Source: Cornus controversa
Lineage: Eukaryota > Streptophyta > Magnoliopsida > Cornales > Cornaceae
Length of the DNA stretch: 64,000 bases
Reading direction: 5' to 3'
NCBI GenBank assembly: GCA_026545225.1
Contig: CM048845.1
Location: forward strand, 100,126,033 to 100,190,032
Made by a program: the position numbers and the translations under genes. The notes beneath the pieces are model-generated. The model was not told the origin of the DNA. It was given only the letters and a program-made list of their open reading frames with translations, and made no database searches. Positions 1 to 64,000 of the stretch are shown piece after piece (the stretch's first letter is position 1; every line of letters starts with the position of its first letter).

Positions 1-766
1 TCTTAAACATTGACAAAAGTAAAAGCTTGAGTCCTTTAAAATATTATAAATGACATCTTCAACCAAATACATCTTGTAGATAAGCCCATATGAACTGATT
101 AGAAGTGGTCATATATATATCTTTCTCTCTCTCTCACAGTATAGTCTTTCTATTGAGAATAGTCTATAGATATAGATAAAGATACACTGACACCTCTAGT
201 ACAGTTGAGTTTAAGAAAGAAACTGGAGTGAGATGGGTTGTCATGTTTTATGGTAGATGACTTAACAACCACCTTAACCTCACATGCCATCTTAATTTGT
301 GTCTCCATTATAAAACTGCTTTTATTTCCTCATCACTTCACACAACATTCTCAATTTCAAAACCTCATTCATTTCTCTTCAATGGCAAGAAAAAAAATAA
401 ATTACTCAAGAAAAGCTATTACTTCTCACAGAATATGTATATATATTATATAGTTGTAACAGTTGGTAAGTGCAAGAAGAAAACATAAAATTCAATTACA
501 GTTTTGGAGTTTCAAGTCAAAACATATTAATGAGCTTGAAATCTGCAGCAACAGAAACTTATTCTCTTAAGAAAACACATGAGAATGAGGTAAAAAAAAA
601 GAGCAAAAACTTTTACTCTTGAATAGGATTAAGTCTGCAAGTTGAATAGATGACTATAAGTAGCAAATAATATTGTTACCTCGCGAATCGCTTCAAATTT
701 GTAAAGAATTAATGAATCTGTACAGTCTTGAATCAATTTTGATGGAGACCAAGGCTAGGTTCTGAA
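1..766. other. 3' flank of the zinc-finger gene, no other gene seen
   Basis: AT-rich non-coding DNA with a short TA/CT microsatellite near 109-140. Short open frames here lack any recognisable domain. The part nearest 766 is the expected 3'UTR of the minus-strand zinc-finger gene. I see no other gene. Confidence 0.6.
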
Positions 767-2320
767 TCAGTTAGAGAGCAGACTCACCAACGAGTCGTGG
801 TTATGGTTGCTTGCAACCCACCATGGGTTGAACCTATCTTCTTCAACAGGAGCAGGCAAATTGAGATCAAGAAGGTCTCTGATTTCTTGAATTGGCTTCT
901 GGGTGACAATGCTCTGGTTGTTTCTGGTCTCGGAGCCACCAATTAAATGTGATCTCTTGTGACCACCAAGAGCTTGTCCTGATGAGAAAACTTTGAAGCA
1001 AATTGGGCACTCATGTCTCTTGCTCTTCTTTGTCCCATACATTGTCTCTGCCTTTCCAGCATTGTTACCAACCATTTCATGATCAATGGACTTCTCATCG
1101 TTGATTGATTTGATGAGCTTAGTATTAGCAATTGGACCAAGAGAGGCCTCAGTTTTTATGCTGTTTTCACTGCTATCAATCTTTGAAACAGACCATTCTT
1201 TGTTCTTTTTGTGGCTAGCTCTGTGACCTCCAAGAGCTTGGTAAGAGTGAAAGGTCTTGTTACAAGTAGTACACTCAAATCTACCTTTCTTTGAGGAGTG
1301 TACATCCATTTCAGGATCCAAACACTTTCTCTTGCTTGAACTACACTTCTTAGAACCCAATTCAGCTTCACCAACTCCAATTTCATTGATCAATTTCTTC
1401 TCCAATTCAACTTCAGACTGTTCCACTTTAGAATTATTAAATTTATCAATTGGCAAAAACCCATTAACTGGAACTTCTGATTTCTTGATTTTACTCCCAT
1501 TTCTTGAAAAAACAGAAGCACCAAACTCTGATTGTTTCACATCAAATTGTGAATTATCAGTCCCATTTCTTAGCTTCTTCAACTTCACAACCTCATCAAT
1601 CTTAGTAACTGGATTGGTTTGAATCTGTGATCGAGCATCTAAGAATTCAGAATTGTTATCAGAAGACTCAGCAACAGAATTGAAACCAGTCCAGTGACTG
1701 ACATCTCTAGACAACATCATCAAACACATAGCAACCTCTTCTTGTTCTTGCTCAATCTCAGTGACAGATGAAGAAGCATTAGCATTAATAGAGAAAGAGG
1801 AAGAGGTTGTAGTGGCTGTGTACCTTGTCACTCTTCTTGATGATCTCTTCTTTCGATTCGGAGCCGTGGTGGCTTCGTTGTCAGATTGGCTGTCCATGAC
1901 TAGCTGCTTCTGATTAGCACTAGTCCATGAATCTTCCTCCACAGTACTACCGTTTAAAACTCTCTGAGAGTGACACTTCATGTGACCAAACAAGGCCTTC
2001 CAAGATTGAAAACCTTTACCACAGTCTTTGCAGAACTTGTCTAGAAGCAAAGTATCTTCACTTGAATTTGCAAATCTACATGTTTTCTTGGGGTTTTCTC
2101 TGAGGCCATAACTAGAATTAGTACCGCCTTCGATACCCGAATCGCTGTTAGCATTATTTCCACCATTTTTGACAGATGAGAGCTTCTTTTTGTTGAGCTT
2201 TTCATCAGTTTCAGCTGAATTGATCACATGAGACCTCATGTGACCTCCCAAGGATCTGCCACAGGGGAAGCTCTTGTTGCAGAACTTGCACACATGCTTC
2301 AGTTCTTGATCTTTTTCCAT
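767..2320 (-). CDS. ZAT-type C2H2 zinc-finger transcriptional repressor (517 aa)
   Basis: Predicted nuclear DNA-binding repressor. One uninterrupted frame of 517 codons, as expected for the largely intronless plant C1 C2H2 family. Four fingers are visible: C11/C14/H27/H31, C97/C100/H113/H117, C350/C353/H366/H370 and C438/C441/H454/H458. Fingers 3 and 4 carry the plant-specific QALGGH helix; fingers 1 and 2 have RSLGGH and KALFGH variants. A conserved [12 protein letters not shown] block sits near residues 195-206, as in ZAT1/4/9-like proteins. An EAR repression motif (LDLNLPAP) lies at about 484-491 near the C terminus; in this family it recruits TOPLESS-type corepressors. Basic stretches (KKRSSRR near 157-163; SSKRK near 328-332) could act in nuclear import. 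The start chosen is the first ATG of the frame, placing finger 1 ten residues in, as usual for the subgroup. Family membership is certain; the exact orthologue is not. Confidence 0.95.
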
Positions 2321-3110
2321 TGATCAGAATTAAAATTTAACAAAGAAAGATCAGATCAGAAGAGCCAAACAAAGTTCAAATCTGATCACAGAATTGGAGA
2401 AAATGTTACAATTTTGATCACATTACACTCTGCTATCTCAAAAAGCTGTTGAAACAGAGGAACACAAGAAGATATAACAATGATCCAGATCAGAAAATAG
2501 ATCAAAAGCTGAAATTTAATAAGAGAATTGAAGTGGGGTCATAATATTCTTGATATTTTCACTGATTTGAGGAATACCCATATCAGATTTCATTGAATTC
2601 TAGAGAAAAAACAAGATCCGATGTAAAAGAGAAGCAAAGAAAGAGACCTAGTGGGTATGTAGTTAGACTCTCTCTCTCACTAGTAGCTCTTGGGTAGTTG
2701 AAATTTGAAGAGAGAATCAAATTTGAACAGATGGGTGTGTTACCTTTGTTGTTAATGATAGCCATGAACAAGCCAAAGAAGAAAAATTAAAAGTGAGAGC
2801 GGTTTTTTCTCTCTCCTCTCTCTCTCTTTTACTCTCTCTCTCTACATGTCCACACTATATTTGGAGGAGAAATCCATGCATGGAAGCAAAGATAAAAAGA
2901 GGTAAAGGAAAGATAGCAAGCAGCACGTGTACTCAACCGAGAATCCCACGCCAACCTCATCTAACGGCTCAGATTTGTCCAATTGAGCATCGTATGGGTC
3001 AAGAACTTCCTACTAAAACTAACTGCTTTGCTTCCTTTAACTATTCTTTCCTTTGTCTTGCTATTAAGAAAGCCACAACACCAAATGCAAAGGTTCCTCT
3101 CTTGGCCGTT

Positions 3111-3177
<67 letters not shown>

Positions 3178-3250
3178 CGACACACACATATATATATATA
3201 ATTCATGCATTAATGTAGAAAATATAAAAAAGCCCAGAAAGGTCCTCCTC
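2321..3250 (-). promoter_or_regulatory. Upstream region of the zinc-finger gene with GA/CT tract, CACGTG box and (TC)n(TA)n
   Basis: Upstream of the ATG on the minus strand. A dense CT tract on the plus strand at about 2803-2845 reads as a GAGA-type tract on the gene strand, a frequent plant core-promoter or 5'UTR feature. A palindromic CACGTG (G-box/ABRE core) lies at 2924-2929, about 600 bp upstream of the ATG. A compound (TC)n(TA)n microsatellite occupies about 3112-3172. Whether a short upstream open frame beginning with ATG near 2771 lies in the transcript is unknown. The element calls are direct sequence matches; regulatory activity is inferred. Confidence 0.4.
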
Positions 3251-5525
3251 AAGTTACCTTCTATGCAAATTACTTCAGCTTATAATCAAAATATGCCATG
3301 TCACTCGACTTAGAGTTCTTGTATAGTCTCACTTTGTGCACTTCATGAGGATTAACTTGGTCACTTTGATTGTAAATGAGTTGAAGAAAAGGTAACCATA
3401 TATATATATATATACTTCAAGTCTACAGTTGGGTTTTGAGCTAGTGCAACCATATTCTTTAGCATATTTGTACAATTTTATGCATTTCCAAGTGTTCAAT
3501 TGCTCTATCTATGCCTTTATCTAACCCTTTACATCGGTACATACTCTATATTAACTTATCATTTTGGTAAGTTTCTATCTTCACTAATTTCATCTCCCAT
3601 AACCTTATCAATGCCATACTTTTTACTCACAAACCACTTGTATTGGGAGTGATTGCTTATTGAGTCACTTAAAGATACTACATATTTTTCACCAGAAAAT
3701 GTAATTATATGAATAACATTTTCATCATCTTAGAATGAAATATATTTTTGAATTTAACAGACAAATTGACAATCTATATTTGTTTGAAGGGGATAGGACT
3801 TAAATATGATACCCAATTTATATAAAATGTGCACATATATAATTATGTTTGTATACCATTATTTGTGATCTACTACATTTAGTAAAGAGAAATTGGGCAT
3901 AAACAAACACATGCACAAGAGGGATCACAAGTTAAATATCTCTAGTATCTTCTTAGTTTAGGTTTTTTTTTTTTAATCACTAATCCCAAGCTCCATTTTA
4001 ATTAATACTTAATTCGTACAAGTTTGTCTGTGTTTTTGGGTGCTTAATTAAATTAATTAGAAATGGGATTTGGATGTTAGTTCATGTTCAATGCCGGCCT
4101 TTGTTCATGATGGAGCTGGCTTACATTGCACTAACCGTAACGTTAATGTCTTATTAGTAACAATTAATCACTATTTAGTTGTGCCCTTTTTTGCCGGCAC
4201 TTTAATTAGTACATTGTATAGCTGTAAGTTGATAGGTATAGATTTTTCCATTGTTGTTTATGAAGTGGTCCAAGTGGAAGAGAGAAGTGGCACATACAAA
4301 GTGATTAGGAGGAAACCAAAGAATATATTTCACTTTGTAACATACTACTAATATTTTTTTATTTATTAAAAGTACGTGCATATATATATATATATATATC
4401 ATGTGGTTGTCGTAGATTGATTTGATCTAAATCAATTCAAACTGTTTGATTATGAGAATCAATAATTCGATTCTGCTTTGAAAGGTAGTGGAACCTACCC
4501 GATTGATTTGGTTCACCGTTTAGAGGTTAAAAAATCAAAGCAATTCCAGCTAAATTGTACTAATATTTAGAACATATATATATATACACACATTTGCTTT
4601 TATTTGGTTGGCTGGCAACAGTTATTACCAAAAACATGCACCGTGCTAGTTTATATACACACACGTAAACATACAGATATACATATATCATTTTTAAATC
4701 TAACCCTCGATCATGCATGAAACTTATTAGTAAAATAATATTCTAGTTCCTGTTGACATATTGAATTATTGATTGTTACCCAACAGATTTTAGAAACCGC
4801 AAATTCACCCTCAAGTAGTAGATAGTAAAAAACATTTCATCTCGGCTATAAAGTTTGGGTAAATAAAGCTTAAATTCGGCTAAAATCAGAACCCCTTCAG
4901 GTGGGATTCCGTGTTTTTATTTTATATATACCACTTACGCAACAGAATAAATTATTTATGAATCAGTGATGTAAAGTTATTGTATAAGCGATTTAATGTA
5001 CTCGTTGCACAAACGATATAAAATTATTGCGCAAGCGATGTAAAGTTGTATTGGTCCTATGTCATAGAAGATGATCTGATTTCTTTAAACTAAACCTAAT
5101 TATTATCAAGACAGTCGATTAAATTCTGATTTGCATCATAAACTAAACCAAATCAAACCAAATCGTGTGACCCGTTTATTGCATACTCAAGAGCATTTGT
5201 CGTCCTTGAAAGTGAGAAATCTTATTCAAAAACTTTATCATATCTTGACAAGCTGGAGTAATTCGAATTCATTGGGTACAAATCTTTTGCAATAGTTAAC
5301 CGACATTTCATATAATAGAGTATTATGTACATTTGTCTAAAAGAAGGGTAACTTTTTCCATCAAGTACAAGGGAAACTAGTAATTGCAGAAAACCTCTAT
5401 TATTGAAATTTATAGTCCCCATTCATTGAATTGAGCTGCTGCATAGGACCAAACTTTAGGCCAATCTGCACCCACAATAAAAATTGTTACATAAATATAG
5501 TAATACAATGCTAAATGCTTATATA

Positions 5526-5569
<44 letters not shown>

Positions 5570-6428
5570 TACATATATGGCATATCCTAATTCCTAACCC
5601 ACTGCCAACAGAAACTTCACTTGTGAGTGAAGTGTATAGACTTTCCAAAAGGGATGCCCAAATTGACAAGTAAAGATTGGCCACTCCTATTTCTCCATAC
5701 CATACCCTGTAAACGTTATTAAGACTAAGATAAGATGCTTTACTTTGGCTTTATGCTTGGTCAAGCTTCATCACTATCCATGACCTAACATACACAGAAC
5801 CACCAAAAGTGGGTCACTGAAACACTCTCTATTGGCCACAGATTAGCCCTTCCACTAGCTCTATCCACCACCCATCTACACAAATCATCTGAACTTGTAT
5901 TTTATCCCCTCCATTCCCTTTTCTAAATAACCTTTTAAATGCTCTAATTGGGATATATATATTTGTATTTATATATACACACACACACATATTCTTCCAA
6001 GAATATTAAATTATTTCTTTGTACCAAGCTATAAATCCAATACACCAATCCTTAGTTTCAAATAAAAATATTAGAATTACTTCAATATGTACCATTGCGT
6101 TCGACATTTATTTAAGAGTTGGGAGTACTTTTCCATTGGAGAGAGAGAGAGAGAGAGTCCACTCAACTATAATCAATTGATATTGTAAAATTCCTTATAC
6201 TTTAAAGTTGCTCTTATAAACACTCTTTTACCACAAGTCAAAGCAAGATCTACAAGTGCACTATATATTTCTACATTAATGGACTTAATTTAAATGCCAA
6301 TAAGCTAATGAATATATATATATATGTAGATCGTGGCACATATCGATATTCAATTGGTGTTGGGGTCTAATAAACACCAATCAGTGATTAGAGATTTTGA
6401 ATTTTATAAAGCTACATTTATTATAAGC

Positions 6429-6460
<32 letters not shown>

Positions 6461-8027
6461 TTGTGAAGCCTTAATTTAATCAAATCATGAACACATGTCT
6501 TGGTGGTTAATGTTCCTGCTCAATTTGCATCTGACAAGAAGATAAGTTAGATGGTTAGTTACTTCACAACATAAAGAGAAAAAAGAAAAAAAGAGTAAAA
6601 TGCCACATGATCATCCCTCACATGCCTCTGAACTCCTAGAAACTTTGTAGTAAGCTCAGTTGAGTAATATATATACATAATAAATGAGCATATGTGTGTG
6701 TATTAATTATGTATCACAAATATATTATCAAATTATATATGCATAACATACATATGTAAGTATATGTATATATATACACACATACAAGGCATGCGTAGAG
6801 CTTCCTTAAATTGGAATTGTCCCATTCACAATTTACCTATCATTTCAATGTAAAAATTCACCATCAATTGGATATAGGAGAAGAAAAAAAAAAAAAAAAA
6901 ACTTCACCATATTTCTACCTACATGATCGTTTTAAGATTTCCTTGAAATGAAAAAAATTCATGATTTTAAGTATTGTTTTTTAGGGATTACTACATATAA
7001 CTCGAGTATTCTATGTATACAACTTATATTAATATGTAATGCAAAAAATGAAGGGAATTATACAATTCAAAGAGACATCCAAACAGGCCGTAGACGATGA
7101 AGCAATTACAAATGGTCCACTCTCTTATATATATATAGCCTAATCATAAAGGTGCATGTGTTCCTTTGTTATGAACAATAAAGGTGCATGTGTTGGTGAG
7201 CAAATTCTCACCAGCAATACTTAGGGAATACTCAAAAAAGCCAATGAGATCCAGAAAAGAAAATTTGTAATGAACAATGAAAAAATTGTTATGTGGGTCC
7301 CATTTCTTACCTTCTCTTTTGGATGGGTTATATTTTGAGCTCTCTCTCTCTCTAAAATTATTTGTAATTAGTTGCCTTTTAGTTAGCCAAGCAATAGGCC
7401 AGTTGCTTAGTTTGAAGCCATGTGGGTGTAAGAATCAAAGCTTGGTTCATATAAGACATATATCAATATGACCTTTTCATTTCACAAGGAGACTTCAATT
7501 AGTTTCATCAAATAGTGCTCATTTCTGTGCTACAATCCAATGAAAACCATCCAAATTTCAACTTGACTTTTGACCCTTTCATATATATATATATATAATA
7601 TACATATACACACACAGATACATAAATAAGTTACAAGTTCACGTTGAATATATTTGAGTCATTAATATGAAAAATTACGAAATTTGGTAACATGTTCGAT
7701 TTCTAACAGTTTGAGTCTTTTAAATAGTTGGTTGTTCTTCTATTCCTGATAAATGAATTTAACTCTAAAATCAGTTTCAATAATTAAAGGTAAGATAAGG
7801 TTTTCTAAAGTCTACATATTCTATTCCCACCGTACCTAGTTAACAGTCAATGATAATTACAAAGCTAGTCTCGGCTCAATTATTAAATAATCTGTTTGAA
7901 TTGTTTTATTTTTATTTTTTATTTTTTGTTTTGAATTGTGTTATTAAATTAGCAGAGAGAATGCAAAACTGGTGATTGATTAAGGAAACAACTTAAGTAA
8001 TCAGCTCTCTCTCTCTCTCTCTCTCTC

Positions 8028-8064
<37 letters not shown>

Positions 8065-8400
8065 AACTCAGTTATCCTGAAAATACTGTATTGCATGTGA
8101 AATTAGTCATAAACAATGGGCGGACGATTATAAAGCCATTGCGCATAGACAAGTACGTGAGCAAACAAGTTAACTTGTCATACATTTAGTCAAATATGAT
8201 ACAGATATTGTATCAAAATACAACGAATTAACTTTTTCATATTTTGGTCAGATGTGATGTATACACGTATGAAAATAGAACAAGTTAACTTTGTCATATA
8301 GTTGGTCAAATACTTTGAATCATATATTTGGTTAAATACATTGCAGACCTCTTGTCAAAATAGTTATTTTAATACTTAGGAATTTAAGATTAATATTACA
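3251..8400. other. Intergenic AT-rich DNA with many microsatellites
   Basis: No supported gene. The open frames present lack recognisable domains. Simple repeats dominate: TA runs near 3398-3413, 4380-4399 and 5530-5566 (the last preceded by TG repeats), a TG run near 6432-6462, a poly-A run near 6884-6901 and a (CT)n(AT)n compound tract near 8006-8062. Confidence 0.6.
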
Positions 8401-8890
8401 AAAAGATGAGAAAGTAGATGGTGAAGGCAAGCTAGTGGTATCTTTTGTGACAAAAGAATACTAAATAAAATTAATTTTTTTATTATTTATAAAACGGTTG
8501 TTAGACCAGCTATATTATATGGAGAAGAATGTTGGGCGTCAAAAAAGATACAAGAACAACTCATTCGTGTAACAAAAATTAAAATATTACATTGAACGTG
8601 TGAGGAAAACAATAGGTATAACACCTATAAATGATAAAAATTAGAGAAAGTAGACTTAGGTGATGTATTAATTAGAAGAGGAATAGTTATTTGTTTAGAA
8701 AGTAAAAGACAAAGAGATCGACCAAAACTTACGAAGTAATTAAAAATGATTTAAAAAAATTAAATTAAAGAGAAGTGATGGTATATAGTAGAAAAGAATG
8801 AAAAAATGGAATCATACAACGACACCATCGATAGAAGATAAAGGCAGGATAACGATGATGAACCGAGCCTGAGAGCAGCACTTTATATTA
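8400..8890 (+). mobile_element. LINE (non-LTR retrotransposon) reverse-transcriptase 3' relic
   Basis: Broken reading frames retain the hallmark end of plant non-LTR reverse transcriptases: a FYKTVVRPAILYGEECW-like stretch near 8490-8540, followed by remnants of the arginine-rich segment (about 8680-8725, RQRDRPK-like) and a GATGATGA-rich tail near 8850. Several in-frame stops and indels show it is dead. The upstream endonuclease and RT palm are not seen, consistent with 5' truncation. Family membership is recognised by eye; the clade (RTE or L1) is not resolved. Confidence 0.65.
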
Positions 8891-9590
8891 GCTGCTGTCT
8901 TTAAATAAAATTTAAGTGTGTGTGTTAGAGGAGTGGGTAAACACATAGGGTTCTAGGGACCGCCATTTTAACCAACTTAAAGTATACAACAACTAGTATA
9001 AACAGGTTGTATATGAATCATTTTAATAACAAAAGCATCTCTTTTAATGGAAAGCATGAAGATGAAGTGCTTGGCTTCAGTGGGTTCTTTGAGTCTAAAT
9101 GAAAATGATAGAAAGCATAACAGTCATATATATATATATTCAAGAACATATTCCATAGTGCATTACTGTTTGTGCAGATTAAAAGCTTTAAAACCTCTTT
9201 AGTGGACATCAAACTTTTTGACTGTCCAAATTAGAGCCACTTTCTAATAACAATATATGATAATGACATCACACTTTGTCATGACTCATGACTGGTGTAC
9301 TGACTGACATATTCAAGCTTGGGATGACTATTATGTTTGGATTTAATTCAGAAATGAAAAGACGAGGAGGCAGAAAACAATTAGATTATTTAAACTAATT
9401 GGGAATGGTATTATTATCAGATTATAACCATTTGTTTTCTGCCATATAGATATTGCTTAAACAAAAGAATTGGAAGATTTCTATAATGAACATCCACAAT
9501 AGGGAAAAAAAAAAAAAAAAAAAAAAACGAGAGTGTTCAAATTACATAATATAATAATGCCTAATCAGCAATCTATTTATCTGTAAATAA
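8891..9590. other. Intergenic spacer with poly-A tract
   Basis: No gene recognised. A run of about 23 A residues lies near 9506-9528. The right part grades into the expected 3'UTR of the minus-strand ELM2-SANT gene. Confidence 0.5.
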
Positions 9591-9905
9591 TCTCGTATCC
9601 GCAAATAAGATCCCCAATAAAGAGAGATTATTGTGGCGCTTACCGTAAGGGTGGAAAGAGTTGCACAATGAGGAGACACCATATGACAACTCAAGATCTG
9701 TAAACCATCTTCAGAAGCACTATCTTACAGTAAAAGGAAAATCTTCAACTAACTTTTTCGAATGTACAAAGGAAAGGGACTTCCCTACTCTCTAACATGA
9801 GCAAAATCCATGGTTGATTCACCTGGGGAGCAAAAGCCACTTTTCCCGGGCAATGCTTCCACGACTGAGACTATGTTGGATGCAATATAAAATGACCAAG
9901 CCACA

Positions 9906-12196
9906 CTAGCTCAGACTCTTGCCATCTCTAGCCTTGCAATTCCAAGCTCCAACTCCAAATACCTCCTCAATCATACTGCCTGTGGATAAAAAATCAACTT
10001 CATTTCTTGGGCGGGTCAAATATCCAACATCCCATACTCTAGAATCGTAATGCTCCAAAACAAACTCATGGCCGCCCCCACCACTCATACCACTAAAAAG
10101 GCCTGGCCATGGTTTACTATTGGTAGCCTTTACTTTGGTCACTTGCGGTGCAACCCCTACATCACAAGTGCATAAATCATCTCGGACATCACGATCCCCC
10201 CTTTCATCCCAGAGGATTTTACCTGGGAGCTGATGTGTAAAATCAGAACCACAAAACTTCTTAGGGAATGTTTCTGACCTTTCGGAGATGCCCTTATCAG
10301 TACCAATATCCACATGTTCATAATTACCACAAGTAGCATGCACAAAGCCCTCGTGATAATCACCTTCTTCAATCTCTTTATGACCAGGATCATCATGATA
10401 TACTGGGGATTCAATCACAGAATCATCTTCTTCCTCAAACGTCCCGCCTTCATCATCACCAGAATCATCACTCCCCTGCCACTCATCATTGTCACTGTCA
10501 ATGTTCATTGGATCACACCTGTTCTGCTCAGCCCGCCTTCCTAGCATGAAGACATTAAAGTAATAGCTAACTATGTCCTTTTTGGTCCGGAAAGGGAAGG
10601 CCATCGAAAGATGGTTCCAGAAGTTCTTACCCAATGATACAGGATTTGAAAATACAACCTCATGAAATAAATGTTCTTCCTCTACACTCCATCTCTCAGC
10701 CACTACCTCTCCCATGTCAGCAAATCCCAACTCCTCAAACTTCTGCTGCCCAAGGGTTCTCCTAAGTTTTTCCCTTGCTTCCATGATGTGTTGTCTGACA
10801 CATCTGACAGACCCCATATCTTGGCAGCAACAATCAGTCCCACTACCTTCAACTTTATCTCCATCATATGCAGATGGTTCCAGTTTAGGGATTGGAATGA
10901 CACAAATACCAGCAAGTTTATTCTCAACATCTTTACTATCAATGAGGTCTGATTCTGAAACTTGAGGAGAAATAGTTGATGGTTCAGATGTATCCAAACA
11001 AGTGGAAGCATTCTTGATTTCCTGTGGCCTCCATTCTGGAACATCAGCTTGGAAATCTGGTCCAATAGGAACTAATTTTCTAGGAGGATAATCTAAAAGA
11101 GAAGAATAGATCTCCTCAGCATGAACAAATGTCCTTATTGGACGGTCAGGATCACAATATTCTGGGAAGAACAATAACTGAGATGGTGCCTCTGATCTAG
11201 CATCTTCTTCACTAGTACTGCTGGTGGCCCAGGAAGAGTGGGAAATGCAACCAGGAGCACTACTTTCAATCTTCTTCTCGGTGCATAAAGGGAGTTCAGT
11301 AATGATGCCGCTTGCAAGCTTCTCATCACCTCCAGTTTTACCTTTTGTGAAATTGCCCACACCTTCACCTATCACGCATCCCGAATCAGTCAGCTAATAA
11401 GTTAATTTAAAAAATACAATCCAAAATATTCTGCTTGCTGTTGTCTCCATGAAATTGTGTGAAACAAAATCCATGCAGTTAAAGTAAAAAGATTTCATTG
11501 AACGCTCTGTATATATTTAAATACTCACAGGCCCGTTTCACAAGGGGCACACCCATATGCATAAGGCCCATTTTCTCTTCATTTTTTTCCCAATCAGTTA
11601 GTCTTTCAGCCATCCAAAGTCAGGGCAAATATGAAGAATAATTCAAAGGAACTTCATAGATTAACAGACACTAAACTTCTATTGGTAAAGGCAATCTCAA
11701 ATAGACACTATTTCAGTTGCTCAACCCTTGAGAAAACCTTAAACTATGACTATATATCTTAATAGATTTACTCCTAAAAAATTAATCAATCACAATATTT
11801 TAGAAGAGTGGAACTACTGTAATTCGCAAGTGGCTCACCACAAGTTAGAGATAAGGTAAATTAACATCATTCAGTCAGGTAAAATCTTGGGAAAGAATAC
11901 CCAAACTGTAGCAAATATTCAATGGTGGGAGCAACCACTGTGGATATGCTCCAAATTTATAACATATCCAACAAGGGGAGCTTAGAAAGGCTTAAAAGCA
12001 TATCCAAAGTATTCATCAGAAGATGATACTTACATCTAAGCTCATTCCCATCTGAAGTGTAAGGTTTCTGGACTGCATCTTTAGAAGGAAGAAATTCCAG
12101 AGATGAAATTAACTGGTTACTGCATTCAAGTTTTCTTGGTTGCTTAGATGAAACCTCGTATAACTCCTCATCAACAAAAGGTCGTTTCTGCACCAT
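9906..12196 (-). CDS. ELM2-SANT domain chromatin protein, two coding exons (541 aa)
   Basis: Exon 1 is 12034-12196 and exon 2 is 9906-11368. The donor is a canonical GTAAGT after a phase-1 T. The acceptor is GATAG, and the join makes a Cys codon and restores one 541-codon frame. An in-frame TAG lies two codons upstream of the ATG, supporting this start. An ELM2-like core (VPIGPDFQADVPEW) sits at about residues 154-167. A SANT/Myb-like domain (RWSVEEEHLFHE through YYFNVFMLGRR) sits at about 280-335, followed by a very acidic stretch at about 344-372. ELM2 and SANT pairs recruit histone deacetylases; Arabidopsis relatives of this type have been reported with HDA6. Nuclear location and an HDAC role are inferred from family. 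The exon join is my model, checked only by frame and splice consensus. Confidence 0.88.
11369..12033 (-). other. Intron of the ELM2-SANT gene
   Basis: GT-AG intron of 665 bp between the two coding exons. All frames continuing from exon 1 into it soon meet stops. It is AT-rich, as plant introns are. No embedded element was recognised. Confidence 0.75.
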
Positions 12197-12204
12197 ACTT
12201 AACT

Positions 12205-14560
12205 ACAAGAAAAAGATGAAAAATTCAAACATGCAAAAGATTTAGGGTTTTAGCTAGCAGTAACTTGTACCCAAAAAAAAAAGAGAGCAGACATTGGAAT
12301 AACACACATCGAGAGAGAAAGAGAGAGAGAAGAAAACAGAAGAACCAAAAACAAGCACTTAATGCCTTCTCACATGAAAAGGAAACTAGACAGAACAGAA
12401 GATGATAAATGCAGCAAGTTCGCTTGCATTTTGACATATCTGTATAGCAACACACTAATCCATTCAACAGGTGACACTAATCTTTTCTGCTAGAGACTGT
12501 TATATAAAGGCAACCGTGTTACCTTTCCCCAAACTCAGAATATCTTGTCATCTAAGTAAATGCTGCCACCTTAAAAGTTACACCATAAAATAACAACTTC
12601 ATTCTTTGTTTGACTTATTTGACAGGTATTAAACTGATGCAAATATATTAGAAACAGATACTGAGTGAAAATATTGCAAAGCATTTTATGCTCTAAATGA
12701 TACAACACGAAACAATTGATTTCAACAGCATCATCAACTTGCACTGGGTGAACTATTTCAAAATCCATATTTAAGTTAAATCAGAGCATGATAATGCAAA
12801 ATAATTGTTGAAACATATGAATTGGAGAGGTGACAGACATGTTATAGAAAGGGGATGTGATGACCATCACCCAAACATCAGTCTAAATCATACCTTACAC
12901 CAATGTATTATACTACCATTCCCCGCACCATTGAAGTAATCAACAATCAATGACAAAGACAGCTTTAATACAAGTCTCAGTCTCGATAGACTAGGCACTG
13001 AAGCAATTAGGCATCGTATTACTATTGCTTCATATCTTAATCAACCACATTATAGAACACCAGAACAAATCATAAAATCTATCCTTGGGGTAACAAAATA
13101 GAGTAAATCACATTGCAGGTGAATTAAAAAACAAAAAAAAAAAAAATTAGCACAAAAATCATTCTTAATAATCTTGGTTGTCAAGCATGAAAATGATTAC
13201 GCTACATGATACAGGTACACAACTTCACAACCAATAAGTGAAATCTACTAATTGCTTTACTATGAATAACAACTCCTTGAGACCCAATTAATGTTCAGAT
13301 AGGAAAAAAAAAGGTGTTCACATAAAACAACAACTATGCACGACATCTATAAGATGTACAAGTAATTAGCCAAGTACCCATCTGCATTGCCAAACATATG
13401 TAGCCATCTAAAAACTCATTCAAAGCATGTATATGATTACTCTACAACACATAATCCAAATAAACATGACATTCATGTACCTTTTAGAAAATTGATATAT
13501 TCTGGTCATTTATTAAAATTAATTTAAAGACAAGTAAACATGACATTTATATACCTTTTAGAAAATTCAAATAATAACGTCATTTATTCAAATTAATCTA
13601 AAGGCAAAACTATAACACATGGGGCCAGTAGATTGGGCACCCTTATTTTATATAAATGGAACACAGCTTCTATTTATTAGACACAGAAAAATAAAAGAGT
13701 CTAGAGCACACACTTCCTACACATAAAAAGCGCCCCATTTATTTATTATAAAAGGGTGTGCCCAAATCACTTCGCACGAAAAATTAGCTGAATAATTGAA
13801 AATAAATTGCTTCATTAATATCCAATAAGAAAATTAGCATTTGTATAACTAAAAATCTAAAAAAAAAATTCAATGTTTTCCAAAATTATCCGATAGGGAA
13901 GTTTTATACCTCAAAATAAACTTTTCGCCGAATGAAACAGCAGATCCCAATGAAATTTGATGTTTACCCAGCTCAATTGAAGAAAACGAACGAAACCCCC
14001 AATTTTTATCGAGATCCTAACCCTAGATCCCTAATTAATCAACCAAATTCCCAAATTTACACGATACCCACCAATAAAAATAGCTAATTCTGATAAAACG
14101 ACCAAAAATTTAACAGATCTAAGGAACAAACGAAAACTAACGAACTCAAAATTAAACAAATACTATATTCACAAAAAAAAGAGATTTTTTATTTTTTTTG
14201 AAAAATCACAAAAAAATGAGAGAAAATCAAAATCCACACCCAAAAAATAAATTGATATACACAAAGAGACAACAGATCAACGCGATCTGATCAGGATCGA
14301 CAAAATCTGGAAACCCTAACCCTAGAATTCGACACACGGAACGGCTACGGTTGAAAGAGGGATCAATCGATAGAGGAGGAAGAGAACCAAAAAAATATGA
14401 TGTCGATTTGCGGATTCAGAGAAGAAATCGAGATCGAATCGAGCTAGAAAAGAGAGAAGATCGGAAAAAAAAAGGGGCAAATAAGACGAAAAGGGTAAAG
14501 CTAGGGTTCGCGAATTTTTGTAACCGGCGGTCCGAAGATAGTAACCCGGTCCCCGAAAAG
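12205..14560 (-). promoter_or_regulatory. Probable 5'UTR intron and promoter/leader of the ELM2-SANT gene
   Basis: Immediately upstream of the ATG, the gene strand reads TTTTTCTTGTAG followed by TTAAGT then ATG. This is a strong acceptor-like site (AG at about 12203-12204), suggesting a leader intron. The region 12205-13900 carries no coding signal. Around 13980-14330 there are several CCCTAA-type motifs. One at 14311-14325 (AAACCCTAACCCTAG) is a telo-box, common near transcription starts of plant housekeeping genes. I could not fix the donor or the transcription start. Confidence 0.45.
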
Positions 14561-15289
14561 GGGTTCGCAGTTGGCTTTAATTACGAAAGTTGCCCTTCCA
14601 TGTATTGCTTGATTATATATATGTATTGAGGTGTTTCGTTAAATTGGGCTGGAAATGTATGGCTATAATCTGTGGGCTATATATGGCACGTAGTTGGGGA
14701 ATGATTCGCTCACCTGTGAGACCAGTAAAAGATGGTAGGTGACACGTGACATATTATTACCTTCCGTTTACATTTTTTTTTCCTCTTCTTTTCTTTTCTT
14801 TGACGGTGTTCAGACCGTGTCCTGTTTGCTCTTTGAACAAAACTAATCTCCTTAAAGTCCCAATGGGACACGTCAATTGTCCTTTTTTTTCTTTTTCTAA
14901 CTTTTTTTCGTTGTTGAGAGAAGTGCTAATTAATCCAAATCCTTTCTTTGATTTTACCATTCAATTTTTTCTTTTTTGTTTAAGATAAATAAAAGATTAT
15001 ATTCGATTTTGTTGTTAATCGAATATCCGATTCAATCCATTGTGATTTTTTGTTACAAAAATTAATGTAAAGAGAGAGAGAAGATGGAGAAGACAAACAA
15101 AATAAGGAGAAGAAAATTAGATTTGTGACTCATTAAGAAAAAAAAGATTAAAGAGTAAGAAAAATAGACAGAATTAAGAAGAAGAGAGAAAATGATAATA
15201 ACATTTTAGCATAGTGCACAAAAACCCTTGTGTGGTAATAAACTCTCCCAAGTTTTAAAAGTATGCAAATAAGGACCTACTATCACTTA
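14561..15289. other. Intergenic spacer, pyrimidine-rich then A-rich
   Basis: No gene recognised. Plus-strand T-rich stretches (14770-14800, 14880-14970) create spurious short open frames. Purine-rich DNA follows at 15070-15200. Confidence 0.5.
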
Positions 15290-15760
15290 GAGCATCTACA
15301 TCAGACTCTCTAGAGCTCGATTTGATGCAATTTTCACAGGCCCATGCCCACATTTGACTTGCAAAAAGCGTGGGCCCCATTTGGGGCTTGCGCTCGGGGA
15401 ACTCCCCCAACCTTTCCTGATCAGAGAAGCTTGCATCTCGGCCCTTTTTTTTTTATTAGGCGCGTGCATTTCACGCTTATCTTTTTTTTTTTTTTTTTTT
15501 TTATTAGGCACATAAAGGCCACACGCCAATAGTCAAATGACTAAGAGCCTATTTAGCTTCCAGAAAATGGCCAAAATTGCTTTAGAGCAATTTTTTTGTT
15601 TTATTTTTAAAAAAAAAATTGAAGACAAATCTCTACCAATATAGCCATTGGGAACTATTTGGCAATTGGTATATTGGCCAAAAAAATATATTTTTTGAAA
15701 TAAAATAATTATAACATTTTAACTAAAATTTCCCAATGACTATATTGGCCAATAATGGCC
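15290..15760. repeat. Degenerate MITE-like relic with internal inverted repeat
   Basis: The left side starts with TTAGAGCATCTACATCAGAC, similar to the terminus of the Tourist-type element at 58867. Inside are two copies of a T-run followed by ATTAGGC. An 18-bp inverted pair lies at 15636-15653 and 15731-15748 (CCAATATAGCCATTGGGA against TCCCAATGACTATATTGG, one mismatch) around a 77-bp loop. I could not pair a right terminus with the left one, so the boundaries are approximate. Confidence 0.4.
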
Positions 15761-17020
15761 CAAATTCATTCTCTGCTGCATAATTCACTTGTTAATCTTT
15801 GTACCACCAATCAACTTTTATATGACCATATCTCTTGCAATGATAACTTTGAACGCCATTCTTGGAATTTCTTTGCTCATCAGATTGTCGTTGTTGCCCG
15901 TCAGATCGACCTCTGCCTCGTCCTCTTCCACGGCCATGACCACAACCACGGAATCCTCTTCTTCCACAGCCATGACTTGATGAACTTTTAATTTCTCCGG
16001 ATTTGATGACTGCCTCCTTCACTTGAAATGCATTTTCTTCATTCTTTTCAAGTGATCTATTAATTCTTGACTTATAAGCTTTCAAAGACCCCATTAGTTC
16101 ATCAAAGGAAAAAATTGTTAAATCATTAGATTCTTCTATTGCATCAACTACATGATCAAATTTTGGAGTCAGACTTCTTAATACCTTTGCAACAATTGTC
16201 TGATCAGAAATCTTTTCTTCGAATGAACTCATTTGACTGACTATTGTCATGGCTCTCGACAAAAAATCTTGAATTGATTCTCCTATTCATGCACAAGGTT
16301 TCAAAGTCACGTTAAAGTAATTGCAATCTCACCACGATCACTTTTGAATCACCTTGAAACTCCTTCTGTAGAATTGACCAAGCTTGCTTTGATGTGGTTT
16401 CTGCTGCAATGTGTGAGAAGACACTATCATGAACAGCCTACTGAATGACCACTAACGCCTTGGAATCTTTCTTTTTGTTGTCCTTCAATCTAATTTCTTC
16501 ATCAGGATCTACATAGCCGTGTTCTACCAAGTCCCATAAATCTTGAGATTTGAGTAGAGTTCGCATTCTGATACTCCAGAATTCATATCATTCTTCCTTA
16601 AAGATGGGAATAAGTGGTTGTGTAGCACTCATTACAATGCCAGTGCTAGCCATGGTTTTTTTCCTAGCTGTTTCACTCAACTCACGTGTTTATCCTTCTC
16701 TACTCACTCAACACTCCTTGCTCTGATACCAAATTTGTTAGATAAAAAAACAACAAAGATAAAATAAACTCTCAGATGATAGAAACAAGTCTAAATACTT
16801 GCAAGTTTTATTGTAGTATATAACTACTAAAGCAAACACGCCTATTTATAGGTTTACAATCAAAAAACAAATTAACCGAATTTAACTCAACCACTAACGC
16901 TATTTTAGCAACAACAATAATGGCACCTTATTCGACTAACTAAACCAGTCAAATGTGGACACTACTGACACCACTAACAAACCAATAAGACTAAGTCAGA
17001 CTTTGCATCATTCTTCAACA
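15760..17020 (-). mobile_element. Truncated Copia retrotransposon: 5' LTR, primer site and broken gag
   Basis: Minus-strand Ty1/Copia remnant. The candidate LTR is at 16736-17020. A primer-binding site complementary to initiator tRNA-Met (TGGTATCAGAGC on the gene strand) lies at about 16719-16730. Gag begins with ATG near 16653 and continues in broken frames to about 15760. The longest piece (15792-16262) has the UBN2-type gag helices, an RGRGRGRGR tract and a zinc knuckle that has lost a cysteine (H-C-x5-G-H remnant). Protease, integrase and RT are absent. Stops and frameshifts make it inactive. Left of about 15760 the sequence changes to the MITE-like relic. Confidence 0.8.
16736..17020 (-). 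repeat. Candidate LTR of the truncated Copia relic
   Basis: On the minus strand the segment reads TGTTGAAGAATG... to ...TATCTAACA, giving TG...CA ends, and it directly abuts the primer-binding site. There is no second LTR in the window to confirm the outer boundary, so the 17020 end is a best guess. Confidence 0.5.
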
Positions 17021-17128
17021 AGGACCACCGTCTGGCTATGGAAGAGGGAGTGAGAGGAGAAAAAATCTGACAAACCCACAACTAACTCACTGCTAGTTGA
17101 AGCTCTCTCTAGGACATTTATACACAAG

Positions 17129-17170
<42 letters not shown>

Positions 17171-17199
17171 TTATACATAGTTTATCTCACTCTCTCACA

Positions 17200-18699
17200 C
17201 CTGATTCTCTCTCCCCTCTCACTTGGGTCTCCTCCCACCACTTTTTGTTACCTACAATTGATTGAAAAGTGTTTTTGCTGCTATTGGAGTCAAAAAGAAG
17301 TTTTTTAAACTTCGAACATCTCAATACTAGTTAGAGAGGGGAAAGGCAATGGATGACTGTAGATGCTCCTTAACTTTGGTAGGTTAATTAGCCACAATGT
17401 TTGTAGCCTTGCAAATATACTCAAACTTCCTTCCCTACCAATATCATCATTAGTAATAGTACTACTACTGCATCAATCCTTCGCATCTTTTATTACTTAT
17501 TCCATTGCAGCACAATGACCAATAATTAAAACTTGTAAGTTTGGCATGCTAATTAGCCATGTTAGATCCTTCAAAACCTTGCAACTTATGACGATGACTT
17601 TTCGAAGGTTATGAAAGCTTTTGTTTCCATCTATTATACTCTTAATATCACACGAATTGTTTTTATTTTTGTGAGGTACTGCAGCTTTCTCTCTCTCCTC
17701 ACACCTCACCCCATCTATTAACAACTTCTCGGTCTAAATCATAACAATTCCCAATATAAAGAGATTTTAGTCTCTTCATGTTCTACTGTGGAGAAGACCG
17801 TTGCAATTGACTTGAGCCTTTACATCCTTCGACGTGTAGAGCAAATATGCAACTTCTACGAACTTAATAATTTTTGGAGTGCCAGCTCACTTTTCACAGA
17901 CAATATTAAATATTGTAGGTGATTCAAGCATTCTAATTCATTACCACCAAACAAAATGTTACCTTCATCAATTCCCTCTAAAGCATTAGAATAAATCATC
18001 TCAAACCTTTGCAACATGGAAAGACTTGATCGATATGATTTGGGGCAGGATTATACGAAGTTCATACATATAATTTAGATGTAAATACTTCAACTATTCC
18101 AATGACTTAATCTCAATTGAAAACTACATTATGCCCATATGCGAGAGATTAAGATGTTGCAAAGAACCCAAACCAAATAAGCTCGTTGGCAACTCTTTTA
18201 GACTCGAGTTATGTGATAGATCTAAGACTTCCAAAATAGACATAAGCTGAAAGAATCTATCAGCAATGGTCCTCAATTGAACATGATTAAGATATAAAGT
18301 CAATTGATTGGGACATTTAGGAGTTTCGCTTAATTCATCAATGGAATTATGCAACAAAAATACTCGTTCAGCCTTTTTCCCATTTAGAAATATTTCTTTC
18401 TTGCACCAAATATTTGCCTTTCTTCCTCCCACTCTCGGAAACTATCCACAATGCCATGTCCCAAATCACATTATGCATGTTCACACAATCATTATCAATT
18501 TTTTTGCTCTCCAATAACAAACATGCAAGCTTCAACCTATCAATAATTTCATATGCCAGCTTAAAAGCATCATCGATGTTATCACATTCATCATCAAGAA
18601 ACCCCTCACCTATCCACAACTGTATGAGATCAGGAACATAAATATTTCAATCTTTTGGGTAAAGAGCACAATATAGGAAGCAAATCTTAATTGTTTCTA
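17200..18699 (-). pseudogene. NLR relic: winged-helix end and LRR part of an RPS5-like gene
   Basis: Broken minus-strand frames match the 3' two-thirds of NLR2 in this window. Readable pieces run from CFLYCAL-like sequence near 18660 through GFLDDECDNIDDA, a degraded MHD region (NMHNVIWDMALWI, where N replaces the catalytic-loop D) near 18440-18480, then LRRs (FQLMSILEVLDLSHNSSLKELPTSLFG) at 18130-18300. It ends with the NLR tail near 17200-17340. Several frameshifts and stops are present. The 5' end is cut at about 18699, where homology to the NLRs stops and the next Copia LTR begins, so the NB-ARC core and coiled coil are missing. Clearly non-functional. Confidence 0.85.
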
Positions 18700-21600
18700 T
18701 TAGATATTAGATTGTTATTTTCATTGTATTTTTTATTATGAGGGTAAAATAGTATTTTCACACTTTCTTGTTTGGTTATATAAACCCCTTTATATGTATT
18801 CTCTTATTATATTTACTAATAGAAACCCTAGCCCATTTTTTCTCCTCTTCTCTCTCTTTGCAATTCTCATATGGTGTCAGAGTAATGATCCAGATGATTT
18901 CTTTGATTGGTAATAACATGGAAGAACTGCACATCCCATGTACGTGGTCCGTGGATCTATCTTTGGGCATTTTGGGATCAATCTAGTTTCGGTATTGCTT
19001 TCGTCAAACATCGAACTGGTTTACTTCTTTGGCGTTTCTTCTCATTTTGTTTTGATTGACATTTTGTCTTGGATTTTTGTTTTTGTTTTTTTTTTTTTAA
19101 ATCTATTGGTATTTATTTATCTGTTGCTTTTCACAATGGTTGGTGAAAGAGATGATTCTCTACAATCAATTAGTGTAAGATTAAATGGCAACAATTACTC
19201 GTATTGGAGTTATGTAATGAAGAATTTTTTGAAAGGAAAAAAAACATGGGATTAAGTCAGCGGTGTGATGAGCATACTCACAAATCCTAAAGATGAAAAA
19301 TATGTAGATTTGTTGGATAGTTGGAAAGCAAATAACTCAAAAATTATTACTTGGATTAATAATTATGTTAAGTACTCCATTGGTACGCATTTGACAAAAT
19401 ATGAAACAACAAAACAGGTCTGGGATCACTTGGCAAGATTGTACACACATTCTAACTTTGGCAAACAGTATCAGTTGGAAGTTGATATCTGAGCAGTGCA
19501 GCAAAGGGATATGAGTATTCAAGAGATTTACTCCACCATGTCTGATCTTTGGGACCAACTGGCTCTCACGGAGTCAGCGTCCCTCCAGTGCCATGTTGAC
19601 TATTTTGGTCATAGAGAGGAACAACGTCTTGTTCAGTTTTTGGTGGCCCTACGTGATGATTTTGAGGGACTTCGAGGAAATATTCTGCATCATAATTCCC
19701 ATACCCCTGTTGATGTAGTTGTAAGTGAACTTTTGGCTGAAGAGACACGACTCGAGACTCAGGCAGGAAAGGGCCCTCTCCCAATGCCTACTGTTTTAGT
19801 TGTCCCTACTAGCCATCTTTGAGCAATCAGACGAGGCTCTCTTCGAAGGTTGATTTCTATAAATATAGTTTTTATAAGCAGAAAGGTCATTGGAAGACCC
19901 AATGTCCTAAATTGTTTGATAAAGCATAACCACCATAGCATCAATGACGGCAACTCCCACCTCCGCAATAGTGGAGGCAGCCCCCACCTCAATCGCAGTG
20001 GCGTTTGGGAGGGCAGTCCCAACAGCGATTTAATAGGCCTCCACAGCCCACCATTGCAGCATTTGTATCTAAAGTTACATCTTTTTTAGATCCCAACATA
20101 GACGCTCTTGTAGAATAGTTTCAGTAGTTCCTTGCCACACAGGCACAACCATATGTCATATCTACTCCATCTTCAATAGGTCTGTCATCTCCTAACCCTT
20201 TAGGTATGACTACACCTTTGTCGATTTTAGACTCTGGCGCCTCTCATCACATGTCACCTGATTCAACATCTTTTATATCTATATGTCACTCTACTTCACA
20301 TGCGTCTGTCATGACTGCTGATGGCACTCCCATGCCCTTGGCAGGAGTTAGTTCTATTCGTACACCTCATTTATCACTTTCTAATAACTATTGCATTCCC
20401 AACCTTGCAATGAATCTCATTTTAGTGGGTCAATTATGTGATTCTGGTTATTCTATTCATTTTTCTTCCAGTTCTTGTCATGTGCAGGATCCTTAATTCT
20501 AGAAGCTGATTGGGATAGGCCGTAGGCAGGGGAGCTTATATGTTTTGAATGAGCTGCGAGTTCCAAATGTAGCTGCTTCAGGTGTTGATTTGTCCTCATT
20601 TCGTTTAGATTCCTCTTTTTTCTAGTTTTTACTTGTGGCCTTCTAGACTTAGGCATGTTTTGACCCCTTGTTTAAAATATTTGGTTCTAGAGGATCTTTG
20701 GATACATTGCAATCTCATGATATTTTTTATTGTAGTGGTTGTAAACTGGCTAAATACTCTGCCCTACATTTTAATCAAAATGTTTCTTATTTTGTTACAC
20801 CGTTTGATTTAATTCATTCTGATGTGTGGGATCCTACACCTGTCGCAACAAAAGGGAGGGTCGAGATATTGTGTTTCTTTCATTGATGATTACATTCAAT
20901 ATTGTTGGGTTTATCTAATGAGACGTCGTTCTGAATTCATAAACATTTATACTATTTTTCGGTCAATTGTTAGAACTCAATATTCTGCAGTTATCAAGCG
21001 TTTTCGTTGTGATTTGGGTGGGGAGTATACTTCTACAACCTTTTCAAAGTTGCTTCGCTCTGATGGTACTGTGCACTAATTCTCTTGTACTGACACTCGA
21101 CAACATAATGGGATTGCCGAAAGGAAGCATCGACACATTGTTGAGACATCTCTTTTGCTTCTTTTGTCCGCTAGTGTCCCTAGTGAATTTTGGGGAGAAA
21201 CTGTTCTCACAAATGTTCACTTGATCAATAAAATTCCCATATCTCACACTTCAGGTCTCTTCCCCTATGAAAAGTTGTATGGTCATGCTCTAGACTACTC
21301 ATTTTGGTTGCACGTGTTTTGTTCTTCGTCCCAGTGTTGAGCGTAATAAGTTATCATCACGCTTTGCCATTTGTCTTTCTTGATTATGGTGAAGGTCAAA
21401 ATGGTTATCGTTGTTTTGATCCTATTGCTCATAAATTATATATCTCCCGTCATGTTTTATTCCTTAAGCATATTCCTTTCTTTTCTGTTCCTGTCAACTC
21501 TCGTAACATGACGAAGTTAGCCCTTATCCGCATTAACCATTTCTCTGTTGATCCAAGTGAAATTCTCTCATCTACTATTTCATCTTTTGTAGATGATGCA

Positions 21601-22470
21601 CCACCTCCTACCACCCATTCTTCTTTTCCCGTTCAGTCTTTTCCTTGTCACTTATCTCGTAAGACTCGAGTAGCTACTGATGGTGTAGCCTGTGATGTTT
21701 CTGATGCTCTATTCTCTATAGACGATGATGTTCTATCATTTCTTACGACCACCCACGTTCCTTCTATGATTGTGGATCCTCCTCCTTCTCGTTTCCCCAA
21801 ACGTACTCATAAGTCCATTTAGTTACCATGATACTTCTTGGGTATTGAGGTAGCCTTTTCACCTAAGGGTTATCTTCTTTCTTAGTCTAAGTACACAGCG
21901 AACATCCTTCAACGAGCTGTCTTACGGATACTCAGACAGTTGATAGTCCTATTGAGCTTAATGATCGCTATGCTCCTCCAAATGGTATTCCTTTACCTGA
22001 TCCCACATTGTATCAGACTATTGTTGGTAGCTTAATCTATCCCACTATTACTCGCCCCGACATTGCATATGTTGTCCACATTATTAGTCAATTCATTGCC
22101 TCCCCCTCTACAGTTCATTAGGTCATTGTTCTTCGCATTCTGTGTTATCTTCGGGATACTCTCTGTCAGAGTCCTTTATTTCCATCAACGTCCTCTTTGG
22201 AGCTTTGTGCATACTCTAATGCTGATTGGGCTGGTGATTCGACTGATCTTAACTCTACCACAGGTTTTTGTATCTTCTTGGGTGACTCTCTCATTTCTTG
22301 AAAGAGCAAGAAACAGAAAGTTGTCTCTCAATTTTCTATAGAAGCTAAGTACCGTGCTATGACATCTACTACAAATGAGGTTATGTGGTTGCGTTGATTA
22401 TTAGCAGATATGGGTGTCACTTTTTCTACTCCCACTTCTCTTTACTGCAATAATAAGAGTGCTATTTGAC
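18699..22470 (+). mobile_element. Degenerate Copia retrotransposon with most of RT deleted
   Basis: Plus-strand Ty1/Copia relic in canonical order. A short 5' LTR (about 18699-18869) is followed by a primer-site-like TGGTGTCAGAG near 18872. Gag lies at 19136-19822 in three frames, with a zinc-knuckle remnant (YKQKGHWKTQC) near 19870-19905. Protease at 20206-20496 keeps the DSGASHH active site. Integrase follows: zinc-binding remnant near 20720-20760, then core with IHSDVWDP near 20812, SFIDDY near 20876, and HNGIAERKHR near 21105. The frame resumes at 21840 with the RT end (YFLGIEVA-like), and RNase H with an ADWAG-type motif continues to about 22466. The RT body with its YVDD box is missing between about 21830 and 21840. 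No 3' LTR was found. Many stops. Confidence 0.88.
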
Positions 22471-23461
22471 CAGTGTTACCTTTTAACCAATCATTGGTAT
22501 GTAGTATGTACTATTATGAACTAATACCACAATTTCTTTATTTTTAGGATGGAGATTTTTTTTCCCACAATCATAAATGTCAATTTTTTTTCACTTCTTA
22601 TTCTCTCTCTCTTTTATTTTAATTTATTACAGTAATTTTATGAAATTAATGTCTGTATTTTATATTTTTTATTATATTTTTAACGAATAATGACATTCTA
22701 TTTGAATTTTGATTCATCGCGAAATTCTTGGGCTTCTTTAGAATTCCAAGTTTTTAAAACAAGTATTTAATACATTGTTCCTTTTTAAAATTACAAAACT
22801 ACCCAATTAAAGTAGTGTTAGTTATGATAAGTTTGCAAAAAGTAAATTGGCTTTAAACATTGAGAGACAAGAATTTTGAAACATCCAAAAATGAAAAGAT
22901 GGCCAATAATTTTGGAACAGGGGGAGTTCACTATTACTACACTTTTATTTTTCAGCTTAGTGCTTACTGCCTTGTTACACGGTTAGTTATTATGTTAGTC
23001 CAAAAAAAAAGTTACTTTATCATGAGCAATGTGCTTCCCATTAAATAAATTCCTAACTCTGTTTACAGAAATGTCACGTCTTGCATTAGGAAGCTGAATA
23101 ATGCTATTTGGACTTATTGTGAGTTTGATTATAGTTAATTTTGGCCGTTATATAGGATTAAATGCAAACCCATATCCTCTCCGGTACAGGAAAGGTCTGA
23201 TGTATAATCAGATAAGACCCATCACATAATAGTGCCAATTACCAGGATTGGTTGGTACACCGAACCTCTGCAATGCAGGAGATGATGATTTTAATACGAT
23301 TAAATGATATGATAGCAATGCATGTATGTACTTCGTACATAAGATGAGATTCTTGGTGAGTATAGCAACCACTACAATTGCAAATATGGTTTTTTTAGTG
23401 TCATTGGCCAATTGGAGCCAAACTGAAGTTTGTTAAGATTCGGACAATCATAAACTCCAAT
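22471..23461. other. Intergenic DNA without recognised features
   Basis: AT-rich sequence following the truncated Copia relic. No domain, LTR or terminal inverted repeat was recognised. Confidence 0.5.
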
Positions 23462-23545
23462 TTTGATAAAGGAGGGGAAGAGCTATAAATGACTATAGAT
23501 GGTCTTTTAACTCTTATAGTTCTCACAGATTCAACCTCTGTAGTA
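23462..23545 (-). pseudogene. Scrap of an NLR LRR-tail (first part)
   Basis: About 80 bp resemble the region around 40435-40510 of NLR2, including GGGGAAG...TGGATGACTGTAGATG-like sequence (here with TAAATGACTATAGATGGTC). Too short and mutated to code. Its neighbour segment in NLR2 is found 2.2 kb away at 25700-25935. Confidence 0.55.
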
Positions 23546-23617
23546 TTGAGAATCCGCTAATTGAAAAAATATAAAAATAAAACGAGCCTTCAAAATTTAG
23601 ATATTTGCACCTAGATC

Positions 23618-24166
23618 TAGGGGTGCAACTTAGTCGATCAATTCGAACCCAACTGAAGTTCAGTCTGATTTTTAACGAACTCAAACAACTGTTTTTACAA
23701 TTTCGGTTGGACCTAAGTTGAAAATTTTCAACTTAAATCCAATTAGGGTTGGGTTTGAGTTAAGATCCTATCAACCCAAGTCCAACCCGAACTCGAATCC
23801 TAGGATGTACTTATCGATATATTTAATTTTTTAATTGTGAATTAGTTATGGTTGTTTCTTTTAACCTTTACAATAATTATGTGTAGTGGTAGATGATTTG
23901 CATTCCAACCACATAAAAAAATGATAAAACAATCTATAAGTTTCATAACTTGTATGATAAAATCAGAGTGGTAATTCGAATTATACCCCGAAATATCAGC
24001 CCGCGTTGCAATACCGAATTCAATCTGAACAAAAATATTTAATAATGGGTAGGGTTAGGGTTGGTTAGATTGGGTTGAAGGTCGGGTTATGGTTGAACAT
24101 GTTATATGTCGTGTTCAATTCAAGTTGTACCTCCAACCAGTCCAACTTAGCTGTTTTGCACCCGTA
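23618..24166. mobile_element. hAT-type MITE, family H1 copy a (549 bp)
   Basis: Termini TAGGGGTGCAACTT... and ...TTTTGCACCCGTA form imperfect inverted repeats. Flanking 8-bp target duplications are CCTAGATC (23610-23617) and CCTGGATC (24167-24174), one mismatch. The interior matches the other H1 copies (rich in CCAACCC / GGGTTGG). No coding capacity. The 8-bp TSD and TIR type point to the hAT superfamily. Confidence 0.75.
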
Positions 24167-24174
24167 CCTGGATC

Positions 24175-25159
24175 TATTCCATGCATGCATAGGATAATTT
24201 AATTGAGATTTTTTTATTCTTTGTTTTTATTGCAGAGGGAATTAGAAAGAAGGGAAGACAAAAAAAAAGAAGAGAAAACAAAGATAAGCACCAATAAAGG
24301 TGACTCAACTACATGGCAAAGTGATAATTATGATATTAAGCATAAGAACTAAATGGTTTATAGTGCCCATTATATGGATGGTTCATTGAGGATAGAGACA
24401 GTAAGTCCCTATTTCTGACAATTTCCTTTTTTCTTTTTTCTTTTTTTCTGGTAGATTAATTATTAGTATGTACTATGTACCCATTATATCTTACTCAGGT
24501 TTTCTTTAATAAAAAAATTGAAAATTAGGTATTGAATGTTTGAAGAGATGAAATATTAAGTAATAATTATAAAGTGAAAATTTTCTTTGATATATATATA
24601 TATATTTGAATTTTATGTTACTAGTGTTTAGTGATGGGTGAAGGTCACTCACTTAAAATTTTACCATATTATTTGAGGTGACACTTATTTTTGTAAATGG
24701 TATTCATATTGCATAATCAAATGTAAATAGTTGAATAAACACTTATAATTCATTCGAAACTAACTACTAACAATACCTTCAATTTCTTTACTTTTGTATA
24801 CAACATCCTTATTGTAAGTAGTTATCTATTATTAATAACTTGGTAACTTCATTTGTGACCATCATGCATTCATGTGTGTTTTTTTTTTCATTGCAAAGGC
24901 GCAAGGACAAGTTTTCAAAGGTAGAATAGAGGCACAAAATCAAGTAAGTAAGAGGCATAAAATCAATTCAAATCTTGAAGCAATACAAAGAAAATGAAGA
25001 GCACGCTTTAGATCTGTCTAAAGAAGTGCCAAACAAGTTCCAGGACGGACATCACCAAGGGATAGAGGCAACAATAGGAGTGACCCAAAGGTCAGGCCAT
25101 ATCTACTTTTTTTTTTGGCTTCCCTTTTTCTCTCAGCCTTCTCTTTAGCTTTCTCTCTC
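24175..25159. other. Spacer, AT-rich, no gene seen
   Basis: Purine-rich stretch at 24230-24300 and a TA run near 24592-24604. No coding or transposon signature was recognised. Confidence 0.45.
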
Positions 25160-25162
25160 TAA

Positions 25163-25374
25163 GGCCCTGTTTGGATTGACTTTTGAAAAGCGGCTTTCGG
25201 CTTTTCAAGCTCAAAAGTCGTTTTGGAGAGTGTTTGGATTGGTGAGGCGGAAGAACTTCGGAGTCCAAAAAGAGCGTTTAAAGGAAGCTGGGGGGTACCA
25301 ACTTCCTGATTTAGCTTCTGCTTCTCTTTTTCTTCTGCGTAAAAGCTGAAGCAAAAGCTCTGCCAAACAGGGCC
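25163..25374. mobile_element. Tourist/PIF-like MITE (212 bp)
   Basis: Terminal inverted repeats GGCCCTGTTTGG and CCAAACAGGGCC are perfect over 12 bp. They are flanked by a 3-bp TAA on both sides (25160-25162 and 25375-25377), the target preference of PIF/Harbinger elements. The interior forms a hairpin-prone AAAAGC/GCTTTT-rich sequence. Non-coding. Confidence 0.85.
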
Positions 25375-25699
25375 TAAGTTCTCTTCACAAATTTTTTTCT
25401 TCTCCCCGCTTCCCTCCATGAGAGCGGGGAGGCACAACTTCATTTTCCAACGGGATCAATAAATATGGCATGCCAAGTGCTTCTCATGCCGTTTTTTCCT
25501 TTTCTTTTGACTAGATCTTCTGATTTGTTTGTTCAATGTATTATGGGTGGATCTAGTATTTTGTGTTTGTTGGGTTTTGATCCTATCTAGATCTGATCTG
25601 ATTTTGGGTTGGATTGTTGCTTTCATCTTGTTCAAATTTGGTCTCAACTACATCTAATTTTGTGATAAACTTGGTTTTGTCGACGACTGCTGGTTGCGA

Positions 25700-25935
25700 C
25701 TCTGGAGCATTCATATGTGTTGAATGCCTTGCAAGTACACTCAAACTTTCTTTCCTGCCAATATCATCGGTAGTAGTAGTACTACTTCTGCATCTTTTGT
25801 TATTTCTTCCATTACATCACAGTCACCAATGCTTAAAAATTGAAGGTTTGGCACGCTAAATTAGCACATCTTAGATGATTCAAAACCTTGCAACCTGCTA
25901 TTAAGACATCCGAAAGATATAGTTTAGGAAGTTTT
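25700..25935 (-). pseudogene. Scrap of an NLR LRR-tail (second part)
   Basis: Similar to 40495-40700 of NLR2: the CTTGCAA(G/A)TACACTCAAACTT motif, TTCTTCCATT, AGGTTTGGCA and ATTCAAAACCTTGCAA landmarks occur in the same order. Frames are broken. Together with 23462-23545 it seems to be one NLR tail split by later insertions. Confidence 0.65.
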
Positions 25936-26140
25936 TTTTGCACTTAATCCTAAATCTATTATATTTATTTATTAGATTGGATCAAGTCAATGTGATCAGA
26001 GTTAGATTTAGATTTAGATTGAGATTGAGATTGAGATTTGGATCTTGATATTTTAATTAGAAACTTCACCACCTTTAATTCTTTAAGCCCCTTCTCTGCT
26101 TAGTTAATTTTAGCTTTTGGTAATTGAATATCACCACCTC

Positions 26141-26358
26141 CAGGGGCGTAGTCAGAAATTTGTACAAGTGGGTACAAACGCAAAAGTTCGAATTATAATT
26201 TATTTTTTATAAAACTAAGTGGGTACATCACTCAAGATTTAATAGGTGATTACATTTCTAAATCCCCAAAAAATTGCATTTACTATATATATAAAAAAAA
26301 TTTATAGAGTTAAGTGGGTATTAATGTACCCACTAGTGCCTTAATAGCTACGCCCCTG
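26141..26358. mobile_element. Small TIR element (218 bp MITE, hAT-like terminus)
   Basis: Termini CAGGGGCGTAG and CTACGCCCCTG are perfect 11-bp inverted repeats, extendable outwards to ACCTC(C)AGGGG with a one-base indel. The interior repeats GTGGGTAC. A clean target duplication could not be assigned because CCACCTC-like sequence lies on both sides with different spacing. Non-coding. Confidence 0.7.
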
Positions 26359-28215
26359 AGGTCCACCTCTGTGCTTATATTTTGTTTTGTGCAAGGGAGT
26401 GATTATATATTGATAGAAACATACTGGGTCAGACTGGAGAGGAAAGGGATGTGCTCATTCCTGTGTGCTGCGCTGGCATGAACCATGTCGGTCTGCGGAT
26501 CACGTGTGTGTATATATATATATACTTAGTTTAAAGCACATGTAATGCACATTGATTAAAAATAAATTAAAATTTTATTATAACATCTAAAACATTCAAA
26601 ATTATTATAACACATCCAAATACATTAATTAAAACACCCAAAATTATTTTCATTTTGTAACCTTGATAAAAAATAAAATTATAATTCTTATTTTTATTTT
26701 TATAGTTTTTCTAATTATATTTATTCTTTCTCTCACACTTCATCCCTAATACACCATCTTTTTATTTTTAAAATTTAAAAAAATAAAATATATATATATA
26801 TATATTATAATTCTTATATATTGATATTTTTTCTAATTCTATATATTCTCTCACTAACTTCACATAGCCATTATCAATTATATATCTCTAAGTGCATTAT
26901 GCATATGAAATTCAACCATGTTTTGTTAGAATTAATATTCCGAGCTAGGCATAAAAAATCTACACCAAATACGATTTATATTGTAGGATGAATAATTTCA
27001 ATGTTGTGTGATAAGTTACATTTGAATGTGTTGATTGACAAATGTATAACTGTAATAATAGTTCTTTCATTTATTAGTTTCATTATTAAATTTTCTTCAT
27101 TCTCAACCAGATCGTCCCACAATGTCAAAGTACTTAAACTGTTATAAAAAATAAGTAGTTCAATAATTTATAATGGTAATTATGAGCATTTATGTAGTGT
27201 TGAAATGATGTACCTCATATCCATTATAATGATGTCTCACAATTTAGATGTCCCTCAATTATTCTTCTTAGCAATGTTGAATGCAGGATATGTTTCAATA
27301 ACGATTCTCAAAGCATCTAGCGAGAGTAAAAATTAAACTTATATATTTATATATAAGAGAAAAGTATATATAATGAGAGTAAAGAGTTAAAAGAAAACAA
27401 ACTTATAATTTTTTTTTCTATCAATGTACTTGTTCAAGTCCTTGAAGTCCACAAAATTATATTTATTTTTTAGTTAATAATTCTATAAGTTTTACCGTAT
27501 AACTTTAATTTTATATTACTATATTATTTCACCATCAAAATAATAAAAGGTCAAAGATATATATATATATATATATAGACATTATTACCAAAAGGGTTAA
27601 AAGATTCAGTAATTTTTGTATTTTTATAATCCATTCTTATTTTTTATTATAATATATTTATTCTAATAAATACATAGAAACATAATCTTTCCATAAATCT
27701 TAAACACCAAGTGTTCTTTTCTAATTCTATTTATTATTTGCCTCACACATTATATTTAACAAAAACACTTTCTATTTCAGAAAAAATAAAAATAACATTA
27801 TAATTCATACTTTTATAAATTTTCTAATTCTATTTATTCTTTCCCTTACACTTCATTCCTAACACAAAATATTCTTATTTTTAAGATTTAAAATAATTTT
27901 ATTAGGAAAATTAATGTAAGAAGTTTCAAATCATTTAATTTAATTAGAATTCTTCTTTTCCTTAAATGTCTAAAGAAATTCAAATCCATTTAGAGTGGCT
28001 TAATTAGGTTAGAATTCCAATTTAGTTCGCACTTCATCCCTAACACAAATTATTCCTATTTCAGAAAAAATAAAAATAAAATTATAATTCTTATTTTTAT
28101 TTTTATTTTTATTTTTATAACTTTTCTAATTCTATTTATTATTTCTCTCACACTTCATCCCTAACACACCATCTTTTTATTTTTAAAATTCCAAAAAATT
28201 AAAATATATATATTA

Positions 28216-29880
28216 TAATTCTTATATATTGATATTTTTACTAATTCTATTTATTCTTTCACTAACTTCATTCCTAACACATACTCCTAAAATATAATAT
28301 TATTTAAATAAGTATTTTTTTTTCTAATTATGTTTCTTCAATCTCTTACTTCATCCCTAACACAAACTCCTAAAATGTAATATTATTTATTACACAACAA
28401 TTATTAGTTATATATCTCCAAGTACATTATGCATATAAAATCCAATCATGTTCTATAAGAATTAATATTTTAAGCTAGGTACAAAAAATCTACACCAAAT
28501 ATGATTATATTATAGGCTGATTATTTATCATTAAATTTGTATCTGATTTATTAATCAGATATTCAATTCGATAACATGAACAGACGTAATTTTTTATTAA
28601 AAAATTTTTTATTTCAAAAGCTAATAGCAAACAATGAGTAGAAAAAAAAAGTCAAAGAAAAAAACTCACGTGTAAGTCGAAATGAAACCAGATCAAATGG
28701 TTCTTGATGAGATTCGAGAGGAAACTGAGAATCGTGTTGATGAGAGCCGAGAGGAAGATGAGAGCGGTAATTCTTATATATTGATATTTTTTCTAATTTT
28801 ATTTATTCTCTCAGTAACTTCATTCCTAACCCATACTCCTAAAATATAATATTATTTAAATAAGTATTTTTTTTTCTAATTCTATTTATTCACTCTATAA
28901 CTTCATCCCTAACACAAACTCCTAAAATATAATATTATTTATTATACAACCATTATCAATTATATATCTCTAAGTGCATTATGCATATAAAATTCAATCA
29001 TGTTATATTAGAATTAATATTCCGAGTTAGGCACAAAAAATATACACCAAATATGATTATATTATAGGCTAATTATTTATTATTAAATTTGTATCTGATT
29101 TATTTAATCAGATATTCAATTCGATAACATGACTAATTACAAACTTAATTTTTTTAAAAAAAATTTTGATTTCAAGAGCTAATAGCAAACAATGAGTAGA
29201 AAAAAAAAACCCAAAGAAAAGAACTCACGTGTAAGCCGAGACGAAACCAAATCGAATGGTTCTTAATGAGATCTGAGAGGAAGTTGAGAGTCGTGTTGGT
29301 GAGAGCCGAGAGGAATATGAGAGCGGTAATTCTTATATATTGATATTTTTTCTATTTCTATTTATTCTCTCACTAACTAACTCCATTCCTAACACATACT
29401 CCTAAAATATAATATGATTTAAATAAGTATTTTTTTTTCTAATTCTATTTCTTCACTCTCTAACTTCATCCCTAACACAAACTCCTAAAATATAATATTA
29501 TTTATTACACAACCATTATCAATTTTATATCTCTAAGTGCATTATGCATATAAAATTCAATCATGTTATGTTATGTTAGAATTAATATTCCGAGTTAGGC
29601 ACAAAAAATCTACACCAAATATGATTATATTATAGGTTGATTATTTATTATTAAATTTGTGTCCGATTTATTAATCAGATATTCGCTAATATTACTCATT
29701 ACAGATGTAATTTTTTACTAAAAAAATTTGATTTCAAAAGTTAATAACAAACAATGAGTAAGAAAAAAAAAACCCAAAGAATAGAACTCACATGTAAGCC
29801 CAGACAAAACAGAATCGAATGGTTTTTGATGAGATCCAAGAGGAAGTTGAGAGTGGTGTTGATGAGAGCGGAGAGGAAGG
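28216..29880. repeat. Three tandem units of about 555 bp
   Basis: Units start at 28216, 28768 and 29327, each with TAATTCTTATATATTGATAT (periods 552 and 559 bp). They share long matching stretches, e.g. CTCCTAAAATATAATAT, AGTGCATTATGCATAT and GAGAGCCGAGAGGAA near each unit's end. A partial diverged copy is at about 26807-27000, and shorter related TCTAATTCTATTTATT blocks lie at 26650-26760 and 27780-28180. Confidence 0.8.
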
Positions 29881-29929
29881 ATGAAGAGTTGTAGCCAAGA
29901 GGAAGAGTGATTTTAGGTGTTTAGGGTTT

Positions 29930-30905
29930 TGTGGGTTATAATTCTATTTTTTAAAATTTAGAAATAAAAAGAAAGGGTTTTGCTTGAGAAATGATTTAGC
30001 TTTGAGTAATTCTATTTTTTTAATTTAAAAAAAAATGAAAGGGTTTTGTTTTTTAAAATTTAGAAATAAAAATAAAAGGTTTTTCTTGGGAAAGGGTTTT
30101 ACTTGGGTAATTCTATTTTTTTAATTTCAAAAAAAAAAAAAAAAAAGGGTTTTGCTTGGGTAATTCTATTTTTTTAATTGCAAAATAAAAAAAAAGATTT
30201 TGCTTAAGTAATTCTATTTTTTTAATTTAAAAATAAAAAAATAGTGTACTAAAAGAAAGGGTATAGATAGATATAGATAGAAATAAAAAGAAAGGGTTTT
30301 GCTTGGGAAAGGATTCTGCTTGGGTAATTCTATTTTTTTAATCTAAAAATAAAAACAAAGAGGGGTTCAGGTGGTTTCCACTTCTTTATCTAACTTTCAT
30401 TTTTGAGTGCTTTCTTTGTTCTCTTATTTGGATTGAAAGAAAGACCTCCCTTTTTTTAAAAATTTAGAAATTAGAAATAAAAAGAAAGGATTTTGCTTGG
30501 GAAAGGGTTTTAATTGGGTAATTATATATTTTTAATTTTAAAATAAAAAAGGAAAGGTTTTGCTTGGGTAATTCTATTTTTTTAATTACAAAATAAAAAA
30601 AGGAAAAGATGTTGCTTGAATAATTCTATTTTTTAATTTAAAAATAAAAAAATAGTGTACTAAAACTAAAAAACCCCTTTGTACTTTTAATAGTAATATA
30701 GATATATAGAAATAAAAAGAAAGGGTTTTGATTGGGAAAGGGTTTTACTTGGGTAATTCTATTTTTTTAATTTTAAAAGAAAAAAGGAAAGGATTTTGCT
30801 TGGGTAATTCTATTTTTTTAATTTCAAAATAAAAAAGGAAATAATTTTGCTTGAGTAATTCTATTTTTTTAATTTAAAAATAAAAAATTGTGTACTGAAA
30901 CTAAA
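29930..30905. repeat. Short tandem repeat block (GGGTTTTGCTTGGGTAATTC unit)
   Basis: A unit built of GGGTTTTGCTTGGGTAATTC followed by TATTTTTTTAATTT and an A-rich spacer is repeated about a dozen times with variable spacing (roughly 45-90 bp). It is interrupted by a non-repeat segment near 30365-30450. Non-coding. Confidence 0.75.
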
Positions 30906-30977
30906 AAGTCCCTTTGTACTTTTAATAGTAGTATAGATAGTATATAAGTTTGTTATATATTGATAGAAACATTATAG

Positions 30978-31612
30978 TTGGGTGAAATTTGGGTTGAGAA
31001 ATTCGAATTTAATTCGATTATTTTTACTGACTTAAACAACTATTTTTACAATTACAGTTAAGTTTGGGTTGAAAAATCTCATTTCGAACTTAATTAGCGT
31101 TGGACTTAGGTTGAGGTGCCAACATTCCAAGCTCAATCCGAACTCGAATTGTAATATTATTTTTATTCATATTTTTTATTTTAAATATATTATATATAAT
31201 ATTCAAATTATGATAATTTTTTTTCTTTTCAATTTCATTTATTTAAATTTTAATTTATTGTATGTTAACACTTTAGATAATTAATTTTTAAAAAATTTAT
31301 TTATAATTTTTTAAAAATTTACATTAAGTTCTTAATTTTTTGTGTACTTAGGGATAATCTAATGTAAAACTTATTAAATATCACTTTAAATTTTTAATAT
31401 TGAGATTGGTGATATAAATAACCCGAATTAACCCAACTTTCTAACTCGAAATCTCAACTCGAGTTTAAAAATTTAATGATGGATTGAATTAGACCTGAGT
31501 AGTTAAAGTTAGAAGTAAGATTAGAGTTAGGTTAAAGTTAAATATTTTATATATAGAGCTGAATCCGAGTTAGACCTCTAATCTGTTCAACTTTGCCGGA
31601 ATTGCAGCCGTA
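30978..31612. mobile_element. hAT-type MITE, family H1 copy b (635 bp)
   Basis: Left end TTGGGTGAAATTTGGG and right end TTGCAGCCGTA are degenerate versions of the H1 termini. Flanks CATTATAG (30970-30977) and CATCATAG (31613-31620) form an 8-bp target duplication with one mismatch. The interior is the reverse complement of copies c and d (same TAATATTATTTTTAT core). Confidence 0.65.
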
Positions 31613-31620
31613 CATCATAG

Positions 31621-32074
31621 GGTCTACCTTGTATTCCGCTTCTCAGTTTGGTCTCTGGTTTTCACTTTAATATGGAACTGAAAATTTGACCAATATTACA
31701 ATCTCTTGGAATTCAATATGAATTTGGACCCATCCACGTGAATCACAAAAACCACAACACTATCAAACGTTAAGAAAAACGCAAAAATAACTTTTTGACT
31801 AATATTCGCAAATCTGTGTGCCAGAATATGAAAAGGGTAGAAAATGCCGCAGAAAACTGTGCTTATTCCCCGTGAGCTACGCTGGTATGAAGATGCCTGT
31901 CCGCTCATCGTGTAAATCAATCATATGATTTAAAATGCCTTTTGTAAAATTGTTATTTACGGTCTAAATTTACTTTATATAACAATCACCAGTACAAGTG
32001 CATGACCATTTTCTTGTTTATCTTGTTTATCGGCCGCGGAGTGTATGTGTATGTATATATATATATATATATAT
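31621..32074. other. Spacer between H1 copy b and the duplicated flank
   Basis: No gene. Resembles 26410-26510 in part (GATAGAAACAT before, and GTGCT(C/T)ATTCC...GCGCTGGCATGAA-like sequence near 31840-31900), so it belongs to another local duplication. A TA run lies near 32057-32073. Confidence 0.45.
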
Positions 32075-33575
32075 GGCTATCTTTCTGTTTCTGTTATATG
32101 CTTCAATATTCATTGCGTAATCAATGTCGATAAATTATTCCATAGAGAGTGGAGATTAAGAAAAAGAAATTTATAAACAAAAAATGCAATGGGATAGAAA
32201 TAATTAATTAATTCACAACAGACAGTACGTTGACAAGAACGGGAATTGAAAAGATGGAAAAAATAATTAGGACTACATCACATACAAGTATACAACATAT
32301 ATATGAAATAATGTTGTTTTAATATGTAGTTAAGGGTAAAAAAGAAACTTTGGCCGAAGATGAAAGAATTCTCATAGTCTAATTAGTAGTTCCAAGAGAC
32401 ATTTTATAAGTTGCCTTGGGGAATGAATTTGCAGTAAACTTAGGGAAAATTAAATTTTGGTGATCAAAATTAAAAAAAATTGTTTTAGAGTGATCTTAAA
32501 GTCAATAAAAGGTAAATAGTTATTAATCTTGAAAAATAATTATGAGTAACCATTTAATTTTAATATCCAAAATACCCTCCATTTTATTTAGAGATTCATA
32601 ATAGGGCTGTAACTTGGTGGCTTAGAGGTACAATTCAGTCTCAACCTTACATATCAAATGTTCAACCCTAAACCGACTTCTAACCCCAACTATTCAACCC
32701 TAGCTCAACACATCCTTAAATTTTTAAACTCGGGTTTGCAACACGGGCTGAGATTTCGGATTAAAAAGTCTGATTAATTCGGGTTATCTATATCACTAAT
32801 TTCTCCATTGAAAATTTAAAGTGATATTTAATAAGTTTCATATTAGATTACTCCTAAATACAAAAAAGAAAAAAAATTAAGAACTTAATGCAAATTTCTA
32901 AAAAAAATTTAGAAAATTAATTATACAAAGTGTTAACATACAATAAATTAAGATTTAAATAAAGGAAGTTGAAAAAAAAAAGGATATCATTATTTGAATA
33001 TTATATATAATGTTTTAAAAATAAAAATATGTATAAAAATAATATTACAATTCGGGTTCGGATTGGGTTTAGGTTGTTGGCACCTCAACTCAAGTCCATC
33101 CCTAATTAAGTTCAGGTTAAGATTTTTCAACTCAAGGTCAACCCTAATTGTAAAAATAGTTCCCCAAACCCGTAAAAAATCGAGTTAGGCTTGAGTTGGG
33201 TTTGGGTTGCCCAACCCAAGTTGCACTCCTAATTCACAATTCCTTCATGATCCTTTTTAGTAATATCAAAGTTTCAAAAGACATAAAATGATTCTAGAAA
33301 GAAAGTATATATATACATATAAAGAGAGAGAGCATCTCTCTTTATATATATATTTAGACATATATGTTCCTCTTATAATTAATGCATAGGATTTTAGGGT
33401 TCCAAAGATGTGGCAAGATTTATCGATTGAGATGAATTGACTATTTGAAACATGATATAAGAAGAGGAAGATTCAGAGGAGAAGTTGATAATAAGCCGTC
33501 ATGGAGATGTAGACAATAGGTTTAGTCTATTCCTATCCTCTAATATTCTTTATTAACAATTAATTGCACCAAAAT
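32075..33575. repeat. Duplicated segment S1 (paralogue of 38078-39585)
   Basis: About 1.5 kb collinear with S2, from TTTCTGTTTCTGTT...ATGCTTCAATATTCATT to TCTATTCCTATCCTC...AATTGCACC. It includes the left half of a long-TIR element (starting 32443) and H1 copy c. The first 400 bp also match 60120-60870. It stops at about 33575, next to the Gypsy LTR. Non-coding. Confidence 0.85.
32602..33231. mobile_element. hAT-type MITE, family H1 copy c (630 bp)
   Basis: Termini TAGGGCTGTAACTTGG and CCAAGTTGCACTCCTA. The 8-bp target duplication is ATTCATAA (32594-32601) and ATTCACAA (33232-33239). It is the same insertion as copy d, carried by the S1/S2 duplication, because both have the same flanks. Non-coding. 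Confidence 0.85.
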
Positions 33576-33592
33576 TAAGAATTTTTTTTTTT

Positions 33593-35452
33593 TGAAACAA
33601 TCTTATTACTTATTTCTCTTTATTAGCTAATCTTTTTGATTAACTAATTATTGCGAAATCGTACACATTGTATAATGTCTAACTATAGAAGCGCACACAC
33701 AAAATAACTATATACTTTTCACCCAATGGCCATAACAAACGGATTGTGCACATCCAATGAAATCATTATGAAATTTCCGTAAGTTAGTTTCAGACTTTTA
33801 AAATTTATTAAATGTTTTCAACATTTAATAAATTAACACCATCATTAATGTGTTTATCATACACATTAATTATCAAATCAGGTTTCATCACTTAATTCTC
33901 TTTCAAAATTAATTGTCTCAACATAAATAGATTTATTATGGTGAAATATACAATTCTGGATTTTTTCATAATTTTTAGAAACATTAATATTTTTCTCTAA
34001 TTTCCCCCAACTTAAATACTATAAACTAAGCACTTCGTCCATCATCTACTTACACTAAACTTGCGTAAATCAATATATAAGAATCTTATCCTATATAACT
34101 TTATGTATTTTACATAAATAAGCTATCAATGTATACTCATACTGATTTCTAACTAGTAGCATATTTACTATCCAACTAAAGCATATGACAATATTCAAAT
34201 ATCTATCTATGTACATACACAGAAGCAATCTATATAAATTTAAGCTTGGGAAGAATTATATAAATTCATGGATCATACTAAATTAAACTTTCTAACCATC
34301 TTAACTAAATCCAAAATAATATATATGCAAGAGTAAGGGCAAGATTAACTTGCCTTGGTTTCCGTGAATATCCACACTGCCGATCGGGGATTCAAAGCCC
34401 AATGAAAAGACTCAATTTTAAATAAGATTTAAGATTGGCCTATTTCCAAATTCCAGCCCAGCCCAGCCCAAAAGTGAAGTCCACACACAACCCACTTCCT
34501 TTTAAATGATACTGGGCCTATTTAAATTTCGGCCCAGTCCATCATCAAGCCTAATTCCAAACCAAACCATATTCCATTTGCAACCCAGTTCCTAAGTCCA
34601 TTACTTTCATCATATACCAAACCCAATTCAAAAGCCCAAATATACATTAGACCAACATATTTAATTCTTAGCCCACTTGCCCAAGCATACACTTATGAAT
34701 TCTTTTGGATTGACCCATTTAATTTGCCCAACCCAATGTAATTCATCAAAATGGCAGTCCAACCCAATGGCAGCCCACATCACAAGGCCCAAATCAGCAT
34801 TAAACCAAACAACCAAATGGACCACAATTACTGCCCACCATTGATGCCAAGACCAACCACCATGCTGCCCAAACACTAACACCAAACCCACCTTCATGGT
34901 TTCACCATGACTACCACCATACATCAACCACCCAAAACCATGCAAGCCAAACACCTACCACAGTCGTGAAGACCCAGTTTTCTGTCCACGTCCAGACAAC
35001 CTCATTCACAAAGCCCATTCACTAGCCAACACCACCAAACATGGCAGCCCAAAATAAACCAATTTGAAATTAAACACAACCCAAATTCAGCCCACTAGCT
35101 CCACCTATGGAACCTTCTTGCTGCCACACACCACCATACCCAAGTCCTCCACCATGAACCCGAAACTTCACTTGGAACCAACCACAACCAGCGGCAGTCT
35201 GCGCTCGAACCATCAACCATCACCATGAATAGACCCACGCTAGCGCGCAAGGAAGACCCATAACAGCCTACCCTTGAGCCGAACCAGTCTTCACCACCAT
35301 TCTCGGCTTCTCCTTCTCTCTCTCTAGATTTTTCCTCTCCCTCTCTCTACAGCTTTTTCTCTCTCTTCATTTCTATCTAGCTTTCTTTTCCTAAACATAT
35401 AAACACTATTCTAATACTCCACTACACATATAGCATATAAAACAAATCATTA

Positions 35453-35484
<32 letters not shown>

Positions 35485-35512
35485 TTGGCAATAAAATTCG
35501 GAGTATTACATT
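33593..35512 (-). mobile_element. Probable Gypsy 3' LTR remnant
   Basis: On the minus strand the LTR would begin at 35512 with TGTAATACTCCGAATTTT, the typical start of a plant Ty3/Gypsy LTR. It is preceded by CTTAAAAGAGTAGAA (35513-35527), in the position of a polypurine tract. The rest of the internal region is missing, and the left boundary (about 33593) is set only by the end of the S1 duplication. The segment has a CCCA-rich part (34430-35120) and CT-rich part (35310-35380). The minus-strand open frame at 34661-34954 falls inside and is not considered a gene. Confidence 0.5.
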
Positions 35513-35672
35513 CTACTCTTTTAAGAAATTTCATCCGAAATTTGCGCACTCGATTCAATCCACAATTCATTCATGATGAACAATTTTTTTTTTTTTACAA
35601 TACATTCTTACAAACATGGAAGATACCCAAAAGGTATTGACTGTTGATTATCACTGTCAAACTTAGAGAAAT

Positions 35673-37688
35673 TCAAAAGTACTGGATCATCCTATCCATA
35701 CTAACAAAAGACTCTTCTGGATTTTCAAAATTTTTTAGTTCAACTGGATTTCTGAACCGCTTATTCTCTTCTAGATTCACAAAATTTTCCAGCTCAAGTG
35801 GATTTACCCTCTGTCCTTGGTCATCCAACATGGTATTTATACAACCAATTGGGTTACCAAGTTGTGATAACATGCTCCCTTCTTTGCACTGAACCCAATG
35901 CTGATCTGGTGGATTCAGAGACGAACTTTCTCCAAATTCCCAATTAAGGTTAGATACCATACTTGCATCCTCATACTGAAGCTGTTGCTGATATTGCGGG
36001 TTCAAAGCAAAATTTCCTCCTAACACCTTAGGATTCGTCATCACATTTACATCTTCATATCGAACCCGTTGTTGATATTGCGGGTTCAAAGAAAAATTAT
36101 CTCCTAACACCTCGTTAGGATTCACCATTACATTCACACCTCCCCGTGATTGATATTGGTTATGTGAAGAACTTCCCCCAAATGTCTCATTAGGGTTCGG
36201 TATCATGTTAACACCTCCCCAGTTTTGATATTGGGGTTGTGAAGATGAACTCTCCCCTAACATCCAATTAGGGTTTGCATTCGTAGAGGCACCAGAGAAA
36301 TCCCGAGTTCTTGTTTGTTTGAGGTAAGTCACCTCAGCTTGTAGTAAGGCACACCGCTGCTCAAGATTAATAATTCTTCCTTTAATCTCCCAATCTGCAG
36401 GGTAGAGAACACAATACAGAAAACAAATCTTAATTGTTTCATCAAATAAGCTATCATAACTGAACTTTAAACGACAAAACAGCTCATGATCTTCCATACC
36501 TGAAATTTTGAATCTAGATTTCCTCAACTCGCTTATTGCATAATTCCATCGTCGGGGAGTTGTCATGCTAGCCATGGCTCGTCCAATGGTAATGAGCGCG
36601 AGTGGCAAACCGGCGCATTCTTTGCAAACATCTTGTGCCAGCTTCTCTATTTCAGGGTTAGAATTGAGGATATCTTCTCCCACCTTCTCTTTAAACAAAT
36701 CCCAGGCTTGCTGCCATGCCAAACATTCCACTTTAATATTCTCCTTAGCTTTCATTTGCAAGCACACTTGCTCAGATCGGGTGGTGAATACTACCTTGGC
36801 TTTATTTTGATTGTCTGCAAGTATTGGAACTCCCACTTCAACAAGATCAATCCACTTCCATATGTCATCCAAAAGTAGCACAAAATTCTTCATTTTCAAG
36901 TCGTGAAAGATTGTTGCTTGTTTCTGATATTTGGTTTTATCCTTCCATATGTCATCTGGATATCCTAGCGTCTTCCCAATTTTATCTTGAACGCTCTCGG
37001 TAGTACTTAGATCTTGTGACACCGTAACCCATATCACCTTGGGGAATCCCCCAAGTGACTGATTATTTGCAAGCTCATTGTTGAGTTTCTTCAAGAGGGT
37101 TGTCTTTCCAACACCTCCCGTCCCGTATATTCCGATGATCCCCACTCCGTCATCTGCAAATAGACTCAAGAGCTTGTGAAAATTCGAATCCAAGCCCACA
37201 GTCGTCCCAAGAGGAATTTCTTGGGCATGTGCTGGGGCTAATGGTAATGGTAGAGTCACATCCCTGAAATTATCTGCAGTATTGCTCATATCAGAGACAT
37301 CTTGTAACTTCTGATGTGCTTTCTTTCCGAGTTTATAGGTAGACCAGCATTTTCGGGGACATATTTTGAAACTCTCTCTCTGGATCTCTTCTTCACCCTG
37401 CCGGAGAACATCGTTCACGTCCCTCTCCAGTTCTTCGACTCCTTGAACCCAGCCATCCACATGTTCCGTGCGTCGACGACGATGCAGTGGTTGCCTCTCA
37501 CCAGTTTCAACTTGTGTCTTCACATCATTCCTTTTTCTTTTCAATCTTCCCATTTCGTTCCTCAATGAGTCCATATTATCTTTGAAATGGCGGATATGGT
37601 AGGTTGTGTTTTTGATGCAATCATATAATCGGGTTGCAACATCCAAGATTGAACTCGCAAACTCCATTGCTTTGAAGAGACCAAGCAT
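35673..37688 (-). CDS. NLR1: CC-NB-ARC protein with LRRs replaced by a novel repeat domain (671 aa)
   Basis: RPS5-like intracellular immune receptor with an abnormal C terminus. The coiled coil covers about residues 20-130 (WVQGVEELE region). The NB-ARC has P-loop GGVGKTT 191-197, kinase 2 LLLDDIW 271-277, RNBS-B VVFTTR 299-304, GLPL 360-363 and RNBS-D CFLYC 422-426. Similarity to NLR2 stops at DWEI (432-435); the rest of ARC2 with its MHD motif and all LRRs are absent. Residues 436-671 are unrelated: a heptad-spaced segment (L443, L450, L457), then five repeats of type NPN-x-G-x-SS-x-QYQ at about 472-607, and two acidic NP(L/V)EL(E/K)NF repeats at about 629-660. The frame is open and uninterrupted. 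The paralogue starts at the equivalent of Met8 (37667), which may be the true start. Either a fusion gene or an NLR with an integrated domain; expression is unknown. Confidence 0.85.
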   Translation of the reverse strand: MLGLFKAMEFASSILDVATRLYDCIKNTTYHIRHFKDNMDSLRNEMGRLKRKRNDVKTQVETGERQPLHRRRRTEHVDGWVQGVEELERDVNDVLRQGEEEIQRESFKICPRKCWSTYKLGKKAHQKLQDVSDMSNTADNFRDVTLPLPLAPAHAQEIPLGTTVGLDSNFHKLLSLFADDGVGIIGIYGTGGVGKTTLLKKLNNELANNQSLGGFPKVIWVTVSQDLSTTESVQDKIGKTLGYPDDIWKDKTKYQKQATIFHDLKMKNFVLLLDDIWKWIDLVEVGVPILADNQNKAKVVFTTRSEQVCLQMKAKENIKVECLAWQQAWDLFKEKVGEDILNSNPEIEKLAQDVCKECAGLPLALITIGRAMASMTTPRRWNYAISELRKSRFKISGMEDHELFCRLKFSYDSLFDETIKICFLYCVLYPADWEIKGRIINLEQRCALLQAEVTYLKQTRTRDFSGASTNANPNWMLGESSSSQPQYQNWGGVNMIPNPNETFGGSSSHNQYQSRGGVNVMVNPNEVLGDNFSLNPQYQQRVRYEDVNVMTNPKVLGGNFALNPQYQQQLQYEDASMVSNLNWEFGESSSLNPPDQHWVQCKEGSMLSQLGNPIGCINTMLDDQGQRVNPLELENFVNLEENKRFRNPVELKNFENPEESFVSMDRMIQYF

Positions 37689-38050
37689 GATTACAAAGCA
37701 ATACTGAATGGTAGCTGGAGAGACTGGGAAGAAAAAGAGAAGAGTAGCAAATAAAATTTCAAGATGGGTTTGTTTCTAGCTTGTTGACATTAATTGGGTC
37801 TTAGTTAATTTACATGCCCATGCTCATCATCATGTAGAAAAAGTCACAAGGCTATGAATGTAAGGTAGTCAGTCCTGAAGGTCCATGGGCGCAACTTCCT
37901 AGAAATTACGGAGTACTACTTCTCTACTTTCTAGGAATGACTGATTTGAGAGCGCGTCTACAAAAATAATTTACTATGTATCGTAAAAGTCATCAACCAC
38001 TCTGTATCGCAAATAGACATACAAAAAGTGTGTCGGCCGGCCAAGCACGA

Positions 38051-38077
<27 letters not shown>
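37689..38077. promoter_or_regulatory. Upstream region of NLR1
   Basis: About 390 bp between the NLR1 start and duplicated segment S2, which would hold the 5'UTR and core promoter on the minus strand. An AT then GT microsatellite (about 38050-38082) marks the boundary. No specific element was identified with confidence. Confidence 0.35.
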
Positions 38078-38083
<6 letters not shown>

Positions 38084-38457
38084 ACTATTTTTCTGTTTCT
38101 GTTTTATGCTTCAATATTCATTGCATAATAAATGTCTATAAATTACTCCATAGAGAGTGGATATTAAGAAAAAGAAATTTATAAACAAAAAATGCAATGA
38201 GATAGAAATAATTAATTAATTCACAACAGACAGTACGTTGACAAGAACGGGAATTGAAAAAGTAGAAAAAATAATTAGGAATACATCACATACAACATCA
38301 ACATATATATGAAATAATGTTGTTTTAATATGTACAGTAGGTAGTTAAGAGTAAAAAATATACTTTGACCAACTATGAAAGAATTCTCATAGTCCAATTA
38401 GTAGTTCTAAGAGACATTTTATAAGTTCCCTTGGGGAAGGAATTTGTAGTAAACTTA

Positions 38458-39829
38458 GGGAAAATTAGATTTTTGTGACTAAAATTAAAAAAATTTGCTT
38501 TCCAGTAGTAATCTTAAAGTCAATAAAAGGTAAATAGTTACTAATTTTGAAAAATAATTGTCAATGAGTAACCATTTAACTTTAATATCCAAAATACTCT
38601 TTCTTTTATTTAGAGATTCACAATAGGGCTGCAACTTGGCGGCTTACAGCTACAACTCGGTCTCAACCTTATATATCAAATGTTCAACTCTAATTCAACC
38701 CTAACCCGACTTCCAACCCCGAGTACTCAACTCTATCACATTCCATCCTTAAATTTTTAAACTCAAGTTTGCAACCCGGGTTGAGATTTCAAGTTAAAAA
38801 GTCTGCTTAATTCGGGTTATCTATATCACCAATTTCTCGTTGAAAATTTAAAGTGATCTTTAATAAGTATCATATTAGATTATTCTTAAACATACAAAAA
38901 AAAATAATAACTTAATACAAATTTCTAAAAAATTATTAAAAAAATTTAGAAAATTAATTATCCAAAGTGTTAACATACAATAAATTAAAATTTAAATAAA
39001 AGAAGTTGAAAAGAAAAAGGATATCATAATTTGAATATTATATATAATATTTTTAAAATAAAAATATGTATAAAAATAATATTACAATTAGAGTTCGGGT
39101 TCGGCTCGGGTTCTTGGCACCTCATCCCAAGTCCAACCCTAATTAAGTTCGGGTTAAGGTTTTTCAACTCAAACTCAACCCTAATTGTAAAAATAGTTGC
39201 CCAAATCCGTAAAAAATCGAGTTGGACTCGAGTTAGGTTTGGGTTGTCCAACCCAAGTTGTACCCCTAATTCACAATTCCTTCTTCATCTTTTCTAGTCT
39301 CACTCTTAAATATCAAAGCTTCAAAAGACATAAAAGAATTCTAGAAAGAAAGTATATATATATATATATATTTAGACATATAGGTTCCTCTTACAATTAA
39401 TGCATAGGATTTTAGGGTTCCAAAGATGTGGTAAGAGTTATCGATTGAGATGAATTGCCTATTTGAAACATGATATAAGAAGAGGAAGATTCAGATGAGA
39501 AGTTGATAATAAGCCGTCATATGGCTGTAGACAATAGGTTTAGTCTATTCCTATCCTCCAATATTCTTTATTAATAATTAATTGCACCCAAAGTATGATA
39601 TTTTTTTTTAAATTCATCGAATTCTTTGAAATCTCTGATATTTGGAGTTGAATAAAATGAAGAAATGATAGGATCTATGGAGAGAATGGAGAGTATTTTG
39701 GGTTTTAAAATTAAATGGTCACTCTTAGCAAAAAAATTTTAACTATGGTCACTATTCACCTTTTATTATATTTAAGGTCATTAAAAAGTAATATTTTTTT
39801 AATTTTGGTCACTAAAATTTAATTTTCCC
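38458..39829. mobile_element. Long-TIR DNA element (1372 bp) hosting H1 copy d
   Basis: Inverted repeats of about 140 bp. The left starts GGGAAAATTAGATTTTTGTG (38458) and the right ends with the inverse of GGGAAAATTAAATTTTAGTG (39829). Flanks TAAACTTA (38450-38457) and TAAAGTTA (39830-39837) are an 8-bp target duplication with one mismatch. The paralogous site at 60878-60885 (TAAGCTAA) has a single copy and no element. No transposase seen. The same left half occurs in S1 from 32443, truncated. Confidence 0.85.
38624..39268. mobile_element. hAT-type MITE, family H1 copy d (645 bp)
   Basis: Termini TAGGGCTGCAACTTGG and CCAAGTTGTACCCCTA. The perfect 8-bp target duplication ATTCACAA lies at 38616-38623 and 39269-39276. 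It is nested inside the long-TIR element. Short open frames rich in Asn and Pro inside it are artefacts of the CCAACCC-type repeats. Confidence 0.9.
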
Positions 39830-40255
39830 TAAAGTTAATTAGAAAACGACTCAATAATACATACTATCTATATATGACATGACAAACTATTGATGGAATT
39901 AAAGAAAGGAAAACAAATAAATTGGTCATGCACAAAAAATAGGCTGCATTTTTTAACATTCAAAATACAGAGAAATTTCACTATGAATGTAGAGTGGTGG
40001 AACTTACCCTTGCAAGGGACCTCCAATGCAGAATATCATTCATAGATCAACAACACACTCGATCATCAAGGCCTTTACACTAAAAAAATAAAAAGAGACT
40101 TGTCAATAAAACATGACACTACTTCACAGGAATAAACCAGATCAATGGAAAAAGGAGGGGGATAGATATATAGCAAACAATTAATAATAGTGGAGATTAA
40201 TTTTTACCTGTGAAATTATAAGGCACACATCTCTTCCTCATAATCATAATCACGA

Positions 40256-42346
40256 TCACCATGGGTCATCTTTGAAAAGGGGAAAGAAAACACAGTAAGT
40301 TTCTTCATTCTCCCATTCTAACTTATCCCACCACTCTCTATCACATTGAATTGATCGAAGAGTGTCTTTGCCGCTATTGGAGTCAAATGGAAGTTTCTTA
40401 AGCTTTGGACACAACCCCACTTTAACTTGGATCAGAGAGGGGAAGGACAGTGGATGACTGTAGATGCTCTTTAACTCTGCTAGTCCAATCAGAGTCAATG
40501 TTTTTAGCCTTGCAAATACACTCAAACTTCCTTCCTCACCAACACCACTACCACTACTGCAATCCCCATCTTTTACTACTTCTTCCATTGCATCACACCA
40601 CCAAATTCCCAACGTTTGAAGGTTTGGCATGCTACTTAGCCATGTTAGACCCTTCAAAACCTTGCACCCTGTGATTAATACTTCCTGAAGGTTATGAAAG
40701 CTTCCCTCATACATGCTCTTTATCTGTGTTTCCTCCCATCTCATCATCCCATCCATTGACAACTCCTCTAAATAGTCACATTTCTTAATATCAAGAAATT
40801 CTAGTCTCTTCATGTTGTTCTTCTGTAGAGAAGAAGACAGTTGCAGTTGACTTGACCCTTTGCATTGTTGGATGCTTAAACCAAATGTGCAACTTTGTAA
40901 CTTTTGCGAACTTAATAATTTTTGAAGTGCGGCCTCAGTTTTCACCGTCAGACTTAAATATTGCAGCTGCTTCAAGCATTCCAATTCATCCAATAACACT
41001 TCATTACCACCAAAGAAGATGCTATCTTCTTCATCTGATGAAATACCAGTACGAAACATCTCCAACCTTTGCAGAATCAAAAGACTAGATATGACACGCG
41101 GCGGGATTTTATCAAGTTTTTCCATCTGATTCAGATATAAATACTTCAATGTTACCAGTGACTTAAACTCAATTGGCAACTCCGTTATCCCTGTCATCGA
41201 CAGATCAAGATGTTGCAGAGAAGGCAAATTGAAAAAGCTTGCTGGTAACACAGTTAAATCATCGTTATGTGACAGGTCTAAAACTTTCAGACAAGGCATA
41301 AATTGAAAGAAACTATCAGAAATGTTCCTTAAACCATAATTACAACTAAGATTTAAAGTCAATAGATTGGGGCATGTAGGAGTTTCGCTTAATTCTTCAA
41401 TTGAATTATTCAATAGAAATACTCGTTCAGCCTTCTCCCATTTTGAAATAGGAGGTGCTACTGTCAGCTCAAGATTTCCTCCTTGCACAAAATATTTCTC
41501 CTCCTTCCTCCCACTCTTCCAAATGATCCACAATGCCATGTCCCGAATAACGTCATGCATGTTGAAAAAATTGTATTTTGTGGTATGCAACAACAAGCAT
41601 GCAAGCTTCAACCTACCAATTATATCATATGCCAACTTACAAGCCTCATCGATGTTATCACATTGATCATCAAGAAACCCCTCACTTATCCAGTATTTAA
41701 TGACAACAGGAACTTCAATATCCCAATCTTCTGGGAACAGAGCACAATATAAGAAACAGGTCCTGGTTGTTTCATCAAATAGGTTATCATAACTGAACTT
41801 TAAAAGAGGAAACACATGTTCTTCCATACCTGAAATTTTGAATGTAGATTTCTTCAACATACTTACCGCATAATCCCATTCTTCGGGGGTTCTCTTGCTA
41901 GCCATGGTTCGTCCAATTGTAATAAGCGCCAGTGGCAAACCAGCGCATTCTTTGCAAACATGTTGTGCGAGATTCTCTATTTTAGGATCGGAATTGAGAG
42001 TCGTTTCTCCCACCTTATCTTTAAACAAATCCCAAGCTTCCTGCCATGCCAAACATTCCACTTTAATGTTCTTCTTAGCTTCCATAAGACCGCACACTTC
42101 TTCACATCGGGTGGTGAATACTACTTTGGCCTTGTTTTGATTGTCTGCAAGTAGTGGAACTCCCACTTCAAGAAGATCAAACCGGTTCCATATCTCATCC
42201 AAAAGTAGCACAAATCTCTTCGCTTTCAGGACCCTAAAGATGTCTTCTTTCTTCTCATCTTGGCTTTTATCACTTCTCCATGTGTCTGGAAACCTAGTTT
42301 CTTTCCAATTTTATCTTGAATGCTCTCCACACCACTTACATCTTTC
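40256..42346 (-). pseudogene. NLR2, 3' part: kinase-2 to LRRs of an RPS5-like CC-NB-ARC-LRR gene
   Basis: Together with 47837-48473 this was one NLR of about 900 residues. From 42211 down to the stop at 40256 the frame is open for 651 codons: LLLDEIW kinase 2, KVVFTTR RNBS-B, GLPLALITIG, CFLYCALFPEDW RNBS-D, NMHDVIRDMALWI with an intact MHD. LRRs follow, e.g. MPCLKVLDLSHND...LPSLQHLDLS, ending in a C-terminal LRR typical of RPS5-class receptors. Between 42346 and 42211 the frame continues from the retrotransposon junction (DVSGVESIQDKIG) but shifts by one base near 42288-42294. Two lesions therefore disable it: the Copia insertion and the one-base frameshift. The LRR portion remains intact and could still be transcribed. 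Confidence 0.92.
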
Positions 42347-42821
42347 TGTTGGAATTTAATCCATACTCAACTTGTAGAAATCAAGAATACTGCAATTAAT
42401 TAAAGAAGATTTAATTGACATACCTGGTTGATGATAAAATCCTTAAGATAACCTTTGAGTTTCTGCAAAAGATTCTTAGAGAGCTCTACCCCCTTTCTGA
42501 GAGTTGTCCTTCGATAGGGCTGAATAAGGGTTGTGAAACCCTTATTTATAACAACAACAGGGGGGACGGCTTCTCTACAAATAAAATACCTAAGTCTCCC
42601 TTCCTATCATGGAGACCTAGATATCAACGGTTAGGATTAAATCCTATCAAATAAAGTTGGAAAACCACAATCCAACGATGTAAATATTATACTGCCAATT
42701 AGACCACAATTGACAAGTATAACCCCAACCCATCAAGTAACAATAATTACATTGCAATCCAATTTTAGAAATAATGCATAGAACCACAAAAAATATTTTA
42801 TTTATTTAAAATATTCCAACA
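42347..42821 (-). repeat. 3' LTR of the Copia element in NLR2
   Basis: 475 bp, starting TGTTGGAATTTAATCC and ending AATATTCCAACA (inverted TGTTGGAAT/ATTCCAACA ends). By eye it differs from the other LTR at one visible position (TTAGAGAGC here against TTAGAAAGC near 47495). Contains a 79-codon open frame that appears identically in the other LTR and is not taken as a gene. Confidence 0.95.
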
Positions 42822-44195
42822 ATCTCCCACTTGGTTCATGCACTTTAAGTATTATAAAACGACACTATGGATTGCAACACTTTAGAAAAGTCGAGTGGCC
42901 ACTCATTTTATTTTAGAAAAATACAATTATCGAAACAGATGGGTTGAAACTTTAAAACACTCTCTTCCATAGACTTCCTCAATAGTGGATCATGGATGCG
43001 TAGACAAGTAATATATTAGTCTAAACAGTTCCATAGTCTCAAAACTAATTCCATCTAGGATTTGAGCAAATATAGTGGTTTTTACTGCATTTCATGAGAT
43101 GTGCAAACTGCATGTGGTCTAAACGCATACCTCACTATCCGTCCTGCTTCATACCATCACGGTATGTCACCTGAACATATTACAGCAAACCGCTAACCTT
43201 CTGTCCAGTGTGAGGGTTTACCGATATGGAGCCAATCCCATATCTAGCCCAAGCTATCCTCATGGAATGTGAAACACTCCCACAGGCACTTTAATAATTA
43301 TGTTTGGATTTACCAATGTGGCGCCAATCCCACATCTAATCCAAACACCCTCATGAGTGTAACATCACTCCCAGGCAAACATAATAGCACGTGCATAAAC
43401 TATATATAAATGAAGATAATAATAATGATGCATCAGAACTTCATTTTGCATGCAAATAACTGTCACCAAAAGGCGTAAATAAACTGAAGGAAAATAACTA
43501 TCACCATAAGGTGTAAATAAGCTGAAAGCTAACTGCAATGTAACATGATATAAAACAAATATCAGACGTCATAACACAATGACTCTCGAACACCTATCCG
43601 GATCACGTGCTCCTTAAACATTTTGCAATGTCACAGAAAATGTCATAGGCTTGTGTATGGAGTCCACAACCTTCAAATCCACAATAAAAATTTCTCAGTC
43701 ACATGGCATGATTGGTTGTTTCACAACAACTAACCAACTCTGCATACATAGTGAAATATGTGATAATAGACTTCTTAGAGCTTTTCCATGAAACAGCTCA
43801 TTGAGCTAGCATAAAAATAAATCCAGAAATGAATTTTCTACTACTCGAGCAATTTGCAGAGTCAGCATCGGAATAACCAATTATCTCAAAGTAGTCTAAT
43901 TTCCTATAGATCAACATGAACTCTTTAGTTCTCTGGAGATACCTCAAGACTTTCTTTACTACCTTCGAATAAACAATGTGCAGATTTTACTAAAATTAAC
44001 TTGACTTCTCACAAAATCATTATCGAGACACTTTTATTCTGACAACATATTTCCTTTAACACCTTGAACCTCACTTGGTACACAATATCTTCATCTCAAA
44101 AGTTTTCAATATTTTGTCAATACATGCCTTTTGAGAAAGTCCAAATTTTTCTGTAGTGCATGTATTACATGAATGTCATTACTAACTAACAAAAT

Positions 44196-44207
44196 ATCAT
44201 CAACATA
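44196..44207 (-). other. RT catalytic box YVDD of the Copia element
   Basis: The minus strand reads Tyr-Val-Asp-Asp followed by ILLVSND, the Ty1/Copia reverse-transcriptase signature. The surrounding frame is open only locally, so the enzyme as a whole is not encoded. Confidence 0.85.
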
Positions 44208-44960
44208 TAAGACAAAGATAACAAATTAACTCCCACTGAACTTGAGGTATATGCATTAGATCACGATACTCTTCAGGTTGAAACATGTAAATCACTTCCT
44301 TAATGTCTCAATTGAGGAATATTGTCTAGACATCTATCTAATACAACTCAACATCATTAAGTATAAAAGAAACTACAAAGTTATAGACTCCCACTGAATT
44401 CACACATCCTCAATAAATTTTGCAATGACATGTTTCAACAATTTTCATAGGTTTAGAGGGATAATAAAAATTATAACCGAAAGGTCTCTCAAGATACTCA
44501 ATAAAATGACAAGTGACAGTGTAAGGATCAAGTTTCTTAATATCTGGATTATACAATTTCACCTCTATAAGGCATCCTCACACATGTAAATGTCTGAGAC
44601 TGGGCTTATGGCTCATTCAAAACATTGAGATATGTACTAAAACACTACGATTCACACCCTCCATATCTATAATCTTAAAAAATTGTATTTCTTCTGCATC
44701 TTCTTGACACAGTCAACACATAAATTATAAGAAAAATTAGTATGTCCCAATCTCCTATGTCATAGCACATATTAATTATCTCTAACAAAACACGATTTTA
44801 TCCAGAAGGTATCGAGCCCATAGATAAACAAGAGGCATGTATGATCTCTTTCGAATCAATCCTCAAATATATTCAGGCATGTTAACTTAATTGGGCTAAA
44901 AAATTACCACAATAATTTTCATACATGCATTGTTTCCTTCAACTAAATCTTAAAATTGTG

Positions 44961-45002
44961 ACAGTCTTTCTTTTGATGTCCTTTCATTTTGCAGAACCAA
45001 CA
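44961..45002 (-). other. Gag CCHC zinc knuckle of the Copia element
   Basis: The minus strand encodes C-WF-C-KMKG-H-QKKD-C, an intact CCHC nucleic-acid-binding knuckle of a Copia Gag, in a locally open frame flanked by stops. Confidence 0.85.
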
Positions 45003-45935
45003 TTCATCATTCCTATGATCATGCATTTTTCTTTATCGTTCTACTTTTAACTTTTTAGTTCAGTCAAATTTCCTTTCTTACCGCTTATTTTCTTCTAGAA
45101 AATATTCTTACTGCTATTATTTACGACAAGATGATCTGACTCAATTTTAATTCCCTTGAGTCGCTCTTCCTCAATCACACAAAGTGCTAATAGCTGGTTA
45201 ATATTTTATTTTGTCTCATGTGAATTATAATTCACCTTAAATTTCTCAAAAAGACCTAAACTGAGAATTAATATATCACTATGTGGACTAATAACTCATC
45301 ATCAAATGTGATTCTCTACTCCCTTAAAGTATTAACCAGTTTGCATATCGTATAAATGTGCTCCCTCATTGAACCATTGCCATCATATCTGGCTGACACA
45401 AGTTGTGTCAGATAATAATACTGTAACTGCTTCTTGGTGCCATGAACTACTTCTTAATCAGATCAAGAAGTTTCTTAGCAGTATTAAATACTAGAATACC
45501 ACCCCACAAATCACACCAATAGAAGTACAAATCTACCTTATGGCAATTGTAATACCTTTAGTCCACTTAAAATATAACAACCTTACTACCTCAGAAGATT
45601 CTGTAACCAACATAGAGGGTTTCTCCTTAAAAAGTACAGACTCGTAGTCTAAGAAACCCAACATAATATCAAAACATGTCCCCTAGGTAAGTATAATATG
45701 AACCATCCAGTGGTTCAATCCCTATAAGCTATATCTGAATTGCGGAAGCGTTAATAACCTCAAAACATGTTATATTAAATAACACCACATAAACAACATA
45801 TAAAATAATATGTTACAGCTTTAGGGATTATCACTTTAATTCGTATTTAGAGTTTTAAGCCGAATTTATCAGGATGTTTTACTATGTGCAAAACTTTCCA
45901 CCCTGCGGGAACAGGTAAGATGTCATTTAAAAATC

Positions 45936-46245
45936 ACCTTTGGGCAGAATTTTAAATACATTTACCCCCCAAATCTGCGATTAAATCGCACATAGACCTA
46001 GTTAATTATGCTTGAATTATTGCTAAACACTTCCACTACCTTTGGGCAAGAGGGTTATTTAGTTCTAACCCAAACACTCTCAACTATTCTACTCACTTAT
46101 CCTATATTAAGACACTGATCACCTTTGGGCAGAACTAATGCCCCAATATAGGTAAGTGCACTGTAAGATCTTAATAAGATCAATATATGTCTTTAAAATT
46201 TTCAAAAAATAATAACCTTCATGAGTGAATGTCACCTTTGGGCAG
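45936..46245 (-). repeat. Four copies of ACCTTTGGGCA in the Copia 5' region
   Basis: ACCTTTGGGCA(G/A) occurs at 45936-45947, 46038-46049, 46121-46132 and 46234-46245 (spacings 102, 83, 113 bp). On the element's strand this reads CTGCCCAAAGGT, within the untranslated leader or early gag region. Confidence 0.8.
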
Positions 46246-47361
46246 GCATCACTCACTTTGGATACTACCTTGAAACGACCACTTTACCGGTCCTCCTAAA
46301 CTCCAAGGAAAGACCTAAACTTTAAATTTTCATTTTATTTAGGTTCACAAACTTATTTATTATGCACATAAAATAAATCCAAATTTTATGGAACAAAATA
46401 TGAACATGGATCATAAACAACTTGAATATAAATAAAAGAAATATATTTATATTTATTCATGCACATAGAATCCACTGTTCACAATTTATTGAACAATTAA
46501 ATTAAATTAATTGTTCCCCTTTTATAAAGAAAAAGACAAAACTTATATATATATATATATATTTTTTTTTTTACACATATATATAATTATGTATATATAT
46601 ATACACATATATACAATTGCACACCCACGCACCGGTGGGTTTTTTTTTTTTTTTAAGCCAAAGATGAAAACTTCAAAAAAAAAAAAATCTATCATTTATA
46701 TAGTTACCAAGTCAAAGTTCAAAGGAAAGTCACTAATTGTGATATGCCATGAATGAATGAAACTTGATAATAACCTTTTGACACATGTCCTTTATATCTA
46801 TATATGCTCAGTATATATAAAATCAACAAAACCAAAACAACATATATAATGAGGATATATAAATCAATTCATCATCACGTTAGTAAACTGACATCCTCCT
46901 AATTTGACATTGTTTGGCAATAGACCCACCACCTATCCATGATAAGTAATGGAAAAATACAAACATCCTCATGTATGTGTTTAATGCTATCAAACAAGTA
47001 GCAACATGAATTCATGTATATAAACATGTACTATCCATTAAACACGATTCTATATTCTCGGCAAACTCATAGCTAGCATGGCAATTCACATAATTCATTA
47101 CGAAGCAATACGGTACTACAACTATTCCTAAATAACACAGCAGGAGGTCACTGTAGCAATAAATTCCAGGCGGTAGTAGCCGATAGCTGACTTGGTTTTG
47201 GGTTCAAAAAATGAAACTTTTATACAGTAAGGTTAATTGAAACATAACACGTCCATTCAGAAAAAAACATATGCAAATTAAATCTTTACCTTCTTGATTT
47301 TTACGAGACAAAAAAAAAAAAAAAAAAAAATTCTAACCTTAACCTTGGCTCTGATACCAAT

Positions 47362-47836
47362 TGTTGGAATTTAATCCATACTCAACTTGTAGAAATCAAG
47401 AATACTGCAATTAATTAAAGAAGATTTAATTGACATACCTGGTTGATGATAAAATCCTTAAGATAACCTTTGAGTTTCTGCAAAAGATTCTTAGAAAGCT
47501 CTACCCCCTTTCTGAGAGTTGTCCTTCGATAGGGCTGAATAAGGGTTGTGAAACCCTTATTTATAACAACAACAGGGGGGACGGCTTCTCTACAAATAAA
47601 ATACCTAAGTCTCCCTTCCTATCATGGAGACCTAGATATCAACGGTTAGGATTAAATCCTATCAAATAAAGTTGGAAAACCACAATCCAACGATGTAAAT
47701 ATTATACTGCCAATTAGACCACAATTGACAAGTATAACCCCAACCCATCAAGTAACAATAATTACATTGCAATCCAATTTTAGAAATAATGCATAGAACC
47801 ACAAAAAATATTTTATTTATTTAAAATATTCCAACA
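47362..47836 (-). repeat. 5' LTR of the Copia element in NLR2
   Basis: 475 bp with the same TG...CA ends as the left LTR. It directly abuts the primer-binding site on the inner side and the target duplication CTTTC on the outer side. Confidence 0.95.
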
Positions 47837-48473
47837 CTTTCGACACAACAACCCATATCACCTCATCGAACTCTCCACTCGACTGATTTACAAGCTCATT
47901 GTAGAGTTTCTTCAAGAGGGTTGTCTTTCCAACGCCCCCCATCCCATATATTCCGATTATTCCCACTCCACCATCATCTCTAAGGAGTGTCAAGACCTTG
48001 TCAAAATTTGAATCCAATCCCACAGTCCTCTCAAGAGGAATTTCTTGTGCATGTGTCGGGGCCAATGTTACAGCCACAGTGCTGAAATTTGCTTCACTCC
48101 TGAGAACAGCCACGGCTTGGAGTTTTTTTGATACTTTCTTCCCGAGTTTATGACTAGATCTGCAATTTCTGGGACAAATTTTGAGACATTTTCTCTGGAT
48201 CTCATCATCACCATTCCGGAGAACCACCTCCACTTCACTCTCCAGTTTATCTACTCTTCGAAGCCAGCCATCAACTTGTTGGGTGCGTTGCATTTGTTGC
48301 CTCTCAGCACTTTCAACTTGTCTCTTCACGTCGTTTCTTTGCTCTATCAATTTTTCCTTCTCAGTTCTCAAAGACTTGAGATTATCTTGGAGATGACGAA
48401 TGTAGTTGGTGTCGTTTCTGATGCAATCACATAATCGGGTTGTAACATCCAAGATCGGGCTCACAAATTCCAT
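47837..48473 (-). pseudogene. NLR2, 5' part: coiled coil and P-loop
   Basis: Starts at an ATG encoding MEFVSPILD and stays open for 212 NLR codons before running into the Copia LTR just after WVVVSK. The coiled-coil region (about residues 22-130) contains the WLRRV-type motif of the RPS5 class. An EIPLERTVGLD linker precedes the P-loop GMGGVGKTT at about 177-185. The junction codons continue in phase into 42346 when the element and one target copy are disregarded. The neighbouring paralogue NLR1 shows what follows in an uninterrupted gene. A truncated CC-P-loop protein with a few LTR-encoded residues is possible if transcribed. Confidence 0.92.
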
Positions 48474-49052
48474 TGCTGCCTCTGAACAGCCTGCCTAATT
48501 AAGCACAAATGGGAGAAGAAAGACTGGGAAGAAAAGAAGAGTCTGAAGGCTATGAAAAATATAGTACTGCATCCTTCCCATAATTTTTGGATGTTTGAGA
48601 ATTAGGGACTCGCTTTTTAGTTTTTATTAATGAGAGTCACTTTTTATGGTGTTAATAAATAAATTCATGTTTAAAAGTTAGTATTATTATTTTATAATTT
48701 AATAGTGAATTAATTTTTAGGATAGTTAAAAAAAGGTAATTTAAAAATTATATAAAAGACAATATATCTATTTAAAAAAATAAATATGTATTTTAAGATA
48801 TTTAATAAAAAATTTAGACTAAAATTATGAAACGAAATATTGACATTAATTAAGGTCCATGAACGCAAGTACATGTTCATAGACGCTATTTTTTTCTTTC
48901 TTGTATTTTAGTGGTTGGCAAGCAAAAGGACAATCCAGGCTTAGTCAGCTTGCAGTGGAGAACTGTATATATTATAATATAAAGAAAGATACATTATTTT
49001 AACATGATGACGAGAGGAACCATCCACCAAACAAAATTCAAATTATTGTGTA
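48474..49052. other. Upstream of NLR2 and spacer
   Basis: The promoter-proximal region of NLR2 on the minus strand is followed by AT-rich DNA with no gene or element recognised. Confidence 0.45.
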
Positions 49053-49561
49053 GAAGTACGGACACGGACACAAACACAAGATACAGATATAATACGATAC
49101 GAATATTGTGATACAAAAAATTTTTAAAAAGTAAGATACAAATACAGCAAAGATACGTCAAATAAATAAAAATATAATATTATACATAAAATATTAAGTG
49201 TTATTTTTCAACCATAAAATAAATATACTTAAAACTATTTTTGATTTATTATAAAATAATTCTTATTTTTTAGCTTATAAAGTTTTTAATATTACATCTC
49301 AACCCCATTTTATATAACAAAAAATTACAAATTTACCCCGAAAAGTATCCTAAACGTATCCTTCCCGTATCTCAATTGTATCCTGGCATATCCCGAGTAT
49401 CCTAGCCGTATCCCTCCCGTATCCCAGCAGTATCAGATATTCAAAAAATAATTTAAAAAAATTGGATACTTCTTAGCCGTACCGGACACGTATCCGGCCG
49501 TATCCGTATCGGATACATGTCCGATACGGCCACGGCTCTTGTAGAGTCGTATCTGTGCTTC
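49053..49561. repeat. MITE-like repeat with GAAGTACGGACACG termini and CGTATCC arrays
   Basis: The left end GAAGTACGGACACGGACAC and the right end GTCGTATCTGTGCTTC are inverted imperfect repeats. The right third is a degenerate array of CGTATCC(C)-type units (about 49350-49530). No target duplication was settled. Non-coding. Confidence 0.55.
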
Positions 49562-49779
49562 CTTGGTCCCACCTGACAAAAATAAAGAGAAATCAAATTA
49601 CTAAATTAGACAATAGGTTCATAAACAAATATTTACCAATTCAATTTTTATTTTTATTTTTGAAAACAAAACATTACAAAACTAAAGACATAAGGCAGAG
49701 AAATCAAAAGACAAAGCCTGAGCAATTCTTGAGGATTCAAAAATCTCAAAAGAAGAAGATCCCTTGGAAAGAAGGGCCT

Positions 49780-50248
49780 AACGAGCAATCTCATGCGCCA
49801 CACTATTACTTGATCGAGGGATCCACTTCAAAGATAATTTTTGAAAGGACCTCTTCAACACTTTAACGTTTTCCACCACCATGGTTGCTAAGAGGGACTA
49901 AGGTTGAAGGAGAAAGACGGATTTGCAATCACCTTCAGCAATCACAATCCTATACCCCAACCATAGATAAGCTTCAAACCATGCTTTAATACCAAAGCCT
50001 CGGCCACTTCTGCACAAGAAACATTGTGAAAGAAAACGGACGCCAAATGAAGAACATTGTCAACCCAATCTCGAACAATCAAACCACCACCACAAATGCA
50101 ACTGGGAGAAAGAAGCATCTACATCTAACTTGACGACTCCTTGAGGAGGAGGAGTCCAATGAGCAGGACCAGAGTTTGTTGGATTAAATACTAGATGAAG
50201 AATTGAATCAAATTTGAAGGCTTCCTTAAAATAAAAAAAAATATCCAC
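49780..50248 (-). pseudogene. Relic of an RVT_3/RNase H-like domain (plant LINE-type)
   Basis: Reading the minus strand, WTPPPQGVVKLDVDASF near 50110-50160 is the usual start of the plant RNase H-like domain found in LINE polyproteins and solo relatives. It is followed, in shifted frames, by GGLIVRDW, AEVAEALVLKHGL and a VIAEGDCK-like piece near 49920-49960. Acidic catalytic positions are partly kept, but frameshifts and stops break the frame. No reverse transcriptase was seen upstream. Confidence 0.7.
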
Positions 50249-50414
50249 AGCCTTTCAAATATAATCAAAAACCTTATCAATTACAAATGCGCGCATTTAT
50301 GGAATGTGTACGCTGATGTTAATTGAAAAATGCTAAACATCATGAATATAATTCATGAATTAGTATTTTAAATTAGGAGGCTGATTATTTAGTATTATGT
50401 GATTGATTATTTAA

Positions 50415-51674
50415 CAACTTTTTATATTTTAAAAATAATTATTTTAAAAAAATACAAGAAAGGAAAAAAATAGCAAAACTTATTATTATAGAATTCAAAT
50501 TCTAACATAACTCAATAACGTAGAATTCAAATTAAATTTTATGTTCGTATCTTTCTTTGAAATATCTTTTTTATTAAATCTTCAAATAATTAAGACAAGA
50601 AACTACAAAAAAAAAAATTCATAATTTCTTTAACATAAACTTCAAACTCTTTTTCTTGAATAAAAACTCTAATTTTCTCCACTATCTACATGTGTGAATA
50701 ATTAAATAAACACATAGTATATTTAAAGTTGCTTATAATTTTATTTTAATTTGGTATTTTTTTTTAAAGAAAGACTCGGTAATGATAGAGAGGGAGTGCA
50801 AAAGAAAATATATGTATATATAAAAAAAATTAGAAAGATAAACTCAATTTGATTATTGTTCTTACTTCATTTTTTAATGGGATTCATTTAGTTTGATAAA
50901 ATATTAAAACTTATGAAAAATGTAATATATATCAAAGTAGAGGATATTTATGTCTTTTTTATATTGCCACGTTAGCATTTTGCTCATATTAATTTATACA
51001 CGTCACCTTCATATACCAATTCAATTATTCAAGTAACAGCATACTTAATATGTGTCTTCCACAGTTTCCTTCTTCGAGTCTTCTCTTTTTTTCTCCTGCA
51101 TTCTGTCAACTTCTCTCCATCTTTACTAGACCTCTCTTTAAAATTCAACCAGTGATACAAAAATACCAAATCATAATACAATTATAAGAGCTTTAAGTGG
51201 ATTATATATTTATCTAATTATTTAGATACGTTGTTGAATTAATATTGTATATTAAAATGTAGTGTAAGATAACGCATGTGCGCATTTGTTTTGTTTGCTT
51301 TTATATACTAAATATGGTACGAGGATATAGAGGAAAAATGTATCATGAACAAATTTTCAATAGTGGATACATAGTTATCCTTAACATAGTGAAACGACTT
51401 TCTATATGGGTGAGAAAATTAGGATTCCTATTCAAGTGAAAGATGACTGAGAAAATTAAGGTTCTTGTCGAGAGAAAAAACTCAATGCCAAAGTGTGTGT
51501 TACAGAAATCATGGAAAAAAATTATAGTTTCTAGTTTGAATTATTTGAAGATTTAATAGAAAAAGTGTTTCAATAGAAAATAATAGTAGAAATTGATTGG
51601 GGCTTGAATTCTATAATATAAGTTTTGCTATTTTTTTTCTCCAAAAAATTGTCTATTTAAAATACAAAAAGTTG
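50415..51674. repeat. Large inverted-repeat element (about 1.26 kb)
   Basis: The left arm 50415-50630 and right arm 51500-51674 are inverted copies with gaps (landmarks CAACTTTTT, AATAGCAAAACTTAT, TAGAATTCAA, ATTAAATCTTCAAATAATT). The ends are not sharply defined and no target duplication was found. No coding frames. Confidence 0.6.
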
Positions 51675-52727
51675 TAAAATCCAAAATAATATTTCATCTA
51701 GTTCCAGAAGTAGTTCTACAATACCCTTAGATTCCTTAAACCTAAGAATCCCATAAAACACTATATTCTATTATATATTATAAAAAATCATAAAAAATAA
51801 AATCTTATCTGTGGTGGGATTTTTCAATACACAAAATTTTGTACTATTTAATAATTTATCCTAATCCGAGATATTATATCACGAAGTATATTTGTGATGT
51901 TTAGCCTTTTCTAACTTCTATAGATAAAAGATGGAAGTGAAGAGTAATTGTGCAGGTTGAGGTGGTTTAAATTACTTTAATTGGTACATTGAGGTTTTGG
52001 TAGCTATTACGTTTATACTATGATTAAGACTTGAGAGTAATCTTGAAAATAATGGTTTGCTGAAATTTGTTTCTAAAACGAAAAGTGAGATAATATGGAA
52101 TGGACTTTTAAGGCTTGCTTGATTCATTTTTTTGGGAACAATTAATTTTCATTTTTCAAATTGGAAAACAGAAAAAAATAGAAAGTATGTTTAATTGACA
52201 ATTCTCTGAAAACTGAGTTAAAAAAGTATTACTTTATAGTTATCTTAAATACAATTTTCTAGCTTTAAAAATTTCTAAAAAATGTATCTAGAAAATGGAA
52301 CTAAATAGATGTTTAATTAAAGCCTTCTCAAAGCAAATGGGTTAGGAAAGAAACACTACTGATATTTTATTGGGTCATATGTTTTATTGTTTGGCTGCGC
52401 TCACAAATAAAAGAATAATGTTGTGATATATATATATATATATATATATAGTGGGTACTCAATTATTTTCAGTTGACGACAAAAGTAAAGATAAATCCAC
52501 CAAACAAAAACAAAAAATAAAGGGTTAAAATTTGTTTCAGCACGATGCAAACTGAAACAAAATTCTGGTAACAAATTCAACTATTTCAACATGTACTAGC
52601 TAGCTAATATCTTCCATCACTGCTGAGAGCCTGAGCCTGTATTAGTGGAAGAATAACCCAATACCATCGCACTTATGTGCATTATTAATTAACCACCAGG
52701 ATTGAAGTGCCTTGGGTAAAAATAGCA
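51675..52727. other. AT-rich spacer
   Basis: No gene recognised. A TA microsatellite lies at about 52426-52450. Confidence 0.5.
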
Positions 52728-52735
52728 CTTGGTGC

Positions 52736-53362
52736 TAGGGGTAACCATGGTTTGGTTAAGTTCTAGGCATTAAATTTAATTTGGATTGTAATATGCAAAT
52801 TGGAGGGAAAAAAAAATCAATTAGAATCGTAAATAACTTTAAATTGAACCAAACTAATCCGTAAAAAAGTGGATTATATTGGATTGGTTTAACGGATTAG
52901 GTTATTCTAAATAGTCCAATAATTTTGACAATTTAACCATAATCCAATAAATGAATCAACCCAAAGTAAACATGAAAAACCAAAAATCAAACAACAAAAA
53001 GAAAATTACAATAAATTTGTTGCCAAAATGCATATGAACACTAAACTGTTCACTACAGTGTTCACATCCCAAATAGACACGGTTCACGGCTGAATGTTAT
53101 GTGTGAAGAAGTGGAGAAAGTGGGTAGGCTAGTGGGCTAGATTTATTATTGGTTTAGGATTAATATTGTATATAATAGTTATAGTTTGTCACGGTTCGGT
53201 TCAACATTTTTAGGACCAAATTCGTTAATCGAACCGTGAACTACAAATTTTTAATATTCAAATTCGTAATTGAATTGTTGGAATAAAAAATCGACCCGAA
53301 TTGTACAAATGAGATTGAATCGGTTCAGATTGACAAATTCATGGAAAAAATGAACAGGCCTA
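52736..53362. mobile_element. hAT-type MITE, second family (627 bp)
   Basis: Begins TAGGGGTAACCATGG and ends ATGAACAGGCCTA; the TIR is short and imperfect. The perfect 8-bp target duplication CTTGGTGC at 52728-52735 and 53363-53370 fixes both ends. The interior has ACCAAAC / GGTTCGGTT-type repeats. Non-coding. Confidence 0.8.
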
Positions 53363-53638
53363 CTTGGTGCGGTTATTGCGCTTAAATAAATTTTTTTTTT
53401 TGAAATACTAAACTATATGAATAATAGAAAAATTCCATGAAAAAAAATTAATAATTTATATAAATCACTTAATGAGAAATGTCCCGAATAAATCTACCGA
53501 GTGGACTAATAATCGTGTTATACTGAAAGGAAAAACAAAAACAAAAAACAAAACAAAACAAAACAAAACGGAGCTATCATGCTCTCACTTTAGTTTTGCT
53601 TTTTAGCTGTGGAATCTATGCTTTTGTTAGACAAAGAA

Positions 53639-54283
53639 GGGATAATTACACTTACCTCCCTTCTAGTTTGGTTTTATAACACTTACCTCCCCTGTGCTTT
53701 GGAATATAACACTTACCCCCCTCTAGTTTGCACATTGGTAACAAATACACCATTTTGTCAATCAAACTAACAGTTATTGCTAATATCATCAAAATTTAAT
53801 CTTAAAAGGACAATTATACCCTCAAAAATGTTGCAACTGAAGTTAGCGGGTCTCGATTTCAATGACAGTTCCGACATTGGGATAGTAGTGGCTAGTGGTT
53901 TGGCCGGAACTGGGTCTTCTCAGCAATGGGATGGCATTGGGATAGTAGTGGCTAGTGGTTTGGCTAGAGCTGGGTCTTCTCGGCAGTGGTTTCAATGGTG
54001 ATTGTTGATGGTGCAGGTGGTGGGTGGTGACTCTTCTGGAGGTAATGTTGCTATGGTTGAAGGTCCGAAGTGGGTCTGCTCAAAATGGTGGCTCATAGTG
54101 GGGTATAATTGTCCTTTTAAGATTAAATTTTGATGATATTAGTAATAACCGTTAGTTTGATTGACAAAAGGGGGTATTTGTTACCAATGTGCAAACTAGA
54201 GGGGGGTAAGTGTTATATTCCAAAACACAGGGGAGGTAAGTGTTATAAAACCAAACTAGAAGGGAGGTAAGTGTAATTATCCC
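53639..54283. mobile_element. Mutator-like element with long TIRs (645 bp)
   Basis: Inverted repeats of about 180 bp starting GGGATAATTACACTTACC and ending in its inverse. The perfect 9-bp target duplication GACAAAGAA lies at 53630-53638 and 54284-54292, the hallmark of Mutator-like elements. The central 280 bp (about 53825-54100) is GC-richer than the surroundings and carries a tandem duplication built on GATAGTAGTGGCTAGTGGTT (53881 and 53941, period 60 bp). A 74-codon frame at 53777-54001 spans it, but there is no recognised domain. Could be a captured gene fragment. Confidence 0.9.
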
Positions 54284-54292
54284 GACAAAGAA

Positions 54293-55397
54293 AGAACATC
54301 CTTGCATTAATTTTGCTTTCAGTGAGTGTAGTAATAAAGGAGGAAGATATAATGTTGAATTGGGGGTCATCCACGTGAATGACAAAAGCCACCAACTAAT
54401 GAAACGAAAGAAAAAATAGACATTTCACTGAAAGTGTCGTACTCATGTCGAACACTTGAATATGTTTCAGACACTTTTCAGAAGTGTTCTGATATTTTAT
54501 TTTTTAAGATATTTCTCGAACACTCCTTGAACACTTCTCGGACACTCATGTAAATTAAGTATTTCGAAAGAAAATTATTTGTGACTAAGTTAGAATTAAA
54601 AATTTAAGCTAAGTATATGTAGAGGATTAAATAAGTCTGATTTTTTAATCTATTTTAATTTATTTGTTTATAAGTTTGTTTGAATCTTAATTGCTTGACG
54701 ATGAATTAAAGTATTTCTGTAATGTAGTTTTTTTTTTTGAATAATTAATATATATTAATATATTATATTATTATTTTATAGCCGTACCCTCGCCATGTCC
54801 TTTTTTTTAAAGTTTCCCGTATTGCTGTGTCTATATTGTGTCGTACCCGTGTCCGTATCCATGCTTCCTACGAAAAAGCAAAGCAACTTTTAAATTGGGG
54901 GGCATCCATGTAATTTTGCGGATATGTGTGCTAGAGGAGAAAGTGAAGAAAATCCAAAGGGGTGGAGAATATATGGTTGAAATTAAACTGGGCTATATTT
55001 ATTCTGTTTTGGATGCATTACACATTATTAATTGTAATCTTAAAGTCAAATTGTTTTTTAAAAGCTTAAAAATACTTTTGTTTTAAAAAATTTAGTTTAG
55101 ATGTGTTTGATAACCATTAGAAGCACTTTTAATAGTTACCAATTTTAGCTCAGCTTTTGAATGAATCTACAATTTGTAACTTTTAAATCTGCATTCAAAG
55201 TAGAGATTTTATATATTAGGTAACTATTTTTCTTAAAACAATTTTATCTTTTTTTATTGTCTTAAAGACAATTTCACCACTTCTTTTATAAAGTTGTTAT
55301 TATAAAATATAGTATCATTCTATTAAAAGGCATTATTGTAAAACGATATAAGTATTTTAAAAAAATATATTGTTACCAAATATATTAAAAATAAAAA
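54293..55397. repeat. Spacer with degenerate GTCGAACACT / CGTGTCCGTAT repeat
   Basis: Sequence from about 54430 to 54870 has CGAACACTT-type repeats on the left and CGTACCCGTGTCCGTATCCATGCTTCC on the right, apparently a decayed relative of the 49053 repeat. The rest to 55397 is AT-rich with no gene. Confidence 0.35.
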
Positions 55398-58044
55398 ATT
55401 ACTTTATACAAAATAGGCTTTTTGACACGAAAATTTTTGTGGCTAAAAGTTCATTTAAAATTTTATTTGATTCGTCAAATTGAGAATCATAACTACTGCA
55501 TGCTTTACCTTGTGGCACATATTGTCTGCCATAGTTTTAGTGAATCTTCCCTTTATTTGTCCTGCATGGCATCAACTTCCTCCACTTCATCGTCTACTAT
55601 ATAAGAATAATCCTCCTCATCCCTATTAATTAGTTTATGTTATTTCTCACTATGATGTACCCATTCAGTATATAATCTATCAAAACAAAATACAAATAAA
55701 TGATCTTCCACATCATCTAAATGTTGAAACAATACATTATTGCAACTACAATACGGACACTTGGTCCGATTGGTTGAGTCTGTATGCTTACGAGCCACCA
55801 CCATAAAGTTTTTTACTCCTTGTATGTACTTAGTGGAGCACTTATTTCGAATTTGAATCCGACTTCGGTCCATATCCATTTAACTGTCACAAGTTCATTC
55901 ATGAACATTTTGACATTAATATTTACCAAATGTCATACATGCATGTATAATGGATCTTAAATGGAGACTTCATCTTCTCTCTAAAAGTGGGTTGGTCCGT
56001 CCTACCCATCGAGGAATGTCCAATCCTAAGCAAAACAGTTTTCTAACTAAGAAACTTAAAAATCTGATATAAGAAAACAAAAACATTATCATGCACACAA
56101 GACAATATTTTTAACCTTCAAAGTCAGCACTAAATGTGGCCCAAACTTCAGTTTATTTATTTAATGTATATATGGTGGCACATAAAAATACTTTAATTTG
56201 ATTACCTTTACCTTTACAAACATGTCTTGCAATTTTAATTTGAAAACTTAGTTTGAACTATGTATGGTGGCACATAAATATACTTTAGAATTATGAGCAA
56301 AACTTATGATAAGCAAATTGCATATTACAGGATTGCAAAACAAATAACATATTAGCTTCAAATTTAGGACTTTGTGAGACTTGAGCCAAAAAGGCATCAT
56401 GAAGACAAGAAGGACTCCTAGACGGAGACACATGGGATTCAAGTATCTAGCCCACGATACAAAATCTTGATCATTAAAGTTACCGCAACCTTCATCATAA
56501 AATTTAGATAATTATACATGTACATATCATCATCATCATTGAAGAAGCCCTTTAAACAACCTTCAAACTCAATTAACATGAAGAAAAACATCTATTTTCC
56601 ATAACATCATGTTACAATTTATAAATTAACAATGCGGGAAATACAAATGCAATGCAACACCCAACTTTCATATAAGTAAATTACAAACTAAAGTGCTCAG
56701 ATAACAAAGTCAATAATTTTTTTCCCCTCTTCTCAAGCTAGAAAAAATAAACATAACACTATGAGGAGAATTTAGACAAGTATCCATCACCATTTAACTT
56801 GAGCCAAACAAACAGAAACTAAATGAGGAGAATTTAATTGACAAAAAACAACTTAAAATGTACTAACAAAGATGAAATAGAGGCAAATATAGATAGATAG
56901 AGAGAAAGTGATAGTAAAACGAGAATGTAACATGTATAGAAGCTAGACTAGCTATTAACCAACAATAAAATAATGAAATTGGACTTGCAATTTTGCTCAA
57001 CTACACTCACTCCTCCTGTAAGCAACCTCAGGAGTTTGGACAACGAGTACCTAATAAAAGCACTAAAAACCTTGTTATACTTGAAAATAAACAAAATACT
57101 ATCAATTTAACTTTCAAACAACTAGAACACACACTAGTAAAAGAGAAGCAAAAATATCACCAATTTAACTTTCAATATAATAAACAAAATAAAATGTATT
57201 CCAGCTACAAAATAAATGTACTCCAGGACAATGATAGAGGTAGAGGGGAAGGCAACATCGCACCAATCGAACATAGAAAAGGCAGCATCACACCAATCTA
57301 ACTATCAATATAAAATGTCTTTTGCATAAACAAATAAAATTAAATATATTCTATGTATAAATCCATGAACAATCGTTTCAAAACATATACACATCTTATT
57401 AACATAACCTAGCTCAAACAGAGAAAAATACACACATATAGTTCAGCTAGACAGATCGGTGCAATATAAAAACATTAATCATAAAATTTTGTAATAAGAT
57501 AACAGATTGACACACCTGATAGAGACTGTGAGAGAGACGGAGCAAGAGATCAACAAATCTAATAGAGATTGTGAAAAGAGAAAAATAAATTGGCGAGAGC
57601 TTCAATTGGAGAGAGATTAGCTTTACATGAGAAAGGCGAGAGCTTCGATTAGAGAGAGATTGGATTGGTTGAGCTTTGTTTGGTTTATAGATGGTTGATC
57701 CTCCATGAGGAAAGATGTCAGATATTCTTGTGGGACAGTGAGTGTGAAAAGAAATGAGATATATATATGACTTGAGGTCAAATAAATAAAAAATAAAGTA
57801 TTATCTGAGTTGTGGCCAATTGAGAAAATATTCGCCATAAGGCATCTTCGTGCTAGAATGTAGTATTCTGATACTTAAATGACTTTTGTGGTTAATAAAA
57901 ATCAATTTCGGCACAATTATTTTTTGTGGCAAAACTTTTTGCTTTCGGCACAAAATTATTGGTAATGCTAAAATGTCATTTTTTGACACAAATTTATTTT
58001 CGTGGCCAAATTTTTTGTAGTAAAAAGTCAAATTTGTTGTAGTG
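55398..58044 (-). mobile_element. Non-autonomous CACTA (En/Spm-like) element
   Basis: The right end read on the minus strand starts CACTACAACAAATTTGAC, a CACTA terminus, followed by subterminal repeats such as TTTGTGTCAAAAAATG and TTGTGCCG. The left end (about 55398) has related subterminal sequence (CTTTTTGACACGAAAATTTT) but a degraded CACTA tip, so the boundary is approximate. It contains the transposase-associated domain frame at 55640-55879. The transposase core was not seen. About 2.65 kb. Confidence 0.7.
55640..55879 (-). pseudogene. Transposase-associated domain fragment of a CACTA element
   Basis: A 79-codon open frame matching the N-terminal transposase-associated domain of En/Spm proteins. 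It has a DMDRS start, then a YIQGVKNFM helix, a KCPYCSCNN zinc-binding-like centre, a DDVEDHLF helix and a final YTEWVHHSE. It is the whole domain but ends at a stop before any transposase catalytic region, so this is a remnant, not a working transposase. Confidence 0.8.
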
Positions 58045-58060
58045 GTATTACCAAACACCC

Positions 58061-58865
58061 AAGGCTATAATTAAACGGTCATTTTTTTTTTTCCTATTTT
58101 AGAAAACTTATTGATTATTTCCATAATCATTAAATAGAATTCATGTGAAATGACAAATATGTACAATTCCTTTTTTAAAAAAAGTACGGTTCCATCGTTC
58201 TCTTTTCCACCTTTTTACTGTTACAAACCTCACTATTAATTGATTTAATTTAATTTAATTTTTAATTATAGTGTTCGTTTCAACTTTCAAGTTATAATTC
58301 TGACAGAAAAATTCACATCTATGATACCGGTGAACGTGATCACCACTACACCTGAACTATAATTGCTGCCTTAGTAGATTTTTCTTTGTAATTATTGGCA
58401 TCTTAGTGATGTGCAAAATAATTGCATTTTACTACATTTAATTTAATTGAGTGACTTTCGTCATCACTACAATGGGTTCCATCATATGTAATTGACCCTA
58501 CTATCCCTTGTGTGAGTTCCATTCTTACCTTATCCTCATACTACTAGTTTCAATGAGTTATGCAACCCAATTTCATGCCAATTCATAGTAAACTCTGGTA
58601 TTATATTAGTTATCTTATTACGCATATTCTATTATTTTATGCAAAATATTCCTTCTCAATCGCAATCTCATTGGTGTATTTAGCATTAAAATAATACCAT
58701 CTATAATAAATTATTGATAATAAAAAGGGTTAACTCAAGTGCATGAATTATTTAAGAAATTGTACACTTTTGTCATTTTACATGAATGTTATTTAATTAT
58801 AATGGAAAGAAACAATCAATTTTCTAAAATAGGAAAGAAAAAAAACCTTATTTAATTATAGCCTT
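58061..58865. mobile_element. TIR element of 805 bp (AAGGCTATAATTAA termini)
   Basis: The left end AAGGCTATAATTAAAC and right end TTTAATTATAGCCTT are inverted. The inverted homology continues for about 70 bp (CCTATTTTAGAAAA against TTTTCTAAAATAGG). The right end abuts the Tourist element, so a target duplication cannot be read. Non-coding. Confidence 0.75.
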
Positions 58866-58866
58866 A

Positions 58867-59163
58867 GAGCATCTCCAATCGATGCTTCAAATTTTATACA
58901 ATGTGGCAAATTGACATATGATATTTTGGTATACTGCACTCGATATGTCAAATTTATTAATTTATTGCAATTATAAAATACATTCTAAAATAATAATAAT
59001 AACCCAAAAATTAAAATAATGAAAAAAAAATCATTTGGCATACTACTTTTTGGTATGCCTAATACCAAATAGACATTTAAAATATCACTCGGAAGAGTTC
59101 TTGATGTCAAAAGTAGTTATTGTAAATGTCACGTATGATTTGACATATCAATTGGAGATGCTT
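58867..59163. mobile_element. Tourist/PIF-like MITE (297 bp)
   Basis: Termini GAGCATCTCCAATCGA and TCAATTGGAGATGCTT are inverted with two mismatches. TTA flanks both sides (58864-58866 and 59164-59166), the 3-bp target type of PIF/Harbinger elements. Internal GGTAT(A/G) and ATTTGACAT repeats; non-coding. Confidence 0.88.
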
Positions 59164-59166
59164 TTA

Positions 59167-59700
59167 GGATCTAATCCACTCCGTTCTCACCAGGGAAGGG
59201 TTGAACATTATTGATTATATATATATATCTTTCACTGTCAATCATGTTACGTTTGGTATGCAAGAATGGAATGGAATGCAAGTGAGAATGAAATGAAAAT
59301 AAAAATGAAATGGAATGGTTATTCATATTCTATTGTTTAACTGCAAATATAAAATAATGTAAGAATGGAATGATTACCACCATTCTAGTACCAATGATAA
59401 AATCTAGAATGGAATGAGTTTTAAATTGAATTATTCAAAATACCCCTCACAGTGACATAAATTAGACTAACAAAATAACATTGTTCTATAGATTTTTTAA
59501 AAGAGATGGTGGTGGTAGTGGTGGTGGTGGCGGCAATCACTGTCAATGGTAAAAGATAGCAAAGGTGGTGGTAGAAGGCGACAGTGGTGAAAGCCTATAG
59601 TGATGTAGGTGCTAGTGGAAGGCGGAGGTGGCCGCTATGATTTTTAGACTTGGAATGTGAGGTTTTTTTTTTGAGGTCTTTTTTGGAAGTTGATTTTTTA
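59167..59700. other. Spacer with GAATGGAATG and GGTGGT repeats
   Basis: GAATGGAATG-type simple sequence at 59265-59330 and 59390-59420, and a GGTGGT microsatellite near 59508-59532. No gene supported. Confidence 0.5.
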
Positions 59701-59999
59701 TTAGACAATTAGCTTGAGTAAGAAGTTACAATATAATTGGTCTTACAAACGTAGAGCAGGATTCCAAGAGTAGACAGACACCTATAAATAGCTTTCAAGC
59801 AGTGGGTTTCATACAAGTATAAATAATCCTACGAGTAACTAACAGGCATACTAGTCATTTCATATATATAATCCTCCTGCATAGCAACAGCCAAAATAGT
59901 CATCATTTACAATATGATCGGACTAAGCTTGAACAGCATAATATTAGTATGTAATAAGCCAAAATAACTCCATCCCAGACCGTGAAGGCTTGAAAGAAT

Positions 60000-60062
60000 T
60001 CATGGCTGGCAGAAACGACGACCTTCCACTCGTGGCCTCAAATCATCATACTCCTCCCAGTT
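60000..60062 (-). other. Possible terminal coding exon, unassigned
   Basis: On the minus strand an acceptor-like ...AAACTATAG is followed by 20 codons (NWEEYDDLRPRVEG...) and TGA. The downstream 59700-59999 is of more even composition and could be a 3'UTR. No matching upstream exon was found. Could be chance. Confidence 0.2.
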
Positions 60063-60119
60063 CTATAGTTTTCAAAAATAAGTGGTTAGAAAATAATATA
60101 ATGAAGCGAGTTGATAGAT

Positions 60120-61085
60120 ATAGTAAGAAAAAAGAGTAATAAAGAAAAAATGCAATGGGATAGAAATAATATTCACAAGAGATAGCTGTGAATGTGGCAG
60201 GTTGAAAACTGACAGTGAACCTGCAACGCATTGGTCTTCTTTTTTCGATAAAATGTAAACGTAACAATAACCCATTGGTCTAACCATAATGTCTTTCGGG
60301 AATGAAATTGGCCAAGATACCTAAAATCCAGAAACGTATGGATGAATGCAGAGGCATGCACGTCATTGTGTGGATGGGTGTATGCAAGTGCATGTTTACA
60401 AATATGTGTGTTAATGTTTTCCGTAGCACCCACAAAATCTGATGTATCCACTTCATATCTATTGCACAAGGAAAAACCTGTAATAAATTATTATCAGTAT
60501 ATCCTCCTCCGTGTCTCACTTAATGGGTTTCAGCTACTGCCTTATTCAATTATGTGACACTGACAATTATCGAGGGAATATCAAAGGAAGTACAGCTTTG
60601 GAATCTAACATCTGTTATACATCTTGAATTGATGCAACAGACACAAGTTCTTGATGCAGATTGTTTTCAAATGGAACAAGTCAGTTAACAAGACTGGGTC
60701 AAAAACAGCAATGAAAAGATAGAATTGAAGGTTGAAAAACAATTAGGACTACATCAGAACACATTAAATGTTGTTTTAATACTTGAGAGTAAAAGATAAA
60801 CTTTGACCAAAGGTAAAAGAATTCACAGATCTAATTAGTTCCAACGAGGTATTTAAGTTCCGTTACAGATTTTCTAGTAAGCTAAATTAGAAGACGATTA
60901 AATACTATATGACAAACTATTGAACTAAAGAAGGAAAAACAACTAAATTGGTCATCCATAAAACTCAGGCTAGATCTTAGCATTCAAAAAACAGAAATTT
61001 CACTTAGAATGTAGAGTGGAACCTACCCTCAGAATGACTTCCAATGCAGAATATCATAGATCAACACCCTCATCAAGGCCTTTGG
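60120..61085. repeat. Segment S3: source-like copy of the NLR-flank duplications
   Basis: 60120-60885 and 60878-61085 match the outer parts of S2 (and S1) without the long-TIR element. It runs from the downstream flank into the last exon of the LRR-protein gene, so it is probably the original context. Relative to S1/S2 it has about 360 extra bases between 60170 and 60530. Confidence 0.8.
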
Positions 61086-62407
61086 AACTGATCATCACAT
61101 TTGAATCAATTTGCTTGTCAAACTTCTTTTTCCTCCGCGCTTCAAAATCCTGGAATCCTGCCAGCTGAAACCAGATTTTGGTGAATTCCAATTCAGTAAC
61201 GTACCTGACTTCGATAATTATGCTGAAAATTAAAAGACACATCAAGCATCTTTGAACGAACTGTGTCTCACCTGTTGAAATTGATCCATAGAAATCGGAT
61301 TGCCATGCAAGGAAATATTCTGCAGAGCTTTGCAGTCTTTCAACAGATTTGGAGGTATCTGGACAGCAAGAGATGCCATAATATCAATGCATAGCTTATA
61401 TATGTGTTGTTGCCCAAGTATACTTGCAAAATCTATAATATAGATAAACTAACAAGAAGTGACTTGAAATCTGCAACATTACTTCCTAAGGAAGATGTGA
61501 AAGGAGGGATGGAGCCAGGAAATTAAGTCGGGGGCATATTGAACATGATAATTTTTTTTTTTAAAATACGAACTAACAGTATTGCAAGACAGCAAGTTGA
61601 AAATTAGAATGTAGTAATGATATAGTAATTAAGATTTAAAATAGTATGTCGTTATTCGCAAAAAAATTGTAGTAAAGAAAAAATTTAGAACATAAAATAT
61701 GGACATTTAAGTTCATAAAATTACAGTAATAAATTTAAAGAAGAGAAAAAAACAAAAAAAGAAGAGAGAAAAAAGGTTATTGCACATACATAATAAAAAG
61801 AAAAGAAAAATGAGATAACTTTGAAGGGAAAAAAATGAGGATTTGTTTGAAGAAAAGGAATGCAAACTATTTTGAAGGGAATCACAGAAATTATAAAAAA
61901 AAGAAGAGTAAAAGAGAAAATAAAAGAAAAATGAGAGAGATTTCTAGAATGGATAAATTTTAGGGGGGGCAATTTCTAAAATTTCAAAATATTACATGCA
62001 TAAAAGTAATAAAATGAAACACTGGGGGAAAAAAGTATATAAATGAACTAAGGGGCCAGCTTAGGGGGGGCAGGTCCCCCTCGAAGCCTAAAGTATATAA
62101 ATGAACTAAGGGGCCAGCTTAGGGTGGGCAGGTCCCCCTCGAAGCCTTAGCTGGCTCCGGCCTTGTGTGAAAGACCAGGGTTCAGGCTGTCAAACCCAAA
62201 TGTACATGATAACAGGCATGGAGATTTTAGATATGAAAGTGTACCTTCTATAAAATGATTCTGAGAATCAGGTTATTAAAGGAGACAATAAGATTTGAAC
62301 AGTACACTAAAATCTGAATACCTGTTTCACATTATTATTGTCTAAGCAGAGTGACTTTAGGTGAACAAGATTGCAAACTGAAGAGGGAAGTTCCTCAATA
62401 GAATTTT
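61054..62407 (-). CDS. C-terminal exons of an intracellular LRR protein (partial)
   Basis: Three exons join in frame on the minus strand. 62322-62407 (86 nt) encodes an LRR (SIEELPSSVCNLVHLKSLCL) after a TTTTTGGCAG acceptor and ends CAG/GTATTC. 61272-61358 (87 nt) encodes IPPNLLKDCKALQNISLHGN with a GTGAGA donor. 61054-61164 (111 nt) encodes a basic FEARRKKKFDKQID stretch and an SSKGLDEGVDL end with TGA. The conserved end resembles plant cytosolic LRR proteins related to LRRC40-type families; it is not an NLR. The 86-nt exon begins in phase 1, so upstream exons must exist, but I found none up to 64000; they may lie beyond the edge. A 662-bp hAT-type element sits in the intron between the first two listed exons. 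Confidence 0.75.
61504..62165. mobile_element. hAT-type element in an LRR-gene intron (662 bp)
   Basis: The left end GAGGGATGGAGCCAG and right end CTGGCTCCGGCCTTG are imperfect inverted repeats. The perfect 8-bp target duplication TGTGAAAG lies at 61496-61503 and 62166-62173. The A-rich interior has no coding potential. It contains a 58-bp tandem duplication near its right end. Confidence 0.85.
62032..62147. repeat. 58-bp direct tandem duplication
   Basis: Units 62032-62089 and 62090-62147, starting AAAGTATATAAATGAACTAA and ending TCGAAGCCT. They differ at about one position in the G-run (TTAGGGGGGG against TTAGGGTGGG). Lies inside the hAT-type element. Confidence 0.9.
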
Positions 62408-64000
62408 CTGCCAAAAAAAAATTCACAATAATATTGATGAGTGAGAAAAGGGGTAAAAAGATAAGCAAGCATGGTATCTCAGGATAAACAAATAACACAG
62501 AGGAATATCAGAAATTGATCACCAAGGTATCGGTTATGTTCAAAAGGCATGGGTTATGTTTTACAATGAAAGTTCAAATAGTTTTCCTATCAAGCAATTT
62601 ATCCGAAATTCTTGCAATAAAACCAAAGAGAATATAGAAGAGAATGTACGTAAAATGGAAGAACCAAGGCATAAACAACTCCAGCTTCCATCTACTACGA
62701 TAACACTGGAATTTGTAACCACCAAGAGATAAACTAATATGAGACTTGCTATCTCAATGCTAAATCTCAAAAGTGCAACCAAGATTTATGGTCTATATAT
62801 GCAAGATTTATTCAGGTCATCCACAATCCAATAAGAATTGTTCAGGACAGCCACATTAATCAATTATCGCTATTCTGCTTTATCACAAAGGAAAAATAGG
62901 CTCTATTCTGCTTTATCACAAAGGAAAAAGAGGCTTAGGCACAAGGACCTCTCTTTCTACTGTTGCCAATGGCTCTCCTGATCACCATAGGGATAAAAGA
63001 AGTCTAATCTAGTTTCTGCTTAATCATATAGGTGCAAGTCTTGCTGGTTTCATTTAGACTACAGATAAAACCTTCCAGGAAATTAGATAATTTCTTAGCT
63101 GATGTAAGACTTTTTTTTTCCGCTAGGTAAGGTTAATTTTAATAAAGATATACAAAGAAGAAAGAAGCTCCACAGACACACTCAACCTAGAAGAAAACTC
63201 TGACAGCCCGAGAGAGGCAGCCTAGCAAACAATCATGGAAACTTATTATTTGTGATGAACAATCATGTCATAATCCTATTACTGCCCTAGACACAACATC
63301 ATGAAACGGAAACAACGGGGACATTGAAATACAGAAGTCATCAATTTCAGAAATTAAGCTACATAAAATTGTGAAATAACCAAGCATACATCGTGGAGGT
63401 TAAAGTGAGAAAGTCACTAACCACTAAATCAAAAGACTTAGGAACAGAATTGAACATTCATTTGCAGAACTGTGTTGTGTAACCCTTGTGTAAGATATCA
63501 TGGGTAAAATGCTACAGCAAACTTGAGAAGAAAAGTACAGTGAAAAAAAAATGCATACAAAATCTTACAGAACATAACATCAGGTCCTGCTAGCATCTAG
63601 ATAAGTCTTTTACCACACAAGCGCTTAAAAGGAGGACTGCATGGCTATATGGCATGTTTTATGTGTCTAAAAAATATCATAGGATTGGGTCAATGTTTGG
63701 ATGTGGTATACATTCAAGGCCCAAAATAATGAATTTCTTATGCAATATAAGTTTATTTCACATGTCTACATAGATTTGTCCCAATTTATGGCCCATCAAG
63801 TTCTTCTGACAATTAGTACTCATCAGCCAAACTTATTTTATCCCAATTACATTTTCTCTTTACACACAACAGCTCCACTGCTCGCAATAACTTGATGACA
63901 AACTACAATCTATCCAACTCACGACTGCAATGACAAATAGATCGAAGGTTCTCTCTCTTTTTGTTTCTCATATTTCCTCTCATGCGAGCACCAATGATGG
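62408..64000. other. Right-edge region, probably an intron or upstream part of the LRR gene
   Basis: No further LRR exon was recognised. A short tandem duplication (CTATTCTGCTTTATCACAAAGG at about 62868 and 62901) is present. The DNA is less simple-repeat-rich than the intergenic parts, consistent with a long intron, but this is not proven. Confidence 0.35.

Follow-up and report, generated by a model that had tools for sequence, protein, structure and literature searches.

A stretch of 64,000 nucleotides of the Cornus controversa genome (C1:100126033-100190032, hereafter the window; the genome is 772 Mb in 61 contigs) carries on its minus strand an open frame of 671 codons (35673-37688) in which the front of a disease resistance-type receptor is fused to a repeat-bearing tail. 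The predicted protein has a coiled coil and an NB-ARC domain (residues 176-412 in Pfam, E 2.8e-58; P-loop, kinase 2 and GLPL by alignment), followed from residue 436 by 236 residues that we assign below to a LOB-domain (LBD/AS2-like) transcription factor. The features of the locus are as follows.

17223-18697 (-): decayed 3' half of a receptor, spanning WHD and LRR (residues ~401-890) and interrupted by stops and frame changes
23411-25857 (-): two LRR scraps, at 25857-25792 and 23506-23411
32074-33590 (-): second copy of the upstream flank of the fused gene, on the same strand as the first; an old duplication
33591-35510 (-): LTR-like repeat sequence after a purine-rich tract, starting TGTAATACTCCG at 35510 (tentative, by eye)
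35584-35596 (-): A13 run close to where similarity to the 3' sequence of sibling LBD copies gives out, most BLAST matches ending near 35591
35673-35693 (-): frame-shifted end of the tail, with a single-base deletion relative to sibling copies near 35693
35673-36380 (-): tail of LBD origin (end of the LOB domain and variable C-terminal region), reading in the native LBD frame as far as about 35693
35712-35805 (-): two NP(L/V)EL(E/K)NF units, the second common to the C-terminus of the LBD family
35877-36275 (-): five NPN..LG..SS..QYQ units of the LBD C-terminal region, the first three aligned in L059 (see below)
36315-36377 (-): last LOB-domain helix, residues 438-458, with heptad positions I439, L442, C446, L449, V453 and L456 (by eye, and by alignment of L031 to PF03195)
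36378-36383 (-): receptor/LBD fusion breakpoint, with 2-3 bp of common letters at the join (by eye)
36381-37688 (-): CC-NB-ARC half, residues 1-435/436, with P-loop, kinase 2, RNBS-B, GLPL and RNBS-D (Pfam NB-ARC and identity to the C5 receptor)
37668-37945 (-): 5' flank and first seven codons common to the C5 receptor gene (83.6% over 280 bp)
38082-39609 (-): sequence upstream of the fused gene, with a second copy at 32074-33590 (86%, 1565-bp alignment)
40256-48473 (-): neighbouring receptor split by ~5.5 kb, with residues 1-214 at 48473-47832 and residues 225-896 at 42304-40256

The 671-codon frame of the original prediction was confirmed, and so was the claim that the MHD motif and the LRRs are absent from its product: neither WHD nor LRR families matched the fused protein in Pfam at E<=10, whereas the same search of a neighbouring 651-aa frame returned NB-ARC, WHD (9.5e-08) and LRRs. 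The abrupt divergence that the prediction placed after DWEI (residue 435) is equally clear, with identity to the closest receptor found stopping sharply there. Its description of a second NLR in the window as one collinear sister did not hold, however: the piece at 42304-40256 begins at residue ~225 and fits a single receptor split by ~5.5 kb. Both pieces of this neighbour, which leave a gap between residues 214 and 225, keep long open frames.

The closest receptor to the front half of the fused gene is a 948-codon open frame at C5:31849440 (L068), the best among the 97 of 899 candidates that were scored. The two are 81% identical in protein over residues 1-435 and 85.2% identical in DNA over 1584 bp, including ~257 bp 5' of the first start codon, and because this 5' flank is common to both genes the receptor promoter region has probably been kept. 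The fused gene thus resembles RPS2/RPS5-type CC-NB-ARC-LRR receptors in its coiled coil, NB-ARC motifs and 5' flank but differs from them in that WHD, MHD and LRR are gone from residue 436 on.

The decayed half at 18697-17223 overlaps the fused gene by ~60 bp, with 84% identity over 50 bp, and is 75.5% identical to the C5 receptor. As the upstream flank of the fused gene is duplicated, this half is likelier to belong to a second gene copy than to be the lost 3' half of the fused gene. Adjoining it are stretches of a broken Copia-like retroelement (18917-22338 on the plus strand; open stretches, by eye), and the retroelement-like stretch at 33591-35510 has patchy, dispersed matches elsewhere in the genome. 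Further off, an open 517-codon frame at 767-2320 (minus strand) looks by eye like a multi-finger C2H2 zinc-finger protein.

Origin of the repeat tail

The tail is rich in asparagine (12.7%) and glutamine (9.3%), and the five NPN-type repeats reported in it were borne out, with units beginning at residues 472, 498, 523, 552 and 580. At the DNA level, the repeats fall into one family spaced at 84 and 87 nt (D1) and another at 75, 78 and 171 nt (D2), whilst the two NP(L/V)EL(E/K)NF units form a 40-nt repeat of 83% identity. Searches with the tail alone gave nothing usable in Pfam (best TSC22, E 0.21; PF03195 not matched) or in the PDB (best E 0.18), and a comparison with plasmid records gave no match. 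The link to LBD genes rests on sibling copies.

One of these is a copy at C8:62416900 (L059, the same place as L018), in which a single open stretch of 201 codons runs from a LOB domain (Pfam, E 1.8e-22) into the repeats seen here, with 65% identity to the window tail over 110 aa; beyond this stretch the frame changes. Since L059 joins LOB domain and repeats in this way, the tail is the 3' half of a gene for a LOB-domain (LBD/AS2-like) transcription factor and not a new domain. Of the original prediction that an Asn/Gln-rich repeat domain of unusual type stands in place of the LRRs, the presence of foreign coding sequence at that position therefore survives but the novelty does not, the sequence being the back half of an LBD gene.

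A protein search of the genome gave at least 165 matches to the tail at E<=1 (150 of 278 candidates scored), and the 150 matches listed lie at 126 dispersed places. With the window's own match excluded, 129 of 149 contain stops and none of the 20 that are stop-free is longer than 103 residues; all 29 tail copies fetched with their loci (L010-L038) contain stops. After repeats of the same places had been dropped, 38 LBD copies were left for examination, and in 15 of them DNA homology starts within 6 bases of window position 36383. Thirteen of these 15 were translated across the junction point, and in every case the upstream sequence is LOB-like by eye, in one or more frames. Two copies, L012 and L031, were tested in Pfam and both have a LOB domain (PF03195) directly upstream of the tail homology (E 5e-17 and 1.3e-16).

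The breakpoint itself is sharp. Identity to the C5 receptor stops at window position 36380, LBD identity begins within ~3 bases, and the join preserves the reading frame native to each parent. On the LBD side the break lies inside the LOB domain, near position 79-80 of the 99 positions of the PF03195 profile as read from the L031 alignment. Among LOB matches that do not run to the end of the profile, most terminate near positions 47-53 or 88-91 and several at 74-84, and many of these are broken copies. What the fusion retains is the last LOB-domain helix and the variable C-terminal repeats in their native frame; it differs from LBD/AS2-like factors in having lost the CX2CX6CX3C zinc-finger C-block and the GAS block, and in its clipped C-terminus. 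No match to the LOB N-terminal part better than E 0.5 was found by tblastn elsewhere in the window. A three-block LOB domain, with a zipper-like motif responsible for dimerisation, is described in passages of PMC5698300. In the helix kept here, the heptad a/d positions are hydrophobic in five cases of six and cysteine in the sixth, so that hydrophobic heptads are present although the strict LX6LX3LX6L pattern is not (L442, L449, V453, R460).

No near-identical LBD donor was seen in the genome among the matches listed. The nearest other tail copies among them are 60% identical in protein over 185 aa and 70% over 104 aa, or 80% in DNA over 700 bp and 83% over 280; the LBD piece differs by at least 17% from every long match listed and by 18-25% from the 22 copies that were aligned.

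The LBD frame did not natively end at the present stop. Six codons before it, the window copy has lost a single base that sibling copies have, which shifts the frame; bar that deletion the window copy keeps the LBD frame as far as the family's own stop (a continuation followed by eye from the alignment), with one in-frame deletion of 33 bp. The single-base deletion is best placed late, and it damages the tail. Divergence is faster past the present stop than before it (45/148 versus 86/526), a difference that might be taken for selection on the present frame. We rejected that reading once the 3' end had been aligned, for as the native LBD frame runs to the family stop, the excess lies largely in poorly aligning non-coding 3' sequence.

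Coding history of the two halves

Both halves of the fused gene have a coding history, with no stops, in-frame indels and conserved NB-ARC motifs. In the tail, 88 changes were assigned to the window copy, 27 synonymous and 60 non-synonymous as against 23.0 and 60.4 expected without selection, and their codon positions are 31/26/31. One of the 88 is a step to a stop, and a transient one, where 4.6 would be expected; there are no real stops. Siblings show 85 stop steps in 967 changes over 21 rows (L015 being dropped as a near-duplicate of L014), which differs from the window copy at Fisher p 0.007, falling to 0.0007 with the transient step counted as zero. Of three indels inside the frame of the window copy none breaks it, as compared with 30 of 43 in 13 siblings, a tally in which shared events are counted repeatedly.

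For the receptor half, comparison with seven more distant receptors gives an overall omega of 0.99, above their own 0.37-0.86. Divided into motifs and remainder, the values are 0.48 and 1.16 (0.20-0.47 and 0.57-1.62 in the seven), and the fused gene has changed 45 of 204 otherwise invariant positions, whilst each of the seven, left out in turn, has changed 5-42 of 230-267. The list of NB-ARC motifs behind this division was chosen by us. After the split from the C5 sister, on a branch of 0.06 changes per site with net in-frame gaps only, omega is 0.29 in the motifs (13 synonymous, 9 non-synonymous changes) but 2.31 outside them (37667-36384; 7 and 42), as against 0.26 and 0.67 on the sister's own branch. 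Motifs and remainder differ at Fisher p 0.0003, and the remainder departs from neutrality at p 0.037 (two-sided binomial). The excess of amino-acid changes outside the NB-ARC motifs since the C5 sister is a hint of diversifying selection; an omega of 2.31 could reflect such selection on a working gene, or else relaxation, in line with the 45 changes among 204 invariant positions.

The open frame had been read as a sign of selection, and it does point that way. Such selection need not extend to the fusion, however, as it may lie in both parent genes beforehand: both halves were coding for most of their separate histories, which is sufficient to account for an open fused frame, and a coding history that separate parents can explain is therefore not proof of selection on their fusion. 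Nothing was seen that either favours or excludes selection on the fused protein, the history before the fusion being inseparable from what followed. The case is also a warning: when genes fuse in this way, the openness of the frame and the conservation of motifs can both be a legacy of the parents.

Readings of the fusion

The fused gene is real sequence of ordinary origin and unproven function. With the parentage of both halves, the breakpoint, the frame and the single-base deletion that clips the native LBD end all established, we think it probable that the fusion is recent and arose by chance, in a receptor cluster that is decaying and riddled with repeats, and that it has no established immune function. 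A DNA rearrangement would have placed the 3' half of an LBD gene copy in frame behind the first ~435 codons of an RPS2/RPS5-type CC-NB-ARC-LRR gene, presumably by end joining in a receptor cluster filled with insertions, the LBD copy perhaps having been carried there by a retroelement. As it follows the split from the C5 sister, the fusion should be younger than ~0.06 substitutions per site. Its product would comprise a coiled coil, an NB-ARC domain without winged-helix and MHD, the helix by which LBD proteins dimerise and a repeat tail that is probably disordered. An established immune function is not to be expected, we infer, because the parts that hold the NB-ARC off and those that sense effectors are gone; if the protein is expressed, pairing of its helix with LBD-family proteins is its most likely biochemical activity. 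One weak point of this explanation is that a very recent copy-and-paste event would predict a near-identical LBD donor. The omega of 2.31 outside the motifs, if it reflects diversifying selection on a working gene, also tells against it, and the absence of stops from the two halves is compatible with selection acting on the fusion.

In a second reading, the gene encodes a functional NLR whose integrated LBD fragment is a decoy for LBD-acting effectors and whose missing parts are supplied by a partner receptor. The in-frame fusion with 671 open codons and the conserved NB-ARC motifs (omega 0.29) beside a fast-changing remainder (2.31) agree with this, and LBD genes are linked to disease, CsLOB1 for example being activated by a TAL effector (PMC11321762). 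We nevertheless hold it unlikely: WHD, MHD and LRR are absent, the DNA-binding part of the LOB domain has been lost, the amino-acid changes of the tail look neutral (27 synonymous and 60 non-synonymous against 23.0 and 60.4), a frame shift clips the tail end and, among the matches listed, every other tail copy is more than 25 kb from any listed NB-ARC match.

NLRs with integrated domains are well known (PMC5067614, PMC4759884, PMC5819176), and LOB makes one entry, from Pisum sativum, in a table of extra NLR domains (PMC11734081), which also speaks for the decoy. The words 'LOB' and 'lateral organ' are absent from the main texts of PMC4759884, PMC5067614, PMC5819176 and PMC7145615. Like these NLR-IDs, the fused gene has foreign transcription-factor sequence in frame with an NLR, but it differs from them in that LRR and WHD are gone and the LOB domain is only partial. 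The fused gene therefore belongs with the known NLR fusions, and is unusual in the loss of WHD and LRR and in having part of a LOB domain only. It offers a young NLR fusion with a breakpoint placed within a few bases and both parent families identified, at a stage ahead of either its loss or its recruitment as an integrated domain. If it does function, the product would be an NLR with neither WHD nor LRR that bears the dimerisation helix of a transcription factor. Bolder still, and quite unlikely in our view, would be an immune protein in which off-switch and sensor have been exchanged for the LBD helix and repeats, sensing LBD-targeting effectors or LBD partners directly, the LBD source family being one that retroelements have in part spread through the genome.

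The product might instead act as a small regulatory protein that titrates LBD factors by pairing with them through its LBD helix, in which case the receptor half would chiefly have contributed promoter and scaffold. The heptads described above (hydrophobic at five of six a/d positions, Cys at the sixth) and the dimerising role of the zipper-like motif (again from passages of PMC5698300) are in keeping with this, but the helix departs from the strict LX6LX3LX6L pattern (L442, L449, V453, R460) and we consider such a role distinctly improbable. That 36380 marks an assembly chimera is very improbable indeed: the surroundings are dispersed repeats, but every long match listed differs from the LBD piece by at least 17%, so that no identical repeat was seen with which an assembler could have confused it at the join. 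Evolution of a new repeat domain at the NLR locus is ruled out, for the repeats, though real, also follow a LOB domain elsewhere in the genome (L059).

LBD genes and retroelements

Returning to the chance fusion that we favour, carriage of its LBD piece by a retroelement is plausible because LBD genes of a different subfamily, recently multiplied, sit downstream of integrase-like stretches. In three copies (L064, at 2866-3567, L065 and L066; C1:71770250, C3:7717543 and C6:9501028), an LBD gene matched by tblastn over 213-214 aa lies ~2.2-2.4 kb downstream of an integrase-like open stretch identified by eye. The three are 96.9-97.9% identical over more than 6 kb, and at least 19 rows of the LOB search have an identical score of 106.9 bits. 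This LBD gene looks like one multiplied by a Gypsy-type retroelement. Elsewhere, the C-terminal half of an LBD gene (L071, 7868-8257) lies between direct repeats (6354-6746 and 9227-9601, 86% alike), which suggests carriage by an LTR-bounded element.

Other arrangements of LBD genes were also seen. Three of the copies of the multiplied subfamily stand in tandem on C6 (36349538, 36362130 and 36374723), ~12.6 kb apart, and a 263-codon open stretch (L060, 254-1042, minus strand, in reverse-strand coordinates) contains two LOB domains, the second of which nearly repeats the first.
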